Source of the DNA: Deltaproteobacteria bacterium
Lineage (GTDB): Bacteria; Desulfobacterota; Binatia; HRBIN30; JACQVA1
Length of the DNA stretch: 51,554 bases
NCBI GenBank assembly: GCA_016210005.1
Contig: JACQVA010000135.1
Span: 1-51,554 of the forward strand
Reading direction: 5' to 3'
This document shows, piece after piece, positions 1-51,554 of the stretch. The notes beneath the pieces are model-generated. The model was not told where the DNA came from. It saw only the letters and a list, made by a program, of their open reading frames with translations, and made no database searches. Made by a program: the position numbers and the translations under genes. Numbering within the stretch: position 1 is the first letter of the stretch; each line of letters opens with the position of its first letter.

Positions 1-250
1 CGACAACGCCCACTGCCTCATCAACGGCATCGCGGAGTTCCACGGTAACGCCAACCGTGACGCCATCTCACAGTGCAACGCCGAGCCGGTCGCCAACTGC
101 GCAGTCGACCAACATGCCGGCACCTACGGCAACCGCGACCGCGGCTTCGACTTCAACCGCATCGAGCACGACGACGTTCACCCGCACCGCGACCGCAACG
201 CCAACGCCTAGTCACACTAGCACCGCCACTGCCACGCCTAGCGCAACTGC
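1..250 (+). repeat. Long direct repeat in Thr-rich stalk, copy 1 (cut by window edge)
   Basis: Bases 1-250 match bases 427-676 with only scattered substitutions. The offset is 426 bp, or 142 codons, so the reading frame is kept. It is an internal duplication in the Thr/Ser/Pro stalk, and the copy may begin before the window. Confidence 0.85.
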
Positions 251-2801
251 CACCGCCACGGTGTCTGCAACCGCAACGCGAACTCCGAGTCTGACGCCCA
301 CAGCCAGCTGGACGCGAACCCCGACGCCGACGGCTACCTTCACGCCAACCTCGAGCATGACGCCAACCTGGTCATCGCCCCCAACCTTGACGGCAACCCC
401 GAGTCCGACCGGCACCGGCACCCGCACGACAACGGCCACTGCCTCATCAACGGCATCGCGGAGTTCCACGGTAACGCCAACCGTGACGCCATCTCACAGT
501 GCAACGCCGAGCCGGTCGCCGACTGCGCAGTCGACCAACGTGCCGGCACCTACGGCGACCGCGACTGCGGCTTCGACTTCAACCGCATCTCGCACGACGA
601 CGTTGACCCGCACCGCGACCGCAACGCCAACGCCTAGTTACACTAGCACCACCACTGCCACGCCCAGCGCAACCGCGACGTGGACCGCTACGGCCACCGA
701 AACGGCAACGGTGCCCGCAACTGCGACCGAGACGGCCCCGCCGCCGGCGACCATCAGCCCCACGCCGGTTGCCACCGACACGCCGGCGCCGAGCGCGACG
801 ATTACGCCCAAGGCAACCGCCAGCGTGACGCCGAGTGCGTCGAGTACAGCGACACCAGCTTGGACCGCCACTACTACGCAAACCGCGAGAGCGACTGCAA
901 CCGCGACTGACGCGGTGACCGCCACAGCTAGCAGCACACCCAGCGCAACGCTGGCGGCGACTGCCACGCGGTCAGCAACGGTTACCGTGCCGTCGCGTCC
1001 CACCGACCGCCCGACGCGAACCGCGACCGCAACTGCCACGGCCACCGCAACCACGACGCCGACGCCGTCCAAGACACCGACAGCGACGCAGACAATCACC
1101 GCCACGCGGACTCCCTCGACAACGGCAACCGTAACCAGCACAGCCACCGCGACGGTGACCGCCACGGCGACGGTGACCGCCAGCGCTACGGCAAGCGCTA
1201 GTGCGACTGCAACGCGAACTCCGACGGCATCGAGTACCGCTACGCCGTCTTGGTCTGTCACCGCAACCGTGACTGCCACGGCAACCGCTACCGCCACCCC
1301 AACCGTGACCGCCACCCCAACCGCAGCCGACACCGCCTCGCCAAGCCCAAGCAGGAGCGCAACGCCAACTCCCACCGCGTCAGCAACTCCCACCGCGACC
1401 GCGACATCCACCGCGACGGCGACGCCGACCGCCACGGCCACCCTGAGGGCCAGCGCGACCCCCAGCCCGAGCGCGACCTTCACGTTTGTCGTACCGCCCA
1501 GCGCGACCTCTACGGCTGCCGCCACAATAACCCCGAGCCCGACGCCCAGTGCCTCGGCCACCTCGACGCCGCGGCGCCATGGTGGGCCGCTGGCGATCAC
1601 TCGGCGCAATGCCAGCGGCTACGGTGTGTCCGTCTACTATCTGCCGGTGGAGGCTGCAGACGCTCACCTGCTTGGTGCCAGCGACGGGGGAGACCGTCGC
1701 GTCCAAGATCTCGCCGTCTTCAGCGACAGCACCTCAGGCGGCAGTGCGCCGCAGGCGGCGATCGGAGATGTCGACGGCGACGGGGATCGCGAGCTGATCG
1801 TGGGTGAAGCCGGCGCGGCGGCGGGCGCGGCCTGCGATCGCGTCGAGGTCTATCGCATCGGCCCGGCGCAGCCGGCGCAGCGTCTCGGCCAGTTTGCGGC
1901 CTTTGAGGGCTCGGCCCTCTCGGGCAGCAGCAATCTGGCGGTCGCCGATGTTGATGCATCGCAGCCCGGCGACGAGATCGTCGTCGGCGACGATGGCCGC
2001 CGGCGGCGTGCCAGCAGAGTACGCGTATTCGGCGGCCTGGCGGGCGGCGGGATGCATCTCCTTGCCACGTTCCGTGCCTTTTCGTCACGAGCAGCTGTAC
2101 GCCGGCCGGTGGCCTTTGTCCTCGGTGACGTCAGGCCGGACCACGGCGCCGCCGTGAAGGAGATCGTCACCGGTGACGCGCACGGCTGGGTGCACTTGTG
2201 GGGCGTGCAACAGCATAGAGCGGTACGGCTAGGGCGAATTGCGGCGTTCGCTCAGACGCCGCGGCGCTCGGCCGACCGCCTGGCAGTCGGGGACGTGTTG
2301 CCGCAGCAGCCCGGCGACGAGATCATAGTTGCCGACGACGGTACCCGCGGGGACGGGTTGGTTCGTATCTTTGCTTCTTCGGCGCAGACGCCCGCGCTCG
2401 AAGTCCAGGCGTTTGCGCCGGGGGAGGCCCCGGCCGGGGTGGAGGTGTGGGTGGCCGACGTAATCGCCTCACAGCCGGGCGCCGAGTTGATCGTGGGCCA
2501 GGGCAGCACAGGCGGGACGATTCGCGTCTTGAGCCTGGCCAGCGGCGGCGCTCAGCAGCTGCTCGAGTTGCCGGATCCGCAATCGCGTGCCAGCAGCCTG
2601 CGAGCGCATCTCGCGGTAGGAGCGCTGATGCCCGACCTCAGTCACAACGTGTTGGCGGTGGCGCAAGCCGACCCGAGCGCGCCGGTACAGGTGTTCGACC
2701 TCGACAGCGGTGGCACCGTCGTCGCGCAGGTGGGCTCGGCGCCCAGCGCCGCCGGCGCTGAGCGCGAGGTGCTGATCGGCAACATCGCCGCCGCGCCGTA
2801 G
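3..2801 (+). CDS. Thr/Ser/Pro-rich secreted protein with C-terminal FG-GAP propeller (5' partial)
   Basis: The reading frame is open from the left window edge, so the true N-terminus and any signal peptide lie outside. About the first 520 visible residues are low-complexity Thr/Ala/Ser/Pro, a likely extended and possibly O-glycosylated stalk. From about residue 530 the protein turns globular and carries at least four FG-GAP/VCBS-type motifs of the form [46 protein letters not shown] and [15 protein letters not shown], which usually form a calcium-binding beta-propeller. This fits an exported surface protein. It is the only supported plus-strand gene and converges on the minus-strand cluster. 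An internal 426-bp-period repeat lies in the stalk. Its ligand is unknown. The FG-GAP reading is firm; the surface location is inferred. Confidence 0.85.
427..676 (+). repeat. Long direct repeat in Thr-rich stalk, copy 2
   Basis: Second copy of the repeat at 1-250. Identity stops sharply after base 676, where a Trp codon and a different Thr/Ala pattern begin. The few differences between the copies suggest a fairly recent in-frame duplication or unequal exchange. Confidence 0.85.
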
Positions 2802-3102
2802 TGCGTAGGTATCCCAAGACCAGGGCGGACAGGCGACTGGGGGGCTCGCCGAGGGCGCAGGCTATGGGCTTGCGCTCACCGCGGTACGGTCTGAAGTCTG
2901 AACGTCATAGCGTTATAGGGTTTAGGGCTAGGCTCTTAGCCGGCCCGCGGAGCGGACAAAGCTCCGCCCGGATTGCTGTGGTGCTCGAATACTGGTGGTG
3001 CGTGAGTGGCGCCGGGCGCGGGCGCGCCTGGCGGGCGGGGCGAGCGTTGGGTCGCTTCAGCCCGCACTCACGGGTGGGGAGGGTTGAACCTGGGCGGTGC
3101 GA
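2802..3102. other. Convergent intergenic region
   Basis: About 300 bases between the converging ends of the FG-GAP gene and the two-TM gene. Apart from one short hairpin I see no supported gene. The open frames here have no recognisable protein features. Confidence 0.5.
2947..2967. terminator. Possible bidirectional hairpin between convergent genes
   Basis: GCGGAGC and GCTCCGC form a 7-bp GC-rich stem around a 7-base loop. It sits between two converging genes, where a shared terminator would be expected. No T-tract follows on either strand, so this is weak as an intrinsic terminator. Confidence 0.25.
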
Positions 3103-3414
3103 TTACGAGAGGCGAAATCCGACGATGCGGTTGTAGATGTTGCCGATCAGCCAGCCGATGGCGCCGCCGAGCAGCAGGCCGTAAGCCAAACCGATGATGC
3201 TGCCGAGCCAGGTGACGCGATAGCCGTAGAGGTACTGGCTGAGCAGCTGCAAGTGCGCGCCGACGTGCGGGCCGCCCTTAAGCAACAGCCAGACCGTCAT
3301 GACAAAGAGCCCCAAGCCGCCGAGCACGCCGAAAATCAAGGCCAGGACTCCGGCGTGGATGCGGGTCACGGCTCGGCTGATCTCGAAGTCGCCCTTTGTT
3401 TTCGCGCCGCTCAT
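3103..3414 (-). CDS. Small two-TM membrane protein, paralogue of the neighbouring flavoenzyme's tail
   Basis: 103 residues. A polar N-terminus of about 20 residues is followed by two hydrophobic segments (about 23-47 and 70-92) separated by a loop with the signature LLLKGGPxVG and a downstream LLxQ. The same signature and spacing occur in the C-terminal 115 residues of the flavoenzyme encoded just upstream, so the two are paralogues, one free and one fused. The start is the ATG 15 bases after that gene's stop, consistent with co-transcription. I do not recognise a named family. A role as a membrane anchor or assembly partner is inferred only from the shared domain. It is the last gene of the minus-strand block. 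Confidence 0.75.
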   Translation of the reverse strand: MSGAKTKGDFEISRAVTRIHAGVLALIFGVLGGLGLFVMTVWLLLKGGPHVGAHLQLLSQYLYGYRVTWLGSIIGLAYGLLLGGAIGWLIGNIYNRIVGFRLS

Positions 3415-3429
3415 CTCGCTTCGCCTCCG

Positions 3430-5265
3430 TCACACTTGGTCGAGCAAATTGCGTTGCGCCTCTAACGCCGCTCGCCGCCGCACCAGATACGCATACGCCG
3501 TGAAGCCGAGGTTGCGCAACCCGGCGATGAGGTAGCCGAGGGCGAAGCCGCCGGCGCCGGCTTCGAGCGCACCGATAACCGCGCCGCTCCAGGTGACACT
3601 GAAACCGAGGAAGAACTGGCCGAGTAGGCGCAGGTTGGGGCCGACCACCGGCCCGCCTTTGAGCAGCAAGAAGGCCGTGGCCAAGAACAGGCCGACTCCG
3701 GCAACCAGCCCAACGGCTCCGCCCAAGGCCACCGGGTCGAGCCGCGCGAAGGCCGCCTCGATCATCTCCTCGGGCGACATCGGCGGTGCACCGCTAGGCG
3801 GCGGTTGTACCGGCGCTGGCACCAGACGATCGGCGCGCCGTGCGCTCGCGGTTACCGTCTCCTCATGGTACTCCATCTCGGTGTTGACCGACCAGATGTC
3901 GTAGTTGGCGCCCGCCAGGTTGCGCGCGGCGTACACGCCGGTGAGCATCGAGTGATCCTGGTTGTTGTAGCGGTGCTGGCCGTTGCGCCCGATCAGTTGC
4001 AGGTTGGTGATGCCCGTGAGGTAGTTGCGAACGGTGGCCAGGTTGGCCTCGTATGATTGATCGTAGACGGGATAGGCCTTGGTCATGCGTACCACGGTTG
4101 CGTCCTCCACCTCGCTCGGATTAACGAGCCCGATGGTAACGCAGTCGCGGATGCCGAGATCCATCAATTGCTCGCGTGACCACGTCCACTCCGGGTCTTT
4201 GTCCCACAGGAAATACTCCAATCCCAGGGAGGTGCGCGAAGGGTGAGGCACCATATCCGGGCTCCAGTTCTTGTAGTTCTGGATGCGCCCCAAGCGCACC
4301 TCGGGAGAGTGCACGTAGATCCAGTTGTCGGGAAACATTTGCTCGCGCTTCACTATCAGCACGACCGTGAGATAGTCGCGGTAGCGCAGCTCGTTGGCGG
4401 CGAGCACCACCGCCGCAGGCGGCGCCGGATCGAGCGCGTTGATCAACTCGCGAATGGCCATCGTGGAAATCAGGTGGTCGCCACCGAACTCGACGGGCTC
4501 GCCGCCGGCGGTGCGCCCGTAAACGCACTCCACCCGCCCGTGCCGGTGGCGGATGCGCTCGACGCGGACGCCGCGCATGGTTTCGCTGCCGGCGCGCGCC
4601 ACCAGCTGCTCACAACGGTCCCACATCATCCCGGGGCCGAAGCGGGGATAGTAAAATTCGTCGATCAGGGTGGTGATGAGCTGGCCGTCCTTGGTGCGGT
4701 TCTGTTGGAACAACGCGTTGCGCACGGCCTCGCTCAGCGACAGGTTCTTGATTCGCTGGGTGGCCCAGTCGGCGGAGATCTCGGTGCAGGGGATGCCCCA
4801 GACTTTCTCGGTATAGGTCTTGAAGAAGATCTCGTAGAGGCGATAGCCGAAACGGTTGGAGACCCATTGCTCGAAGTTGGTTTCTTGCGGATGCGGAAAC
4901 AACTTGGCGTGGGTGTAGCTCAAGCCCACCAACAGGGCCTCGATCGGGCCGAGGCCGGCGAGGGCGTTGAGCGGCCTGAGCGGATAGTCGAAGAAGTGGC
5001 CGCGATAGTGGATGCGCGACAAACGTGGCCGGAGCAGGAAGGCTTCGCCCAGGATTTCGTGCCACAACTCGTTGATCAGCGGCACTTTGGAGAAGAAGCG
5101 ATGACCGCCGATGTCGAAGCGATAGCCACGGTAGTCAACGGTGCGCGACAGGCCGCCCACTTGTGAGTCGGCTTCCAGGATGGTGCTGTGCATGCCCAGC
5201 TTGGACAATTCGTACGCGGCAGTCAGCCCGGCTGGGCCGGCCCCGATAATCACGGTGTGTGCCAT
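3430..5265 (-). CDS. UGM/protoporphyrinogen-oxidase-like FAD flavoenzyme with C-terminal membrane domain
   Basis: 611 residues. The N-terminus has a Rossmann FAD site (VIIGAGPAGLTAA, then an acidic residue in ILEAD and the VGG motif), followed by the GGHRF region typical of UDP-galactopyranose-mutase-like and HemY-like amine oxidoreductases. A second FAD-contact region lies near residues 430-455 (IGRNGQHRYNNQDHSM). Roughly residues 495-611 are an extension with two hydrophobic segments that match the adjacent 103-residue protein. The enzyme probably acts on a sugar or lipid-linked substrate at the inner face of the membrane, but the substrate is unknown and true UGM activity is not shown. The start has a GAGG Shine-Dalgarno about 7 bases upstream. 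A second paralogue without the tail lies at 24334-25749. Confidence 0.88.
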   Translation of the reverse strand: MAHTVIIGAGPAGLTAAYELSKLGMHSTILEADSQVGGLSRTVDYRGYRFDIGGHRFFSKVPLINELWHEILGEAFLLRPRLSRIHYRGHFFDYPLRPLNALAGLGPIEALLVGLSYTHAKLFPHPQETNFEQWVSNRFGYRLYEIFFKTYTEKVWGIPCTEISADWATQRIKNLSLSEAVRNALFQQNRTKDGQLITTLIDEFYYPRFGPGMMWDRCEQLVARAGSETMRGVRVERIRHRHGRVECVYGRTAGGEPVEFGGDHLISTMAIRELINALDPAPPAAVVLAANELRYRDYLTVVLIVKREQMFPDNWIYVHSPEVRLGRIQNYKNWSPDMVPHPSRTSLGLEYFLWDKDPEWTWSREQLMDLGIRDCVTIGLVNPSEVEDATVVRMTKAYPVYDQSYEANLATVRNYLTGITNLQLIGRNGQHRYNNQDHSMLTGVYAARNLAGANYDIWSVNTEMEYHEETVTASARRADRLVPAPVQPPPSGAPPMSPEEMIEAAFARLDPVALGGAVGLVAGVGLFLATAFLLLKGGPVVGPNLRLLGQFFLGFSVTWSGAVIGALEAGAGGFALGYLIAGLRNLGFTAYAYLVRRRAALEAQRNLLDQV

Positions 5266-5289
5266 TGGAAACCTCGTACGAAATGATCG

Positions 5290-7101
5290 CTAGCTGGCGG
5301 AGCTAGCCGTGAGGAACTTCGTAAGCTGAAAGACAAGGATGTTTCCCGCGCTAAATACGGGTTCGCCGTAATGCCGCTGGAATTGATCAGCGAGGCTGAC
5401 GTCGCCGGCGGCGCGGTAAACGACGTAAAGCGGCCGTCGCAGCGCGGCCAGAGCAGAGCGCTCGGCGGCGCTGGGGGCGAGTCCCGAAACCAGTGTGATG
5501 GCAAGAGCGGTGCGAGCAGCGGAGTCCGGGTAGGGTTCCACCATGTAGTGGCGGCGGTTCTCGGTGAACATGACTCGCCCGCTCAGAGCCGGAAACTCGG
5601 CGGTGTTGCCGCACATCGCGATCTGGGGCGGACGCGGGTCGAGCACAAAGATCGCGTCGGGTTCCGTGTCCCGGCGCGCCCAGGCGTACAAGCGCGCCAG
5701 CTCGGAGTCCTGCGGCAGTCGCTGCAGAGAAGTGCCGGCAAATGCCAGCGGCAAGGGCGGCCGGTTGATATAGGCGCTCAGCAGCAGTGCCACGGTGGGC
5801 AAAAAGAGCAGTACAATAACTACCGCCCTGCGGGCGTTGAGAGTAGAGGGCCGGCCCGCTGGCCCGGGGCGCACGATGCTGGCTGCGGCCGGTACGGCCA
5901 GCATGACGACGGCCGCGTGAAAGAAGTTCGACTGGTTCCATACCGGCAACACCACCGCAACGTCAGCCAGCAGCAGCATGAAGGCGGCGAGAAGTAGTAT
6001 GAGTAGGAACGGCCGCTGTGTTGCGCCCGCGTTGCGCATTCCCAACAGGGCCAGGCCCACAAGCACTGCCACGCTCGTGGTCGCCGTGAGCAGATGCTTC
6101 AGCCCCTCGCTCGAGAGCAGCCAGAACCGCATCTGGTTGCTGCTGGGGCCGAGAAAGAGGTGGTAGTAAGTGGGAAAGGCAGCCGCGGTTCCCAGCGCTA
6201 TCAGCACACTCGCCGCCAGCAGCGACGGCGACTGAGGATAGGGGTGCCAACGTGCCGGTCCGACGCCGTGGGCGCGCAGCGACAAAGCGCCGCAGGCCAC
6301 CACCAGTGCTCCGCCGGCGGCAATGCCGACGATTGGGCTGAAGGCGGTCGTCAGCGCGCTGGTACAAGCGAGGGCGGACCAGGCCGCGGCGCGCCGGGTG
6401 TGCAAGGACCATTCGAGTGCAGTGAGCGACAGTAACAGCGTGACCAGCGCCGCGGGGCGCGAGGTGAGGTTGAGAAAGAAGTTGAGCAACGGGCCGTAGA
6501 GCCCGCCGATGTCATTGTAGCGGATCAGGGAGTAGACCGGATGTACCACGCCCCACATGTGGCCGAGATCGTCTTGCAGCCGCTCGGTGCCCTGGAGCGC
6601 CACTTTGATCGCGGCGAAAACGAAGCCGGCGGGGTTCGTGCCTGCCAGCACGAGGAAAGCTAGCAATAGTCCGGCAGCGGTATGGCCGAACAGCCTGCGG
6701 CCGAAGCCGGCGGCGATGACGCACAGAGCGCCCGCTGCCACTAGGATGACTGCTTCCAATGCTTGAAACATGTTCCAGCCGCAGAGCCACGCCAGCTGTG
6801 CGGCGAGAAACTGAAAGAACCAATAATAGCAAACCGGACGCCCGGCGTAGAACGGGTTCTCCGGTGGAAAGACCGGATCGGCAATGAGAAAACGCTCGGC
6901 GATGGCGGCGTGTAACAACCCGTGAAACGACACCAAGGTGCGAGGGCTGTTGCGGTGCAGGGCCCAGATCAGCAGCATGCAGGCGGCCGCTGCTGCCAGC
7001 GTGGGCAACCAGAACGACCAGGCTGCTCGCTGCGTTGCCGCCCGCGACAACAGCAATTGCCCGTCGATGCTGCCGTGGTGTTCGATCGACTGTACGCTCA
7101 T
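5290..7101 (-). CDS. Polytopic membrane protein, probable GT-C-type glycosyltransferase
   Basis: 603 residues with roughly ten or more hydrophobic helices and a C-terminal soluble part of about 150 residues. After the first helix, an extracytoplasmic loop carries PENPFYAGRPVCYYWFFQ, which resembles the first periplasmic loop of GT-C enzymes and related large membrane proteins where an acidic or polar residue contacts the polyprenyl-phosphate sugar. I do not see a clear DE or DD motif, so the enzyme class is tentative. The C-terminal domain contains a DPRPPQIAMCGNTAEFP segment of the kind found in outer-face GT-C C-terminal domains. It lies 24 bases upstream of the flavoenzyme gene. A hairpin lies just upstream of its start. 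Confidence 0.75.
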   Translation of the reverse strand: MSVQSIEHHGSIDGQLLLSRAATQRAAWSFWLPTLAAAAACMLLIWALHRNSPRTLVSFHGLLHAAIAERFLIADPVFPPENPFYAGRPVCYYWFFQFLAAQLAWLCGWNMFQALEAVILVAAGALCVIAAGFGRRLFGHTAAGLLLAFLVLAGTNPAGFVFAAIKVALQGTERLQDDLGHMWGVVHPVYSLIRYNDIGGLYGPLLNFFLNLTSRPAALVTLLLSLTALEWSLHTRRAAAWSALACTSALTTAFSPIVGIAAGGALVVACGALSLRAHGVGPARWHPYPQSPSLLAASVLIALGTAAAFPTYYHLFLGPSSNQMRFWLLSSEGLKHLLTATTSVAVLVGLALLGMRNAGATQRPFLLILLLAAFMLLLADVAVVLPVWNQSNFFHAAVVMLAVPAAASIVRPGPAGRPSTLNARRAVVIVLLFLPTVALLLSAYINRPPLPLAFAGTSLQRLPQDSELARLYAWARRDTEPDAIFVLDPRPPQIAMCGNTAEFPALSGRVMFTENRRHYMVEPYPDSAARTALAITLVSGLAPSAAERSALAALRRPLYVVYRAAGDVSLADQFQRHYGEPVFSAGNILVFQLTKFLTASSAS

Positions 7102-7116
7102 GGGAGAGTGTGCGCG

Positions 7117-7135
7117 AGAGCAGGTGCGCTGCTCT
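7117..7135. terminator. Short perfect hairpin between two genes
   Basis: AGAGCAG and CTGCTCT form a 7-bp perfect stem with a 5-base loop, in the 57-base gap between the sulfatase stop and the next start. There is no T-run downstream on the minus strand. It could be an attenuation or mRNA-processing structure rather than a full terminator. Confidence 0.25.
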
Positions 7136-7158
7136 AGAAAGCGGAAAAAGCCGTGGCC

Positions 7159-8922
7159 CTAGCCCTGAGGGAAGTGACGTTCCAGATCACGAATGACGGC
7201 CTGGCCCGCGGGCGTACCGGCCAGGTTGTGCGTCTCGGCGCGATCGCTACCCCAGTCGTAGAGTTCGGTGGCCCCGGATTCCGAACGGATGAGGTGCCAT
7301 TGGTCGGTTACCAGTGAACGTAGCGCACCCTTGGCGGTGGGATAGTGCGGCAAACCATCTGCGAAGCGACCGGGATTGACTTCCGAGAAAACCGGGGTGG
7401 CGGCAGTCGCGGCCGCGCCCGCCCACAGGCCGGCCAGCGAGGTTCCCGGCAACGGCGCGCCCAGACCCAGCAGATCCAACGCAGTGGCCGCGACGTGATG
7501 GAGGCTGGCAACTTGCGCGACTCGCCGGCCAGCCGGTAGTCGCCCCGGCCACGCCATGATCAGCGGCACGTGAAGGGTTTCGCTGTACAGGCTGTTACCA
7601 TGGCCGAACAAGTCATGATTGCCGAATGATTCGCCGTGATCCGAGGTTACGATCACCAGCGTGTTGTGGAGCTGCCCGCGCGCCGCCAACTCGGCAAACA
7701 GAGCCCCCAGTTGCGCATCGAGGTAGGCGAGGCAGGCATCGTAAGCCGCTACCTCCATCTCGACTTCTCGCTCGCTCAGGGTGGCTTTGCGGCGGAACAC
7801 CGTCGGCTGAAACTGGAAGTTGATCAGGTCTCCCCGCGAAAGCTCGCTCGAGAACGGCGGCGCGCTCTCGGGCGGCGGCAGATATGGGTCGTGGACGTCG
7901 AGGTAATTGAGTAAGGCAAAAAATGGCCGCGAGCCGACGCCGTCGAGCCAACGCAAAAACTGGCGGTTGAGGTCTGCCGCCCGCTTGCGCCCTGGAATGT
8001 CGAAGTAGCCGAAGCGGGGCAGCAGCGTGAGAGCCAGCTTCTTGCCGTAGGCGGTGCGGGTAACCTGATCGCTGAGCGAGTTGCTGTACACCTCGAAGTG
8101 CGTGAACCCCCGGCCCAGGCCCCACTCCGGGGTGACGTACGTGGTGTTGGCGGCAAAGGCGGCGGTGACGTAGCCGCGAGCTGCGAGAACTTCGGTCAAA
8201 GTCGGATAGGCACCGTCGAGCGCGCTGAGCCAGTCCGCCTTGTGCTCGTACGGTAGACGGCCGGTGAGCAACGTCGCGTGCGACGGCAGCGTCCACGGTG
8301 AGTTCGCGATCGCGCGATCGAATGCGACGCCGGTGGCGGCTAGCTGATCGAGGTTCGGGGTAGTAAGCCGCGCATGGCCATAGGACGAGAGATGGTCGGC
8401 GCGCAAGGTGTCGAGCGTGATTAGGAGCAGATTGGGTGGGTGCGCGCCCGACTCCGGTAGTGCCGCCAGCGCCTGGCGTTCACGCCAACCATCCCAGCCT
8501 GCGCCAAAACTCCCCGCGACCAGCGCCGCCAACAGCAACACCGCGGTGCTATTGGCCACCAGCTGCACGAATCGCTCTTCTCGGCGGCGTAGCCAACGCC
8601 CGCATTGGATGGCGAGCCCCAGACTCAACAGCAACGCCGCCCAAGGGCTCAACTTGCCGAGGGCCCAGAGCAGCCCGCAGAGGCTCAGCCAGGCGAACAA
8701 CCCCCCTGCCTGCGCTACGGTCGCGGGCGCCGGCAGCAGCCGGCTGACGAGGGCGCCCGCGAGCGCCACCGCGAGAAACAGCAAGACGTTGACGGCCGGT
8801 GCCACCCACAGAATGTCCGCCGAGTTCAAGAAGACAAACCCGGGCACTCCCCGCAGCGTGGTCTTTATTCCGCCTTCCACCAGCCCGGTGACGAGGCCGA
8901 ACCAGATGGCGAGCAGAAACAT
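7159..8922 (-). CDS. Membrane-anchored AlkP-superfamily 'sulfatase' with Thr nucleophile (copy 1)
   Basis: 587 residues from the ATG at 8922. I prefer this start because the longer frame to 9036 adds an unlikely Ala/Arg/Pro leader and runs through an inverted repeat. A GTG at 8946 is an alternative. The N-terminus has about four or five TM helices. The catalytic domain follows, with the metal site LDTLRADH (Asp171), the nucleophile motif WTLPSHATLLTGR (Thr211), and TSDHGESFGNHDLFGHG near the C-terminal metal site. Thr stands where FGly-dependent sulfatases have Cys or Ser, so a phospho- or phosphono-transferase or hydrolase is as likely as a sulfatase. The domain should face the periplasm. 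Paralogues are at 11841-13727 and 17366-19273. Confidence 0.88.
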   Translation of the reverse strand: MFLLAIWFGLVTGLVEGGIKTTLRGVPGFVFLNSADILWVAPAVNVLLFLAVALAGALVSRLLPAPATVAQAGGLFAWLSLCGLLWALGKLSPWAALLLSLGLAIQCGRWLRRREERFVQLVANSTAVLLLAALVAGSFGAGWDGWRERQALAALPESGAHPPNLLLITLDTLRADHLSSYGHARLTTPNLDQLAATGVAFDRAIANSPWTLPSHATLLTGRLPYEHKADWLSALDGAYPTLTEVLAARGYVTAAFAANTTYVTPEWGLGRGFTHFEVYSNSLSDQVTRTAYGKKLALTLLPRFGYFDIPGRKRAADLNRQFLRWLDGVGSRPFFALLNYLDVHDPYLPPPESAPPFSSELSRGDLINFQFQPTVFRRKATLSEREVEMEVAAYDACLAYLDAQLGALFAELAARGQLHNTLVIVTSDHGESFGNHDLFGHGNSLYSETLHVPLIMAWPGRLPAGRRVAQVASLHHVAATALDLLGLGAPLPGTSLAGLWAGAAATAATPVFSEVNPGRFADGLPHYPTAKGALRSLVTDQWHLIRSESGATELYDWGSDRAETHNLAGTPAGQAVIRDLERHFPQG

Positions 8923-8973
8923 TCGGGTGGGGTTACTCGGAGACACGTTTGATGCCGGCTCTGTGCCGGCGCG

Positions 8974-9049
8974 AGCCAGCCCCGGCCTCAGGCAAGCGGC
9001 CGGTAAAGAACGAGCCGCGAGCGCAAAGCGGCGCAAGTCGGGGCTGGCT
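8974..9049. repeat. 11-bp inverted repeat with 54-base spacer
   Basis: AGCCAGCCCCG at 8974-8984 is the exact reverse complement of 9039-9049. It lies between the Cys-rich gene's stop and the preferred sulfatase start, in 141 bases without a supported gene. It could be a terminator or a leader structure. Confidence 0.4.
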
Positions 9050-9063
9050 GTCGGAGTTCGCCG

Positions 9064-9855
9064 TTACGGCAACTGCAGGATCCGCTTCACCGAGGGGACG
9101 CAGAGCACGTTCGGGCCTGTCGCCAGCTCGGTTTCTTGCCCGAATTGGTTACTGACTGCCAACTGCTGCGGTATGAACGGCGGCTGCCCGGAAGCGTCGC
9201 GGATGTAGTAACACTCGAGGTGTGCCTGCGGATGCAGGAGGCCCTCGCCGTTCTTGTCGACCGGGTTGCAGATGAGCAGCGGCCGGAAGACGTGCGTGGT
9301 CTTGGTCTCGAACTGGTCGACCAGGGTTACGGTGCTGCGCAAGCCTTCTTGCGTGTCCACGTTGTAACACTTGAAGTGATCGAGGCACTTGGCGGGATTA
9401 AGCTGGCCCACACACTGCCCCGCGCTGCAGGCGTCGGGGTTGGTGCACTGGTCGCCGTCGTCGCAGGCGACGGTATTCGGCGCATTGATGCAGGCGCCGC
9501 TGCCGGCATCGCACGAATCGTTGGTGCACAGGTTATGATCATCGCAGTTCTTCGGTGTCCCGACACAGGTCAAATTCTTGGTGCACTGATCCTTGGCGGT
9601 ACAGGGATTGCCGTCGTTGCACTCCCAGCCAATGCGGGGGCCGTGTTTACAGATGCCCATCACCTCCGCCTCACACGACGGCCGCCCACCGCCCGGCGCC
9701 GGCGCGCAGTAATCCGAGGTGCAGTGATTGCCGTCGTCGCAGTCAGCATTGCGGCAGCACGAAGCCGTCTGCGCCGACAGCGGGTTAGGGCGCAACATCG
9801 CCACCGCAGCAATGCCTGCGATCCCCACTAGGGCCGTGTAACTGATGCTTTTCAT
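9064..9855 (-). CDS. Secreted Cys-rich repeat protein
   Basis: 263 residues. The N-terminus is a typical signal peptide (Lys2, hydrophobic core, then a PLSA-Q site near residue 28). Residues 33-155 are Cys-rich modules of the CDDGNxCTxDxC type (CDDGNHCTSDYC, CNDGNPCTAKDQC, CDDHNLCTNDSC, CDDGDQCTNPDAC), probably disulfide-linked. The C-terminal 100 residues (from CLDHFKCYNV to LCVPSVK) form a second domain with two VTLVDQF/VSNQFG segments and paired Cys. I recall this domain from secreted proteins of related uncultured bacteria but cannot name it surely. A strong AAGGAG site precedes the ATG. It has its own upstream gap of 330 bases, so it may start a separate transcript. Function unknown. Confidence 0.85.
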   Translation of the reverse strand: MKSISYTALVGIAGIAAVAMLRPNPLSAQTASCCRNADCDDGNHCTSDYCAPAPGGGRPSCEAEVMGICKHGPRIGWECNDGNPCTAKDQCTKNLTCVGTPKNCDDHNLCTNDSCDAGSGACINAPNTVACDDGDQCTNPDACSAGQCVGQLNPAKCLDHFKCYNVDTQEGLRSTVTLVDQFETKTTHVFRPLLICNPVDKNGEGLLHPQAHLECYYIRDASGQPPFIPQQLAVSNQFGQETELATGPNVLCVPSVKRILQLP

Positions 9856-9862
9856 GATCTTT

Positions 9863-9868
9863 CTCCTT
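9863..9868 (-). promoter_or_regulatory. Shine-Dalgarno of the Cys-rich gene
   Basis: AAGGAG on the minus strand, 7 bases before the ATG at 9855. It fixes the start and suggests strong independent translation. Confidence 0.75.
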
Positions 9869-10185
9869 TCCTCTGCTGTTATGGTGATCCCCTAACGAAC
9901 TGGCGGGCGCGAGATGCGCCTAAGTGCTGGGTTGTGAACATGCCGGCCCCGTCTCGATCGGCGACGGCCGGGGGAGAATCGCCCTGAGTCGCGCGGGCCA
10001 GAGCGAGGATACCCGCCCGAAGCCGAGGCGTAGAGCTACGATCAGCAACTGGCATGCCCTGCTATATGCCACGGCAGCACGCGCACTATCGCGGTAGGGC
10101 GTAAACCTGTCTCCGTTGATCGAGAAATATTTCTCGCCGGCAAGCATAACTCACTGCCGGTCATTGTGCTGGCGGGGTGAACCGG
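9869..10185. other. Intergenic region upstream of the Cys-rich gene
   Basis: About 320 bases between the stop of the AftB-like gene and the Cys-rich gene. A short open frame at 9920-10147 shows no protein-like features. The notable content is the palindrome and inverted repeat at 10121-10160. This is the likely place for a transcript end and a new promoter, but I cannot mark convincing -35/-10 boxes. Confidence 0.5.
10121..10160. promoter_or_regulatory. 16-bp perfect palindrome plus adjacent inverted repeat
   Basis: CGAGAAATATTTCTCG at 10121-10136 is a perfect 16-bp palindrome with an AT-rich centre, unusual in this GC-rich DNA. Directly beside it CCGGCA (10137-10142) and TGCCGG (10155-10160) form a second stem. 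It may be an operator for the Cys-rich gene, or a terminator pair after the AftB-like gene. Confidence 0.45.
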
Positions 10186-11841
10186 TCAGCGCCGCCGGTA
10201 GAAGGTGAAAAAGCGGAAGGCCCCGCTGTCGCCAAGTTGAACGCTCACGCGTTCGTAACGCTGGTGGAAGTCGGCGGCCGCCCAGATTTCACGCTCGGAG
10301 CGCTGGACCAGCTTTCCCGCCATCTCGCCATCGGCAATCGGGTGCGGCAACACCGCGACGTTCCCGAGCAGGATGTAGTCTGGGCTGCGCGCCAGGACGT
10401 AAGCGCCGTCGCCCTTTTCGTGGCCGGCGCGGCCTGCGCCCACGTTCGCCGGCTGCCGGTGGGCGATGTGGACGTCGTTGAGGCCGAGCATGTCGATGAC
10501 GTTGTGGGTGGTGTGATAACCGATAGCGCCCGCCGGTGTGGCCGCGATTACGGCGCCCGGCGGTGCGTGGGTTTCCAGCCACTGCGCCGCAATCTTGAGG
10601 CGGTCGACGAAGTAGTTGTCAAACCAGAGGTAGCGGTGATCACTACCCGTGCCCGGGAAGGTCAGCCCCGATTGCGGCTCGTACCAGCGGTGCGCGGCTG
10701 GAAACAGCACCACACCCAGCGTCTGGCGGGCCTCGAATGAAAGCGCTACGGCCAACAGGCCGGTGGCCGCCCACCGCAACCAGCGCCCATGTGCGGGGCG
10801 CACGCGGGCGGCGCAGCGCCCGTAAGCGCCCGTGAACCCCTCTTGTGCCAGCAAGCAGAGCAGCGGGCCAACGCAAGCGACGAAGCGGAAGAACGCCAGC
10901 CCGTCACCACCCACGTACACGATGTAGGTAAACTGCGCGGCGACGACCGCCAGACAGACGTTGACCAGATGGGGCCGCTTGCGCTGCAATAGCAGGACGA
11001 GCAGAAACGGCAGCACCAGGGCACCGTCCCACTTGAGGTAATCGACGAGATAGCGCGCCCCGCGCCGATACTGCTCGAAGCCGCTACCGACTTTGGCGTA
11101 AAACGTGTTGGGGAACGGATAGCCGTAGTAGCTGAGCCGCCACACGTAATAGGGCGCGTAGATCGCCGCGAAGCCCAAAGCCCAGGCGAGCAGCCGCGCG
11201 CTCGTCTGCTGTTTGCCACCACGAACCGTCGTCCACAGCAAGTGAGCGGACGCAACCGCATATAACAACACTCCCTCGGGCCGAGTCAGCGCGGCGAGGG
11301 CGAAGAGCATGCCGGCCCCGGTAAGATTCCGGCCAGACTCCAAGGCGGTGGCGTAGGCATAGACACTGCCGAAGACCAGGAGAGCGAACAGCGTGGTTTC
11401 CAAGCCGCCGGTGGACCAGGCGCAGAACGAGGCGTTGAAGGCGAGTAGGGCGCCGGCGACCAGAGCAAAAGGCCCCGCTTGCCGGTGCAAGTGCCGAGAG
11501 GCGAGCAGCAGCAGCAGGATTACCGCCGCCCCACAGGCTACGCCGAGAATCTGTGCTGCCAACAGCAGATCGCCGGCCGGTACCATCCAGGCGAAGCCGC
11601 TCAACAGCAGCAGCCACAGGAAGTTGGTGTAACCTTCGACCCGCTCGCCCGGGTTGTACACGATGCCCTGTCCGGCCACGAAGTGCTTCACGTAACGAAA
11701 AGTGATGAAACTATCGTCGGCAACGTAGTTGACGGCGTAGCAGTGCCACGCATAAGCCAGCAGCACCAAGCCGGCCCCGGCGTAATAGGTCATCCCCGGC
11801 AGTGATCGGTAAGCGTCGCCGGCGGTGCGGGTAGGGCGCAT
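10186..11841 (-). CDS. AftB-like GT-C glycosyltransferase
   Basis: 551 residues from the ATG at 11841, chosen because it overlaps the upstream TAA by one base (TAATG). A longer frame to 11880 would run 39 bases into the previous gene. About ten hydrophobic helices. The first extracytoplasmic loop carries DDSFITFRYV (Asp42-Asp43), then GQGIVYNPGERVEGYTNFLW, a pattern I associate with mycobacterial terminal arabinofuranosyltransferase AftB and other GT-C enzymes using polyprenyl-phosphate sugars. The C-terminal 170 residues form a soluble outer domain. It probably adds a sugar to a surface glycan on the periplasmic side. Donor and acceptor are unknown. It ends the long overlapping gene run. Confidence 0.85.
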   Translation of the reverse strand: MRPTRTAGDAYRSLPGMTYYAGAGLVLLAYAWHCYAVNYVADDSFITFRYVKHFVAGQGIVYNPGERVEGYTNFLWLLLLSGFAWMVPAGDLLLAAQILGVACGAAVILLLLLASRHLHRQAGPFALVAGALLAFNASFCAWSTGGLETTLFALLVFGSVYAYATALESGRNLTGAGMLFALAALTRPEGVLLYAVASAHLLWTTVRGGKQQTSARLLAWALGFAAIYAPYYVWRLSYYGYPFPNTFYAKVGSGFEQYRRGARYLVDYLKWDGALVLPFLLVLLLQRKRPHLVNVCLAVVAAQFTYIVYVGGDGLAFFRFVACVGPLLCLLAQEGFTGAYGRCAARVRPAHGRWLRWAATGLLAVALSFEARQTLGVVLFPAAHRWYEPQSGLTFPGTGSDHRYLWFDNYFVDRLKIAAQWLETHAPPGAVIAATPAGAIGYHTTHNVIDMLGLNDVHIAHRQPANVGAGRAGHEKGDGAYVLARSPDYILLGNVAVLPHPIADGEMAGKLVQRSEREIWAAADFHQRYERVSVQLGDSGAFRFFTFYRRR

Positions 11842-13727
11842 TACTGGTACGCTTGCAGCAGCCCAGCAAAGGGCTTCCAATCACGGGGAGCAATCAGCGC
11901 CGCCAGGCGAGTGCCGAGTTCGCTTACGACCTGGCGGTGCTCCGGCGCGCCGGCAAGGTTGTGGGCTTGCTGCTCATCACTGTCGCGAAACAGCTCGATG
12001 GTGCCCTCCTCGTGAAGCAGGAGTTGCCACTCCGAGGTGGTGATCGACTTGATGGCGCCGCGCCGCCCCAGCGGATAGGCGGGATTGGGCACGATGCCCG
12101 GGAGTGACTCGGAAACGGCAAAGGCAGCCGCTGCTCCATCGCCGCCTCCGTGCATCCAGGCTGCGGCCAGCGAGTGGCCGGGAAAGGGGGCGCCGGCTCC
12201 GACGCCGGCGAGGTCGACCACCGTTGCCGGCAGAGCTTGCAGACTGACCGCGTGCGGCAAGCGAGCGCCCGGCGGCACCTTCGCGGGATAGCGGATTACG
12301 AGCGGCACATGGATCAGGTCACGATACATGCTGTTACCGTGGCCAAACAGGCCATGGTTACCGAACGACTCGCCGTGGTCCGAGGTCACGATGACCAGCG
12401 TGCGCTCGCCGAGGCCGCGCCGATCGAGTTCCGCGATCAGCGCGCCGACGGCGCTGTCGAGGTAGCTGAGCGAGCCGTCGTAGCCGTCGATTTCCGCTTG
12501 CACTTCGGCGGGAGACAGCTGCCGTCCGCCGGTGAAATCGCGGGGAAACAGTTCGGAATTGACCCGGTCGCCGCGGCAGGGGTAATCGGAGAAACGCCGG
12601 TCATATGGCGCAGGGGCCAGATAGGGGTCGTGAACGTCGAGGTAGTTCAGAAACGCAAAGAAGGGCGCCGGCCGCCGGCTGTCGAGCCAGCGCCAGAACT
12701 CGCGGTTGACGGCTAGCGCCCGCTTGCGCCCGGGGATGTCATAGTACCCCAGCCAAGGCAGCGCTTGCCCCAGCAACTTGCCATAGACTGTGTGCACGAC
12801 CATGTCGCCGGCGCTCTCGAAGTGGTCCTCGTAAGTGGTGAAGCCGCGCGCCAGGCCGCTGCGGGCGCTGCAGTAATAGTTGTTGGCGACAAAGCCGGCG
12901 GTGGCGTAGCCCTGGCCCGATAGGTATTCGGCCAGTGTTGGGTACCGGCCGCCCAGCGGGCTGCCGCCGGCGCGATGCTCGTGGGTGTAGCGGCCGGTCA
13001 TGATCGAGGCGTGGGACGGCAGCGTCCACGAGTCGCTGGCAAAGGCGCGCTCGAACAACGCGCCCTGACGGGCCAAGGAGTCGAGATGGGGCGTCGTCAG
13101 CCGCTCGTAGCCGTACGCGGAGACGTGATCGGCTCGCAGCGTGTCCAAGACGACAAGCAGGATATTGGGCGGTTCGGCGCGCGGCGCCGCCGGCGTCGTA
13201 CCCGCGATGCCAAGGCCTCGACTTGCCAGCGTGCTCCAGCTGCCGCCCAGCAGCACGCCGAGTGCAGCGGCCGCCAGCGCTCGGCGAAGCAGCATTGGAG
13301 CGCGGTGGTGCGTGCGGGTATAGCGGTAGAGCTGAACGCTCACACCCGTAGCCAGTAGTACGCAGGTGAGCGGCCGCAATCGTCCCATGGCCGCCAAAGG
13401 AGCGTAAATCGCGCCGGCGCCAAACAGTGCGTAGTAAACGGGAAGAGCGGCACGGGTGAGCCGGCAGAGGCGGCTCGCTGCCGCAGTGAGGCCGCCGACT
13501 GCGGCGAACAGCAGGGAGTTGACTGCCGGGGCGATCCAGAGAATTTCCGGCAGCAGATCGTTCCTCCATCCCAACGGGTCGGGAACGATGCTCAGCCCCC
13601 AATAGATGAGGGCTTCCGCGAGCCCGCAGATCAAGCCGAACGATGCGGCGACCGTTACGATCAGCGCAAATGATGGCGCCGGCGGCGTTGATTGCCCGGG
13701 TTGCGCAGGTGAAGAGGTAACGTTCAT
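11841..13727 (-). CDS. Membrane-anchored AlkP-superfamily 'sulfatase' with Thr nucleophile (copy 2)
   Basis: 628 residues. Four or five TM helices occupy about residues 18-165. The catalytic domain starts near 186 with PNILLVVLDTLRADH (Asp195), then WTLPSHASIMTGR (Thr235 at the nucleophile position), and TSDHGESFGNHGLFGHG followed by IHVPLVIRYP. Domain order and the C-terminal ELFRDSDEQQAHNLAG tail match copies 1 and 3. The lack of Cys/Ser at the FGly position argues against a classical sulfatase. The active site should face the periplasm, where it could transfer or remove a phospho group on the glycan or lipid. It lies 15 bases after the SGNH gene's stop and overlaps the next start by one base. 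Confidence 0.88.
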   Translation of the reverse strand: MNVTSSPAQPGQSTPPAPSFALIVTVAASFGLICGLAEALIYWGLSIVPDPLGWRNDLLPEILWIAPAVNSLLFAAVGGLTAAASRLCRLTRAALPVYYALFGAGAIYAPLAAMGRLRPLTCVLLATGVSVQLYRYTRTHHRAPMLLRRALAAAALGVLLGGSWSTLASRGLGIAGTTPAAPRAEPPNILLVVLDTLRADHVSAYGYERLTTPHLDSLARQGALFERAFASDSWTLPSHASIMTGRYTHEHRAGGSPLGGRYPTLAEYLSGQGYATAGFVANNYYCSARSGLARGFTTYEDHFESAGDMVVHTVYGKLLGQALPWLGYYDIPGRKRALAVNREFWRWLDSRRPAPFFAFLNYLDVHDPYLAPAPYDRRFSDYPCRGDRVNSELFPRDFTGGRQLSPAEVQAEIDGYDGSLSYLDSAVGALIAELDRRGLGERTLVIVTSDHGESFGNHGLFGHGNSMYRDLIHVPLVIRYPAKVPPGARLPHAVSLQALPATVVDLAGVGAGAPFPGHSLAAAWMHGGGDGAAAAFAVSESLPGIVPNPAYPLGRRGAIKSITTSEWQLLLHEEGTIELFRDSDEQQAHNLAGAPEHRQVVSELGTRLAALIAPRDWKPFAGLLQAYQ

Positions 13728-13742
13728 GGGTATGCGTGCCGA

Positions 13743-15191
13743 CTACTGGGGCGACTTCAGCGCCACCTGCGTGGCGATGGTGCCGGCGATGGTCTTGGCG
13801 ACTACCTCGTGGCCGGTCGCGCTCCAATGCCCGTCGTCGGCAAAGTAGGTCAGTGCTCCGTTGGCGGCGGCTTGCTTGAGGGGCGCGGTCAGATCGACGT
13901 AGGCGATGTCATTGGCGCGAGCCCAACCTTCGAGCCGCACCGGCAAATCGTTCAAGGTCCACGCGCGCGGATAGGCGTCCTCGGCGAAATCGCACAACTC
14001 GCCGTAGACGCGAAACTTCGTCGGCACATAGGCGAGGAGCAAAGTCGTCCCGCTGGCCGCCGACAGCCGTTGCGCCTCCAGCAGTTGGTGCTGGGCTATC
14101 TCCAGGCTTGCCAGTTCAGCCGGCGACAGCGGCGCAGCCGCAAAGCCGAAGTAAAGCGTGCGTGCTTCTTCGTCGTAGGGGTGGCGCAAGCGGCAGGAGC
14201 GCCTCTGCGCCTCGGCACCGTCGCTGATGCCGTTTGATGTTGTCAACCGCCCGAGCGCCAAGATCGTTTGTTTGGTGAACGAGCGGTTGGCGAAGCGGTC
14301 CAGCTCCTGAACGTACTCCGCCGAGTGCCGGGCAAACTGGCGGTAACGCTCCACGTCCAGCAGGTCGTTACCCTCGAAGAAGAACCACACCGCCACTTGC
14401 GGGCGCAGCGGCAGGCCGTAACGCCGGAGCACTAGCAGCTCCTGCTGCGGGCCGTAGCCGGAAAGGCCGAGATTGGCGACCTCAACGCCCAACAGCTGGC
14501 GTAAGCGGCTGGACACCAAAGCAGCTTCCGCCACTAGCCCGGCTTCCAAGAATGAGTCGCCGATCAGCACCATCGCTGCCTGCTTGATCTCGCGCTCGTT
14601 GCGGAAGCCGTTGCGATCGTAGCGCACGTCGACCTGATAGCGGCGAGGTGCGGCGATGCCGAGCCAGTAGACTAGGTCGCCGGTGGTCTCACCCGCGATC
14701 CGATAGCCTGGACGCCGCGTGTACATCAACTCTCGGTCGAAGCGATTTCTTGGGTCTTCCCAGGCCTTGCGCACGCCGCCAAAAGTCGCCGCACCGGCGG
14801 GGGCGAGCAAGAGCCGGTAGTCGGCAAGACCGACGAGCGCCGGTATCTCCAGGACGCCAAGCGTTAAGCCCAGGGCGCCGGTGGCCAGCCCGCAGTTCAT
14901 CAGCTGCTTGCGCAGTGGTTGCCGGGCCAGCGCGCAGTACACGCCCCAGCCGAGCGCGTACGACGCGGCCAATAGGTACATGAACGCCGAGGGTGAGTAG
15001 CGTCGAAGAACGACCGCGGACGGATCATCGGGAACCGCCAGCTGGCGGGCGAGTACGACCATGGCGAGGAGGCACAGCGCGGCGAGCGCCAAGCGGACGG
15101 CGATCGCGGGTGCGGCGGGGCGCCGTGATGCCCTGCCGGTCTGGCCGCTGTCAGAAGCTGCCGGCAACGCGAATGTCCACAATGAAAGCAT
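13743..15191 (-). CDS. Membrane SGNH-fold hydrolase/acyltransferase-like protein
   Basis: 482 residues from the ATG at 15191, which overlaps the preceding gene's end by 41 bases. A longer frame to 15332 would be a translation of that gene's antiparallel codon pattern, and an ATG at 15062 is a shorter option. Three hydrophobic helices come first. The SGNH domain follows, with block I VLIGDSFLEAG, block II NLGLSGYG, block III FFEGNDLLD and block V DDGHWSATGH, so all catalytic positions (Ser, Gly, Asn, Asp-x-x-His) are present. It probably esterifies or de-esterifies a surface glycan in the periplasm, like AlgX/AlgJ-type or OafA-tail SGNH domains. It sits between the SBBP protein and sulfatase copy 2. 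Confidence 0.82.
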   Translation of the reverse strand: MLSLWTFALPAASDSGQTGRASRRPAAPAIAVRLALAALCLLAMVVLARQLAVPDDPSAVVLRRYSPSAFMYLLAASYALGWGVYCALARQPLRKQLMNCGLATGALGLTLGVLEIPALVGLADYRLLLAPAGAATFGGVRKAWEDPRNRFDRELMYTRRPGYRIAGETTGDLVYWLGIAAPRRYQVDVRYDRNGFRNEREIKQAAMVLIGDSFLEAGLVAEAALVSSRLRQLLGVEVANLGLSGYGPQQELLVLRRYGLPLRPQVAVWFFFEGNDLLDVERYRQFARHSAEYVQELDRFANRSFTKQTILALGRLTTSNGISDGAEAQRRSCRLRHPYDEEARTLYFGFAAAPLSPAELASLEIAQHQLLEAQRLSAASGTTLLLAYVPTKFRVYGELCDFAEDAYPRAWTLNDLPVRLEGWARANDIAYVDLTAPLKQAAANGALTYFADDGHWSATGHEVVAKTIAGTIATQVALKSPQ

Positions 15192-17340
15192 CTTGGCTGC
15201 CGCCGCGATACGCCGGAAAACGGGCGCTGTGGGTGGGGAAGTTGGTGGCTTCGGTTTCGCCGAGGATGACGAAGCGAGTCGCGCCGTCGAAGATGGAGCT
15301 GCGCGCGTAATCGAGCGCGCTGCCGCCGGCATAGGTCGCGTAGAGGATCTGCGTGAAGTCGGCTGACAGCCGGGCGGCGAACATGTCGCCGCTGCCGTGG
15401 TTGCTCGGCTGAGCGGCGTCCGCCGTTGCCGGAAAGTTGCTGGAGAAAGTCGCTCCCGAGACGTAGACGCTGCCGTCCGCTCCCACGCTCACGCCCTCAA
15501 CCCCCTCGCCGAGCGTGCCGCCGAGATAAGTGCTGGCCATGAGCTGGGTGCCGCCAGAGGAGAGCTTGGCGACAAACCCATCGCCCGGGTAGTTCGTGCC
15601 CTGACCCGTGCCTGCGCCACCGGAGCCGCCGTAGTGTGGTTGCAAGACACCCGGTGTCGTCGGGAAGTTGGCCGACAGCGTGGTCGCGGCCACATAAACA
15701 TTGTGTTGCCCGTCGACCGCCAGGCCGTGAGTTTCGGTGAACTCGTTCGCCGCGCCGCCGAGATAAGTGGCCCACAGCAGGCTGGCCCCGTTTGGCGCCA
15801 GCTTGGCTACGTACATGTCCGTACCGCCGTTCGCGCTGCGGTCGTAGGCGCCGGCCGTGGTCAAGGCGTCGGTCGAGATGCTGTGGGCCAGATAGTAGAC
15901 CCCGGTGTCGTCGGCGCGAATGCTGGGCGTGCCGGTCTCGTTGCCGGTGCCGCCAATGTATGTGCACCACAGGACCGCGCCGGCGGTGGCGTTGAGCTTC
16001 GCGACTAGTCCGTCGCGGCCTCCCGCAGGCGTCGTGTGAAAGGTCCCCGCGGTGATGTGCTGCGAGCTGTGGCCGGCTTCGATGCTCGATGCCGGATAAA
16101 CGTTGTCGGCGGCGTCGACGGCGAAATCCCGGACGATGCCGCGATCGCCGGTGCCCCAGTACGTAGCCCAGAGGAGCTGCGTGCCGTCGGCCGAAAGCTT
16201 GGCGAGGAAACCGTCCTGGAGCCCATAGAGCGACTCGGGATCGGTATCGCCGGCAAAAACCTTTTGCACCACGCCGGAGGTGGTTGGGAAGCCGGCGCCC
16301 GCGCGCCCGCCCACGATCACGTTGTTGGCACTGTCCAACTCGATCGCGTAGGCGCGGTCGTAGTTGGGGCCGCCAAGCAGGGTGGACCAGATGATGCTCT
16401 GGCCGGTGGGATCGAGCTTGATCACGAATACGTCGACGTTGCCGTTTGCGGTGCGGTCGTAGGCGCCAGCCGTGGTCAGAAAGTCCGCCGAGTCGGTACC
16501 GCCGGTGACATAGATATTGCCGGCACTGTCGGTGACGACGTCGCGCGCCTGATCGTAGCCGCTGCCGCCGAGGTACGAAGCGAAGTCGAGCACCGGCACA
16601 ATGGTGGCTGCGCCGGTGGCAGTCGCAGTTGTAGTATGCGTGGCCGTTGCAGCAGGCGACGCAGAAGGCGTGGCCGAAGGCGTGCGGGACGGCGTGGCGC
16701 TCGGTGTTGGCGTGCTGGTTACCGTCATGGTTGCCGTGCGTGTCTTGCTGGACGTCGCGCTCGGAGATGCCGAGGGCGTGGCTGAGCGTGTCAGCGACGG
16801 TGTCGCACTCGAGGTCGGCGAGGTTGTCGTGGTTGCAGTGCGCGTCGCGCTGGAGGCAGCAGTTGGCGACGCGGAAGGGGCGGTTGAAGGCGTCAGCGAC
16901 GCCGTTGCACTTGGTGTCGGCGAAGGTGTCGGCTGGCTGCTTGGCGTTCGCGACGGTGTCGCGGTGGCGGTTGCTGGGGGCACCGGCGACGCGGTTGGAG
17001 ACGGCGCCCGCGACGGCGTTGGGCTGGCGGTCCGAGATGCGCTCGGCACTGCCGACGTTGTTGGCGTCATGGTGGGGGAGGCGGTCGGCGGCGGCCGCAG
17101 GAGCTGGATTTCGAGCGGCAAGTCGCCCGCTGAAATCCGCCCATCCCCGTTGACGTCCGCGCTCGCGCAGCTGCTGCCGGTGAAGGGCAGTTCGAGCAGT
17201 ATGGCTAAGTCGGCCGCAGTCAGCCGGCCGTCGCAGTTGGTATCGCCGGTAAGGCCGAGTGCAGGCTGGCTCTGAAGCAGGGCCGCCACTACAGCGAGGA
17301 GCGACACTCGTAGTAAGCGAGCAAACACATTGATACGCAT
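15151..17340 (-). CDS. Secreted protein: N-terminal dockerin-like pair, Thr-rich linker, SBBP propeller
   Basis: 729 residues. Signal peptide in residues 1-30 (Arg-rich start, hydrophobic core, ALG). Directly after it are two EF-hand-like loops, DTNCDGRLTAADL and DVNGDGRISAGDL, arranged like a type I dockerin. A Thr/Ser/Pro linker of about 150 residues follows. The rest is SBBP-type beta-propeller repeats: YLGGSGYDQARDV, DSAGNIYVTGGT and similar cores recur about seven times with SADFLTTAGAYDR-type turns. A surface or extracellular adhesin or scaffold-bound protein is likely. It sits inside the glycan-decoration gene run, 25 bases after the sulfatase copy 3 stop, which suggests that the protein is exported with, or anchored to, the surface polymer. 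The ligand is unknown. Confidence 0.88.
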   Translation of the reverse strand: MRINVFARLLRVSLLAVVAALLQSQPALGLTGDTNCDGRLTAADLAILLELPFTGSSCASADVNGDGRISAGDLPLEIQLLRPPPTASPTMTPTTSAVPSASRTASPTPSRAPSPTASPVPPATATATPSRTPSSQPTPSPTPSATASLTPSTAPSASPTAASSATRTATTTTSPTSSATPSLTRSATPSASPSATSSKTRTATMTVTSTPTPSATPSRTPSATPSASPAATATHTTTATATGAATIVPVLDFASYLGGSGYDQARDVVTDSAGNIYVTGGTDSADFLTTAGAYDRTANGNVDVFVIKLDPTGQSIIWSTLLGGPNYDRAYAIELDSANNVIVGGRAGAGFPTTSGVVQKVFAGDTDPESLYGLQDGFLAKLSADGTQLLWATYWGTGDRGIVRDFAVDAADNVYPASSIEAGHSSQHITAGTFHTTPAGGRDGLVAKLNATAGAVLWCTYIGGTGNETGTPSIRADDTGVYYLAHSISTDALTTAGAYDRSANGGTDMYVAKLAPNGASLLWATYLGGAANEFTETHGLAVDGQHNVYVAATTLSANFPTTPGVLQPHYGGSGGAGTGQGTNYPGDGFVAKLSSGGTQLMASTYLGGTLGEGVEGVSVGADGSVYVSGATFSSNFPATADAAQPSNHGSGDMFAARLSADFTQILYATYAGGSALDYARSSIFDGATRFVILGETEATNFPTHSARFPAYRGGSQDAFIVDIRVAGSF

Positions 17341-17365
17341 GCGCCGGCAGGTGAGCCCGAACAGA

Positions 17366-19273
17366 CTAAGCCGGATGGTCCGAATCAGGGACCGAGAGAA
17401 TCGCCTCGAGTCTGGCCCCGAGCTGGGCCGACGTCACCCGGCCGCTGGGTGTATCGGCCAAGTTGTGAGTTTCGGCTGGATCGGCGGTGAGACGGTAGAG
17501 TTCGGTCTTGCCGTCTTGCCGCCGAATCAAATGCCACTCGGCCGTCACCAGCGACCGGACCCATCGGCGGCTGTTGGGCCACGCGCGCGGCACACCGTCG
17601 CGGGCGGCAATCTCCGAAACAATCGGCTCGTGCTCGCGATCGGCCCCGCCGGTCGGACTACTCCACAGCTCTGCAAGCGATCGGCCCGGAAAGACGGAGG
17701 GTTCGCCCGGAAACAACAGCGAAGTAACCGTCACGGGGATGTCCCGCAGGCTGACCGGGGCTGCGATTCGCACGGGAGCGGGTACTAGCTGCGGAAAGCT
17801 GACAATCAAAGGCACGCGAATTTGCTCGCGGTAGAGGCTGTTACCGTGTTGGAACAGTCCGTGATCACCAAGCGACTCGCCGTGGTCGGAGGTCAGCACG
17901 ACGAGGGTGTCGTCGAGTAGGCCGCGAAGACGCAGCTGGTCGAACAGGTGCTGCAGTTCGGCATCGAGAAACGCCAGCGAACCGTCGTAGCCCGCGGCCA
18001 GCAACGAAACGGTGTCGGCCGAGCCGTCGGGTGAATTCGGCGGCACGAAGGTGAACGAAGGCTCGCGGGCGCGCTGCTGTGGATCCATGAAGCGGGTGTG
18101 AAAAGCGCTGGGCGAAACGTAGGGCGCGTGGGTTTCGACGTAGTTCAACAGAACGAAAAACGGCTTCACCTGGCGCGCATCGAGCCAACGCAGGAAGGCG
18201 CGATTGATGTCGCCGGCACGCTTTCGCCCAAAACGGTCCCGGTAGCCCAACCGCGGCAGCAGCTTGCCGGCAGCCAGCTTGCCGTAGACCGTGCGCGCAA
18301 TCATATCGGTCACGGAGCAGAAGTAGTCCTCGAAGTGGTGAAAGCCCCGGTCGAAACCGCTGTTGCGGGTTAGCCACCAGGTGTTGGCGGAGAATGCCGC
18401 GGTGCCATAGCCGTGCGCCGCCATGACTTCGGCAAGCGTCGGATAGCGCTTGCTCAGAACCGGCCGCTGTGCGTCGGCGCCATGCTCGTGCACGAGACGA
18501 CCCGTCACCAGAGAGGCGTGGCTCGGCACGGTCCACGAAGAGGGCGCAAAGGCGTTCTCGAAGACCACGCCCTTCTGTGCCAGCGCATCGAGGTTCCGGG
18601 TTGTCTGGCGCCGGTAGCCATAGCCGGACAGATGATCTGCTCGCAGCGTGTCGAGCACGATGAGCAAGACATTCGGCGAGTTGCGGCCCGGCCGGGCCAG
18701 ATGGCGCAGTTGGCTCGCCTCGCGTACGCCGCTCCACACTGCCGTTGTTGCCGCAATACCCGCGGTGATAAGCCCGAAGCCGTAACAACCCGCCCCGAGC
18801 AGCCGGCGCAGCCGGGCCGGCTCCGCCCGCCGGCACCAGCGCGCCAGTTGTGCCGCTAAGCCCAGAGCCAACAGGCACGAGGCATAGGGCCGAATGCGAC
18901 CGGTGACATGAATCACCGGCAAGAAGGCGAGCCAGCCGAAGAGCACAAGCGACACGGTAGCCAGATCAGTGCGACGCAGCAGCGGCAGGCGCATCCACCA
19001 GCTAGCGGTGCCCGCCCACAGCACTCCCACCAGCAGGAAGGGAATGAGGTAGATCCACGGTGCAACCCACAGGATATCCGCCGACACGTTGAACTGGCGC
19101 ATCTCCCAGGTGAGCCAGTCCGGCACCAAACGAATGCCGCAGAAGACGAGGCCTTCGACAAACCCGCCGGCCAACGCGCCGCAGGCGGCCAGGCGTAATA
19201 CGTCGCCGCGGCGGAACACGGCGCCTACGGCTGTGTCCGACCCGGTGGCAGCCATCGACTTCAGCATTGTCAC
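17366..19273 (-). CDS. Membrane-anchored AlkP-superfamily 'sulfatase' with Thr nucleophile (copy 3)
   Basis: 635 residues from a GTG at 19273 that overlaps the upstream TGA by four bases (GTGA). The ATG at 19267 is an alternative start two codons later. Four or five TM helices fill about residues 26-185. The catalytic domain has PNVLLIVLDTLRADH (Asp208), WTVPSHASLVTGR (Thr248) and TSDHGESLGDHGLFQHG, then IRVPLIVSFP. The tail ELYRLTADPAETHNLAD is typical of the sulfatase Pfam family. As in copies 1 and 2, Thr occupies the nucleophile site, so phospho-transfer or phosphate-ester hydrolysis is a fair alternative to sulfatase activity. Coupling to two further AlkP-superfamily genes upstream makes this a three-gene run of related enzymes. 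Confidence 0.88.
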   Translation of the reverse strand: MTMLKSMAATGSDTAVGAVFRRGDVLRLAACGALAGGFVEGLVFCGIRLVPDWLTWEMRQFNVSADILWVAPWIYLIPFLLVGVLWAGTASWWMRLPLLRRTDLATVSLVLFGWLAFLPVIHVTGRIRPYASCLLALGLAAQLARWCRRAEPARLRRLLGAGCYGFGLITAGIAATTAVWSGVREASQLRHLARPGRNSPNVLLIVLDTLRADHLSGYGYRRQTTRNLDALAQKGVVFENAFAPSSWTVPSHASLVTGRLVHEHGADAQRPVLSKRYPTLAEVMAAHGYGTAAFSANTWWLTRNSGFDRGFHHFEDYFCSVTDMIARTVYGKLAAGKLLPRLGYRDRFGRKRAGDINRAFLRWLDARQVKPFFVLLNYVETHAPYVSPSAFHTRFMDPQQRAREPSFTFVPPNSPDGSADTVSLLAAGYDGSLAFLDAELQHLFDQLRLRGLLDDTLVVLTSDHGESLGDHGLFQHGNSLYREQIRVPLIVSFPQLVPAPVRIAAPVSLRDIPVTVTSLLFPGEPSVFPGRSLAELWSSPTGGADREHEPIVSEIAARDGVPRAWPNSRRWVRSLVTAEWHLIRRQDGKTELYRLTADPAETHNLADTPSGRVTSAQLGARLEAILSVPDSDHPA

Positions 19274-20736
19274 GAGATGTAACCGAGGCCGCGCAAGCGT
19301 TCACGAACCACGGCCTCGGCGTCCGCTCCGTAGCCGCTGTCAGCCTGAGCTCGCAGAGACTGCCCGGACACTAGCGACTTGCCCTGCATCGAGTTCGGTA
19401 CGTCGTAACCCGCCAACTCGAGCACGGTCGGTGCCAGATCGATGATGCGCGCACCGGCGAGTTCACCCCGAAGCGGGTTGTTGGGCGCAGCCAGTATGAA
19501 GCTACCAAACTGCGCGTGATTGCAGTCATCCGGACCGGTATCGTTCTCCAGCACGTGCAGTGTGGGATAGCCGACCCCGCCGATCGAGCGCCAGTAGAGG
19601 TCGCCGAAGTGCACGATCAGGTCGGGCGCGACGTTGCGTACGGTGCGGTAGATCTCCTGGGGCTTGAAGACGCGCGTGTCGAGGTGGCGGCCGTGGGCAT
19701 CGACCGTGGCGGCGAGCTGCGCCTTGATCTCATCGCGAAAGCGCTCGTAGTCGGCCGGATCGATGATGCCCTGGGGCTCGCGCCCTCTGACATTGAAAAA
19801 GACGCGCGCGTAGTAGCCGCCCTCGCTCCACACTTTGGTCTTGTCCCAATTCACGCTCAGCTCGCCGAAAGAGGTCACCGTCTTCGGGTACTCATTGAGT
19901 ACCAGCAGGCCCTCCCGCACCAGCCATTCGTTGACACAGAAGCCGCCGTCGAGCCGCTGGGCGCCATGATCGGAGAGCACCAGGACGAGCGTGTCCTCAT
20001 CGAGTAACTCCAGCAGCGTGCCGACCTCGTGATCGAGATAGGCGTAGTAGTCGCGAATGACCTCGGCATACGGGCTGCCGGGTTCGTGCAGCACGTGCTC
20101 GGGATCATGGAACTTCCAGAAGCCGTGCTGGATGCGGTCCAGCCCGATCTCGACAAATTGGAAATAGTCCCAGTCAGGCTGGCGCAGGAAGTGGCGTACC
20201 ACCTCGAAGTGCTTGCGGGTCATGGCGAAGATCTCATCGCGGAGCCACGCCTTCTTGTCCGTGCGGAAGCCTTTGACGTCCACCGGATAGTCACCGACGA
20301 GCTGCGTAATTGCGTCCTTGGCAGCGGCGGGATGGGTGTAGGTATCGCGCTGCGGATCGGGGGTGAGGAAGCAGCCGATGCACAGGCCGTTGATCTTGCG
20401 CGGCGGATAGGAGGGCGGCACGCCGATGATGTTGGCACGCTTGCCCTCGCGCGCCACCTGATCCCAGACGGTCAGCTCTTGGATCGACTTGGCGTTGGCG
20501 ATGCCGAGTCCCGCGTACGAATGATCGGTGCGATTGCGGAAGCCGTAAACGCCGAGCGAGCCGGGGTCCTGGCTGGTGGCAAAGCACATCCACGCCGGCA
20601 CTGTGATCGGCGGGATCACGCTCTCCAGGCGGCCGTAGCAACCGGCCTCCATCAAACGGCGCAGGTTGGTGAGGCGCTCGTCCGTAAACAGGATCTCCGG
20701 AGTAGCGCAGTCGAGACCGATGACCAGAGCCTTCAT
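19270..20736 (-). CDS. AlkP-superfamily phosphohydrolase/phosphomutase-like enzyme (COG3379 type) 2
   Basis: 488 residues with no evident signal peptide or TM helix. The first metal site is GLDCATPE (Asp9). The nucleophile region is PPITVPAWMCFATSQDPG (Thr45), then GVYGF. A central VEIGLDRIQHGFW and LVLVLSDHGAQR hold further metal ligands. The C-terminus ends with VRERLRGLGYIS, a tail I recall from this family. Members act as phosphodiesterase, phosphatase or pyrophosphatase, but the substrate here is unknown; nucleotide-sugars or lipid-linked intermediates would fit the context. Its ATG overlaps the upstream TGA by four bases, and its own stop overlaps the start of sulfatase copy 3, giving tight coupling. 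Confidence 0.87.
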   Translation of the reverse strand: MKALVIGLDCATPEILFTDERLTNLRRLMEAGCYGRLESVIPPITVPAWMCFATSQDPGSLGVYGFRNRTDHSYAGLGIANAKSIQELTVWDQVAREGKRANIIGVPPSYPPRKINGLCIGCFLTPDPQRDTYTHPAAAKDAITQLVGDYPVDVKGFRTDKKAWLRDEIFAMTRKHFEVVRHFLRQPDWDYFQFVEIGLDRIQHGFWKFHDPEHVLHEPGSPYAEVIRDYYAYLDHEVGTLLELLDEDTLVLVLSDHGAQRLDGGFCVNEWLVREGLLVLNEYPKTVTSFGELSVNWDKTKVWSEGGYYARVFFNVRGREPQGIIDPADYERFRDEIKAQLAATVDAHGRHLDTRVFKPQEIYRTVRNVAPDLIVHFGDLYWRSIGGVGYPTLHVLENDTGPDDCNHAQFGSFILAAPNNPLRGELAGARIIDLAPTVLELAGYDVPNSMQGKSLVSGQSLRAQADSGYGADAEAVVRERLRGLGYIS

Positions 20737-22562
20737 TGTAACAGTGACACTCCTTCCATCGCCGGCCCCTTGGGCACGCCTAGGGCCGCCAGGATCGTTG
20801 GCGCCAGGTCGAGCAAGCGGGCCGCGTCACCGCGAAAACCGCGGTTCATCAGCAGCACGCCCGGCACCAGGCACGGGTCGATGATGTGGTCGCCGGCCCA
20901 CTTCTTGAGATTGTGCTCGAAGTGTCCGGCGGGAATTCCGCCCAACGCCGTCGCCCAGGACACCCGGTAGCCGGCGGCGAAGTTGACCAGCAGATCGGGT
21001 GATTCGGCGGCGTACGGCCCGCGGTACACCTGCGCTCGCGTCAGCACGGCGCGGATGGCTTGGCTTCCGCCCGCGGGATCTTGCAGGCCCGCTAACCCCT
21101 TGGCAATGCTCGCCCCGAGTGCAGCGGCATCGCCGGGCTCAACCACACCCTGTCCTTCTCGTCCTTTCAAGTTGAAGTAGATCCCGCTTAGCCCCAGGGC
21201 GTAAGCGCGTGTCCGCGCCCAATCCACGTGGTGGAAGAAGTCGCCCGGATCACCGGCGCGCGCGCCGGACCGCAAGGCCAATAGGCCTTGGTCGTGCAGC
21301 CAGGTGTTGAGATGGACTCCGCGCTGAAAGCTGTTCATGCCGTGGTCGCTCAGGACTATGAATAGTGTCTCGTCGTCGGCGCGTTCGAGCGCACGACCGA
21401 CGACCGCATCGCAAGCGCGGTAGTGCTCCTCGATTACCCGCGCCATCTCGGCTCCGGCGCCGGCGGCCGCGCCGTTGCGAAAGCGCCAGAACATGTGTTG
21501 AACGCGGTCGGGGGTGTCGAACAGGCAGAACAAGAGGCCGCTGCTGAAGCGATCCAGCTCGTAGGTGAGCATGCGCTCGCGCTCGTGCAGCACGGCGTTG
21601 CAGTGATCGAGGTACGCGCTCTCGCCGAAGCGGCCGTTGTTGAGCCCGCCGTGATCCTCGACCATGCCCGTGGTGTAGAACGTGCCCACCTGCGCCGCTA
21701 GCTCGCGCGCGTAATCCGGCGGCGAGCTGATCGGGAACATCGGCGCCTCGGGATCGAAGTTGACCGGACTGGCGTACAATTCGAGCACCGGGGCGCAGTG
21801 CACCAGATGGAAGCGGACCATTCCGCGCACCGACTGCAGCAGGCCGGTCTTGAACTTCACTCTCAGCCAGTCACTCCACTCGCCTTCGCCGATTCCCAAC
21901 ACCTTGGGTTGTCCCTCGGAGCGAATCACGACCCGGCGGGCGGCGGGCTCGACCTGTACGGTTATGTCGCAGCGGAAGTCGGCGCGCGTTTTCGGATCAC
22001 GTGGGCCGATGATGTACGTGCGCACACAACCGCTGCCGTCGGGTCGAACGGGGATGATGTGCTCATTCTCCTCAGCCGGCGTGTGCTCCTCGGCGGTGTA
22101 CAACGTGGCGGTGCCGAGGCCGCCACGCAGGTCAGGAACGCCCATGCCGGAGAGCATACGGCCACGGATCGCGTCCGGCGGAAACGTGCACGGAAAGCGC
22201 ACGATCGTGCTGGCGATGCCGGCGGCGGAGAGCAGCTCCCACAGCGGCGTGCCGCGGCGCAGATTGACGGCTTTGGGTGGCAGGTACGCGCTCTTCTGCT
22301 CATAGCGGTTGAGCGAGAAGTCGGGCAGGTAGGTCTTGGGATCGCGCCGCACGAAGTCGAAGATACCGTGGCCACCGGGATTGGTGCCGGTGGCGAAGGT
22401 CGACCACGCCACCGGCGTTTGCGCCGGATAGGTTGTCTCCACGCGTGCGTACCCACCCGCGGCCTGCAGCCGCGCCAAATGCGGCAGCTCGCCGGCCGCT
22501 AGCATCGGCTCGGCAATCTTTGGCTCCAGGCCATCCAGGCCAATGACGATGACCTTCTTCAT
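20733..22562 (-). CDS. AlkP-superfamily phosphohydrolase/phosphomutase-like enzyme (COG3379 type) 1
   Basis: 609 residues from the ATG at 22562. A frame extends to 22811 but its first 83 residues are a shifted reading of the small upstream gene. The start is 2 bases after that gene's stop and has AAGGAG about 13 bases upstream. Motifs: VIVIGLDGLEPK (Asp10), YPAQTPVAWSTFATGTNPG (Thr49) then HGIFDF, LFDTPDRVQHMFWR, LSDHGMNSF, and LLDLAPTILAALG near the end. No TM segment is clear. It is longer than its neighbour (488 residues) but shares the fold and motif order, so the two are paralogues. It probably hydrolyses a phosphate ester or pyrophosphate of a glycan or lipid intermediate in the cytoplasm, but this is inferred. 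Confidence 0.87.
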   Translation of the reverse strand: MKKVIVIGLDGLEPKIAEPMLAAGELPHLARLQAAGGYARVETTYPAQTPVAWSTFATGTNPGGHGIFDFVRRDPKTYLPDFSLNRYEQKSAYLPPKAVNLRRGTPLWELLSAAGIASTIVRFPCTFPPDAIRGRMLSGMGVPDLRGGLGTATLYTAEEHTPAEENEHIIPVRPDGSGCVRTYIIGPRDPKTRADFRCDITVQVEPAARRVVIRSEGQPKVLGIGEGEWSDWLRVKFKTGLLQSVRGMVRFHLVHCAPVLELYASPVNFDPEAPMFPISSPPDYARELAAQVGTFYTTGMVEDHGGLNNGRFGESAYLDHCNAVLHERERMLTYELDRFSSGLLFCLFDTPDRVQHMFWRFRNGAAAGAGAEMARVIEEHYRACDAVVGRALERADDETLFIVLSDHGMNSFQRGVHLNTWLHDQGLLALRSGARAGDPGDFFHHVDWARTRAYALGLSGIYFNLKGREGQGVVEPGDAAALGASIAKGLAGLQDPAGGSQAIRAVLTRAQVYRGPYAAESPDLLVNFAAGYRVSWATALGGIPAGHFEHNLKKWAGDHIIDPCLVPGVLLMNRGFRGDAARLLDLAPTILAALGVPKGPAMEGVSLLQ

Positions 22563-22564
22563 CC

Positions 22565-22786
22565 CTACGCGCGGCTCCTTTGCCCCGACAGCCCCTTGGC
22601 CAGCAACCGCCAGCCCTTGCGCACCAGCGCAACCACGTGCTGCCAGACTATCAGCAGTACCCCGATTGCGGCGCCCACCGCCGAGGTCAGCGGCAACATC
22701 TGGTCCGGCCCGATGTAGAGCGGTGCGACCGCGTGCAGGGTGGACCGAGCCGAGTCCAGATGAACCATGAGAGTAAACAGTGTCAT
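22565..22786 (-). CDS. Small one-TM protein coupled to AlkP-superfamily genes
   Basis: 73 residues, starting at an ATG that overlaps the upstream stop (ATGA) and has a strong AAGGAGG site 10 bases before it. The N-terminal 30 residues are amphipathic, then YIGPDQMLPLTSAVGAAIGV leads into one hydrophobic helix and a basic tail (LVRKGWRLLAKG). I recall very similar short proteins with an IGPDQxLPL motif beside AlkP-superfamily genes in other bacteria, but no function is known to me. Position suggests a membrane partner or anchor for the soluble AlkP enzyme encoded 2 bases downstream. The reading frame, coupling and ribosome site make this a real gene despite its size. Confidence 0.8.
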   Translation of the reverse strand: MTLFTLMVHLDSARSTLHAVAPLYIGPDQMLPLTSAVGAAIGVLLIVWQHVVALVRKGWRLLAKGLSGQRSRA

Positions 22787-24279
22787 TGTGTGTGATCCTC
22801 CTTTCGAACAACCTCGTGGGTTACGCCGTGTGCCCGGTTCCACGCTCCGTGCCCGTACTCCACGCGCTCCAGAGGTGGTGTGACGGCGCCAATTGGAGGG
22901 CGCCGGTCGCTTGGCGCCGGGGGCGGGGTGGTGCGGGCGGAATAGCCACCAGGTAGCATTCCTCGCCAGAACTCCCACACCAGGGCTGCGCCCAGGCCAG
23001 TCAGCAGAAACAGCTCCGGCAGCACCATCACCCGGTAGCGCATCTTGGCAAAGAAGAGCGAGTACCCGAGGGCGTAGCCGATCGGGACGGCAACCAGCAA
23101 CAGCACCGCCGGGGAGCGCCGGCGCCAGGCCACGGCTAGACCGGCGAATGCCAGGAGCAGCTCGGCGCCAAAGCTGATCGCACTGATGTTGTCGCGCACC
23201 GCGGTGTTGAAGCTCGGCGCTCTCGGCAAGCGGCGATCCTTGGCGTGGAGCGCGTCACGCCCGGACTGCGTGTCGGTTTCCAGCCGCGTCGGCCGCAGCT
23301 CCCAGAAGTAGCCGAATTGCCGCAGCGTGCGATCGGCAAACCCGCTCGGGTCATCGTACGCGCGCCGCAGCAGCGAGCTGCCTACGCCGTTGTTCCAGGC
23401 ATACGAACGCCATGCTTTCGGTGTGTTCTGCTGAGCGCTGCGAGAAATGGTGACGAGGCGGCCGTGCACACGGTAGTTGCGATAGGTCCACGGCAGCAAA
23501 GCCAGCAGCAACGCTAGCGCCAGCGCGCTGGCGTGAAGCAGACGCCGGCGAACGGGCAGGGGAGTTGCCAGCACCGCCCAAGCGATGAAGAGCGGCGGAA
23601 TGACCAGTGCCACCGCCCGCAACTGCGCCACCACTCCAAGCAGCAATCCGGCGAGCAGCGACCAGCCGATCCGGTCATTGCGCCAGGCGGTGAGCGCCGC
23701 CAACAGCGCGGCCAACAGTGTCATGGCGGCGAGCGACTCGGCGTAGAACAGCGCCCCGGTGACCACCAGCAACGGGTCGAAGGCGTACACCAGGGCGGCA
23801 AAGGCCGCGGCGGTGGTCCCAAACAGGAGTCGCCCTAGCCGGAAGATCAGCACGGTGCCCAGTGCAGCGGCGACGGCGTGGAGCATGCGCAAGGCCAGCA
23901 CGTTACCCGGCGCAATCGCAGATAGTGCGCTGAGGAAGAGAGGAAAGACCGGCTCTCTGCTGTAAGTGGCGCCGAAGCCGCCACCGGCGAGAATCCGCCG
24001 CGCGGTGTCGAAGTAGTCGGTTTCGTCGACGAAGTGAAATCCGCCACCGAGCTGCATCGCCGCCACCAGTCGTGCGACTGCGGCGAAGGTAAACAGCAGC
24101 AAGAGTAGCCCGGGCTCGCTCCGTAGCCAGGCGAGCGCCGCCGAACGCGCCGGCGCGCAAGCCTGTTCCGGTAAAGGCTGATTGGTCAATGGAAGACCCT
24201 GTAGATCGTAAGCGCAGCTGTCAAGCCCAACCGGCCCGTGCGGAGGCGACACTGCGACGGGGAATACAAAGTGTTTCAT
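22783..24279 (-). CDS. GT39/PMT-like GT-C membrane glycosyltransferase
   Basis: 498 residues. A cytoplasmic N-terminus of about 50 residues is followed by about ten TM helices. The first outer loop has FHFVDETDYFDTARRI, with the Asp-Glu pair typical of PMT/ArnT-type GT-C enzymes, and SREPVFPLFLSALSA follows. The second outer loop contains the polar segment from RTLRQFGYF to HAKDRR. It should use a polyprenyl-phosphate sugar made by the GT2 enzyme at 26394-27419 and act on the periplasmic side. Donor and acceptor cannot be read from sequence. Upstream is a 54-base gap to the flavoenzyme gene, and its stop overlaps the small TM gene. Confidence 0.83.
   Translation of the reverse strand: MKHFVFPVAVSPPHGPVGLDSCAYDLQGLPLTNQPLPEQACAPARSAALAWLRSEPGLLLLLFTFAAVARLVAAMQLGGGFHFVDETDYFDTARRILAGGGFGATYSREPVFPLFLSALSAIAPGNVLALRMLHAVAAALGTVLIFRLGRLLFGTTAAAFAALVYAFDPLLVVTGALFYAESLAAMTLLAALLAALTAWRNDRIGWSLLAGLLLGVVAQLRAVALVIPPLFIAWAVLATPLPVRRRLLHASALALALLLALLPWTYRNYRVHGRLVTISRSAQQNTPKAWRSYAWNNGVGSSLLRRAYDDPSGFADRTLRQFGYFWELRPTRLETDTQSGRDALHAKDRRLPRAPSFNTAVRDNISAISFGAELLLAFAGLAVAWRRRSPAVLLLVAVPIGYALGYSLFFAKMRYRVMVLPELFLLTGLGAALVWEFWRGMLPGGYSARTTPPPAPSDRRPPIGAVTPPLERVEYGHGAWNRAHGVTHEVVRKEDHTQ
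22797..22803 (-). promoter_or_regulatory. Shine-Dalgarno of the small one-TM gene
   Basis: AAGGAGG on the minus strand, inside the 3' end of the GT-C gene and 10 bases before the ATG at 22786. It decides the start of the 73-residue protein. Confidence 0.75.
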
Positions 24280-24333
24280 GATGCTACTATCCTGACTGGA
24301 CGGCTTACGAGGGCGCCGGCCCGAGCAGTGGCG

Positions 24334-25749
24334 TCAGTCCTCAACTACGTGTGACTCGAACTCGCTCCGGTACTGGGCCCAACGTCTGGCGTCGAAGTGG
24401 CCGTCGTCCCGCAGGCACTCCACCGCCGCGTACGCCATGGCCAAAGTGTGGTGGGTGTTGTCGTGCGCGAACAGGCCTTGGCGCCCGAAGGTGAGTACGC
24501 CGGCAAGCTCGCCAATCCACCGGTGCAATTGCTGCAACGGCTCTTCGTAGTCGCGATGATAGATCGGATACGCCTGGGGAAGACGTTTGGTTACCACCGA
24601 CAGAACCGGCGCACTGACGGGCAACCCGCAGCGAGCCAGCGAGTTGCATACCAGCTCGCCCAGAGCTTCATCAGATGATGCCCACAGCGCGTCGCCGACG
24701 GCACACGGCAGCTCGCCGCAGAGAATGGTGCGGTCGGCCGGATCGAGCCGGCCGCTGTAGTTCTTGGGCTCCGACAGCCGCGTCAAGGCGATGTCGCGTC
24801 CGGGAAAATAGTGCGCGTCAAAGGGCGTGAACTGTGGCTGCGCGAGCACGAGATAGATCAGCACCATCGCCCGATAATTGATCCGGCCGCAGGCCGCTAG
24901 TATCTCCGCCGGCGGCGCCGGCTCGAGCAGGCGGGCCAGCACGGTGACTGGAATCGTTGACCACACCCGATCGGCTTCGATCACAGCGGCAACTCCATCG
25001 CGCTCCAGCTCGAGGCGTAGCGGTGGGCCGAGGATCACGCGCCGCACGGTCGTGCGCAATTGAATGTCGGCGCCGAGCGCGCTGGCGGCGCTGGCAATCG
25101 CCTGGCTGATCTGGCCGAAGCCGTGGCGGGGATAGAAGAACCGCCCGGCGCCCGGCGGTTTCAAGCCGGGCACCGCCGCGAGCAGCTTGCGCACCATGGC
25201 GGCGAGAGAGCCCGCCGCCACCCGCTTGCGGGCCTGCGTGGCGGATAGTTCCTGCGCCGGCAGTCCCCAAATCTTGACGGCGTAAGGAAAGTAGAAATCG
25301 CGGCAGATGGTAGCGCCCAGACCGCGCTCCAGTTCGCCGGCAAAGGTGGCGCGGTGGCGTTGCTGCGGCCGGGCGAGCACCTTGCGCAGCCCGTCGCCTG
25401 CCACCCCGAGGCTGAACCACCAGGGCAGGTGGAACATCAGGTCGAGAGGCTTGAGCGGAAAATGGATCCAGCGGCCGTGCAGGTAGACTCGGCCGTGACG
25501 TGGCCGGTCCAACAAGTCGTGACCGAGCAGCGCGCTGAGGTCGCGAAAAATGTCCGCTTGACAAGCCGGGTGCAGCCGGTGGCTGCCGTAGTCGACCGGT
25601 ACCCCGTCGAGCGCGACGCTGCCGGCGTTGCCGCCGACAGCGTCGCGTTGCTCCAGTACCGTCGCTCGCGCCTTGCCGCGGCGATGGAGCTGCCAGGCGG
25701 CGGCCAGACCGGCCGGTCCGCCGCCCAGTATTATGATCCGGGGCGGCAT
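24334..25749 (-). CDS. UGM/protoporphyrinogen-oxidase-like FAD flavoenzyme (second copy)
   Basis: 471 residues. FAD site [15 protein letters not shown] at the N-terminus, then [13 protein letters not shown] and DYGSHRLHP, which match the GGHRF region of the paralogue at 3430-5265. [17 protein letters not shown] and the C-terminal [20 protein letters not shown] complete the FAD domain pattern. There is no membrane extension. It could interconvert ring forms of a nucleotide sugar (UGM-like) or oxidise a polyprenyl or other lipid. The neighbouring isoprenylcysteine-methyltransferase-like gene makes a lipid substrate worth considering. The 60-base gap upstream shows no clear ribosome site. Confidence 0.85.
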
Positions 25750-25809
25750 GTGCAGTCAGCGGCGCGGCGGCGGCGCCACCTGAGCGGGCGAACCCTGACC
25801 ATGATCCAC

Positions 25810-26397
25810 TCACACCAGGAAGGGAACAAATCGTTTGGTCGCAGCACAGTAATCCTGGTAACCGGGCAGTGCCGCGGCCAGCATCCGTTCCTCGCGCAGC
25901 GCTTGGCGGACGACCACCGGAATCAGCAGGCCGACAGCGAGCACGAGCCAAGAATTCAAACTCAACTCCAAACCCAACAACAACAGCAGATCACCGGCGT
26001 AAATCGGGTGGCGGGCGTAGCGATAGACACCGCGCGCTATGACGCGCTGTTGGCGCAGCGTCTGGGGCGCCTCGATGTCGGACCAGTTATCTCCCAGCTG
26101 GACGCGAGCCACGATCGCGGTGACCAGCCCAACGCTGTAAAGCAAGACGCCCAAGACGCGCAGCCCAGTTGCATCCGTCGCGATCGGCAGAATCTCCGGC
26201 AACAGGGTTTGCGCCAGCAAGCCGAGGAGGATGGCCACCTTCACGGATTTCACCAGCAGCAACCATGGCGAGACCGGCGGTGCGGCCCGGGCCGCGGGTC
26301 CGTGGGACCGGCGCTTGAGTACCTCCCAGACGGCCTTGTGGACCACCATACCGGCGAGCAGGTAGAGGCGCAGCAGCAGCACCGCCGGCTCCCTCAA
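25810..26397 (-). CDS. Isoprenylcysteine carboxyl methyltransferase-like membrane protein
   Basis: 195 residues with about four or five hydrophobic segments. The C-terminal half has the family hallmark GVYRYARHPIYAGD, then LREERML, GYQDY and TKRFVPFL, which form the SAM and lipid site of ICMT/PEMT-type methyltransferases. The best start is a TTG at 26397 that overlaps the upstream TGA (TTGA) and keeps the first helix whole; the next ATG would cut into it. Bacterial relatives methylate varied membrane-embedded substrates, so the target here (a polyprenol, a lipid-linked sugar or a carboxylate) is open. It sits between the GT2 gene and the flavoenzyme. Confidence 0.83.
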   Translation of the reverse strand: MREPAVLLLRLYLLAGMVVHKAVWEVLKRRSHGPAARAAPPVSPWLLLVKSVKVAILLGLLAQTLLPEILPIATDATGLRVLGVLLYSVGLVTAIVARVQLGDNWSDIEAPQTLRQQRVIARGVYRYARHPIYAGDLLLLLGLELSLNSWLVLAVGLLIPVVVRQALREERMLAAALPGYQDYCAATKRFVPFLV

Positions 26398-27419
26398 CGC
26401 GCCAGCCGATCGCGGCGCAGCGTACTGCGGCGCAAAGGCGTGATTTCGCCCTCGCGCTCGCCGCGGAATGAGCGGGTGCTGTCTCCGCTTGGTGGCGCCG
26501 CAAGCGCTTCGCCGCCTGCGGTCAGTTCCTTGGGTTGCACGCCGAAGGCGGCGTTCGGGCTGAGCCTTCCCAGGCGGGCCGCGACCGCGTCGCCCAACAT
26601 GCCGATCAGCAGCAGCTGCAAAGCACTCAAGAACGCCAAGATCGCCGACGCCGAAATGTTGGGATCACGCAGCAGGTCGACGCTCATCTTGATCAGCCCG
26701 TACGCGAAACAGGCAATCACCAGCGGCAGGAACACGCGCAGCGGGCGGAACAGCATCGCCGTGCGCAAGATCAAGATGGCAAAAGCCCCGGCGTCCCACG
26801 GTACGATCTTGGATTCCCCCTGGCGCTGGCGATAGTCGATGGGGAGGTAGCTGACCGCGTACTTATCGCAATGCATCGCCAGCGTGATCGTGGTCGTCCA
26901 GCTGAACTGGTCCGGCAGCATCGGGAAGTATTGCATCACCACCTCGCGGTGGAAGGCGCGCAGGCCGCTGTTGACGTCGGGGATACTGGCGTTAGACACG
27001 TAATTGGCCAGGCGGTTGAGAAACCATTTCGCCGGTCGGCGCGCGGTCGGGATCTTCACGCTGGTTCCGGTTCGGGCCCCGACCACCATGTCAGCATGTT
27101 CGAGTCCGGCGAACAACTCGGGCAGGCGCGCCGCGGGATAGGTGCCGTCGGCGTCGATGATGGCGATCAGATCGTTGCTGGCGGCGGCAATGCCGGTTTT
27201 CAAGGCCGCCCCGTAGCCGCGGTTGCTGCGGTGCTGGATCACGCGGGCGCCGGCGGCGCGCGCCGATCCCGCGGTGGCGTCGCTCGAGCCGTCATCGACC
27301 ACGACGATCTCGGCTTCGAGGTCGTGCTGGCGCAAGTGCTCGCGCACTTCCGCGATCACGTCGCGAACCGCGACCTCCTCGTTATATGCGGGAATAACCA
27401 CTGTCACTCGTTGAGCCAT
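26394..27419 (-). CDS. Polyprenyl-phosphate sugar synthase-like GT2 glycosyltransferase
   Basis: 341 residues from the ATG at 27419, fixed by a GAGGAG site; a longer frame to 27761 is a shadow of the neighbour. GT-A domain: VVIPAYNEE, IVVVDDGSSD (Asp pair), HRSNRGYGAALKTG, and IIDADGTYP (DAD metal motif). This pattern and DVNSGLRAF are typical of dolichyl/polyprenyl-phosphate mannose or glucose synthases. Two TM helices near residues 235-300 anchor it. It should load a sugar from a nucleotide donor onto polyprenyl phosphate for the GT-C enzymes nearby. The C-terminal 50 residues are polar and unusual for the family. The stop overlaps the TTG of the next gene. Confidence 0.9.
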   Translation of the reverse strand: MAQRVTVVIPAYNEEVAVRDVIAEVREHLRQHDLEAEIVVVDDGSSDATAGSARAAGARVIQHRSNRGYGAALKTGIAAASNDLIAIIDADGTYPAARLPELFAGLEHADMVVGARTGTSVKIPTARRPAKWFLNRLANYVSNASIPDVNSGLRAFHREVVMQYFPMLPDQFSWTTTITLAMHCDKYAVSYLPIDYRQRQGESKIVPWDAGAFAILILRTAMLFRPLRVFLPLVIACFAYGLIKMSVDLLRDPNISASAILAFLSALQLLLIGMLGDAVAARLGRLSPNAAFGVQPKELTAGGEALAAPPSGDSTRSFRGEREGEITPLRRSTLRRDRLAR

Positions 27420-27425
27420 CGTGTT

Positions 27426-27431
27426 CTCCTC
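27426..27431 (-). promoter_or_regulatory. Shine-Dalgarno of the GT2 gene
   Basis: GAGGAG on the minus strand, overlapping the stop codon of the upstream gene and 6 bases before the ATG at 27419. It excludes the longer upstream reading of the frame. Confidence 0.75.
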
Positions 27432-29160
27432 AGCTGTTGCGCCAGTCGTCAGCCGGCGCCGCCGCCGCACCCGGAACGTCACTACCGGTGTTAACGAGGG
27501 AGCGGCGCGCCCGGCAGACGTTGACGGCGCCGTCACCCAGAGTGCCTGGAAACACCTGGGCAATTTCGAAGTCTCGCTCAATGACCTCCCAGATCTCGGG
27601 CCGGTAGGCCTTGAGCTCGATCGGCAAGGTGTACACCAGCCACAACCCCGGGTGCGCCCGCCGCAGCGCCTCCAGCTCGTCCCCCGTCTCAGCGACTTGC
27701 CAGTGGGGGGCGAAGTAGCGCTGGTAGGCGACCCCGGCCAAACCCACCGCCACCACCGCATCGCCGGGACCGCGCCGCTGCTCGACGTAGTGGCGGGCGC
27801 CGGCGAAATCCTGTTTGGGCAGCGCGTAAGCCCGCGGCAGCGACAGGAGCGAGGCCACGATCAGCAGGCCGACGACTGCGGTACCGACGGCGCGCCCCGC
27901 TCGCTCACCGGCGCCGGCCGCGAGCGCCGCCAGCCGCGCGGCGCTCATGGTACCGTGCACCGCAATCAGCAGGGCGAAGCCGATGGCGAAGAAGAAGAAT
28001 CGCGGCCAGAGGTTGTGGCCGAGTACGAGCATGCCGGCCCCCCCCATGACGGCGGGCAGTACCAGGGCAAAACCGGCCAGCCAGTTGCGCCGGGTCAGGC
28101 TCAGCCAGCCGGTTAGTGCCACCCCGGCGCCGGCGGCTAGAATAGCCTCGAGTCCGAAGCCGAGACGCAGGCTGCGCAAACTCTCTGTGACTACCCAAAG
28201 TGGATTGGTCCATTCCGACGGCAGCGAGACTTCGTGCAGCGCGGTGCGAAAAAACTGCGGCAGCGCCAGCGCGTACAGTTGTAACGTCAGGGTCAGCGCG
28301 AGCACGCCGGCCGCTAGCAGTCGGGCCGCGCCGGCAGCAAGCGGCGTGCGCCTGGCCCCGAAGTTAGTGCGGAGCAGAAACACCGCGGACAGCAGGCCAT
28401 GGGCGGCCGGCACAAACAGCATCGTCATGTGGATCCACATCCCGAGCGCTACCGTGAGCGCGTAAGCGAGCGGCCAGCGCCAGTGGGGGGACTCCAACGC
28501 TCGCAGCCACAGCCAGGTCGCTAGCGTGGAGAAGAACATCAGCCCCATGTACCCGCGCGCGTTCTGCGAGAACCAGACGTGATGATACGATACCGCTAGT
28601 ACCGCGCATGCGAGCAGTGCCTCGCGCGTGCCGGCGATCCGCCGGCCCAGCAGAAACAACGCCCACAGGCTGGCGACGCCGAACACGACCGACGGCAGGC
28701 GCAGCGCCCACGCACTCTCGCCGAAAATGCTGATCGATGCGTGCGCCAAGATCGAGAACAACATATGCTGGTTCTGTGACGGGAAAGTCGTCACGATCTG
28801 CCCGAGCGGTGAGCGCACGAAGTCCACCAGCGTGAGCACTTCGTCGAACCACAAACACGAGTTCAGCTGGTAACAGCGCAAGACCAGGGCGACCACGCTC
28901 AGCCCCGTCAGTAGCAGCCACGGCCGCCGGTCGCGCGCCGGAAGGGCACTGGCCGGCTGGCGTGCGCTGCCGATGGCGGCGGCGCCCAGCAGTGCCGCAC
29001 CGTGCGCGGCGCACAAGAGCCGAAACAGCGCCGGCCCCCAACTCAGGGCGCCGGTGGCCTGGCCCAGTAGGGCGCGCTCAATTGCCGGGCCATCGACGAG
29101 CGCAGCCAGTGCCAGCAGCAGCACCCCGAGACCGGTTACGGTGAGACGAAAGAGCGCCAT
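27430..29160 (-). CDS. GT39/PMT-like GT-C membrane glycosyltransferase
   Basis: 576 residues, 11 or more hydrophobic helices. After two N-terminal helices and a basic loop, the catalytic-type outer loop reads SCLWFDEVLTLVDF, with the Asp-Glu pair of PMT-family enzymes, followed by NQHMLFSILAHASI and ESAWALRLPS, both typical of GT39 members. The C-terminal soluble part (about 450-576) contains GPGDAVVAVGLAGVAYQRY. It probably transfers a polyprenyl-phosphate-linked sugar on the outer face of the inner membrane. It lies 10 bases before the GT2 gene that would supply that donor, and 20 bases after the 526-residue polytopic protein. Confidence 0.84.
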   Translation of the reverse strand: MALFRLTVTGLGVLLLALAALVDGPAIERALLGQATGALSWGPALFRLLCAAHGAALLGAAAIGSARQPASALPARDRRPWLLLTGLSVVALVLRCYQLNSCLWFDEVLTLVDFVRSPLGQIVTTFPSQNQHMLFSILAHASISIFGESAWALRLPSVVFGVASLWALFLLGRRIAGTREALLACAVLAVSYHHVWFSQNARGYMGLMFFSTLATWLWLRALESPHWRWPLAYALTVALGMWIHMTMLFVPAAHGLLSAVFLLRTNFGARRTPLAAGAARLLAAGVLALTLTLQLYALALPQFFRTALHEVSLPSEWTNPLWVVTESLRSLRLGFGLEAILAAGAGVALTGWLSLTRRNWLAGFALVLPAVMGGAGMLVLGHNLWPRFFFFAIGFALLIAVHGTMSAARLAALAAGAGERAGRAVGTAVVGLLIVASLLSLPRAYALPKQDFAGARHYVEQRRGPGDAVVAVGLAGVAYQRYFAPHWQVAETGDELEALRRAHPGLWLVYTLPIELKAYRPEIWEVIERDFEIAQVFPGTLGDGAVNVCRARRSLVNTGSDVPGAAAAPADDWRNS

Positions 29161-29180
29161 ATTAACGTGGGTTGCAGAAT

Positions 29181-30761
29181 CTAGAAGCGCGCCGGCTCAC
29201 GACGCGCTGAAGCGAGCGGCCGGGCCCCGAAGCGACGCCGCGGGCGTAACGGCAGTCTCTTCACGCGCCATAACCCCCACACCAGCGCGCCCGACAATAG
29301 CAGCAGCGGTGTGGCCAGCAGGCCCGGGGGCAGGTAGCCCATGTGCTCAGCGGTTGTGAGCCACGGCAGTCTCAGTCCTTCTGAGGTAACGTGAATCAAA
29401 CTCTCGAATACACCCAGGCCTTGTTCGACGTCGCGGTACATGGCTAGGCACCAGGACCAGTATGCGGTGACAATGGCGATACCGGCGGCTACCGCAGTGG
29501 GCAGGCCTCGCAGCGCCCCGGCGGCAATCAGAAACAGAAACGGCACGACCGGCACGATGTGCCGTACACCGCAGTTGAATTGCATACGCCCGTACTGATT
29601 GGCGCTGCAAAAGAGGAAGAACAGTACGCACAGGCCGGCGATGCACGCCCGTTCTCGAAGGCCGAGGCCGCCGCCGTGCCGCCAGGCGGGCGGATAGAGT
29701 GCGAGCAGTAGCAAGGGAGCGGAGGTGAACAGGCCGAAACGCATGTCGAAGGCGGTGGCCCAGGCCAAGTCCAACTGCGGCCAGGCCATCCCGTGGTAAC
29801 CGAGATCGGAGAAGTGCGCGGGCGGCATGTAGTGCTGCGCCGGATAGAGTGGATGGCCGAAGCAGAGCCACTGTGAGGCCAGCAGCACTGCGATGCCGAT
29901 GCTAGCGCCGGCTGCGAAGAACGGGATGTCCGCACGCGAGCGCAGCGCCAGCGGCAATGCCCGCCGGCGCGCCAGCGCGTAGAATCCCAGCGCCAGCAGC
30001 ACTATGAGTCCGCTGTAGTCACAGAGGAGCGCGGCGCCGCTGAGCAGGCCGGCGAGCCAATATCGGGGCTGCCGGGGCGCGCGCGGGTCATCCCACGGCC
30101 GCCACAAGAGCGCGAAGGCGAACAGCGCGAAGTGACCGACGACCACGTTCTGGTTGAGCTGCGCCGTGCGATAGAGCACGGGCGTGGCGACGGCGTAGAG
30201 CAGCGCCAGCGCCGCCGCGGCGCGCGCCGCGACGTTCAGGCTGGTGAGAATGTGGAACATCACCACCACGCTCAGAGCGGATAGGGGAGCCATGCAAAGG
30301 GCTTGCATCACCGCCGCCGCCAAGCCGAATTTGAGCTCGAGGCCGCGTTCCTGCGCCTTGCGATGAAACTCCCTCGCCATCGGATAAATGGTGTCATAGT
30401 GCGCCGGGGCTGCGCCGCTGGCGGCGCGGACGCGTAGCTGCCGCTGGACCAGCCGGTCGATCAGCGGACGGGTCAGCAAGTACGGAATCGCTCCTAGCAT
30501 CGAGACGCCGGGATTGTTGTTGATAAACGCGCCCCGACCCGGTACCGCGAAGATGTCCGGATGAAAGTCGAGATACTCTGAAACATCGAGGCTGAAATGA
30601 TCGCCGAGAGTCAACGCCGGGTAGATCTCACGCACGGTGTTGGTGGCGAAGTGCAGCGCGAACACCAGCCAACAGGTGAGAAACAGGCGTACGGCAATGC
30701 CGCGCGAGGTATGCCGGGCCGAGGCCGACTCCGCTCCGGCCGCAGTGACGAGATGGGTCAT
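29181..30761 (-). CDS. Polytopic membrane protein, GT-C-like, unassigned
   Basis: 526 residues with about eleven hydrophobic segments. The first large outer loop contains LDVSEYLDFHPDIFAVPGR and then INNNPGVSMLGAIPYLL. It has GT-C-like topology but no standard DE motif; the acidic pair in SEY/LD is a candidate. Another outer segment, FSDLGYHGMAWPQLDLAW, precedes a later helix. It could be a GT-C transferase or the missing polymerase of the Wzx pathway; sequence alone does not decide. It is 6 bases from the flippase gene, which supports a role in handling the exported lipid-linked saccharide. Confidence 0.72.
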   Translation of the reverse strand: MTHLVTAAGAESASARHTSRGIAVRLFLTCWLVFALHFATNTVREIYPALTLGDHFSLDVSEYLDFHPDIFAVPGRGAFINNNPGVSMLGAIPYLLTRPLIDRLVQRQLRVRAASGAAPAHYDTIYPMAREFHRKAQERGLELKFGLAAAVMQALCMAPLSALSVVVMFHILTSLNVAARAAAALALLYAVATPVLYRTAQLNQNVVVGHFALFAFALLWRPWDDPRAPRQPRYWLAGLLSGAALLCDYSGLIVLLALGFYALARRRALPLALRSRADIPFFAAGASIGIAVLLASQWLCFGHPLYPAQHYMPPAHFSDLGYHGMAWPQLDLAWATAFDMRFGLFTSAPLLLLALYPPAWRHGGGLGLRERACIAGLCVLFFLFCSANQYGRMQFNCGVRHIVPVVPFLFLIAAGALRGLPTAVAAGIAIVTAYWSWCLAMYRDVEQGLGVFESLIHVTSEGLRLPWLTTAEHMGYLPPGLLATPLLLLSGALVWGLWRVKRLPLRPRRRFGARPLASARREPARF

Positions 30762-30767
30762 CGTGAT

Positions 30768-32033
30768 CTACCGTTGTGCGGCTGCGTCCAACACCGGGCG
30801 AGCCAGCATGGCCGCGTAACCCTGCAGTCCAAGCAGGCGGCGGCTGCACCACCATGCCGCCAGCCACACCACCGCCTCCGCGGCGAGCAGGGCGAGGGCT
30901 GCGCCAGTGACTCCCGCGCTCGTGTACCCTACGGGGATCAGCACTACCGCGGTAGCGGCGCCGCAGGCCGCCGTCAGCATTTCTGCGCCTTGCCGGCCGG
31001 CGGCAATTAGCGCGAAGCGGTAGTGCCCGCTCAGCGCCGCGATCACACACACTCCAGCTAAGCACTGCAGCACGGAGGCCGCCGGCGCGAAGCGGGCGCC
31101 GTATACCGTGGTGATGACCGCCGGTGACACCGACACCCAGGCGGCCCCGGCCACCACGCTGCCCCATGTCACTGCCCGCAGAGAGCCGTGAATGAGCTGC
31201 GCAAAGGGGCGCGGGCCCTGCTGCCAGGCCCGCGCCAGCGACGGCAGGAGGTTGAAAAAATACAGCCAGACGAAGGTGTGCGCGGCCAGCAGGATGCGCA
31301 ACGCGCCGGCAAAGAACCCGACATCTTCCGCCGAAGCCACGAGCCCGAGGATCAGCGTGGCGCCCGACATGCGCACCACCCAGAACAGCTGGCTCAGGCC
31401 GATCGGAACGCCCTCGCGAAACAGACGCGGCGAGAACGTGATCCGCGCCCGAACCGCAGCACCAAAGTGCCGCCAATACCTCCAGGTGCCGTACCCGGCG
31501 GCGCTGCTCACCGCGATTACCTCGGCGGCGGCGACCCGCAACAGCTGCCCGGCGTCGCGCACGAAGACGAACACGAGCGCGGCGAACACCGCCGCACGAA
31601 TCACCTGCACCGTGGCCACGGTGTTCATCCGATCGTGGCCCTGAAACACCCACTGCAGCAGGAACGGTGTTGCCAGCAGACTCACCCCGTAGATCAGCAG
31701 CAGCTGTGTCAGGATGGTCGAGCGATCCAGCAGGCAGGCGAACAGAATGACCCCAGCGTAGGCCGCGAGTGCGAGGATGACGCGCGCACCGACGATCTCC
31801 GCGACCAGCGCGGGGGTGTGCGCCGGCTCACGCGCAATTTCGCGCGCTCCGTAAGGGCCGAAACCCTGATCGACGATCAGGCCGGCACACAGTAGCACCG
31901 CGCCCGCAAACTCCACGATGCCAAAGCCCTCCGGGCCGGCGATGCGAGCGAGGTAAGCGAAGGCTGCGAACGTGAGCAGCTTGCCGGCCAGCTCCGCCCC
32001 AGCCAACGAAAGAAAGTTCCGCAGTAGTTTCAT
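30768..32033 (-). CDS. Wzx-type oligosaccharide flippase
   Basis: 421 residues from the ATG at 32033, which overlaps the upstream TGA by one base (TGATG); a GTG one codon earlier is possible. The N-terminus FLSLAGAELAGKLLTFAAFAYLARIAGPEGFG is split over the typical first two helices of the polysaccharide export family, followed by about ten more helices, with DQGFGPYGAREIAR as the conserved first loop. It should flip an undecaprenyl-pyrophosphate or similar lipid-linked glycan from the cytoplasmic to the periplasmic face. No Wzz-like chain regulator or certain Wzy is in the window. Confidence 0.88.
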   Translation of the reverse strand: MKLLRNFLSLAGAELAGKLLTFAAFAYLARIAGPEGFGIVEFAGAVLLCAGLIVDQGFGPYGAREIAREPAHTPALVAEIVGARVILALAAYAGVILFACLLDRSTILTQLLLIYGVSLLATPFLLQWVFQGHDRMNTVATVQVIRAAVFAALVFVFVRDAGQLLRVAAAEVIAVSSAAGYGTWRYWRHFGAAVRARITFSPRLFREGVPIGLSQLFWVVRMSGATLILGLVASAEDVGFFAGALRILLAAHTFVWLYFFNLLPSLARAWQQGPRPFAQLIHGSLRAVTWGSVVAGAAWVSVSPAVITTVYGARFAPAASVLQCLAGVCVIAALSGHYRFALIAAGRQGAEMLTAACGAATAVVLIPVGYTSAGVTGAALALLAAEAVVWLAAWWCSRRLLGLQGYAAMLARPVLDAAAQR

Positions 32034-33169
32034 CACGGCGTGTGCGCGGTCGCGGCATCGCTGGCCGGCCGCGAGCCCAAGTCTGCCAGCGGCGGAAACG
32101 GCCGCCAGGCCTTACTTCCTGCCAGAACGCGCAACAACTGCAGCGGCTGGAAGGTGATGCTCGGCCAGAGAAAGATCTCATTGGTGCAGTGACAGTCTTT
32201 GGCGCAGATCGAACGCCGCAGTGCCGCGGCCGCGGGCGAGCGCCAAATCTCCTGGAATGATTGCTGCCGCAGATTGCCGAGGGGTAAATGCGTTTCGCAG
32301 GCGCTCACGTCGCCATTGGAGTAAACCACCGCGCTCAGCACCCCGGCGCGGCAAGGAATCACCTGGCGCTGCTCTTGCGCGGTCTTGACCTTGGCCCACT
32401 GCAACATCGGTTCGACGATAGCGCCGTAGCGCCGGCGTTCGCGCGGCGCCCACAACGCGCGCAAGTACTCATAGAGGGCTTGGTACTCGGCCAGCTGTGG
32501 GCCACGCAGTGACGGGTTCTTCCGATCGCCGCGGATCAAAGCCAAGTTGTGGTGGGCTATGTGCGGACAGCGCTCGAACAAATAGGTCGTCAGCCGGCGA
32601 ATCTCCTCCATGTTGTCCGCCGTCGCCGTCGAAATCGCATGCAGCTGGAGCCGCGGATCATCCCGCTGCAACGCCGCCAGGGCGTCGTAGGTCTCCATGG
32701 CTTTGGCGAATGCGTTCTTGGTGGCACGGAAGCGGTCGTGAAACTCCGGCATACCGTCGAGCGAGAACTCCACGGCGAACAGACGCAGGCTCGGCTCCTT
32801 GAGCGTCTCGCGAATCTGTTCGACCGTGCGCTCGGTGTAGTAGCCGTTGGTCGGAACGTAGATCTCCTTGACACCGTTGGCGCGGATGAATTGGCGGCAG
32901 ATTGCGCCGAACTCCTTGCGCAAGAACGGCTCGCCCCCGGAGAGATTGAGATTCTCGATGTGCCCGAGATCGTTGGACAGGGCGACCAACTCCTCGAAGG
33001 TCAGATCGTCACGGCGGTTGAGGTTCTGCCAGTAGAAGCAGTGCTCACACTTCATGTTGCAGATCGAGTTGATGAACAGGATCACGAACGGCGGACTGGG
33101 CACGGCCGGAATGCTCAGGTTCTGCCAGATCAGCCGGGCGTGCTTGGCGACGCGTGTCAGGGCATGCAT
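32033..33169 (-). CDS. Radical SAM/SPASM protein
   Basis: 378 residues. The 4Fe-4S radical SAM motif is C37-N-M-K-C41-E-H-C44, followed by [14 protein letters not shown] (SAM-binding GGE). The C-terminal SPASM-like region holds further Cys ([20 protein letters not shown], then [12 protein letters not shown]), for auxiliary clusters. Family members modify peptides or small molecules by C-H activation. In glycan clusters, related proteins have no proven role that I know. A good AAGGAAGG site lies just upstream of the ATG. The stop overlaps the flippase start and the deacetylase gene ends 21 bases upstream, so it is co-expressed with export and modification genes. Confidence 0.88.
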
Positions 33170-33190
33170 GCAGCGCCTTCCTTCTTCTCG

Positions 33191-34048
33191 TCAGGACATC
33201 TGTGCGCGCGTGGGCCTGCCCCCGGCTGCGAAAGCGCGGGGGAGCACGGTGCGGCGCAGCCGGCGGGCCCAGCGGCGTGCGGCGAGATAGCGGTCGAGCC
33301 GGCCGTGGATCAGGCGCGTGAGCAACTCCGTGGAACGGATGTAGTACATGTCGACGCGTGGCAGCGCCCACAAAGGCTGGCGCCGGGCTCGTTGTAGTTC
33401 GGTGGTGCAGGCCGCACGGAACTCCCGCCGGGCGATGCTGCTGGCGGCAGCGCCCACCAAGCCGAACGGATAGGCGAAAGTTTCCACCGGCAGTGCGATG
33501 CGATCCTCGATCTCGTTGCGGGCGCCGACGATCTCGTCCTCAGCCGCGGCGGGCGAGAGCCAGCGCAGGTCCGGATGTGTGACCGTGTGACAGCCGATTT
33601 CGAGGCCGGCAGCGCAAAACTCGCGGACCTGGTTCCAGGTCAGCGGTGCAGGCTGCCGCTGCCAGCGCCCGGGCCAGCGCCAGTCGATGGTCCGATTGAC
33701 GAAACCGGTTACCACGAAAACCGTGGCGCTAAAGCCGTGACGAGCCAGTATCGGGAGCGCAACTTCGTAAGTGTTGGCATAGCCATCGTCGAAGGTGAGG
33801 ACCGCGCAGCGCTCCGGCCAAGCGCCGTTGGCCGCAAGGTGGGCTGCGGCATCAGCCAGCGAGATGCCGCGGGCACCGATGTCCGCCAGGCAGTCCATCT
33901 GATCCCCGAAGGCACTTGGAGCCACGGAAATAGCCGAGGCGCTGTTGTCGAGAGAGTGGTAAGTGAGAATCGGCACCGGAATTGGGCTCGAATTCACCGA
34001 CTCGGCGAACTGTCGCGCGCCGGCAATGGGCAGCGGCTGCGTCATCAT
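33191..34048 (-). CDS. Polysaccharide deacetylase (NodB homology, CE4)
   Basis: 285 residues from the ATG at 34048, which forms an ATGATGA overlap with the upstream stop. The longer frame to 34138 runs into the GT2 gene. NodB motifs: TFDDGYANTYE (motif 1, Asp87 and Asp88), HTVTHPDL (metal His pair) and FAYPFG (motif 3). There is no signal peptide, so it may act on a cytoplasmic lipid-linked sugar, N-deacetylating a GlcNAc-type residue before export. The preceding PILTYHSLD is also usual for the family. It would create a free amino group that a later decoration enzyme could use. Confidence 0.88.
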   Translation of the reverse strand: MMTQPLPIAGARQFAESVNSSPIPVPILTYHSLDNSASAISVAPSAFGDQMDCLADIGARGISLADAAAHLAANGAWPERCAVLTFDDGYANTYEVALPILARHGFSATVFVVTGFVNRTIDWRWPGRWQRQPAPLTWNQVREFCAAGLEIGCHTVTHPDLRWLSPAAAEDEIVGARNEIEDRIALPVETFAYPFGLVGAAASSIARREFRAACTTELQRARRQPLWALPRVDMYYIRSTELLTRLIHGRLDRYLAARRWARRLRRTVLPRAFAAGGRPTRAQMS

Positions 34049-35025
34049 CGAGTGGCCGGTTGTACCCCGGCGGCCGGCGCTGCTGCATCGGGCTGCGGGC
34101 CGCGAGCGGTCGCAGCATATCCCAAGAACTCTCCCCACGCCCAGCCGGTGAGTAGGCCAAACACGAGCGGGATCGTCGTGGTCATCTGCGCGATCGACCG
34201 GCCCTGGCGCCCCATGTGGTGCACCGCGCGGGCCAAGAGCAACACCGGCAGCAGGGGGGCGCTGGCCGCGTACACCAACCGCCGCCAGCCGCTACCAGCG
34301 GCCGCCCGCGTCTGGGCAAACGCGCGCCCCCAGTCGATCCGTTCGCGATAGGCCCGGCGGAAGCTGATTGGCGGGCGATGTTGCTGCACCACCAGTCGCG
34401 GATCGAGGAAGAGCACCTCGCCACGCGCTTGCAGCGCCCAGTGCACGCTGGTCTCGTGGTAGCTTTCGCACCAAAGCGCGCGTACCGCTTCGAGCGCGCT
34501 GCGCTTGTAGGCCACGTTGACGTCGGAGACGTACGCCGCGGGTTGCGGTGTCAGCGGCCGGCCGTAGCGGCCGAAGTCGCAGTAGTAAAGCGCCCAGTTG
34601 AGCGCCCGGTCGACGCCGTTGTCGATTGCGCCGCCGATGACTGAGTAGGGCTGCTCGTGCACCTGCAGGACTCGGCGGCACCAATCCGCAGCCGGCACGG
34701 CGTAGTCTTCCGTGAGCGCAAGCAGTTCTCCACGGGCCAAGCCCAGCCCGACCGCGCGCCGGCAATCGTAGCGCTGATGCGCGAATGCCCGCAGTGACGG
34801 CGCAGGTGCCGTCGCGGCGTCGCGGATCTCGTGGAAGCGGACCGCCGGAAACTCGCTGTGCAGCTCGGCAACCTCGCGGGACCAGTGATCGTAGGGGACG
34901 ATGATCTCGTGTTCGCTGAAATCGATCTGCGGGCACAACGCCGCCAGGCAGCGGCGCAAGCAGTCCTTGCCGCCGACGACGGCGATGATCACCGACAGTG
35001 CGATTGGGCGCGGAGCTGTCGTCAT
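34045..35025 (-). CDS. Family 2 glycosyltransferase with C-terminal TM segments
   Basis: 326 residues. The N-terminus SVIIAVVGGKDCLRRCLAAL starts the GT-A fold. ALTEDYAVPAADWC replaces the usual DxD region (an Asp/Glu-rich version), and SDVNVAYKRSAL and YHETSVHWALQARG match the acceptor-side GT2 pattern. Hydrophobic stretches near residues 250-275 and 285-305 should anchor it at the membrane. It probably adds a sugar to the lipid-linked saccharide on the cytoplasmic face. The stop overlaps the deacetylase start (ATGA). Donor unknown. Confidence 0.82.
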   Translation of the reverse strand: MTTAPRPIALSVIIAVVGGKDCLRRCLAALCPQIDFSEHEIIVPYDHWSREVAELHSEFPAVRFHEIRDAATAPAPSLRAFAHQRYDCRRAVGLGLARGELLALTEDYAVPAADWCRRVLQVHEQPYSVIGGAIDNGVDRALNWALYYCDFGRYGRPLTPQPAAYVSDVNVAYKRSALEAVRALWCESYHETSVHWALQARGEVLFLDPRLVVQQHRPPISFRRAYRERIDWGRAFAQTRAAAGSGWRRLVYAASAPLLPVLLLARAVHHMGRQGRSIAQMTTTIPLVFGLLTGWAWGEFLGYAATARGPQPDAAAPAAGVQPATR

Positions 35026-35036
35026 ACGTGCTGGTG

Positions 35037-36350
35037 CTACGATTCGGAGGTCAGGAACGCCGGTTGGCCGGCGACGCGCTGGAGGTTGGGCGCATTACCG
35101 GGCAGCGTCAACGGCAAGCCGGCGCGTTTCTGGGCGAGCAAAGCGCGCGTCACGCCGAGGTAGTGATCCAAGAACGCCGGCTCGGCGAATTCCGCCTCGT
35201 AGGCGCGCCGGCCCTCAGCGCCGAGGCGCGCGCGCAGGGCCGGGTCGCCCTGCAGCTGCACGACGGCGGCGCGCAGCTCGTCCGGGCTGCGATACAACAA
35301 CCCGCCTCCGTGTCTACGCACCAGTTCCTCCAGCGAGCTTTGGGCGTAGACGATCACCGGCGTGCAAGTGGAGAAGGATTCCGCCACGATCAGGCCGAAG
35401 GTTTCGTAACACAGTGACGGCACCACCGTGGCGAGCGCACCGCGATAGCAGGCCTGTAGCCGGTCATGGTCGATACGGCCGAGGAACTTGATGTTCGCTG
35501 CTCCCGCCGCCATTGCGCGTAGCTCGCTCTCAAAGTCGCCGGTGCCGGCAATCAGCAAGTCGACATCCGGCAGCGCGCGGAACACCGGGATGATGACCTG
35601 CACCCCTTTGATCCGCTCCAGCCGCCCGCTGAAGAGGCAATACGGTCGCTCTACCTTGGGGTTGCGCGCCAAAGCCGGCCCGGCCTCGGGTTCAGGATGG
35701 AAGAGCGGCAACTGAATCATCGTGCCGCGCAGGCCGCGCGCCCGGTGCATCGCAATGGTGAACTCGCTCGGGCCCAGGAAGGCGTCGATATGGCGCGTCG
35801 CCCGGCGCATCAAGCCGGTGTGGCGCCAGAGCTGCGGCGGCCGGCGTCCTGCCAGCTGGCAGCGCAGGCAGCTGGGCTTGGTACAGACTTCGCGGCCGAA
35901 CTTCCACAACACGTGCATCGGGCAAACCAGCCAGTGTTCGATCAACGTGCACAGCTTGAGGCCGCGGCCGTACCGAAAGACGTGCGGCCCGCCGAGCAGC
36001 GAGACGTTGTTGTAGTGAATGACGTCGAAGCTGCCGCCGTCGAGCCAGCGCCGCAGCGCCGGCGCTTGCAGGCCCGGCCGGCCGGTTTGCTGCACCGCTA
36101 GCAAGCCCCACTTGCCGAGCGGCGTTGGCACCGGATGTACCGTCACGTTCGGATGATCCGGGTACTGGTTCGTAGGTTGTCGGCCGGCCAACAACTCGTA
36201 CGCTGAAGGGCTGTGCAACACCGTCACCTGGTGCCCGCGCCGGGCCAGGCCGTTGGCCAGCCGGTGGGCGTAGACCCCGTCGCCACCGAAGTTGTACGGC
36301 GGGTAGAAGGTGGTGACGAGGCAGAAGCGCAGCGGCGACTCGGCGGTCAT
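35037..36350 (-). CDS. Family 4 glycosyltransferase (GT-B)
   Basis: 437 residues from the ATG at 36350. A longer frame to 36386 would overlap the acyl-CoA dehydrogenase gene. The N-terminal domain has VTTFYPPYNFGGDGVYAHRL, split by the Gly-Gly donor loop. The C-terminal domain has FSGRLERIKGV and the E-x7-E motif in CYETFGLIVAE, which binds the nucleotide-sugar diphosphate. A Cys-rich insert (CTKPSCLRCQLAG) near residue 165 is unusual and may bind a metal. It probably acts in the cytoplasm on a lipid-linked acceptor with retaining chemistry. It follows the acylation cassette directly. Confidence 0.88.
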   Translation of the reverse strand: MTAESPLRFCLVTTFYPPYNFGGDGVYAHRLANGLARRGHQVTVLHSPSAYELLAGRQPTNQYPDHPNVTVHPVPTPLGKWGLLAVQQTGRPGLQAPALRRWLDGGSFDVIHYNNVSLLGGPHVFRYGRGLKLCTLIEHWLVCPMHVLWKFGREVCTKPSCLRCQLAGRRPPQLWRHTGLMRRATRHIDAFLGPSEFTIAMHRARGLRGTMIQLPLFHPEPEAGPALARNPKVERPYCLFSGRLERIKGVQVIIPVFRALPDVDLLIAGTGDFESELRAMAAGAANIKFLGRIDHDRLQACYRGALATVVPSLCYETFGLIVAESFSTCTPVIVYAQSSLEELVRRHGGGLLYRSPDELRAAVVQLQGDPALRARLGAEGRRAYEAEFAEPAFLDHYLGVTRALLAQKRAGLPLTLPGNAPNLQRVAGQPAFLTSES

Positions 36351-36370
36351 GGCAACGGGCTCACGCTGGG

Positions 36371-37516
36371 CTAAATTCCGAGGCACTTGGCGATGATGTT
36401 GCGCTGGATGTCGGAGGTGCCGGAGTAGAGCGTGCTGGCCATCGCGTCGCGCAGATCACGTTCGATCTGCATCTCGGTCATGTAGCCGTAGCCGCCATGG
36501 AGCCGCACGGCGTCGATGCAGGATTGGGTGAAGGCCTCGGAGACATAGAGCTTGGCCATGGCGGATTCGCGCAATGCCGGCTGGTTGCGCTCCTTGAGCC
36601 AGCCGATGCGGTAGACCAGGAAGCGCCCGGTATCGAGGCGCACGCTCATGTCGACGATGCGGTGGGCGACGGCTTGGAACTTCCCAATCGGGGCGCCGAA
36701 CTGCCGGCGTTGGCGGGCGTGATCGAGGCAGCTTTCCAGCTGCCGGCGCATTACCCCCAGACAGCTGGCGAGGATGCAGCCGCGCTCCCATTCCATGGAG
36801 CATTCGAAGACGGCGACGCCGCGGCCCTCGCGGCCCAAGCGGTTCGCCGCCGGGATCTCGCAGTCGTCAAAAATCACTTCGGCCATCGGCGAGGTTCGCA
36901 GCCCCATCTTCTCCAGCGGCTTGCCGATCACCAGGCCGGGGGTGCCGCGCTCGATGATGAAGGCGGTGATGCCCATCGGCCCGAGCGCAGGATCGATGGT
37001 GGCGTAGGCGACGATGAGATCCGCCACCTGGGCGTTGGTGACGAACATCTTGGCGCCGTTGAGCACGTAGCGGTCGCCGCGGCGCTCGGCGCGTGTGCGC
37101 AGCGCAAACACGTCCGAGCCGGCCTCGGGTTCGCTGGCGGCATTGGCACCGATCAGCGTGCCGTTGCCCAGGCCGGGGAGGTAGCGCTGGCGTTGCGCGG
37201 CATCGCCGTGGAGCAAGATCGGAATCGAATTCGTCCACAGATGGGCGTTGATCGAGAACAGCAACCCTTGGTCGCGGCAGCCGTAGCCCAGCCCTTCCAT
37301 CACGGCGATGACTTCGGTGATGCCGAGAGCGAGGCCGCCGTACTCCTTCGGGATGGGCATGGACTGGACCCCGAATTCGGCGCACTGGCGCCAGCCCTCG
37401 AGGCTGAACTGTTCGTCGCGGTCGCGCGCGATCATGTCGGCGCTGAGCTTGGCGCGGGCGAAGGCGATCGCCGCCGCCTGCCACTGCTGTTGTGATTCGG
37501 TGAGGTCGAGATTCAT
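36371..37516 (-). CDS. Acyl-CoA dehydrogenase-like, prolyl-carrier dehydrogenase type
   Basis: 381 residues, the normal ACAD length. Visible motifs: GANAASEPEAGSD (FAD/substrate), YVLNGAKMFVTNA, MEWERGCILASCLGVM, RRQFGAPIGKFQAV, and HGGYGYMTEMQIERDLRDA with LYSGTSDIQRN. The Glu used by MCAD-type enzymes in the YEGT motif is Ser365 here. Glu244 in MEWERG aligns with the isovaleryl-CoA dehydrogenase base and with the position I recall for CloN3/PltE. The overall pattern (GCRDQGLLFSINAH, SMEWERGC) is closer to prolyl-S-carrier oxidases than to beta-oxidation enzymes. Inferred job: oxidise a carrier-bound amino-acyl group, such as prolyl to pyrrolyl. It lies 9 bases after the ligase gene. Confidence 0.85.
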   Translation of the reverse strand: MNLDLTESQQQWQAAAIAFARAKLSADMIARDRDEQFSLEGWRQCAEFGVQSMPIPKEYGGLALGITEVIAVMEGLGYGCRDQGLLFSINAHLWTNSIPILLHGDAAQRQRYLPGLGNGTLIGANAASEPEAGSDVFALRTRAERRGDRYVLNGAKMFVTNAQVADLIVAYATIDPALGPMGITAFIIERGTPGLVIGKPLEKMGLRTSPMAEVIFDDCEIPAANRLGREGRGVAVFECSMEWERGCILASCLGVMRRQLESCLDHARQRRQFGAPIGKFQAVAHRIVDMSVRLDTGRFLVYRIGWLKERNQPALRESAMAKLYVSEAFTQSCIDAVRLHGGYGYMTEMQIERDLRDAMASTLYSGTSDIQRNIIAKCLGI

Positions 37517-37525
37517 AACCGGCTG

Positions 37526-39061
37526 TCACGCGCCGGGCGCACCCAGGGCGCGGGCGAGGGTCTGGTAGTCGATCTTGTCGGTCGACGTGTGCGGCAGCGC
37601 GTCGCGAAAGGCGAAGACGTCGGGAACCATGTAGGCCGGCAGCTGCTGCGCGCAAAACTGCTTGAGTGAGATGATCGTCGGCTTGGCCCCGCTGCGCGGC
37701 ACCACGTGAGCGACGATCTTGATGCCGGCGTTGGCGTCGGCCTGCGCCGTGGTGGCGACCTCGCGGATTTCGGGGTGGCGGTAGAGCGCGCTTTCGATCT
37801 CGCCCAGCTCGACGCGGTAGCCGCGCCGCTTCACCATGCGGTCGCGCCGTCCGAGGTAGAGCAAGCTGCCGTCATTGTCTTCACGGACGACGTCGCCGGT
37901 GTTGTACCAGCGCCGTCCGGCACGCTCGATCAACACCGCCCGGGTCTGCTCGGGGCGATTCCAGTAACCTTGAAACACCGCCGGCCCCGCCACGTACAGC
38001 AGTCCCTCCTCGCCCGGCTGCACCGGCGCCAGCGCGTCGTTCAGAACCACGGTGTCACAATGAGTGCACGGAAGCCCAATCGGGTAGGGCGTGGTGCGAT
38101 CGGGCGGGATGGCGGGCGGAATGCGCCAGAAGGTGCATACGTTGGTTTCCGTCGGCCCGTAGAGGTTGAAGTACGCCGGCCGCGGCCACAGCTCGAGCAG
38201 CCGGCGCAGGTGCTTGACCGGAAAGACCTCGCCGGCAAACAACACCAGCCGCAGCGCGCTGAAGTCGAGACGATTAAGTCCGCCGAATTCCACCAGCATC
38301 GCCAGCACCGATGGGGTGGCGTAACAGATGGTCAGTCGCTGCTCGGCAACGAAGCGGGCGAGCTGCTGCGGGCTCTTGCTCACCTCCTCCGAGATCAGAA
38401 ACACCGTCGCGCCATGCTTGATGGCGACGAACAGATCGAAGACCGAGAGGTCGAAATGGAACGGCGCATGGCTGCTGAAGCGGTCATTGCCGTCGGGCGT
38501 GAAGGTGTCCGAGCACCACTCGATGAAGCTGATGGCGTTGGCGTGCGACAGCATCACGCCTTTGGGTACGCCCGTCGATCCGGAGGTGTACAGAATGTAG
38601 GCCAGACCCTCGCTCCGCCTGGCGTAGGGCGGATCGCCGGCGCGCTCGGGCGAGAGGCTGTGCTCCCCGAGCAGCAACATTTGCAGCCTCGGCTCCGGAT
38701 CGGCGGCGAAGAGGTCGGCGCCGGCATTGTTGCTTACAACGCTGCGGACCTGGCAATCGTGCAGAATGGTGTGTATCCGCTCGCGGGGCGCTGTCGCATC
38801 GACCGGCACATAGGCCGCGTCCGCCTTGAGGATGGCGAAGATCGCCACCACGCTGTCGATGCTCTTCGGCAAGAGGATGCCGACGCGATCCCCGGGGACG
38901 ACTCCTCCCGCTCGTAGCCTGGCGGCGAGGTGTTCGGCGCGCTCGTTCAGCTCGCCGTAACTAATGGCGGAGCCGCCGGGATTAACCACCGCCGGGCGAT
39001 CGGGGGCGCGCGCGGCGCTGCGCTCGAGATACTCAGCCAGATGGGTCACTGTCTTGTCCAT
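37526..39061 (-). CDS. Stand-alone amino-acid adenylation enzyme (prolyl-carrier ligase-like)
   Basis: 511 residues. ANL-family core motifs in order: YTSGSTGVPKG (159-169), HFDLSVFDL (202-210), NLYGPTE (299-305), YNTGD (386-390), RGYRVELGEIE (413-423) and TDKID with catalytic Lys496. Pocket residues by alignment to GrsA are Asp204, Leu205, Phe208, Cys246, Leu274, Ala276, Leu300, Val308, Cys309 and Lys496. Asp204 indicates an alpha-amino acid. The code resembles the proline code DLLYLALVCK that I recall for PltF/RedM/CloN4. It should activate the amino acid as AMP ester and load the carrier encoded just before it (TGATG overlap). DltA is the other reference family. Confidence 0.88.
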   Translation of the reverse strand: MDKTVTHLAEYLERSAARAPDRPAVVNPGGSAISYGELNERAEHLAARLRAGGVVPGDRVGILLPKSIDSVVAIFAILKADAAYVPVDATAPRERIHTILHDCQVRSVVSNNAGADLFAADPEPRLQMLLLGEHSLSPERAGDPPYARRSEGLAYILYTSGSTGVPKGVMLSHANAISFIEWCSDTFTPDGNDRFSSHAPFHFDLSVFDLFVAIKHGATVFLISEEVSKSPQQLARFVAEQRLTICYATPSVLAMLVEFGGLNRLDFSALRLVLFAGEVFPVKHLRRLLELWPRPAYFNLYGPTETNVCTFWRIPPAIPPDRTTPYPIGLPCTHCDTVVLNDALAPVQPGEEGLLYVAGPAVFQGYWNRPEQTRAVLIERAGRRWYNTGDVVREDNDGSLLYLGRRDRMVKRRGYRVELGEIESALYRHPEIREVATTAQADANAGIKIVAHVVPRSGAKPTIISLKQFCAQQLPAYMVPDVFAFRDALPHTSTDKIDYQTLARALGAPGA

Positions 39062-39318
39062 CAGGCGCGCCCGCCGCGCTTCTGCCCGACAAATGCGGCG
39101 ATGTCCTCGATACGGTCGAAGTTTTCCACGCTCGCTTCGTGCGCGTCGACCTCGATACCGAATTGCTCTTCGACGAAGGTTACCAGGCGCAACGTCGCCA
39201 TCGAGTCGAGCACGCCGCTGGTACGCAACGGCGTGTCATCGCGCAGGTTGGCCGGCGATTCGCCGGGAAGACACTCACTGAGAATGTAGCAGCGGATTAC
39301 TTCCTTGATGTCGCTCAT
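39061..39318 (-). CDS. Acyl/peptidyl carrier protein
   Basis: 85 residues from the ATG at 39318, chosen for the GAGG site 5 bases upstream; the longer frame to 39483 is a shadow of the SGNH gene. GVLDSMATLRLVTFVEEQFG carries Ser39, the 4'-phosphopantetheine site, in the usual place at the start of helix 2. The size and acidic helix 2-3 are normal for a discrete carrier. It would hold the amino acid loaded by the next-gene ligase and present it to the dehydrogenase and then the acyltransferase. No phosphopantetheinyl transferase lies in the window. The stop overlaps the ligase start, so both should be made together. Confidence 0.9.
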   Translation of the reverse strand: MSDIKEVIRCYILSECLPGESPANLRDDTPLRTSGVLDSMATLRLVTFVEEQFGIEVDAHEASVENFDRIEDIAAFVGQKRGGRA

Positions 39319-39325
39319 GACAGCC

Positions 39326-40513
39326 TCACGGATGCCGCGGCGCTCGGTTGCGGCTGGCTTGTTGGACGGGCGCGCCCGGGCCGAGCACGATCGCCCGGAG
39401 CCGGGGCGAGGCCAGGGCCTTTTGCTGAAGGTTATCGAGCAGGCGGCGATGCCCGGCGGCGTTGGGATGCACGTCGCCCGCACGCAGCTGGAATTCGTTG
39501 AGGTCGGCGGCGCCGGCGAAAGTGTCCAGAAGATTCAGGGTCGGAACCTCAAGCTCTTCGAGCAGTTCGATGGCGTCGCCGAAGCCGGGTGCTGCCGAGT
39601 GCGACTCCTCGACCTGTGGTACCAGCAGCACGAGCAGGTCGGCGCGCTGGCGCTGCGCGTGCGCCTGCAATGACTCGATGACCCAGCGCAGCACGCGGAG
39701 GCGATGGGGTGCCAACTTGGCGTTGAAGGTGACCATGTCGTCGCTCGGCTGCAAGCGAGCCTCACGCGCCAGCTGGCGCAAGAAGTCGTAACGCAGGTCG
39801 ATGCCGTCGTGAACCAATTGCGCGAGATGGTCGCCCCAGCGCCGCATCACCGACAGGTCGGTAAACGCCAGCGCATAGACATCGGGGGCAAACGCCGCGG
39901 CTCGCTCCAGCGCCACGTCGAGCATCTGCGTGATGCGGTAGCCGCCGACGGCGAAGTTCAAAATCTCGAATTGCTGGGCTGTGGCCGCACCGTACTCTTG
40001 GTTGAGGTGGTGTTCGAGCAGGGCCTCGAAGCGCTCGCCCGGCGCGACCCCGAAGCCGCGGGCGATCGAGTCGCCGATGAGGGCGATACGGCGCGTGTTG
40101 GGCGGTCGCTGGAGCGGGTACTCCTCGTCGGCCATGCCGGAGCTGTTGGTGATCAAGCGGTCGCCCGCGAAGGTGAGATCGAGGTTCGGTTTGAAGTCGT
40201 AACGAAGGAAGCCCGCAAGTCGGCGGTGGGCAGCAGTGGCGTTGCCGCCGCGGGGCCAGGCGCCGCCGTCGGCGGCCGCGTTGGTCAAGTGATGCCCGGC
40301 CGCGCTGCCGACGTTGAGCAGGTCCTGATAATAGCCCGCAGTGCGGCGAGCGTCATCGTCTGCATTCAGGCCGCGGCGGCTGAGGGTGGCGATTAGCACG
40401 CTGACCCAAGCTGGCTGCCGGTGCGGCAAAATGGAGGCGAGCAGTGGCAGCGTTAGCAACACGGTCAGTACAAGCAGCGAGCTGGTGGCGCTGCGCCAGA
40501 AGCGGATGGACAT
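39326..40513 (-). CDS. SGNH-fold membrane-anchored protein B (intact catalytic pair)
   Basis: 395 residues from the ATG at 40513; the longer frame to 40960 reads through the neighbour out of frame. One N-terminal TM helix (about 9-30), then a periplasmic domain. Block I is ALIGDSIARGFG (Ser149), block II NFAVGGYRITQ, and block V GDVHPNAAGH (Asp347, His349). Block III lacks a clear Asn (AFTDLS). The adjacent paralogue differs at block V. In Dlt- and Alg-type systems such a protein partners an MBOAT enzyme and moves the acyl group to the final acceptor. It is 7 bases upstream of the carrier gene, which ties it to the cassette. Confidence 0.83.
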   Translation of the reverse strand: MSIRFWRSATSSLLVLTVLLTLPLLASILPHRQPAWVSVLIATLSRRGLNADDDARRTAGYYQDLLNVGSAAGHHLTNAAADGGAWPRGGNATAAHRRLAGFLRYDFKPNLDLTFAGDRLITNSSGMADEEYPLQRPPNTRRIALIGDSIARGFGVAPGERFEALLEHHLNQEYGAATAQQFEILNFAVGGYRITQMLDVALERAAAFAPDVYALAFTDLSVMRRWGDHLAQLVHDGIDLRYDFLRQLAREARLQPSDDMVTFNAKLAPHRLRVLRWVIESLQAHAQRQRADLLVLLVPQVEESHSAAPGFGDAIELLEELEVPTLNLLDTFAGAADLNEFQLRAGDVHPNAAGHRRLLDNLQQKALASPRLRAIVLGPGAPVQQASRNRAPRHP

Positions 40514-40550
40514 GGTGTTGGGAGTCACTCTGCGGTGCGGCGAGCGGCGA

Positions 40551-41756
40551 TCAGGGTCTGGCGCTAGCAATGCCGGCCGATTGCGTGGCCTCGTCGGGAC
40601 CCAGCACGGCGGCGCGCAGGCGCGCTGAAGCCATGAGCTTGCGGTGCAGGTTTTCGAACAGCAGGCGATGGCCGGCGCGATTGGGGTGGAAGTTGCCCGG
40701 GCCAAGCCGCAGGGCGGCAAGGTCGGTCGTGCCGGCGAAGCTATCGAGTAGATCGACGAAGGGGATGTCGAGGTCCTGCAACAGGTGCACGGTGTCAGCA
40801 AAGCGCGCCGCGACCAATTGGGTGTCGTCGGCCGTCGGTACCAGCAGTACGACCAGGGCCGCCGCGTGCTGTTGCGCGTGGCTCTGCAACGCCAACAACA
40901 CCGCCCGCACGGCCGGTGAGCAGTACGGCGCCAGCTTGGCGGTGAACGTGGTGCGATCATCGGCGGTGTCGAGCTGTGCGTGGCGAGCGAGGGCGGTGAG
41001 GAACTCGTACTTCAGGTCGATGCCGTCATGGACCAGTTGCGCAAGGTGATCGCCCCAGGTGCGGCTGATCGACAAGTCCGTCAACGCCAGCAGGTAGACG
41101 TCGGGGTCAAAGGCGCTGGCGCGATCGAGGGCGACATCGAGCATTTGCGTGATCCGGTATCCTTCCACCGCGAAGTTGAGAATCTCAAAGGTACGCCTGC
41201 CGTTGTCGTGCGCCGTACGATTCAGCCGGTCTTCCAGCAGCGGCTCGAAGCCATATCCGGTGGGGACGCCGAAGCCGCGCGCAATCGAGTCGCCCACCAG
41301 AGCCAGGCGGCGCACCTGGGCTGGTTTGTTCAGAGTGTAGGGTTGGTCCGCCATGCCGAAATCGTTGGTTAGGAGCCGCCCGCCCGGGTAGGGGACCTCG
41401 AGGTTGGGCTTGAAGTCGTAATAGAGGAAGTCGCGGCGCCGGCGATTTACGCGTGTCAGCACCTCGAACTCGTGCCAGTTGTCGGCGCGGGCGGCGAGCA
41501 GCGCGGTAATGCGGTTGCCGGTCATGGTGGCGCCTTCGTTCATCAGCCCCTCGTAATAGCCGGCGGTGGTGCGCGCGCGGTCTTCCTCGTTGAGCCCGCG
41601 CCGGCTCAGGGTATGCAGTACCGAAGCGGCGGCCGCGGCAGCATTGCTGGGCAGGATCGCGGGTAGCTGCGAGGCGGCGAGCAGCAGTACCAAGGCCGCT
41701 TGGATGCAGACCGCGTTGGCCCAAAAGTGCGAGCGCACTAGCCGACCTGCCACCAT
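40551..41756 (-). CDS. SGNH-fold membrane-anchored protein A (block V Asp replaced by Asn)
   Basis: 401 residues; the ATG at 41756 overlaps the MBOAT gene by 19 bases, and a GTG at 41738 is an alternative. One TM helix (about 14-35). Block I LALVGDSIARGFG (Ser157) is kept and NFAVEGYRITQ has Glu before the conserved Gly. Block V reads GNFHPNRAGH, so the catalytic Asp is Asn355, with His357 kept. It is closely related to protein B along its full length, with the same SRRGLN and GYYxxLxN segments, so the pair arose by tandem duplication. It may have lowered hydrolytic activity or a binding role. Confidence 0.83.
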   Translation of the reverse strand: MVAGRLVRSHFWANAVCIQAALVLLLAASQLPAILPSNAAAAAASVLHTLSRRGLNEEDRARTTAGYYEGLMNEGATMTGNRITALLAARADNWHEFEVLTRVNRRRRDFLYYDFKPNLEVPYPGGRLLTNDFGMADQPYTLNKPAQVRRLALVGDSIARGFGVPTGYGFEPLLEDRLNRTAHDNGRRTFEILNFAVEGYRITQMLDVALDRASAFDPDVYLLALTDLSISRTWGDHLAQLVHDGIDLKYEFLTALARHAQLDTADDRTTFTAKLAPYCSPAVRAVLLALQSHAQQHAAALVVLLVPTADDTQLVAARFADTVHLLQDLDIPFVDLLDSFAGTTDLAALRLGPGNFHPNRAGHRLLFENLHRKLMASARLRAAVLGPDEATQSAGIASARP

Positions 41757-43021
41757 GTGAGCAGCTCAAACCATGCGCGCATGCTGGGGGCGTTCCACAT
41801 CGACCACAACACCGCCAGCAGCGCGAATGTGCCGGCGACCTTGAGCGGGCGCACGAAAACACGCTGCGCGCTCGCCACCGGGCGCCGTCGGCGCGCCTCC
41901 AGCAACAAGTTGCCGGTGACGAGTAGGCCCAGAACCATCCAGAACAGCACGTCCGGTCCGCTCAGCAGCACCTGGCCCGTTAGCCAGAAGTACTGATACA
42001 TGTGCAGCAGCCAAGTGACGACGAAGACGAGGAGGGTGGCGACGATCTGCGCCCGCACCTCGCCACGCTTGCGCAGCCGGAAGTAGGCGGGAAAGTACAC
42101 CAACTTCACCATGAAGTCTTTCCAATAGATGTTGATCCGCCGCCAGAAGTCGGTGAGGCTGCCGGCCAGGAAGTAGCGGCGATGGGTCTCCGGCAAATCG
42201 TAACCAAACAGGTGCAGTAGGCCGACGATGACGTGGAACTGGCCGGACACTCGCAGGTAGAGCAGATACGTCGTCACGATTGCCAACCCCAGCGCGCCCG
42301 CGGAGGTGACGGTATCCGGTGTGGCTTCGGGCTTGAGGTAATAGACCAGCCGGTAAAGCAGTAGCTGGCTGGTGCCGCGCACGATCCAGTGAATGCCCTG
42401 CTGCGCCACGTCATGGACGTCGCGGGCGTAGAAACTGCGCCGCAGGGTTTGGAAGTCAATCACCGGGAAGAGCACGAAGTAGTAGTTCGGCAGCAGGAAG
42501 AAGTAGCGCAGGAAGTCCCGCACCTTCGGGCGCTGGCCGCCGTGGCGGAGATCGTAGAGGTAGATCAACATGCGGAACATGAAGAGGGCGCCAAACACCG
42601 GCCAGAATTGCTGCGGCAGGCCGAAGCCGTGCAGCGCGCGGCCGTAGAGCAGCGCGGCGAAGATCGCGGCCACGCCGCCGGCACGGACGACATAGGGGAG
42701 CGGTGCCGCGAGGATGGCGAAGAACACCCCGCCGAAGGCCAGCAGCAAGAGCGCCACGCGGTGCTCCAGCAACACGAAGGCCCCGCCCAGGGACAGCAGG
42801 ATCCAGAACGGCTCCTTGAAGCGAAACGGCAACCAGTAGTGCACGGCAAAACCCCCGAAGGCGGTTGCCGCCAATACCAGAAACGCCGGCTCTTCGACGC
42901 GAAACGTCTTGAATACCAGCAGCAAGGCGCCGAGCTGCGCCATCAGCGCGGTGAAGCGCAGCGGATCACGGGTGGCGTGGGCCGCACGCGGGTCGGTAGT
43001 CACACTCGGGGTTGCCGGCAT
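41738..43021 (-). CDS. MBOAT-family O-acyltransferase
   Basis: 427 residues from the ATG at 43021, with AGGA about 9 bases upstream; the frame to 43102 overlaps the epimerase gene. About ten hydrophobic helices. The MBOAT signature region reads DFWRRINIYWKDF, then FVVTWLLHMYQYFW with the invariant catalytic His340. Bacterial members (DltB, AlgI, PatA) move acyl groups from a cytoplasmic carrier across the membrane to a glycan. Here it is first in a run with two SGNH proteins, a carrier and a ligase, a Dlt-like set. Substrate specificity cannot be read from its sequence. Confidence 0.88.
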   Translation of the reverse strand: MPATPSVTTDPRAAHATRDPLRFTALMAQLGALLLVFKTFRVEEPAFLVLAATAFGGFAVHYWLPFRFKEPFWILLSLGGAFVLLEHRVALLLLAFGGVFFAILAAPLPYVVRAGGVAAIFAALLYGRALHGFGLPQQFWPVFGALFMFRMLIYLYDLRHGGQRPKVRDFLRYFFLLPNYYFVLFPVIDFQTLRRSFYARDVHDVAQQGIHWIVRGTSQLLLYRLVYYLKPEATPDTVTSAGALGLAIVTTYLLYLRVSGQFHVIVGLLHLFGYDLPETHRRYFLAGSLTDFWRRINIYWKDFMVKLVYFPAYFRLRKRGEVRAQIVATLLVFVVTWLLHMYQYFWLTGQVLLSGPDVLFWMVLGLLVTGNLLLEARRRRPVASAQRVFVRPLKVAGTFALLAVLWSMWNAPSMRAWFELLTWWQVG

Positions 43022-43052
43022 GGAGAAGTCCTGGCGGCCCGTTGGCCGCAGC

Positions 43053-44078
43053 TCAGGCCGCAGGAGCGGCCGGCGGTGCCGCCAGCGCGGCGCGCGTAGC
43101 AATGCGCCGGGGCAAACGCTCGCGCGTCATGTGGTCGATGACCGAGATCAAGATCTCACGCAAGCTGGTGCGTGGCCGGTCGCACAGCAGGGCGTCGAGC
43201 TTGCCCAGGTCCGGCAGGCGGCGTTGCATATCCTCGAAGCCCAGGCCGTAGGCGACCTCGTACGGTACGTACACTATGTCGGAAGATGAGCGCGCTTGCG
43301 CGCGCACCTGGTGGGCGAGCGCGGCGATCGTGGTCTCTTCATCATTGCCGATGTTGATGACCTGACCGACGGCGTCGGGATGCTCGGCCAAGCCCACCAG
43401 CATGCGCACGACGTCTTCGACGTAAGCGAAGCAGCGTTGTTGCTGCCCGTCGCCGTACACCTTGATCGGCCGCCCAGCGATCGCGGCTTCGACGAAGCGC
43501 GGGATCACCATGCCGTAGCGGCCGGTCTGGCGCGGGCCGACGGTGTTGAACAAGCGCGCAACGATGACCGGCACCTTGTGCTCTTCCCAGTAAGCCAAGG
43601 CGAGGAACTCGTCGATCGCTTTCGAGCAGGCGTAACTCCAGCGCCGCTTGGTGGGCGGCCCCATGAGTAAGTCGTCGTCCTCGCGAAAGGGCACGTCGGT
43701 GCGCTTGCCGTAGACCTCACTGGTGGAGGTGAGCAACACCTTGCGATGCTTCTTGGCCGCCATTTGCAGCACCACCTCGGTACCGGCGACGTTGGTGGTG
43801 ATGGTGCGCACCGGGTTCTCAACGATCAGCTGGACCCCGACGGCGGCGGCCAGATGAAAGACCACCTCGCATTGATCGACTAGTTCCGCGACCAGCTGGC
43901 GGTTGCAGACGGAGTCGATGTGATAGGTGAAGCGGGGATGACCTTTGAGGTGGGCGATGTTGTCCATGGCGCCGGTCGAGAGGTCGTCGATGATGGCGAC
44001 GTCGTCACCGCGCGCAATCAGCAGTTCGGCCAGATGCGAGCCGATGAATCCGGCACCACCTGTTATCAGGGCTCTCAT
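43053..44078 (-). CDS. Extended-SDR nucleotide-sugar epimerase/dehydratase
   Basis: 341 residues from the ATG at 44078, fixed by the AAGGAGG site before it. GGAGFIGSH (7-15) binds NAD(P). STSEVYG (118-124) and YACSK (Tyr149, Lys153) form the catalytic triad. ARLFNTVGPRQTGRYGMVIP and YGDGQQQRCFAYVEDV are the sugar-binding regions. The pattern fits UDP-glucose 4-epimerase, UDP-glucuronate decarboxylase or related enzymes; I cannot separate these safely. It should supply an activated sugar for the glycosyltransferases in the cytoplasm. A 60-base gap separates it from the GT4 gene. Confidence 0.87.
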   Translation of the reverse strand: MRALITGGAGFIGSHLAELLIARGDDVAIIDDLSTGAMDNIAHLKGHPRFTYHIDSVCNRQLVAELVDQCEVVFHLAAAVGVQLIVENPVRTITTNVAGTEVVLQMAAKKHRKVLLTSTSEVYGKRTDVPFREDDDLLMGPPTKRRWSYACSKAIDEFLALAYWEEHKVPVIVARLFNTVGPRQTGRYGMVIPRFVEAAIAGRPIKVYGDGQQQRCFAYVEDVVRMLVGLAEHPDAVGQVINIGNDEETTIAALAHQVRAQARSSSDIVYVPYEVAYGLGFEDMQRRLPDLGKLDALLCDRPRTSLREILISVIDHMTRERLPRRIATRAALAAPPAAPAA

Positions 44079-44088
44079 GGTGAGGTGT

Positions 44089-44095
44089 CCTCCTT
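44089..44095 (-). promoter_or_regulatory. Shine-Dalgarno of the epimerase gene
   Basis: AAGGAGG on the minus strand, 10 bases before the ATG at 44078. It excludes the longer frame to 44138. Confidence 0.75.
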
Positions 44096-44138
44096 CGCGC
44101 TCAGGCGGGGCCAGTTGGCGCCGCGGTGTAATGCCCAA

Positions 44139-45356
44139 TCAGCCGAGCGGGTGGGCGCCGGCGACAACGGGGGCGGCGGCCACGCCGCTATGGAGACCGT
44201 AGAATGCGTGCAAGAGATCTTGCCCCGCACGCTCCCAACGGAATTGGGCGGCACGCTGCGGGCCGCGCTGCCGCAGGTTGGCCCGCAACTCGCCATCGCC
44301 GGTGATTCGCTGCAACGCGGCCAGCAATTCGCCGGGCCGCTCGGGCTCGAAAAGCAACCCGGCTTCAGCGACGATTTCCGGCAGGGCGCCACGGGCGCTA
44401 ACCAGCACCGGGGTGCCGCAGGCCAATGCCTCGATTGCCGGAAGACCGAAACCCTCCTGCAAAGACGGCAGCACGAAGGCGGCCGCCGCGTTGTACAACA
44501 GGGCTAGGTCTTCATCCTCGACGTAGCCGGTGAAACACACGGTGCCGTCGAGGTGAAGCCGCGCGCTCTGTTGGCGCAGCGCCGCATGGGCTGAGTAGAA
44601 GACGTCGCCGGAGAAATCCCCGGCCAGCACCAGCCGGTAGTCTGCGTACTCGGGCTGGGCGCGTAGCGCCGCAAAGGCATCAAGCAGCGCCGCCAGGTTC
44701 TTATGCGGGCTGATGCCACCGACGTAAAGTACGAAACGCTGGTCAACCAACCCCAAGCGAGCCAGCAGCGCCAACATCCGCTGGTCGTGCGGGAGGGGGC
44801 GGAAGCAGCCGTTGGCGGCTTCCGAAATCACCAGCATACGTTGCGCGGTAATGCCGAAGCGGCGCGCGATGCCTTGGCGCGAGGCTTCGGATACGGTCAC
44901 AACCAAGTCGGCTTGGGCTCGGGCCGCCAGCAGCTTGAGCCGCCACTGGGCAGCTGCGCGGCGAGTGGCAAAAACCTGCTGCGGCAACTCCTCCGCGATC
45001 ACGTCGTGGATGACCACCGCAATTCGGCCGGGACCGGTAACCGGCACGTAGGTGTAAGCGCTGGGGAAGAACACGACGTCGAATCGCTCGCGGCTGATGG
45101 CACGCGAGGTCAGCCACAGGTCGCGTAGTGAACGGCGCCCGTCGGCGGCAGCCGACCGTGCACCGGGCCGGCGCGTAGGAATGCGGACCACCCGGACTCC
45201 CTCCGGCGCCGGCGGAGCGTCGGCCGCGTCGAAATCAAACAGCAGCGTGTACTCCACGCTGCGGTCGAGCGGCACCATTGCCGCGACCAACTCGCGCGTG
45301 AAGCGGCCGTACCCGCGCCGATTCAGCCAACAGGCGCCGTCGATTCCAACCCGCAT
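44139..45356 (-). CDS. Family 4 glycosyltransferase (GT-B)
   Basis: 405 residues. The N-terminus RVGIDGACWLNRRGYGRFTREL is split over the Gly-rich acceptor loop typical of mannosyl- and rhamnosyl-transferases of family 4. VVIHDVIAEELP and LVVTVSEASRQGI lie in the first domain. The second has LYVGGISPHKNL and LQEGFGLPAIEALACGTPVL with the E-x7-E motif. It acts in the cytoplasm on a lipid-linked acceptor. A strong GAGGAG site precedes the ATG and the gene starts 12 bases after the GT2 stop. The sugar donor is unknown. Confidence 0.89.
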   Translation of the reverse strand: MRVGIDGACWLNRRGYGRFTRELVAAMVPLDRSVEYTLLFDFDAADAPPAPEGVRVVRIPTRRPGARSAAADGRRSLRDLWLTSRAISRERFDVVFFPSAYTYVPVTGPGRIAVVIHDVIAEELPQQVFATRRAAAQWRLKLLAARAQADLVVTVSEASRQGIARRFGITAQRMLVISEAANGCFRPLPHDQRMLALLARLGLVDQRFVLYVGGISPHKNLAALLDAFAALRAQPEYADYRLVLAGDFSGDVFYSAHAALRQQSARLHLDGTVCFTGYVEDEDLALLYNAAAAFVLPSLQEGFGLPAIEALACGTPVLVSARGALPEIVAEAGLLFEPERPGELLAALQRITGDGELRANLRQRGPQRAAQFRWERAGQDLLHAFYGLHSGVAAAPVVAGAHPLG

Positions 45357-45368
45357 CAGCTTGACTCC

Positions 45369-46448
45369 TCAGCGCGCGGCCGGCGGCACCGACAGCTGCC
45401 ACCGCAGCCGCCGCGCCGTGACTCGGTCCCACAAATGCAAGGTCAGCGCCGCGCCCACTGCGACGCCGCAGTACAGGTAGTAGAGCCAGTGCAGCGGCAG
45501 CACACCGGCGGTGAACAGCAGCCCGCGCTTGCGAAGGAAAAAACGGTAGAAGTCGTAGTTCAAGCTGAACAGCGCCGCCGCCAGTGCCGCCAAGGCGCCG
45601 GCAGCTATCGGCCGCAACGGCAGTGTCGCGGGTAACCAGCGCGGCAGCCACGGCTCCGCCAGCGCTACGCCGGCGACCGCCACCAACGCGAACACCAGTA
45701 AGACGCTGAGGCGATGAGTGCGGGTCACGTTCAAGTCGGCCGGCATGGTGCGATCGCGCAGCATGAGCAGGAACCAGGGGATGCCGCGGTCGCGGACGTC
45801 GGTGCGCAGCAGGTTCCACAGCGTCCAGCGCTTCAAGTGGGTGACTTGCACCGCCGGCTCCAGATCGATGCGATGGCCACTGGCGGCCAGCCGGAAGCCC
45901 AACTCGATGTCTTCGATGCACGGCCGCCGATAGGATTCGTCGAAGCCGTGGAACTGCAAGAACAGCGGGCGCCGGATGGCGCCGCAACCGGCCCAAAAGG
46001 TCCACGCTTGCGAGCGGCTGGTTTGGTGAACGTAGTGATGGAAGAGATTCTTGTATTGCGACACGAAACCACGGTGCGCGGGGGTGTCGTCGTACGAACC
46101 CATCAGCGCCTCCACTTGCGGGTGGGCACGGAAGTGGGCGTCGATGCGGCCGAGGGTGTCGGGGTGTACGCACACGTCGGCGTCGATGAACACGAGAATC
46201 TCGCCGCGGGCTTGTTCGGCCGCGCGATTGCGGGCGCGCGCCGGACCGCCGTTGCTGCCAAGTGCCAGTAGGCGCACGCCATGCTTGGCCGCGACGTCCC
46301 GCGAATGATCGGTCGAGGCGTCATCCACGACGATGCACTCGTAGTCGCGGAAGCTGGAGCGCGCCAGTGCCGTCAGAGAGCGATCGAGGAAAGCGGCGCA
46401 GTTGTACGCCGGCACAATCACGGAGAGTCGGACAAGTGGGTGACTCAT
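45369..46448 (-). CDS. Family 2 glycosyltransferase with C-terminal TM helices
   Basis: 359 residues. GT-A motifs: SVIVPAYNCAAF, CIVVDDASTDHS, SNGGPARARN, VFIDADVCV (DAD) and IEDIELGFRL (the ED catalytic region). Three or four hydrophobic helices from about residue 245 to 345 anchor it in the membrane. It probably adds a sugar to a lipid-linked intermediate at the inner face. A GAGG site precedes the ATG. The gap to the upstream GT-C gene is 12 bases, so all three first genes of the cluster are one transcript. Confidence 0.88.
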   Translation of the reverse strand: MSHPLVRLSVIVPAYNCAAFLDRSLTALARSSFRDYECIVVDDASTDHSRDVAAKHGVRLLALGSNGGPARARNRAAEQARGEILVFIDADVCVHPDTLGRIDAHFRAHPQVEALMGSYDDTPAHRGFVSQYKNLFHHYVHQTSRSQAWTFWAGCGAIRRPLFLQFHGFDESYRRPCIEDIELGFRLAASGHRIDLEPAVQVTHLKRWTLWNLLRTDVRDRGIPWFLLMLRDRTMPADLNVTRTHRLSVLLVFALVAVAGVALAEPWLPRWLPATLPLRPIAAGALAALAAALFSLNYDFYRFFLRKRGLLFTAGVLPLHWLYYLYCGVAVGAALTLHLWDRVTARRLRWQLSVPPAAR

Positions 46449-46460
46449 GGCGCGCTTGCC

Positions 46461-47996
46461 TCAGCCCTGCGCGGCGGCCGGCGCGCGCCGGCGCAGCTGA
46501 TAGAGGTCCACGCCGGGATATCGTCGGAGAGCGACGGTCTCGTGCGAGGAGGCCAGGCGTGCGCGGCATGCCGGCGTCTGGTTCTCCCAGTCGCGACCGC
46601 TGAGCAGCCAGAGCTCCGGCCGCTGGTGAAAGTCCGCCAGGCGCGCGGAGTCACGCTGACTGAACTCAGCGCGGCAGTCGTTGAGCGAGACAACGGCAAG
46701 CCCAAGGCCGTAGTAGGTGGCCGCAACCCCTATCTCACCAACGGTGACAACCGGAGCCCCGGCGATCCCCGTCATCCTTACATAAGCGAGCACGTCGGCA
46801 ACGTGCTCCTTGTCGTAGCGCGGATTCCAGTAGTAGTTGGCGAGCGACCACAGCGAGCAGGTCAGCAGGGCGGCGAGTGCTGCCGCCCGCAATAACCCGG
46901 ATCGCAGGCTGGTGATGCCGGCGGCAATCAGCAGCAGAAATGCCGGCAGCGCAACCAAGGCGTAGCGGACGCGATAATTGATGTTCAACAGCAGGGCCAG
47001 CGCGAAGGCGAGCACGAAGGGTCCACCCAGCCAGGGCAGCAGTAAGTCGCCGGCGCCGGGAGTTCGCCACGCCAGTGCAATCCCCGCCGCCAGCAGCGTA
47101 AGAGCCAGTAGCAGCACGATGGCGGCGATCGGATGCTCGGCGGCGACGCTCAGCATGCCGGCATTGTTATGCAGGTCGGCAATGGTCGGCCCGAGGGAAA
47201 AGCCCATGGCGTAGGCGAACAGGGTAAACGGTAGCGCCGCCAATGTGCCCGGCCGCGCCGGCGCCGGGTGCGGCGTCAGGTAGGTGGCGGCGATGGCGAG
47301 AACCGGCACGACGGCGGCGGCCAGCAGCGACAGCGTGACCGCCAGACGCACGGCAAAGCCGCGCCCGGCTGCGCCCGCACGCTGGAGACGCCAGGCCGAC
47401 AGCGCTTGCAAGCCGGCAACGGCAAACGACAGCAAGAACGTGTAGAGATTCAAGACCGTCAGCGTGGCGTAAGCGATCCAGGCCCGTAGCCCGCCGCGGC
47501 GGCTGGCACGCAGCAACGCCCAGTACGACAGCGTTGTCAGCAGCGCCCACAAGGCGTACCAGCGCGCCTCCTGGCTGTACCATATGTCCAGCGGCGAAAT
47601 GGCCAGCAACAGCGCCGCCAGCAGCGCCGTCGGTGGGCCGAACAGCCCGCGGCCGACGAGATAGAGGGAAAACACCCCGGCCACTCCGAATAAGGCCGAC
47701 GGCAGCCGCGCGCTCCATTCGGCGTGGCTGGGGGAGAGAAAGAGATGAGTGATCAAGAGCGAGAGTGGGGCCTGCTGATAGCGGCCGGGGTCGGCCGCGG
47801 GGTGATAGTTGGCGAAGATGGTGGCGAGCGGCTGGGAGGCGACGCGCACCTGGAGCACCTCGTCGATCCAGAAGTTCTCGTCACCCAGCCGGTACAAGCG
47901 TAGCCCCGTTGCCAGCACCAGCAGCGCCAGCACTCTCGTGCGCTCGGGTAATACGGCGGCCCGAGCAGCTGTAACGGCTGATATAAAGCGTGACAT
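46461..47996 (-). CDS. GT39/PMT-like GT-C membrane glycosyltransferase, first gene of the cluster
   Basis: 511 residues with about ten TM helices. The first outer loop has LGDENFWIDEVLQVRVAS, with the IDE pair that matches the catalytic Asp-Glu of PMT-family enzymes, then QQAPLSLLITHLFL and EWSARLPSALFGVAG, both typical. A soluble C-terminal part of about 115 residues contains GAPVVTVGEIGVAATYYGL. It should use a polyprenyl-phosphate sugar in the periplasm. It follows the 283-base intergenic region, so it is the likely first gene of the main transcript. No strong ribosome site is visible. Confidence 0.84.
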   Translation of the reverse strand: MSRFISAVTAARAAVLPERTRVLALLVLATGLRLYRLGDENFWIDEVLQVRVASQPLATIFANYHPAADPGRYQQAPLSLLITHLFLSPSHAEWSARLPSALFGVAGVFSLYLVGRGLFGPPTALLAALLLAISPLDIWYSQEARWYALWALLTTLSYWALLRASRRGGLRAWIAYATLTVLNLYTFLLSFAVAGLQALSAWRLQRAGAAGRGFAVRLAVTLSLLAAAVVPVLAIAATYLTPHPAPARPGTLAALPFTLFAYAMGFSLGPTIADLHNNAGMLSVAAEHPIAAIVLLLALTLLAAGIALAWRTPGAGDLLLPWLGGPFVLAFALALLLNINYRVRYALVALPAFLLLIAAGITSLRSGLLRAAALAALLTCSLWSLANYYWNPRYDKEHVADVLAYVRMTGIAGAPVVTVGEIGVAATYYGLGLAVVSLNDCRAEFSQRDSARLADFHQRPELWLLSGRDWENQTPACRARLASSHETVALRRYPGVDLYQLRRRAPAAAQG

Positions 47997-48279
47997 CAGC
48001 GATATTCGCGACAGCGAGCGATTTACGCGCCGTAATCCGGCGCCGCTTGCTGTTAACGCCGGACCTGGGTCCTCTTACCGAGCCTTGCGCGCGCAACGTG
48101 GAACGTGCTCGGAGATCTTGTGCTCCCCATGCTCTCCTGGAGGAGCGTGGCCTCCGAGCGCGCTTGCCCGGCCCACCCCGAACGCGCTCGGAGAGCACCC
48201 TCGACGGCGCTCCCGCCCTCAGTCACAAGAAGTCTGCGCAGAGACAAGATATGCCGCCAAACCTGCACCGCATATCCCA
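47997..48279. other. Main intergenic region upstream of the glycan cluster
   Basis: 283 bases between the secreted multidomain protein's stop and the first GT-C gene. I see no supported gene. It holds the repeated motif described at 48101-48194, and is the likeliest place for a terminator and the cluster promoter, though I cannot assign clear promoter boxes. Confidence 0.5.
48101..48194. repeat. Three copies of a GCTCGGAG motif, two direct and one inverted
   Basis: GAACGTGCTCGGAGA at 48101-48115 recurs as GAACGCGCTCGGAGA at 48180-48194, one mismatch in 15 bases and 79 bases apart. Between them 48152-48159 (CTCCGAGC) is the inverse complement of 48107-48114. It could be a regulator-binding array or a terminator stem. 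Confidence 0.45.
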
Positions 48280-51200
48280 CTACGGCGCGGGGCGGGCGAT
48301 GACGGCTTCGGCCAGTAGCGCGGTGCAGCGCATGGCGGAGGCGCTGCTGCTGGGGCGGCGGATGCCGCCGCGCAGCGCGTTGAGCGCCGCCAGTGTCCAG
48401 GGCGAGCCGTTGGGCTGGGTGCCGAAGAGCGAGTACACCGCCGGCCAATAGCTGGTGTTGCTGCCGAGCATGCCGCCGATGTTGATGCTCGGTCCCCACA
48501 CGGCGGTGGTGCCGTCGAAAATGCCGGTGGCAAGTTGCCGCGGGTTGGCACTGGTGGTGGCTTGGCGCACCACTGCCAGCAGCGCCACCGCCCGTACTGT
48601 CTCGCCCGGATTTAGACTGATGTCACTCAATGTGTACAGGTCGTTCTCGACCACGGTGGTGTAGACGTAGTCGCTGTCGTTGTTGGGCATGCCGGCGGCG
48701 GCGAAGTCATCCACCTTGGTCCAGTTGGTCGCCGGGCTGGTGGGGGAGCGGCTCCAGGTGATGGCGGCATCGCCGTTGGGCACCAACTCCTGCAGGCGCA
48801 GCACCGGCAGATCCATGCCGTTGCCACCGCTCTGCAGCACCCAGTCGTCGACGTACAACTCCATCGCCGCGGCTTCGGTGCGGGGTGCGCCGATGAAGGC
48901 GTAACGCAACTGCGGTGACACACTGGCCTGCGCCAGCGTCTGCGCGCCCACCAGTTGCCCGTTGATCCACAGCCCGCACTCGACCGTGCCGGGCAGACAG
49001 TCATACACTTGCCCGGTGCCGTTGTGCACGGAGTTGAAGGCCACCTCGTACCACGTGTTTAGCGCCAGGGTGTCGCTCGCGGCGTAGAGGCTACCGCCGG
49101 AATCGGCGTAGTGCAGCTGCAATGCGACACCCCCGCCGGCCGCGGTGGCGTAGAGCGCGCAGCTGCCGCCGCAGTAGGCTGTACTAAAGCCCGCGATCAT
49201 GCGCGGTACGGCCGGCGCGCTGCTCACGCGCAGCTGGAAGTGCTGGCCGGCAGCTGCACCGCCGATGTCCTTGTACAACTCCTCGCTCTGGCCGGTGCCG
49301 GGGGCGAACTTCACCGAGCAGGAGTTATCGGTGGCAACCGGCGGTGCCGGTGTGCGTTGGGTGGAGGGGTTGACGCCGGAGCCCGACCACGCCCCGCCGG
49401 CGGCCTGCCCGCCAAACGGGTCAAGCAGGTGCTGCGTCGGGCCCAGGTTACAGAACTCAAAGCCCGTGGCGAACACGATCTGCGGGGTGGGCGTAGGAGT
49501 CGCGGTCGGGGTGGGCGTGGAGGTGCGAGTCGAAGTGTGGGTTGCGCCGAGCACGGTGATTGCGCCGCTGCTCGCGACCGAGTTGATGCTGGCGCCGTAG
49601 GAATCGCTCAGGTGTGGGCGCTCGCCCGTGAGGGGGTAGACGCCGGGCGCTGCGTTGCCGCTGATCGGGAAGGTGCAGCTAGCCACGATGCCGTCGCCGA
49701 ACGTCGCGGCGCTGCTCATATCCAGTGCCAGGAGCCGCAAGCGCGTCTGCCCTGCCGGTGCCGGCGGGTCGGCCGGCAACGAGGTGCTCAACGAGTGATC
49801 GATCAGCCGGGGATCAATCGTACAGGTCGGGGTGCCGAAGGTGGCGCTATCGAACAACAGATCGAGCTGGGCGGCCGATACCGTGTCGGCGCCGCCCGCA
49901 ACGCTTATTGCCACCGTGGCGGTGCTGCCGCGGGCGCCGGATGCGGTGCCGATTTGCACCGTACCGGTCAAGCCGGTTTCGCCGCTGATGGCATCACCGC
50001 CGGTAGGCCCGTCCGGAGTGCCGCCGCCAGGGCTCTGCGGGGCTCCACTCCAGGCGAAGCAACCATTCAAGGCGTTATTGACCGCGTAGACCAGCTCCTC
50101 CACTGTCACCTCACCGTCGAGCGTGCGGTCAAACCGCTCGCAGGTGCTGAGCGGTTGGTTGCCGAGGGCGATGTTGACGCCGACAACGAGTTCATCCACG
50201 GTCACTTCGCCGTCTCCCAAGCAGTCGCCGGCGCACATGGGCGTGAAACTCAGCGAGAACGAAAGGCTGCCGCCGGGCAGCGAGCAGGCATTGGTCACCA
50301 AGATCAATTGTGTCACGCCTTGCGTGACATTAAAGTTCAGCACGGTGTTGTTGTTGCCGCCGTTGGCGTTGGCGCAGCCGGCGAAGGTGGGCGCGATGCA
50401 CTCGCCGCGCAGGGCCGCCACCACCGGTGCGTAGCCCATGGCAGCCTCGACGCCAACCGTACCGTCATACGGCGGAGTGAAGCGGTACCACACCCCGCGC
50501 TTGGTATTGGTGCACCCTGAGGCCCAGCACGAGTTTGGGACGGCGGGGACGTCATCCGAGGTAGCGGTGGCGATGTTGCGGACATCGAAGAACGGCTCCT
50601 CGACCACGACGGCGTTGTCGCAGAGGTCGTTCTGCGTCAGCTCGCAAGCATCAGCGATCTGGTCCCCGTCCGAGTCCGGCTCGCTGTCGCAGGCATCCCC
50701 GACGCCATCGCCGTCGCAATCGAACTGGAGCGGGTTGGCGACCGTGGGGCAGTTGTCGGTCGGGCATATGTTGGCGGAGAAGCCGGGATCCCCAAGGCCG
50801 TCGCCGTCCGTGTCCGTACACGTATCGCACGCGTCACCGGTGCCGTCGCTGTCGGCATCGAGTTGATCCGCGTTCGCAACGCCCGGACAGTTGTCACAGA
50901 CATCGCCGATGCCGTCCGCATCAGCGTCTGCTTGCTGTGGATTATGCGCTTGCCGCCCGGCGGCGCTTGCCCCGGGGCGGCAATTGTCGCACATGTCGCG
51001 CACGCCATCGCCATCTTCGTCGGGCCCCTGTGTGCAAGGCCCGAGGGTGATAACTGCCACTTCCGTATTGCCTGACCAGTATGCCACGTTCAGCTCCGAC
51101 AACGTGAGCCAGCGAAACGATTCCTCGTTGTTTTTGATGATCTTCACCAGCATCGTGCCGTTGGTTCCGACGACGTAAATTTGCCCAAAGGGGTTGGGTC

Positions 51201-51554
51201 GGATCTGGTGACCCGTCGCCGTCGGGGTGCTCATTGGTGTCACTGGCCTGTTTGGAAGCCGCATAATCCCGTTCTCGTCCGTAGTGCCGGCGATCTCAGG
51301 AGTGTTGTCGATCTGCTCGTGGTCGCTGTCACACGCGCTCTTCTGGTAAAGTTTGACGCCGGCATACGACATTGCACTCCCCGCGTTGTCGAGCACGCGG
51401 ATGTACGTACTAGTGGGCGTATCCCACAGGTACTCGCCATAGTACCCCCCTCGGCGAAACCCGGCGTCGGCGTTCAGCGCCCCGATGGTGTGGCTAGACG
51501 GCATGTCCAGGTACCCGTCGCAAACCCCAACAGGGCAATCATTACTTGTGACGC
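48280..51554 (-). CDS. Large secreted multidomain protein: TSP3 repeats, dockerin-like pair, cohesin-like domain (5' partial)
   Basis: The frame is open to the right window edge, so the protein starts upstream; an internal ATG at 51504 gives 1074 residues. Visible domains in order: a segment with GTTDENGIMRLP; thrombospondin type 3 repeats (DEDGDGVRDMCDNC, DADGIGDVCDNCP, DSDGTGDACD) near 170-290; a beta-rich domain with VWYRFTPPYDGTV; a paired EF-hand region (DCLGDGEVTVDEL and DRTLDGEVTVEEL) near 430-480; a cohesin-like domain (ASGARGSTATVAISV, DLLFDSATF, FGDGIVASCTF) near 515-655; a Thr/Pro linker; and a C-terminal concanavalin-like part with YKDIGGAAAGQHFQLR. The calcium-binding modules and linker fit an extracellular protein. 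Its role is unknown. Confidence 0.87.
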   Translation of the reverse strand, partial: VTSNDCPVGVCDGYLDMPSSHTIGALNADAGFRRGGYYGEYLWDTPTSTYIRVLDNAGSAMSYAGVKLYQKSACDSDHEQIDNTPEIAGTTDENGIMRLPNRPVTPMSTPTATGHQIRPNPFGQIYVVGTNGTMLVKIIKNNEESFRWLTLSELNVAYWSGNTEVAVITLGPCTQGPDEDGDGVRDMCDNCRPGASAAGRQAHNPQQADADADGIGDVCDNCPGVANADQLDADSDGTGDACDTCTDTDGDGLGDPGFSANICPTDNCPTVANPLQFDCDGDGVGDACDSEPDSDGDQIADACELTQNDLCDNAVVVEEPFFDVRNIATATSDDVPAVPNSCWASGCTNTKRGVWYRFTPPYDGTVGVEAAMGYAPVVAALRGECIAPTFAGCANANGGNNNTVLNFNVTQGVTQLILVTNACSLPGGSLSFSLSFTPMCAGDCLGDGEVTVDELVVGVNIALGNQPLSTCERFDRTLDGEVTVEELVYAVNNALNGCFAWSGAPQSPGGGTPDGPTGGDAISGETGLTGTVQIGTASGARGSTATVAISVAGGADTVSAAQLDLLFDSATFGTPTCTIDPRLIDHSLSTSLPADPPAPAGQTRLRLLALDMSSAATFGDGIVASCTFPISGNAAPGVYPLTGERPHLSDSYGASINSVASSGAITVLGATHTSTRTSTPTPTATPTPTPQIVFATGFEFCNLGPTQHLLDPFGGQAAGGAWSGSGVNPSTQRTPAPPVATDNSCSVKFAPGTGQSEELYKDIGGAAAGQHFQLRVSSAPAVPRMIAGFSTAYCGGSCALYATAAGGGVALQLHYADSGGSLYAASDTLALNTWYEVAFNSVHNGTGQVYDCLPGTVECGLWINGQLVGAQTLAQASVSPQLRYAFIGAPRTEAAAMELYVDDWVLQSGGNGMDLPVLRLQELVPNGDAAITWSRSPTSPATNWTKVDDFAAAGMPNNDSDYVYTTVVENDLYTLSDISLNPGETVRAVALLAVVRQATTSANPRQLATGIFDGTTAVWGPSINIGGMLGSNTSYWPAVYSLFGTQPNGSPWTLAALNALRGGIRRPSSSASAMRCTALLAEAVIARPAP

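Follow-up and report, generated by a model that had tools for sequence, protein, structure and literature searches.

The question raised by this locus is what is made, and where it is sent, by a gene cassette that places membrane acylation proteins of the Dlt kind beside enzymes of the kind that convert proline to a pyrrole acid on a carrier protein. The cassette lies on contig JACQVA010000135.1 of a Deltaproteobacteria bacterium (GCA_016210005.1); the whole stretch analyzed, 51,554 nucleotides, is referred to here as the window. The preliminary description had read six genes as an MBOAT acyltransferase, two SGNH proteins, a carrier protein, an amino-acid adenylation enzyme and an ACAD-like dehydrogenase, and coordinates, strand, order and families were all confirmed by open frames and Pfam matches or, for the MBOAT, by a fold model (Table 1). 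The frames are uninterrupted up to a single stop at the end of each, and the genes are closely packed in one direction inside a glycan operon: the intergenic gaps from MBOAT to ACAD are -19, 37, 7, -1 and 9 nt, the carrier stop overlaps the ligase start (TGATG), 31 nt separate the MBOAT gene from the end of the epimerase gene and the GT4 gene overlaps the ACAD gene by 16 nt. We consider it likely that the product of this cassette is an exported aromatic acyl group, with a prolyl group converted to pyrrolyl on the carrier, passed through the membrane by the MBOAT and esterified by an SGNH protein.

Table 1. Cassette genes and glycan-operon neighbors in the window
Feature	Coordinates	Strand	Basis
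MBOAT acyltransferase, DltB fold (predicted acyl passage across membrane)	41738..43021	-	AlphaFold2 model vs 8jem; H340
SGNH protein 1	40551..41756	-	PF13472; one N-terminal TM helix, YY67-68, S157/D355/H357
SGNH protein 2, SGNH1 paralogue	39326..40513	-	PF13472; start ATG at 40513
Carrier protein, 85 aa, LDSM phosphopantetheine site	39061..39318	-	PF00550 (frame from 39315)
Adenylation enzyme, predicted L-proline--carrier ligase	37526..39061	-	PF00501/PF13193; TIGR01733; pocket DLFYLALVCK
ACAD-fold dehydrogenase, predicted prolyl-carrier substrate	36371..37516	-	PF02771/PF02770/PF00441; E244 base by alignment
NAD-dependent epimerase/dehydratase, upstream glycan-operon neighbor	43053..44138	-	PF01370
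GT4 glycosyltransferase, downstream glycan-operon neighbor	35037..36386	-	PF00534
Wzx-like flippase, same co-directional run	30768..32036	-	PF01943, 105.9 bits

Proline had been proposed as the acid that is loaded, and both the predicted pocket code and the nearest solved ligases support it as the likely substrate. The adenylation enzyme scored 391.6 bits against TIGR01733, above the cut-off, and stayed below the cut-offs of the DltA models (288.8 bits, cut-off 476; 275.2 bits, cut-off 559.85). Over the pocket region its best matches were two L-proline--[L-prolyl-carrier protein] ligases, 6o6e at 107.6 bits and 7thn at 85.3 bits, whereas the best DltA reached 61 bits; an ordinary DltA acting on D-Ala was rejected because the pocket, judged by its sequence, would be closer to those of prolyl ligases. 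Read by eye, DLFYLALVCK agrees with 6o6e at 8 of the 9 pocket positions covered by the alignment, and the pattern is common to 17 of the 18 readable ligases, the window's included (L050, L051 and L055 were left out); the exception, L019, has the deviating code DMQYGAFVCK. The carrier scored 101.9 bits against NCBIfam NF052616 (cut-off 130) and 27.6 bits against the DltC model (cut-off 68).

The dehydrogenase is likewise probably of the prolyl-carrier kind, as its best solved relatives and a conserved catalytic residue suggest. With the ACAD family profile the best four PDB sequences were 4irn (543 bits), 6cxt (Bmp3, 419 bits), 5zw0 (415 bits) and 6af6, and the catalytic Glu, E244, was invariant (21/21). 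A fatty-acid ACAD was rejected, given that prolyl-carrier dehydrogenases outscored every other solved ACAD.

The preliminary description had allowed that homologous loci might reveal the dehydrogenase as a chance neighbor. Homologous cassettes were found in Acidobacteriota (Bryobacterales) and Planctomycetota, and also in genomes that share the window's class and phylum, with the gene order reshuffled into seven arrangements. Some of the bacteria bearing the gene set are known mostly from environmental DNA. Our evidence on the association is as follows: (i) this MBOAT lay in the fetched flank of 12 of 20 loci found by ACAD alone and was present in 15 of the 20 genomes, while in sampled genomes the same MBOAT was found in 2/395 and 4/396, query sources included; (ii) among 14 genomes searched for the ACAD, four of six with this MBOAT clade were positive and none of eight with distant MBOATs only, the other two of the six having a different AMP ligase beside an MBOAT-SGNH fusion and no ACAD; (iii) ACAD, ligase and MBOAT distances correlated across the 15 loci with a full ligase and MBOAT, loci lacking these being left out (Mantel r 0.61-0.67, with 0 of 2000 permutations as high), a correlation also expected from shared host descent; and (iv) the MBOAT label showed no clustering beyond chance on the ACAD tree (4 changes, a number matched or undercut in 138 of 500 shuffles). 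Chance neighborhood was rejected on the co-occurrence, the reshuffled order and the restriction of the ACAD to this MBOAT clade among the 14 genomes; co-occurrence, reshuffling and correlated divergence together support a functional link between the trio and the MBOAT/SGNH proteins.

With regard to export, the MBOAT had no Pfam match and matched the DltB family model weakly (24.7 bits, cut-off 375), and its sequence profile found no chain in the PDB. Its model (mean pLDDT 87) has DltB 8jem as best fold match (Z 25.5, 3.9 A over 360 residues), with other MBOATs ranking after it at Z 20-25, and H340 is invariant in 14/14 alignment rows. The SGNH model, for its part, was closest to CgnD (Z 21.3), with esterases next; DltD, PatB and AlgX were absent among the 50 fold matches listed, an absence that excludes nothing. 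The two proteins were folded separately because the N-termini of the SGNH rows came out misaligned when MBOAT and SGNH were aligned jointly for the L033 fusion. MBOAT-SGNH fusions of this kind occur in some relatives, and in L033 the PF13472 match (E 1.3e-6) falls just under the gathering score.

An acyl shuttle of the Dlt type calls attention to tyrosines, and we suggest that here the shuttle is probably an invariant Tyr-Tyr on the SGNH partner, not DltX or the MBOAT C-terminus. A C-terminal FXYXXF was found in none of the 13 unfused cassette MBOATs looked at. A scan of all frames at 30-48 kb of the window gave a single FXYXXF, located inside SGNH1 and followed there by another 286 residues, and a DltX-like microprotein was rejected because this sole match falls within that protein. 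SGNH1 has a hydrophobic segment centered at residue 25, and its Y67, Y68, S157 and H357 are invariant in 16/16 rows, with D355 in at least 90%; SGNH2 is 51% identical to it. The membrane-proximal Tyr-Tyr is present in 23/23 SGNH domains examined (L052, whose fusion is truncated by the end of its contig, and the SGNH-like fragment at 15929-16171 of L055 were left out of this reading), and it is missing at that place in all four other SGNH proteins of the window's genome. In the SGNH model folded alone, the Tyr-Tyr stretch has a pLDDT below 50.

A plausible scenario, built on families, motifs and the modeled fold, would run as follows. Judging from its family and pocket and from the carrier motif, the ligase would activate L-proline with ATP and attach it to the carrier's phosphopantetheine arm. 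The ACAD would then convert prolyl-S-carrier to pyrrole-2-carboxyl-S-carrier, most likely in a four-electron oxidation, and in two relatives the ring would probably be halogenated by PltA-type enzymes. By analogy with DltB, the MBOAT would accept the carrier's acyl group on the cytoplasmic side and move it through the membrane, where a tyrosine, probably in the SGNH Tyr-Tyr just outside the membrane helix, may receive it. The SGNH Ser-His-Asp triad would finally esterify the pyrroloyl group onto a hydroxyl of an extracytoplasmic acceptor, and each SGNH paralogue may have a position or an acceptor of its own.

Whether oxidation runs to pyrrole bears directly on this scenario. If the ACAD halted after two electrons, the exported group would be a 1-pyrroline-carboxyl ester; we consider this improbable, although 4irn, the nearest solved ACAD, outscores 6cxt and 5zw0 and, as AnaB, oxidizes its substrate by two electrons and no further than pyrroline. 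Against this, the window's ACAD matches the PigA and RedW models at full length, both below cut-off (NF053553, 435.7 bits, cut-off 500; NF045652, 408.1 bits, cut-off 650). Furthermore, the L025 cassette carries a PltA-type halogenase between SGNH and ACAD, and L029 carries two beside the MBOAT; such enzymes need an aromatic ring, and the ACADs of both loci are 68% identical to the window's. It is because of these halogenases that we favor pyrrole over pyrroline on the sequence evidence. The preliminary statement that no halogenase is present accordingly stands for the window, whose genome gave no PF04820 match at E 1e-8, but not for the family; halogenase-family matches occurred in 13 of 24 cassette-related genomes, mostly away from the cassette. 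A quite different proposal, that the trio makes a free pyrrole compound while MBOAT and SGNH form a separate acetyltransferase merely sharing the operon, could draw on the 5 of 20 ACAD-found genomes with no MBOAT match. We regard it as very improbable in light of the co-occurrence, reshuffled order and correlated distances described above, and also because L056 and L057 keep the carrier and the MBOAT-SGNH fusion despite a different AMP ligase. Moreover, the C-terminal FXYXXF Tyr of PatA, for which PMC12148441 describes acetyl-CoA as donor, is missing here and present in 3/5 distant MBOATs.

The acceptor is probably a surface sugar polymer and, in the window's genome, most likely the glycan of the surrounding operon. 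It could instead be a secreted small molecule, a lipid or a protein, with the glycan genes around the window's cassette coincidental, and we consider this unlikely but deserving of some weight. Few glycosyltransferases lie beside the other cassettes: among 115 neighbors, with gene calls that were crude and in some cases spurious and with 23 neighbors of L050 and L051 left out, three GT2 and two GT4 members appeared in the best 25 of 155 families, as against none in the best 25 of 172 families for 106 control genes (3 of the 12 control stretches, under 5 kb, contributed no genes). The same alternative would fit the resemblance of the SGNH model to CgnD, which belongs to crocagin biosynthesis, and the Sorangium locus L021, where carrier, ligase and ACAD occur without MBOAT. 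Nevertheless, the window's cassette is tightly embedded, with gaps of at most 37 nt, in a run of glycosyltransferase, epimerase, deacetylase and Wzx-like genes, and the MBOAT-SGNH pairs described in PMC12148441 acylate envelope polymers.

Our verdict is thus a carrier-dependent, Dlt-like (halo)pyrroloylation system, its acceptor and chemistry being those we infer above. With Dlt D-alanylation (DltA-DltB-DltC-DltD, DltX) the cassette shares a stand-alone adenylation enzyme, a carrier as predicted donor, a DltB-fold MBOAT and SGNH proteins; it differs in its prolyl-type pocket, its added dehydrogenase, the halogenases of two relatives, the lack of DltX or a C-terminal FXYXXF, the Tyr-Tyr on SGNH and the MBOAT-SGNH fusions. 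The earlier claim of a match between the Dlt set and the first five parts was too strong, with neither DltX nor a C-terminal FXYXXF found; the DltB fold agrees, the pocket does not, and the SGNH fold and triad residues are seen without DltD among the fold matches listed. The prolyl-to-pyrrolyl trio of pyoluteorin, prodiginine and aminocoumarin pathways (PltF/PltL/PltE, PigI/PigG/PigA, CloN4/N5/N3) consists of homologues of the cassette's adenylation enzyme, carrier and ACAD; the pocket and the catalytic Glu agree, and two cassette relatives add a PltA-type halogenase. That trio is coupled to a PKS, NRPS or soluble acyltransferase, whereas the cassette couples to membrane MBOAT/SGNH proteins. 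Clorobiocin and coumermycin carry a pyrroloyl ester on a sugar, so that there too a carrier-bound pyrrole acid ends on a sugar hydroxyl, but that transfer is soluble, to a small molecule and without membrane passage. The O-acetyltransferases PatA/PatB and AlgI/AlgJ/AlgX share an MBOAT and an SGNH protein with a Ser-His-Asp triad; unlike PatA, the cassette has a carrier protein and no C-terminal FXYXXF. PMC12148441 presents Dlt as the one that has a carrier protein among the MBOAT-SGNH pathways, the others having none, evidently because they use acyl-CoA.

In the open-licence literature (titles and abstract openings, among the matches listed), we found no work that links MBOAT or glycan acylation to the chemistry of pyrrole carriers, and no description of pyrrole surface decoration of this kind. 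Extending our reading to the family is more tentative, and we hold it with somewhat less than even confidence: there may be a second carrier-dependent MBOAT-SGNH branch, in Acidobacteriota, Planctomycetota and others, that places pyrrole-2-carboxyl esters on envelope glycans, halogenated in some species, by way of an SGNH-borne tyrosine shuttle, with siblings of the L056/L057 type attaching other acids through other AMP ligases. A second carrier-dependent version that is aromatic, possibly halogenated and found in several phyla would widen known bacterial surface chemistry. It would also suggest a modular rule in which ligase and tailoring enzymes set the acid and the MBOAT-SGNH pair exports it, and it would allow direct tests of where the acyl-tyrosine shuttle sits, the natural MBOAT-SGNH fusions included.

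The six genes named in the preliminary description were found where it had placed them, all in one orientation, with intergenic spacing of -19 to 37 nt. They belong to a longer co-directional run, all gaps being 37 nt or less from 47996 to 27430, in which epimerase, GT4, GT2 and PMT-like genes lie upstream of the cassette and GT4, GT2, deacetylase, radical-SAM and Wzx-like genes lie downstream.

Genes of the acylation cassette in the window
Gene	Position	Strand	Family or model
MBOAT	41738-43021	minus	
SGNH1	40551-41756	minus	Pfam SGNH/GDSL; SGNH-fold model
SGNH2	39326-40513	minus	Pfam SGNH/GDSL
Carrier	39061-39318	minus	Pfam PP-binding
Adenylation enzyme (ligase, A)	37526-39061	minus	Pfam AMP-binding
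ACAD	36371-37516	minus	Pfam ACAD

The cassette probably carries out carrier-dependent MBOAT-SGNH acylation and works like Dlt, although it is not itself a Dlt system. A Pfam search gave no match for the MBOAT; its AlphaFold2 model (mean pLDDT 87) has DltB as top structural match (8jem, Z 25.5, 3.9 Å over 360 residues), with further matches to 6bug (Z 24.8) and to PORCN and other MBOATs (Z 20-22). The SGNH1 model is closest to CgnD (8a2n, Z 21.3, 2.9 Å over 236 residues), followed by esterases at Z about 15. By eye, the phosphopantetheine serine is kept in the window carrier and in all 16 relatives compared.

The possibility, raised in the preliminary description, that the ACAD is a chance neighbour was not borne out: an ACAD-only scan of genome contigs yielded 20 loci (flanks fetched up to 10 kb), and in 12 of these the flank held a close relative of the cassette MBOAT (the MBOAT clade) together with a carrier, a ligase and either one or two SGNH domains. 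This clade is rare in the genomes sampled: with a threshold of E 1e-20 and scoring limited to four candidates per genome, it occurred in 2 of 395 sampled genomes of the window's phylum and 4 of 396 in the phylum of locus L019, the window's and L019's own genomes included. It was present in 15 of the 20 genomes with ACAD-found loci, every match at E 1e-146 or better, and not found in five (those of Sorangium L021, L026 on a 3-kb contig, L032, L036 and L038). Fourteen genomes were searched for the ACAD. Of the six that have the clade, four also have the ACAD (the window's, G049, G195 and G722), the exceptions being G688 and G570; none of the eight having only distant MBOATs gave a match. Across 15 loci, distances correlated for ACAD-MBOAT (r 0.61), ligase-MBOAT (0.62) and ACAD-ligase (0.67), with 0 of 2000 permutations as high, a pattern to which shared host descent can contribute. 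On the ACAD tree, clustering of the MBOAT label was not beyond chance.

Across the loci found, the genes recur together in seven different arrangements, the window's being MBOAT-SGNH-SGNH-carrier-A-ACAD. The others are ACAD-MBOAT-carrier-A-SGNH-SGNH (L019), ACAD-MBOAT-carrier-A-SGNH (L022, L024, L030, L034), ACAD-MBOAT-SGNH-carrier-A (L023, L027), MBOAT-SGNH-ACAD-carrier-A (L020, L029 and, with intervening genes, L025 and L055), ACAD with a double MBOAT-SGNH set (L028) and MBOAT-SGNH fusion-carrier-A-ACAD (L033, L039, L050). In two planctomycete cassettes a TatC gene lies directly 3' of the ligase (L023 15763-16776, L027 11991-13040).

The ten pocket residues of the window ligase are DLFYLALVCK, and DL[FLH]Y[LFN]ALVCK fits 17 of 18 readable ligases (the window's counted; two incomplete rows and two unrelated ligases excluded). 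The exception, DMQYGAFVCK in the otherwise typical L019 cassette (ligase 12784-14379), may load another amino acid. With the pocket region alone, the two solved structures that score highest, 6o6e (107.6 bits) and 7thn (85.3), are both L-proline--[L-prolyl-carrier protein] ligases, above the best DltA at 61 bits; with the full-length ligase, 6o6e ranks seventh and is outscored by chains of double-domain gramicidin synthetase and by one further peptide synthetase. L032 (10001-16399) combines an ACAD and a ligase having the window's pocket code with flavin hydroxylase-like and PEP-synthase/PigC-like genes and no MBOAT; its PigC-like gene scores 147 bits with the PigC model, far below the cut-off, and the locus is perhaps a small-molecule pyrrole cluster.

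Whether carrier-bound proline would be taken to pyrrole (four electrons) or pyrroline (two) bears on the ACAD. Its highest score is with the prolyl-ACP dehydrogenase 4irn, which we take to be the two-electron enzyme AnaB, and this weakens the case for pyrrole. The alignment marks E244 as the catalytic base, and all 21 homologues compared have it. The other three of the four top PDB sequences are 6cxt, labelled butyryl-CoA dehydrogenase in the PDB and given as Bmp3 in PMC10849742, and two that belong to an L-prolyl-[peptidyl-carrier protein] dehydrogenase.

Two related cassettes carry halogenase-like genes. The L025 protein encoded between the SGNH and ACAD genes aligns almost end to end with ChlB4 (577 bits), PltA (571) and 5buk (561), another FADH2-dependent halogenase, and contains WIWQIP; in L029, two PltA-type proteins are encoded divergently from the MBOAT gene. 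Since halogenases of the PltA kind act on carrier-bound aromatic rings, a pyrrole is the most likely product of both cassettes, whose ACADs each share 68% identity with the window's. Of 24 genomes searched, 13 have matches to the halogenase family PF04820, most of them on contigs other than the cassette's, and the window's genome gave none at E 1e-8; it is therefore the position of these genes and their closeness to PltA that carry the argument.

In Dlt and PatA, according to PMC12148441, an FXYXXF tyrosine on DltX or the MBOAT C-terminus relays the acyl group onto the serine of the SGNH protein. In contrast, none of 13 unfused cassette MBOATs examined has a C-terminal FXYXXF (three of five distant MBOATs do: FIYFRF, FLYFQF, FIYYQF), and all 23 SGNH domains examined (17 + 6 more) carry Tyr-Tyr just past the membrane helix. 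Our SGNH alignment (A5) has 11 invariant positions, Y67, Y68, S157 and H357 among them. Four other SGNH proteins of the window's genome, from a profile search, all lack Tyr-Tyr after a membrane helix (one has it near the C-terminus, one has no predicted helix). In the model of SGNH alone, the Tyr-Tyr stretch (residues 52-96) has low confidence, with pLDDT <50, which might fit a part needing a partner. The window also encodes an AlgX/SGNH-like membrane protein (13743-15332), a second possible glycan acyltransferase with no Tyr-Tyr; in L055, too, an AlgX-like gene lies between those for SGNH and ACAD.

As to the acceptor, operon context in the window points to a glycan. The neighbours of related cassettes weakly suggest the same, with at least three GT2 and at least two GT4 members in 115 genes, among the 25 families listed; 106 control genes had no glycosyltransferase among the 25 listed. 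Nearby, a radical SAM/SPASM protein (32033-33169) has a 59% identical relative by the L055 cassette (2917-4092). Elsewhere in the window lie a possible surface cohesin-dockerin pair, both minus (48280-51504, cohesin + TSP3; 15151-17340, dockerin + beta-propeller), and three proteins of the sulfatase family, 625-635 aa long and hydrophobic near the N-terminus (7159-9036, 11841-13727, 17366-19273).

Each half, carrier trio and MBOAT-SGNH, is already known. Judged from titles and abstracts, we found no open-licence paper joining these parts. What appears to be new is their combination, along with the relatives that carry halogenases and the changed location of the candidate shuttle tyrosine. A more distant MBOAT, lacking C-terminal FXYXXF, lies beside an AMP ligase in L040 (6830-10115, also with a carrier) and L043 (6994-10249). 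In L056 (6152-10680) and L057 (2868-7558) an MBOAT-SGNH fusion and a carrier stand beside an AMP-binding enzyme of another kind, and no ACAD was found in either genome; these loci would be sibling acylation cassettes for other acids. Because these two carry another ligase and no ACAD, the MBOAT-SGNH export machine may serve several acids.
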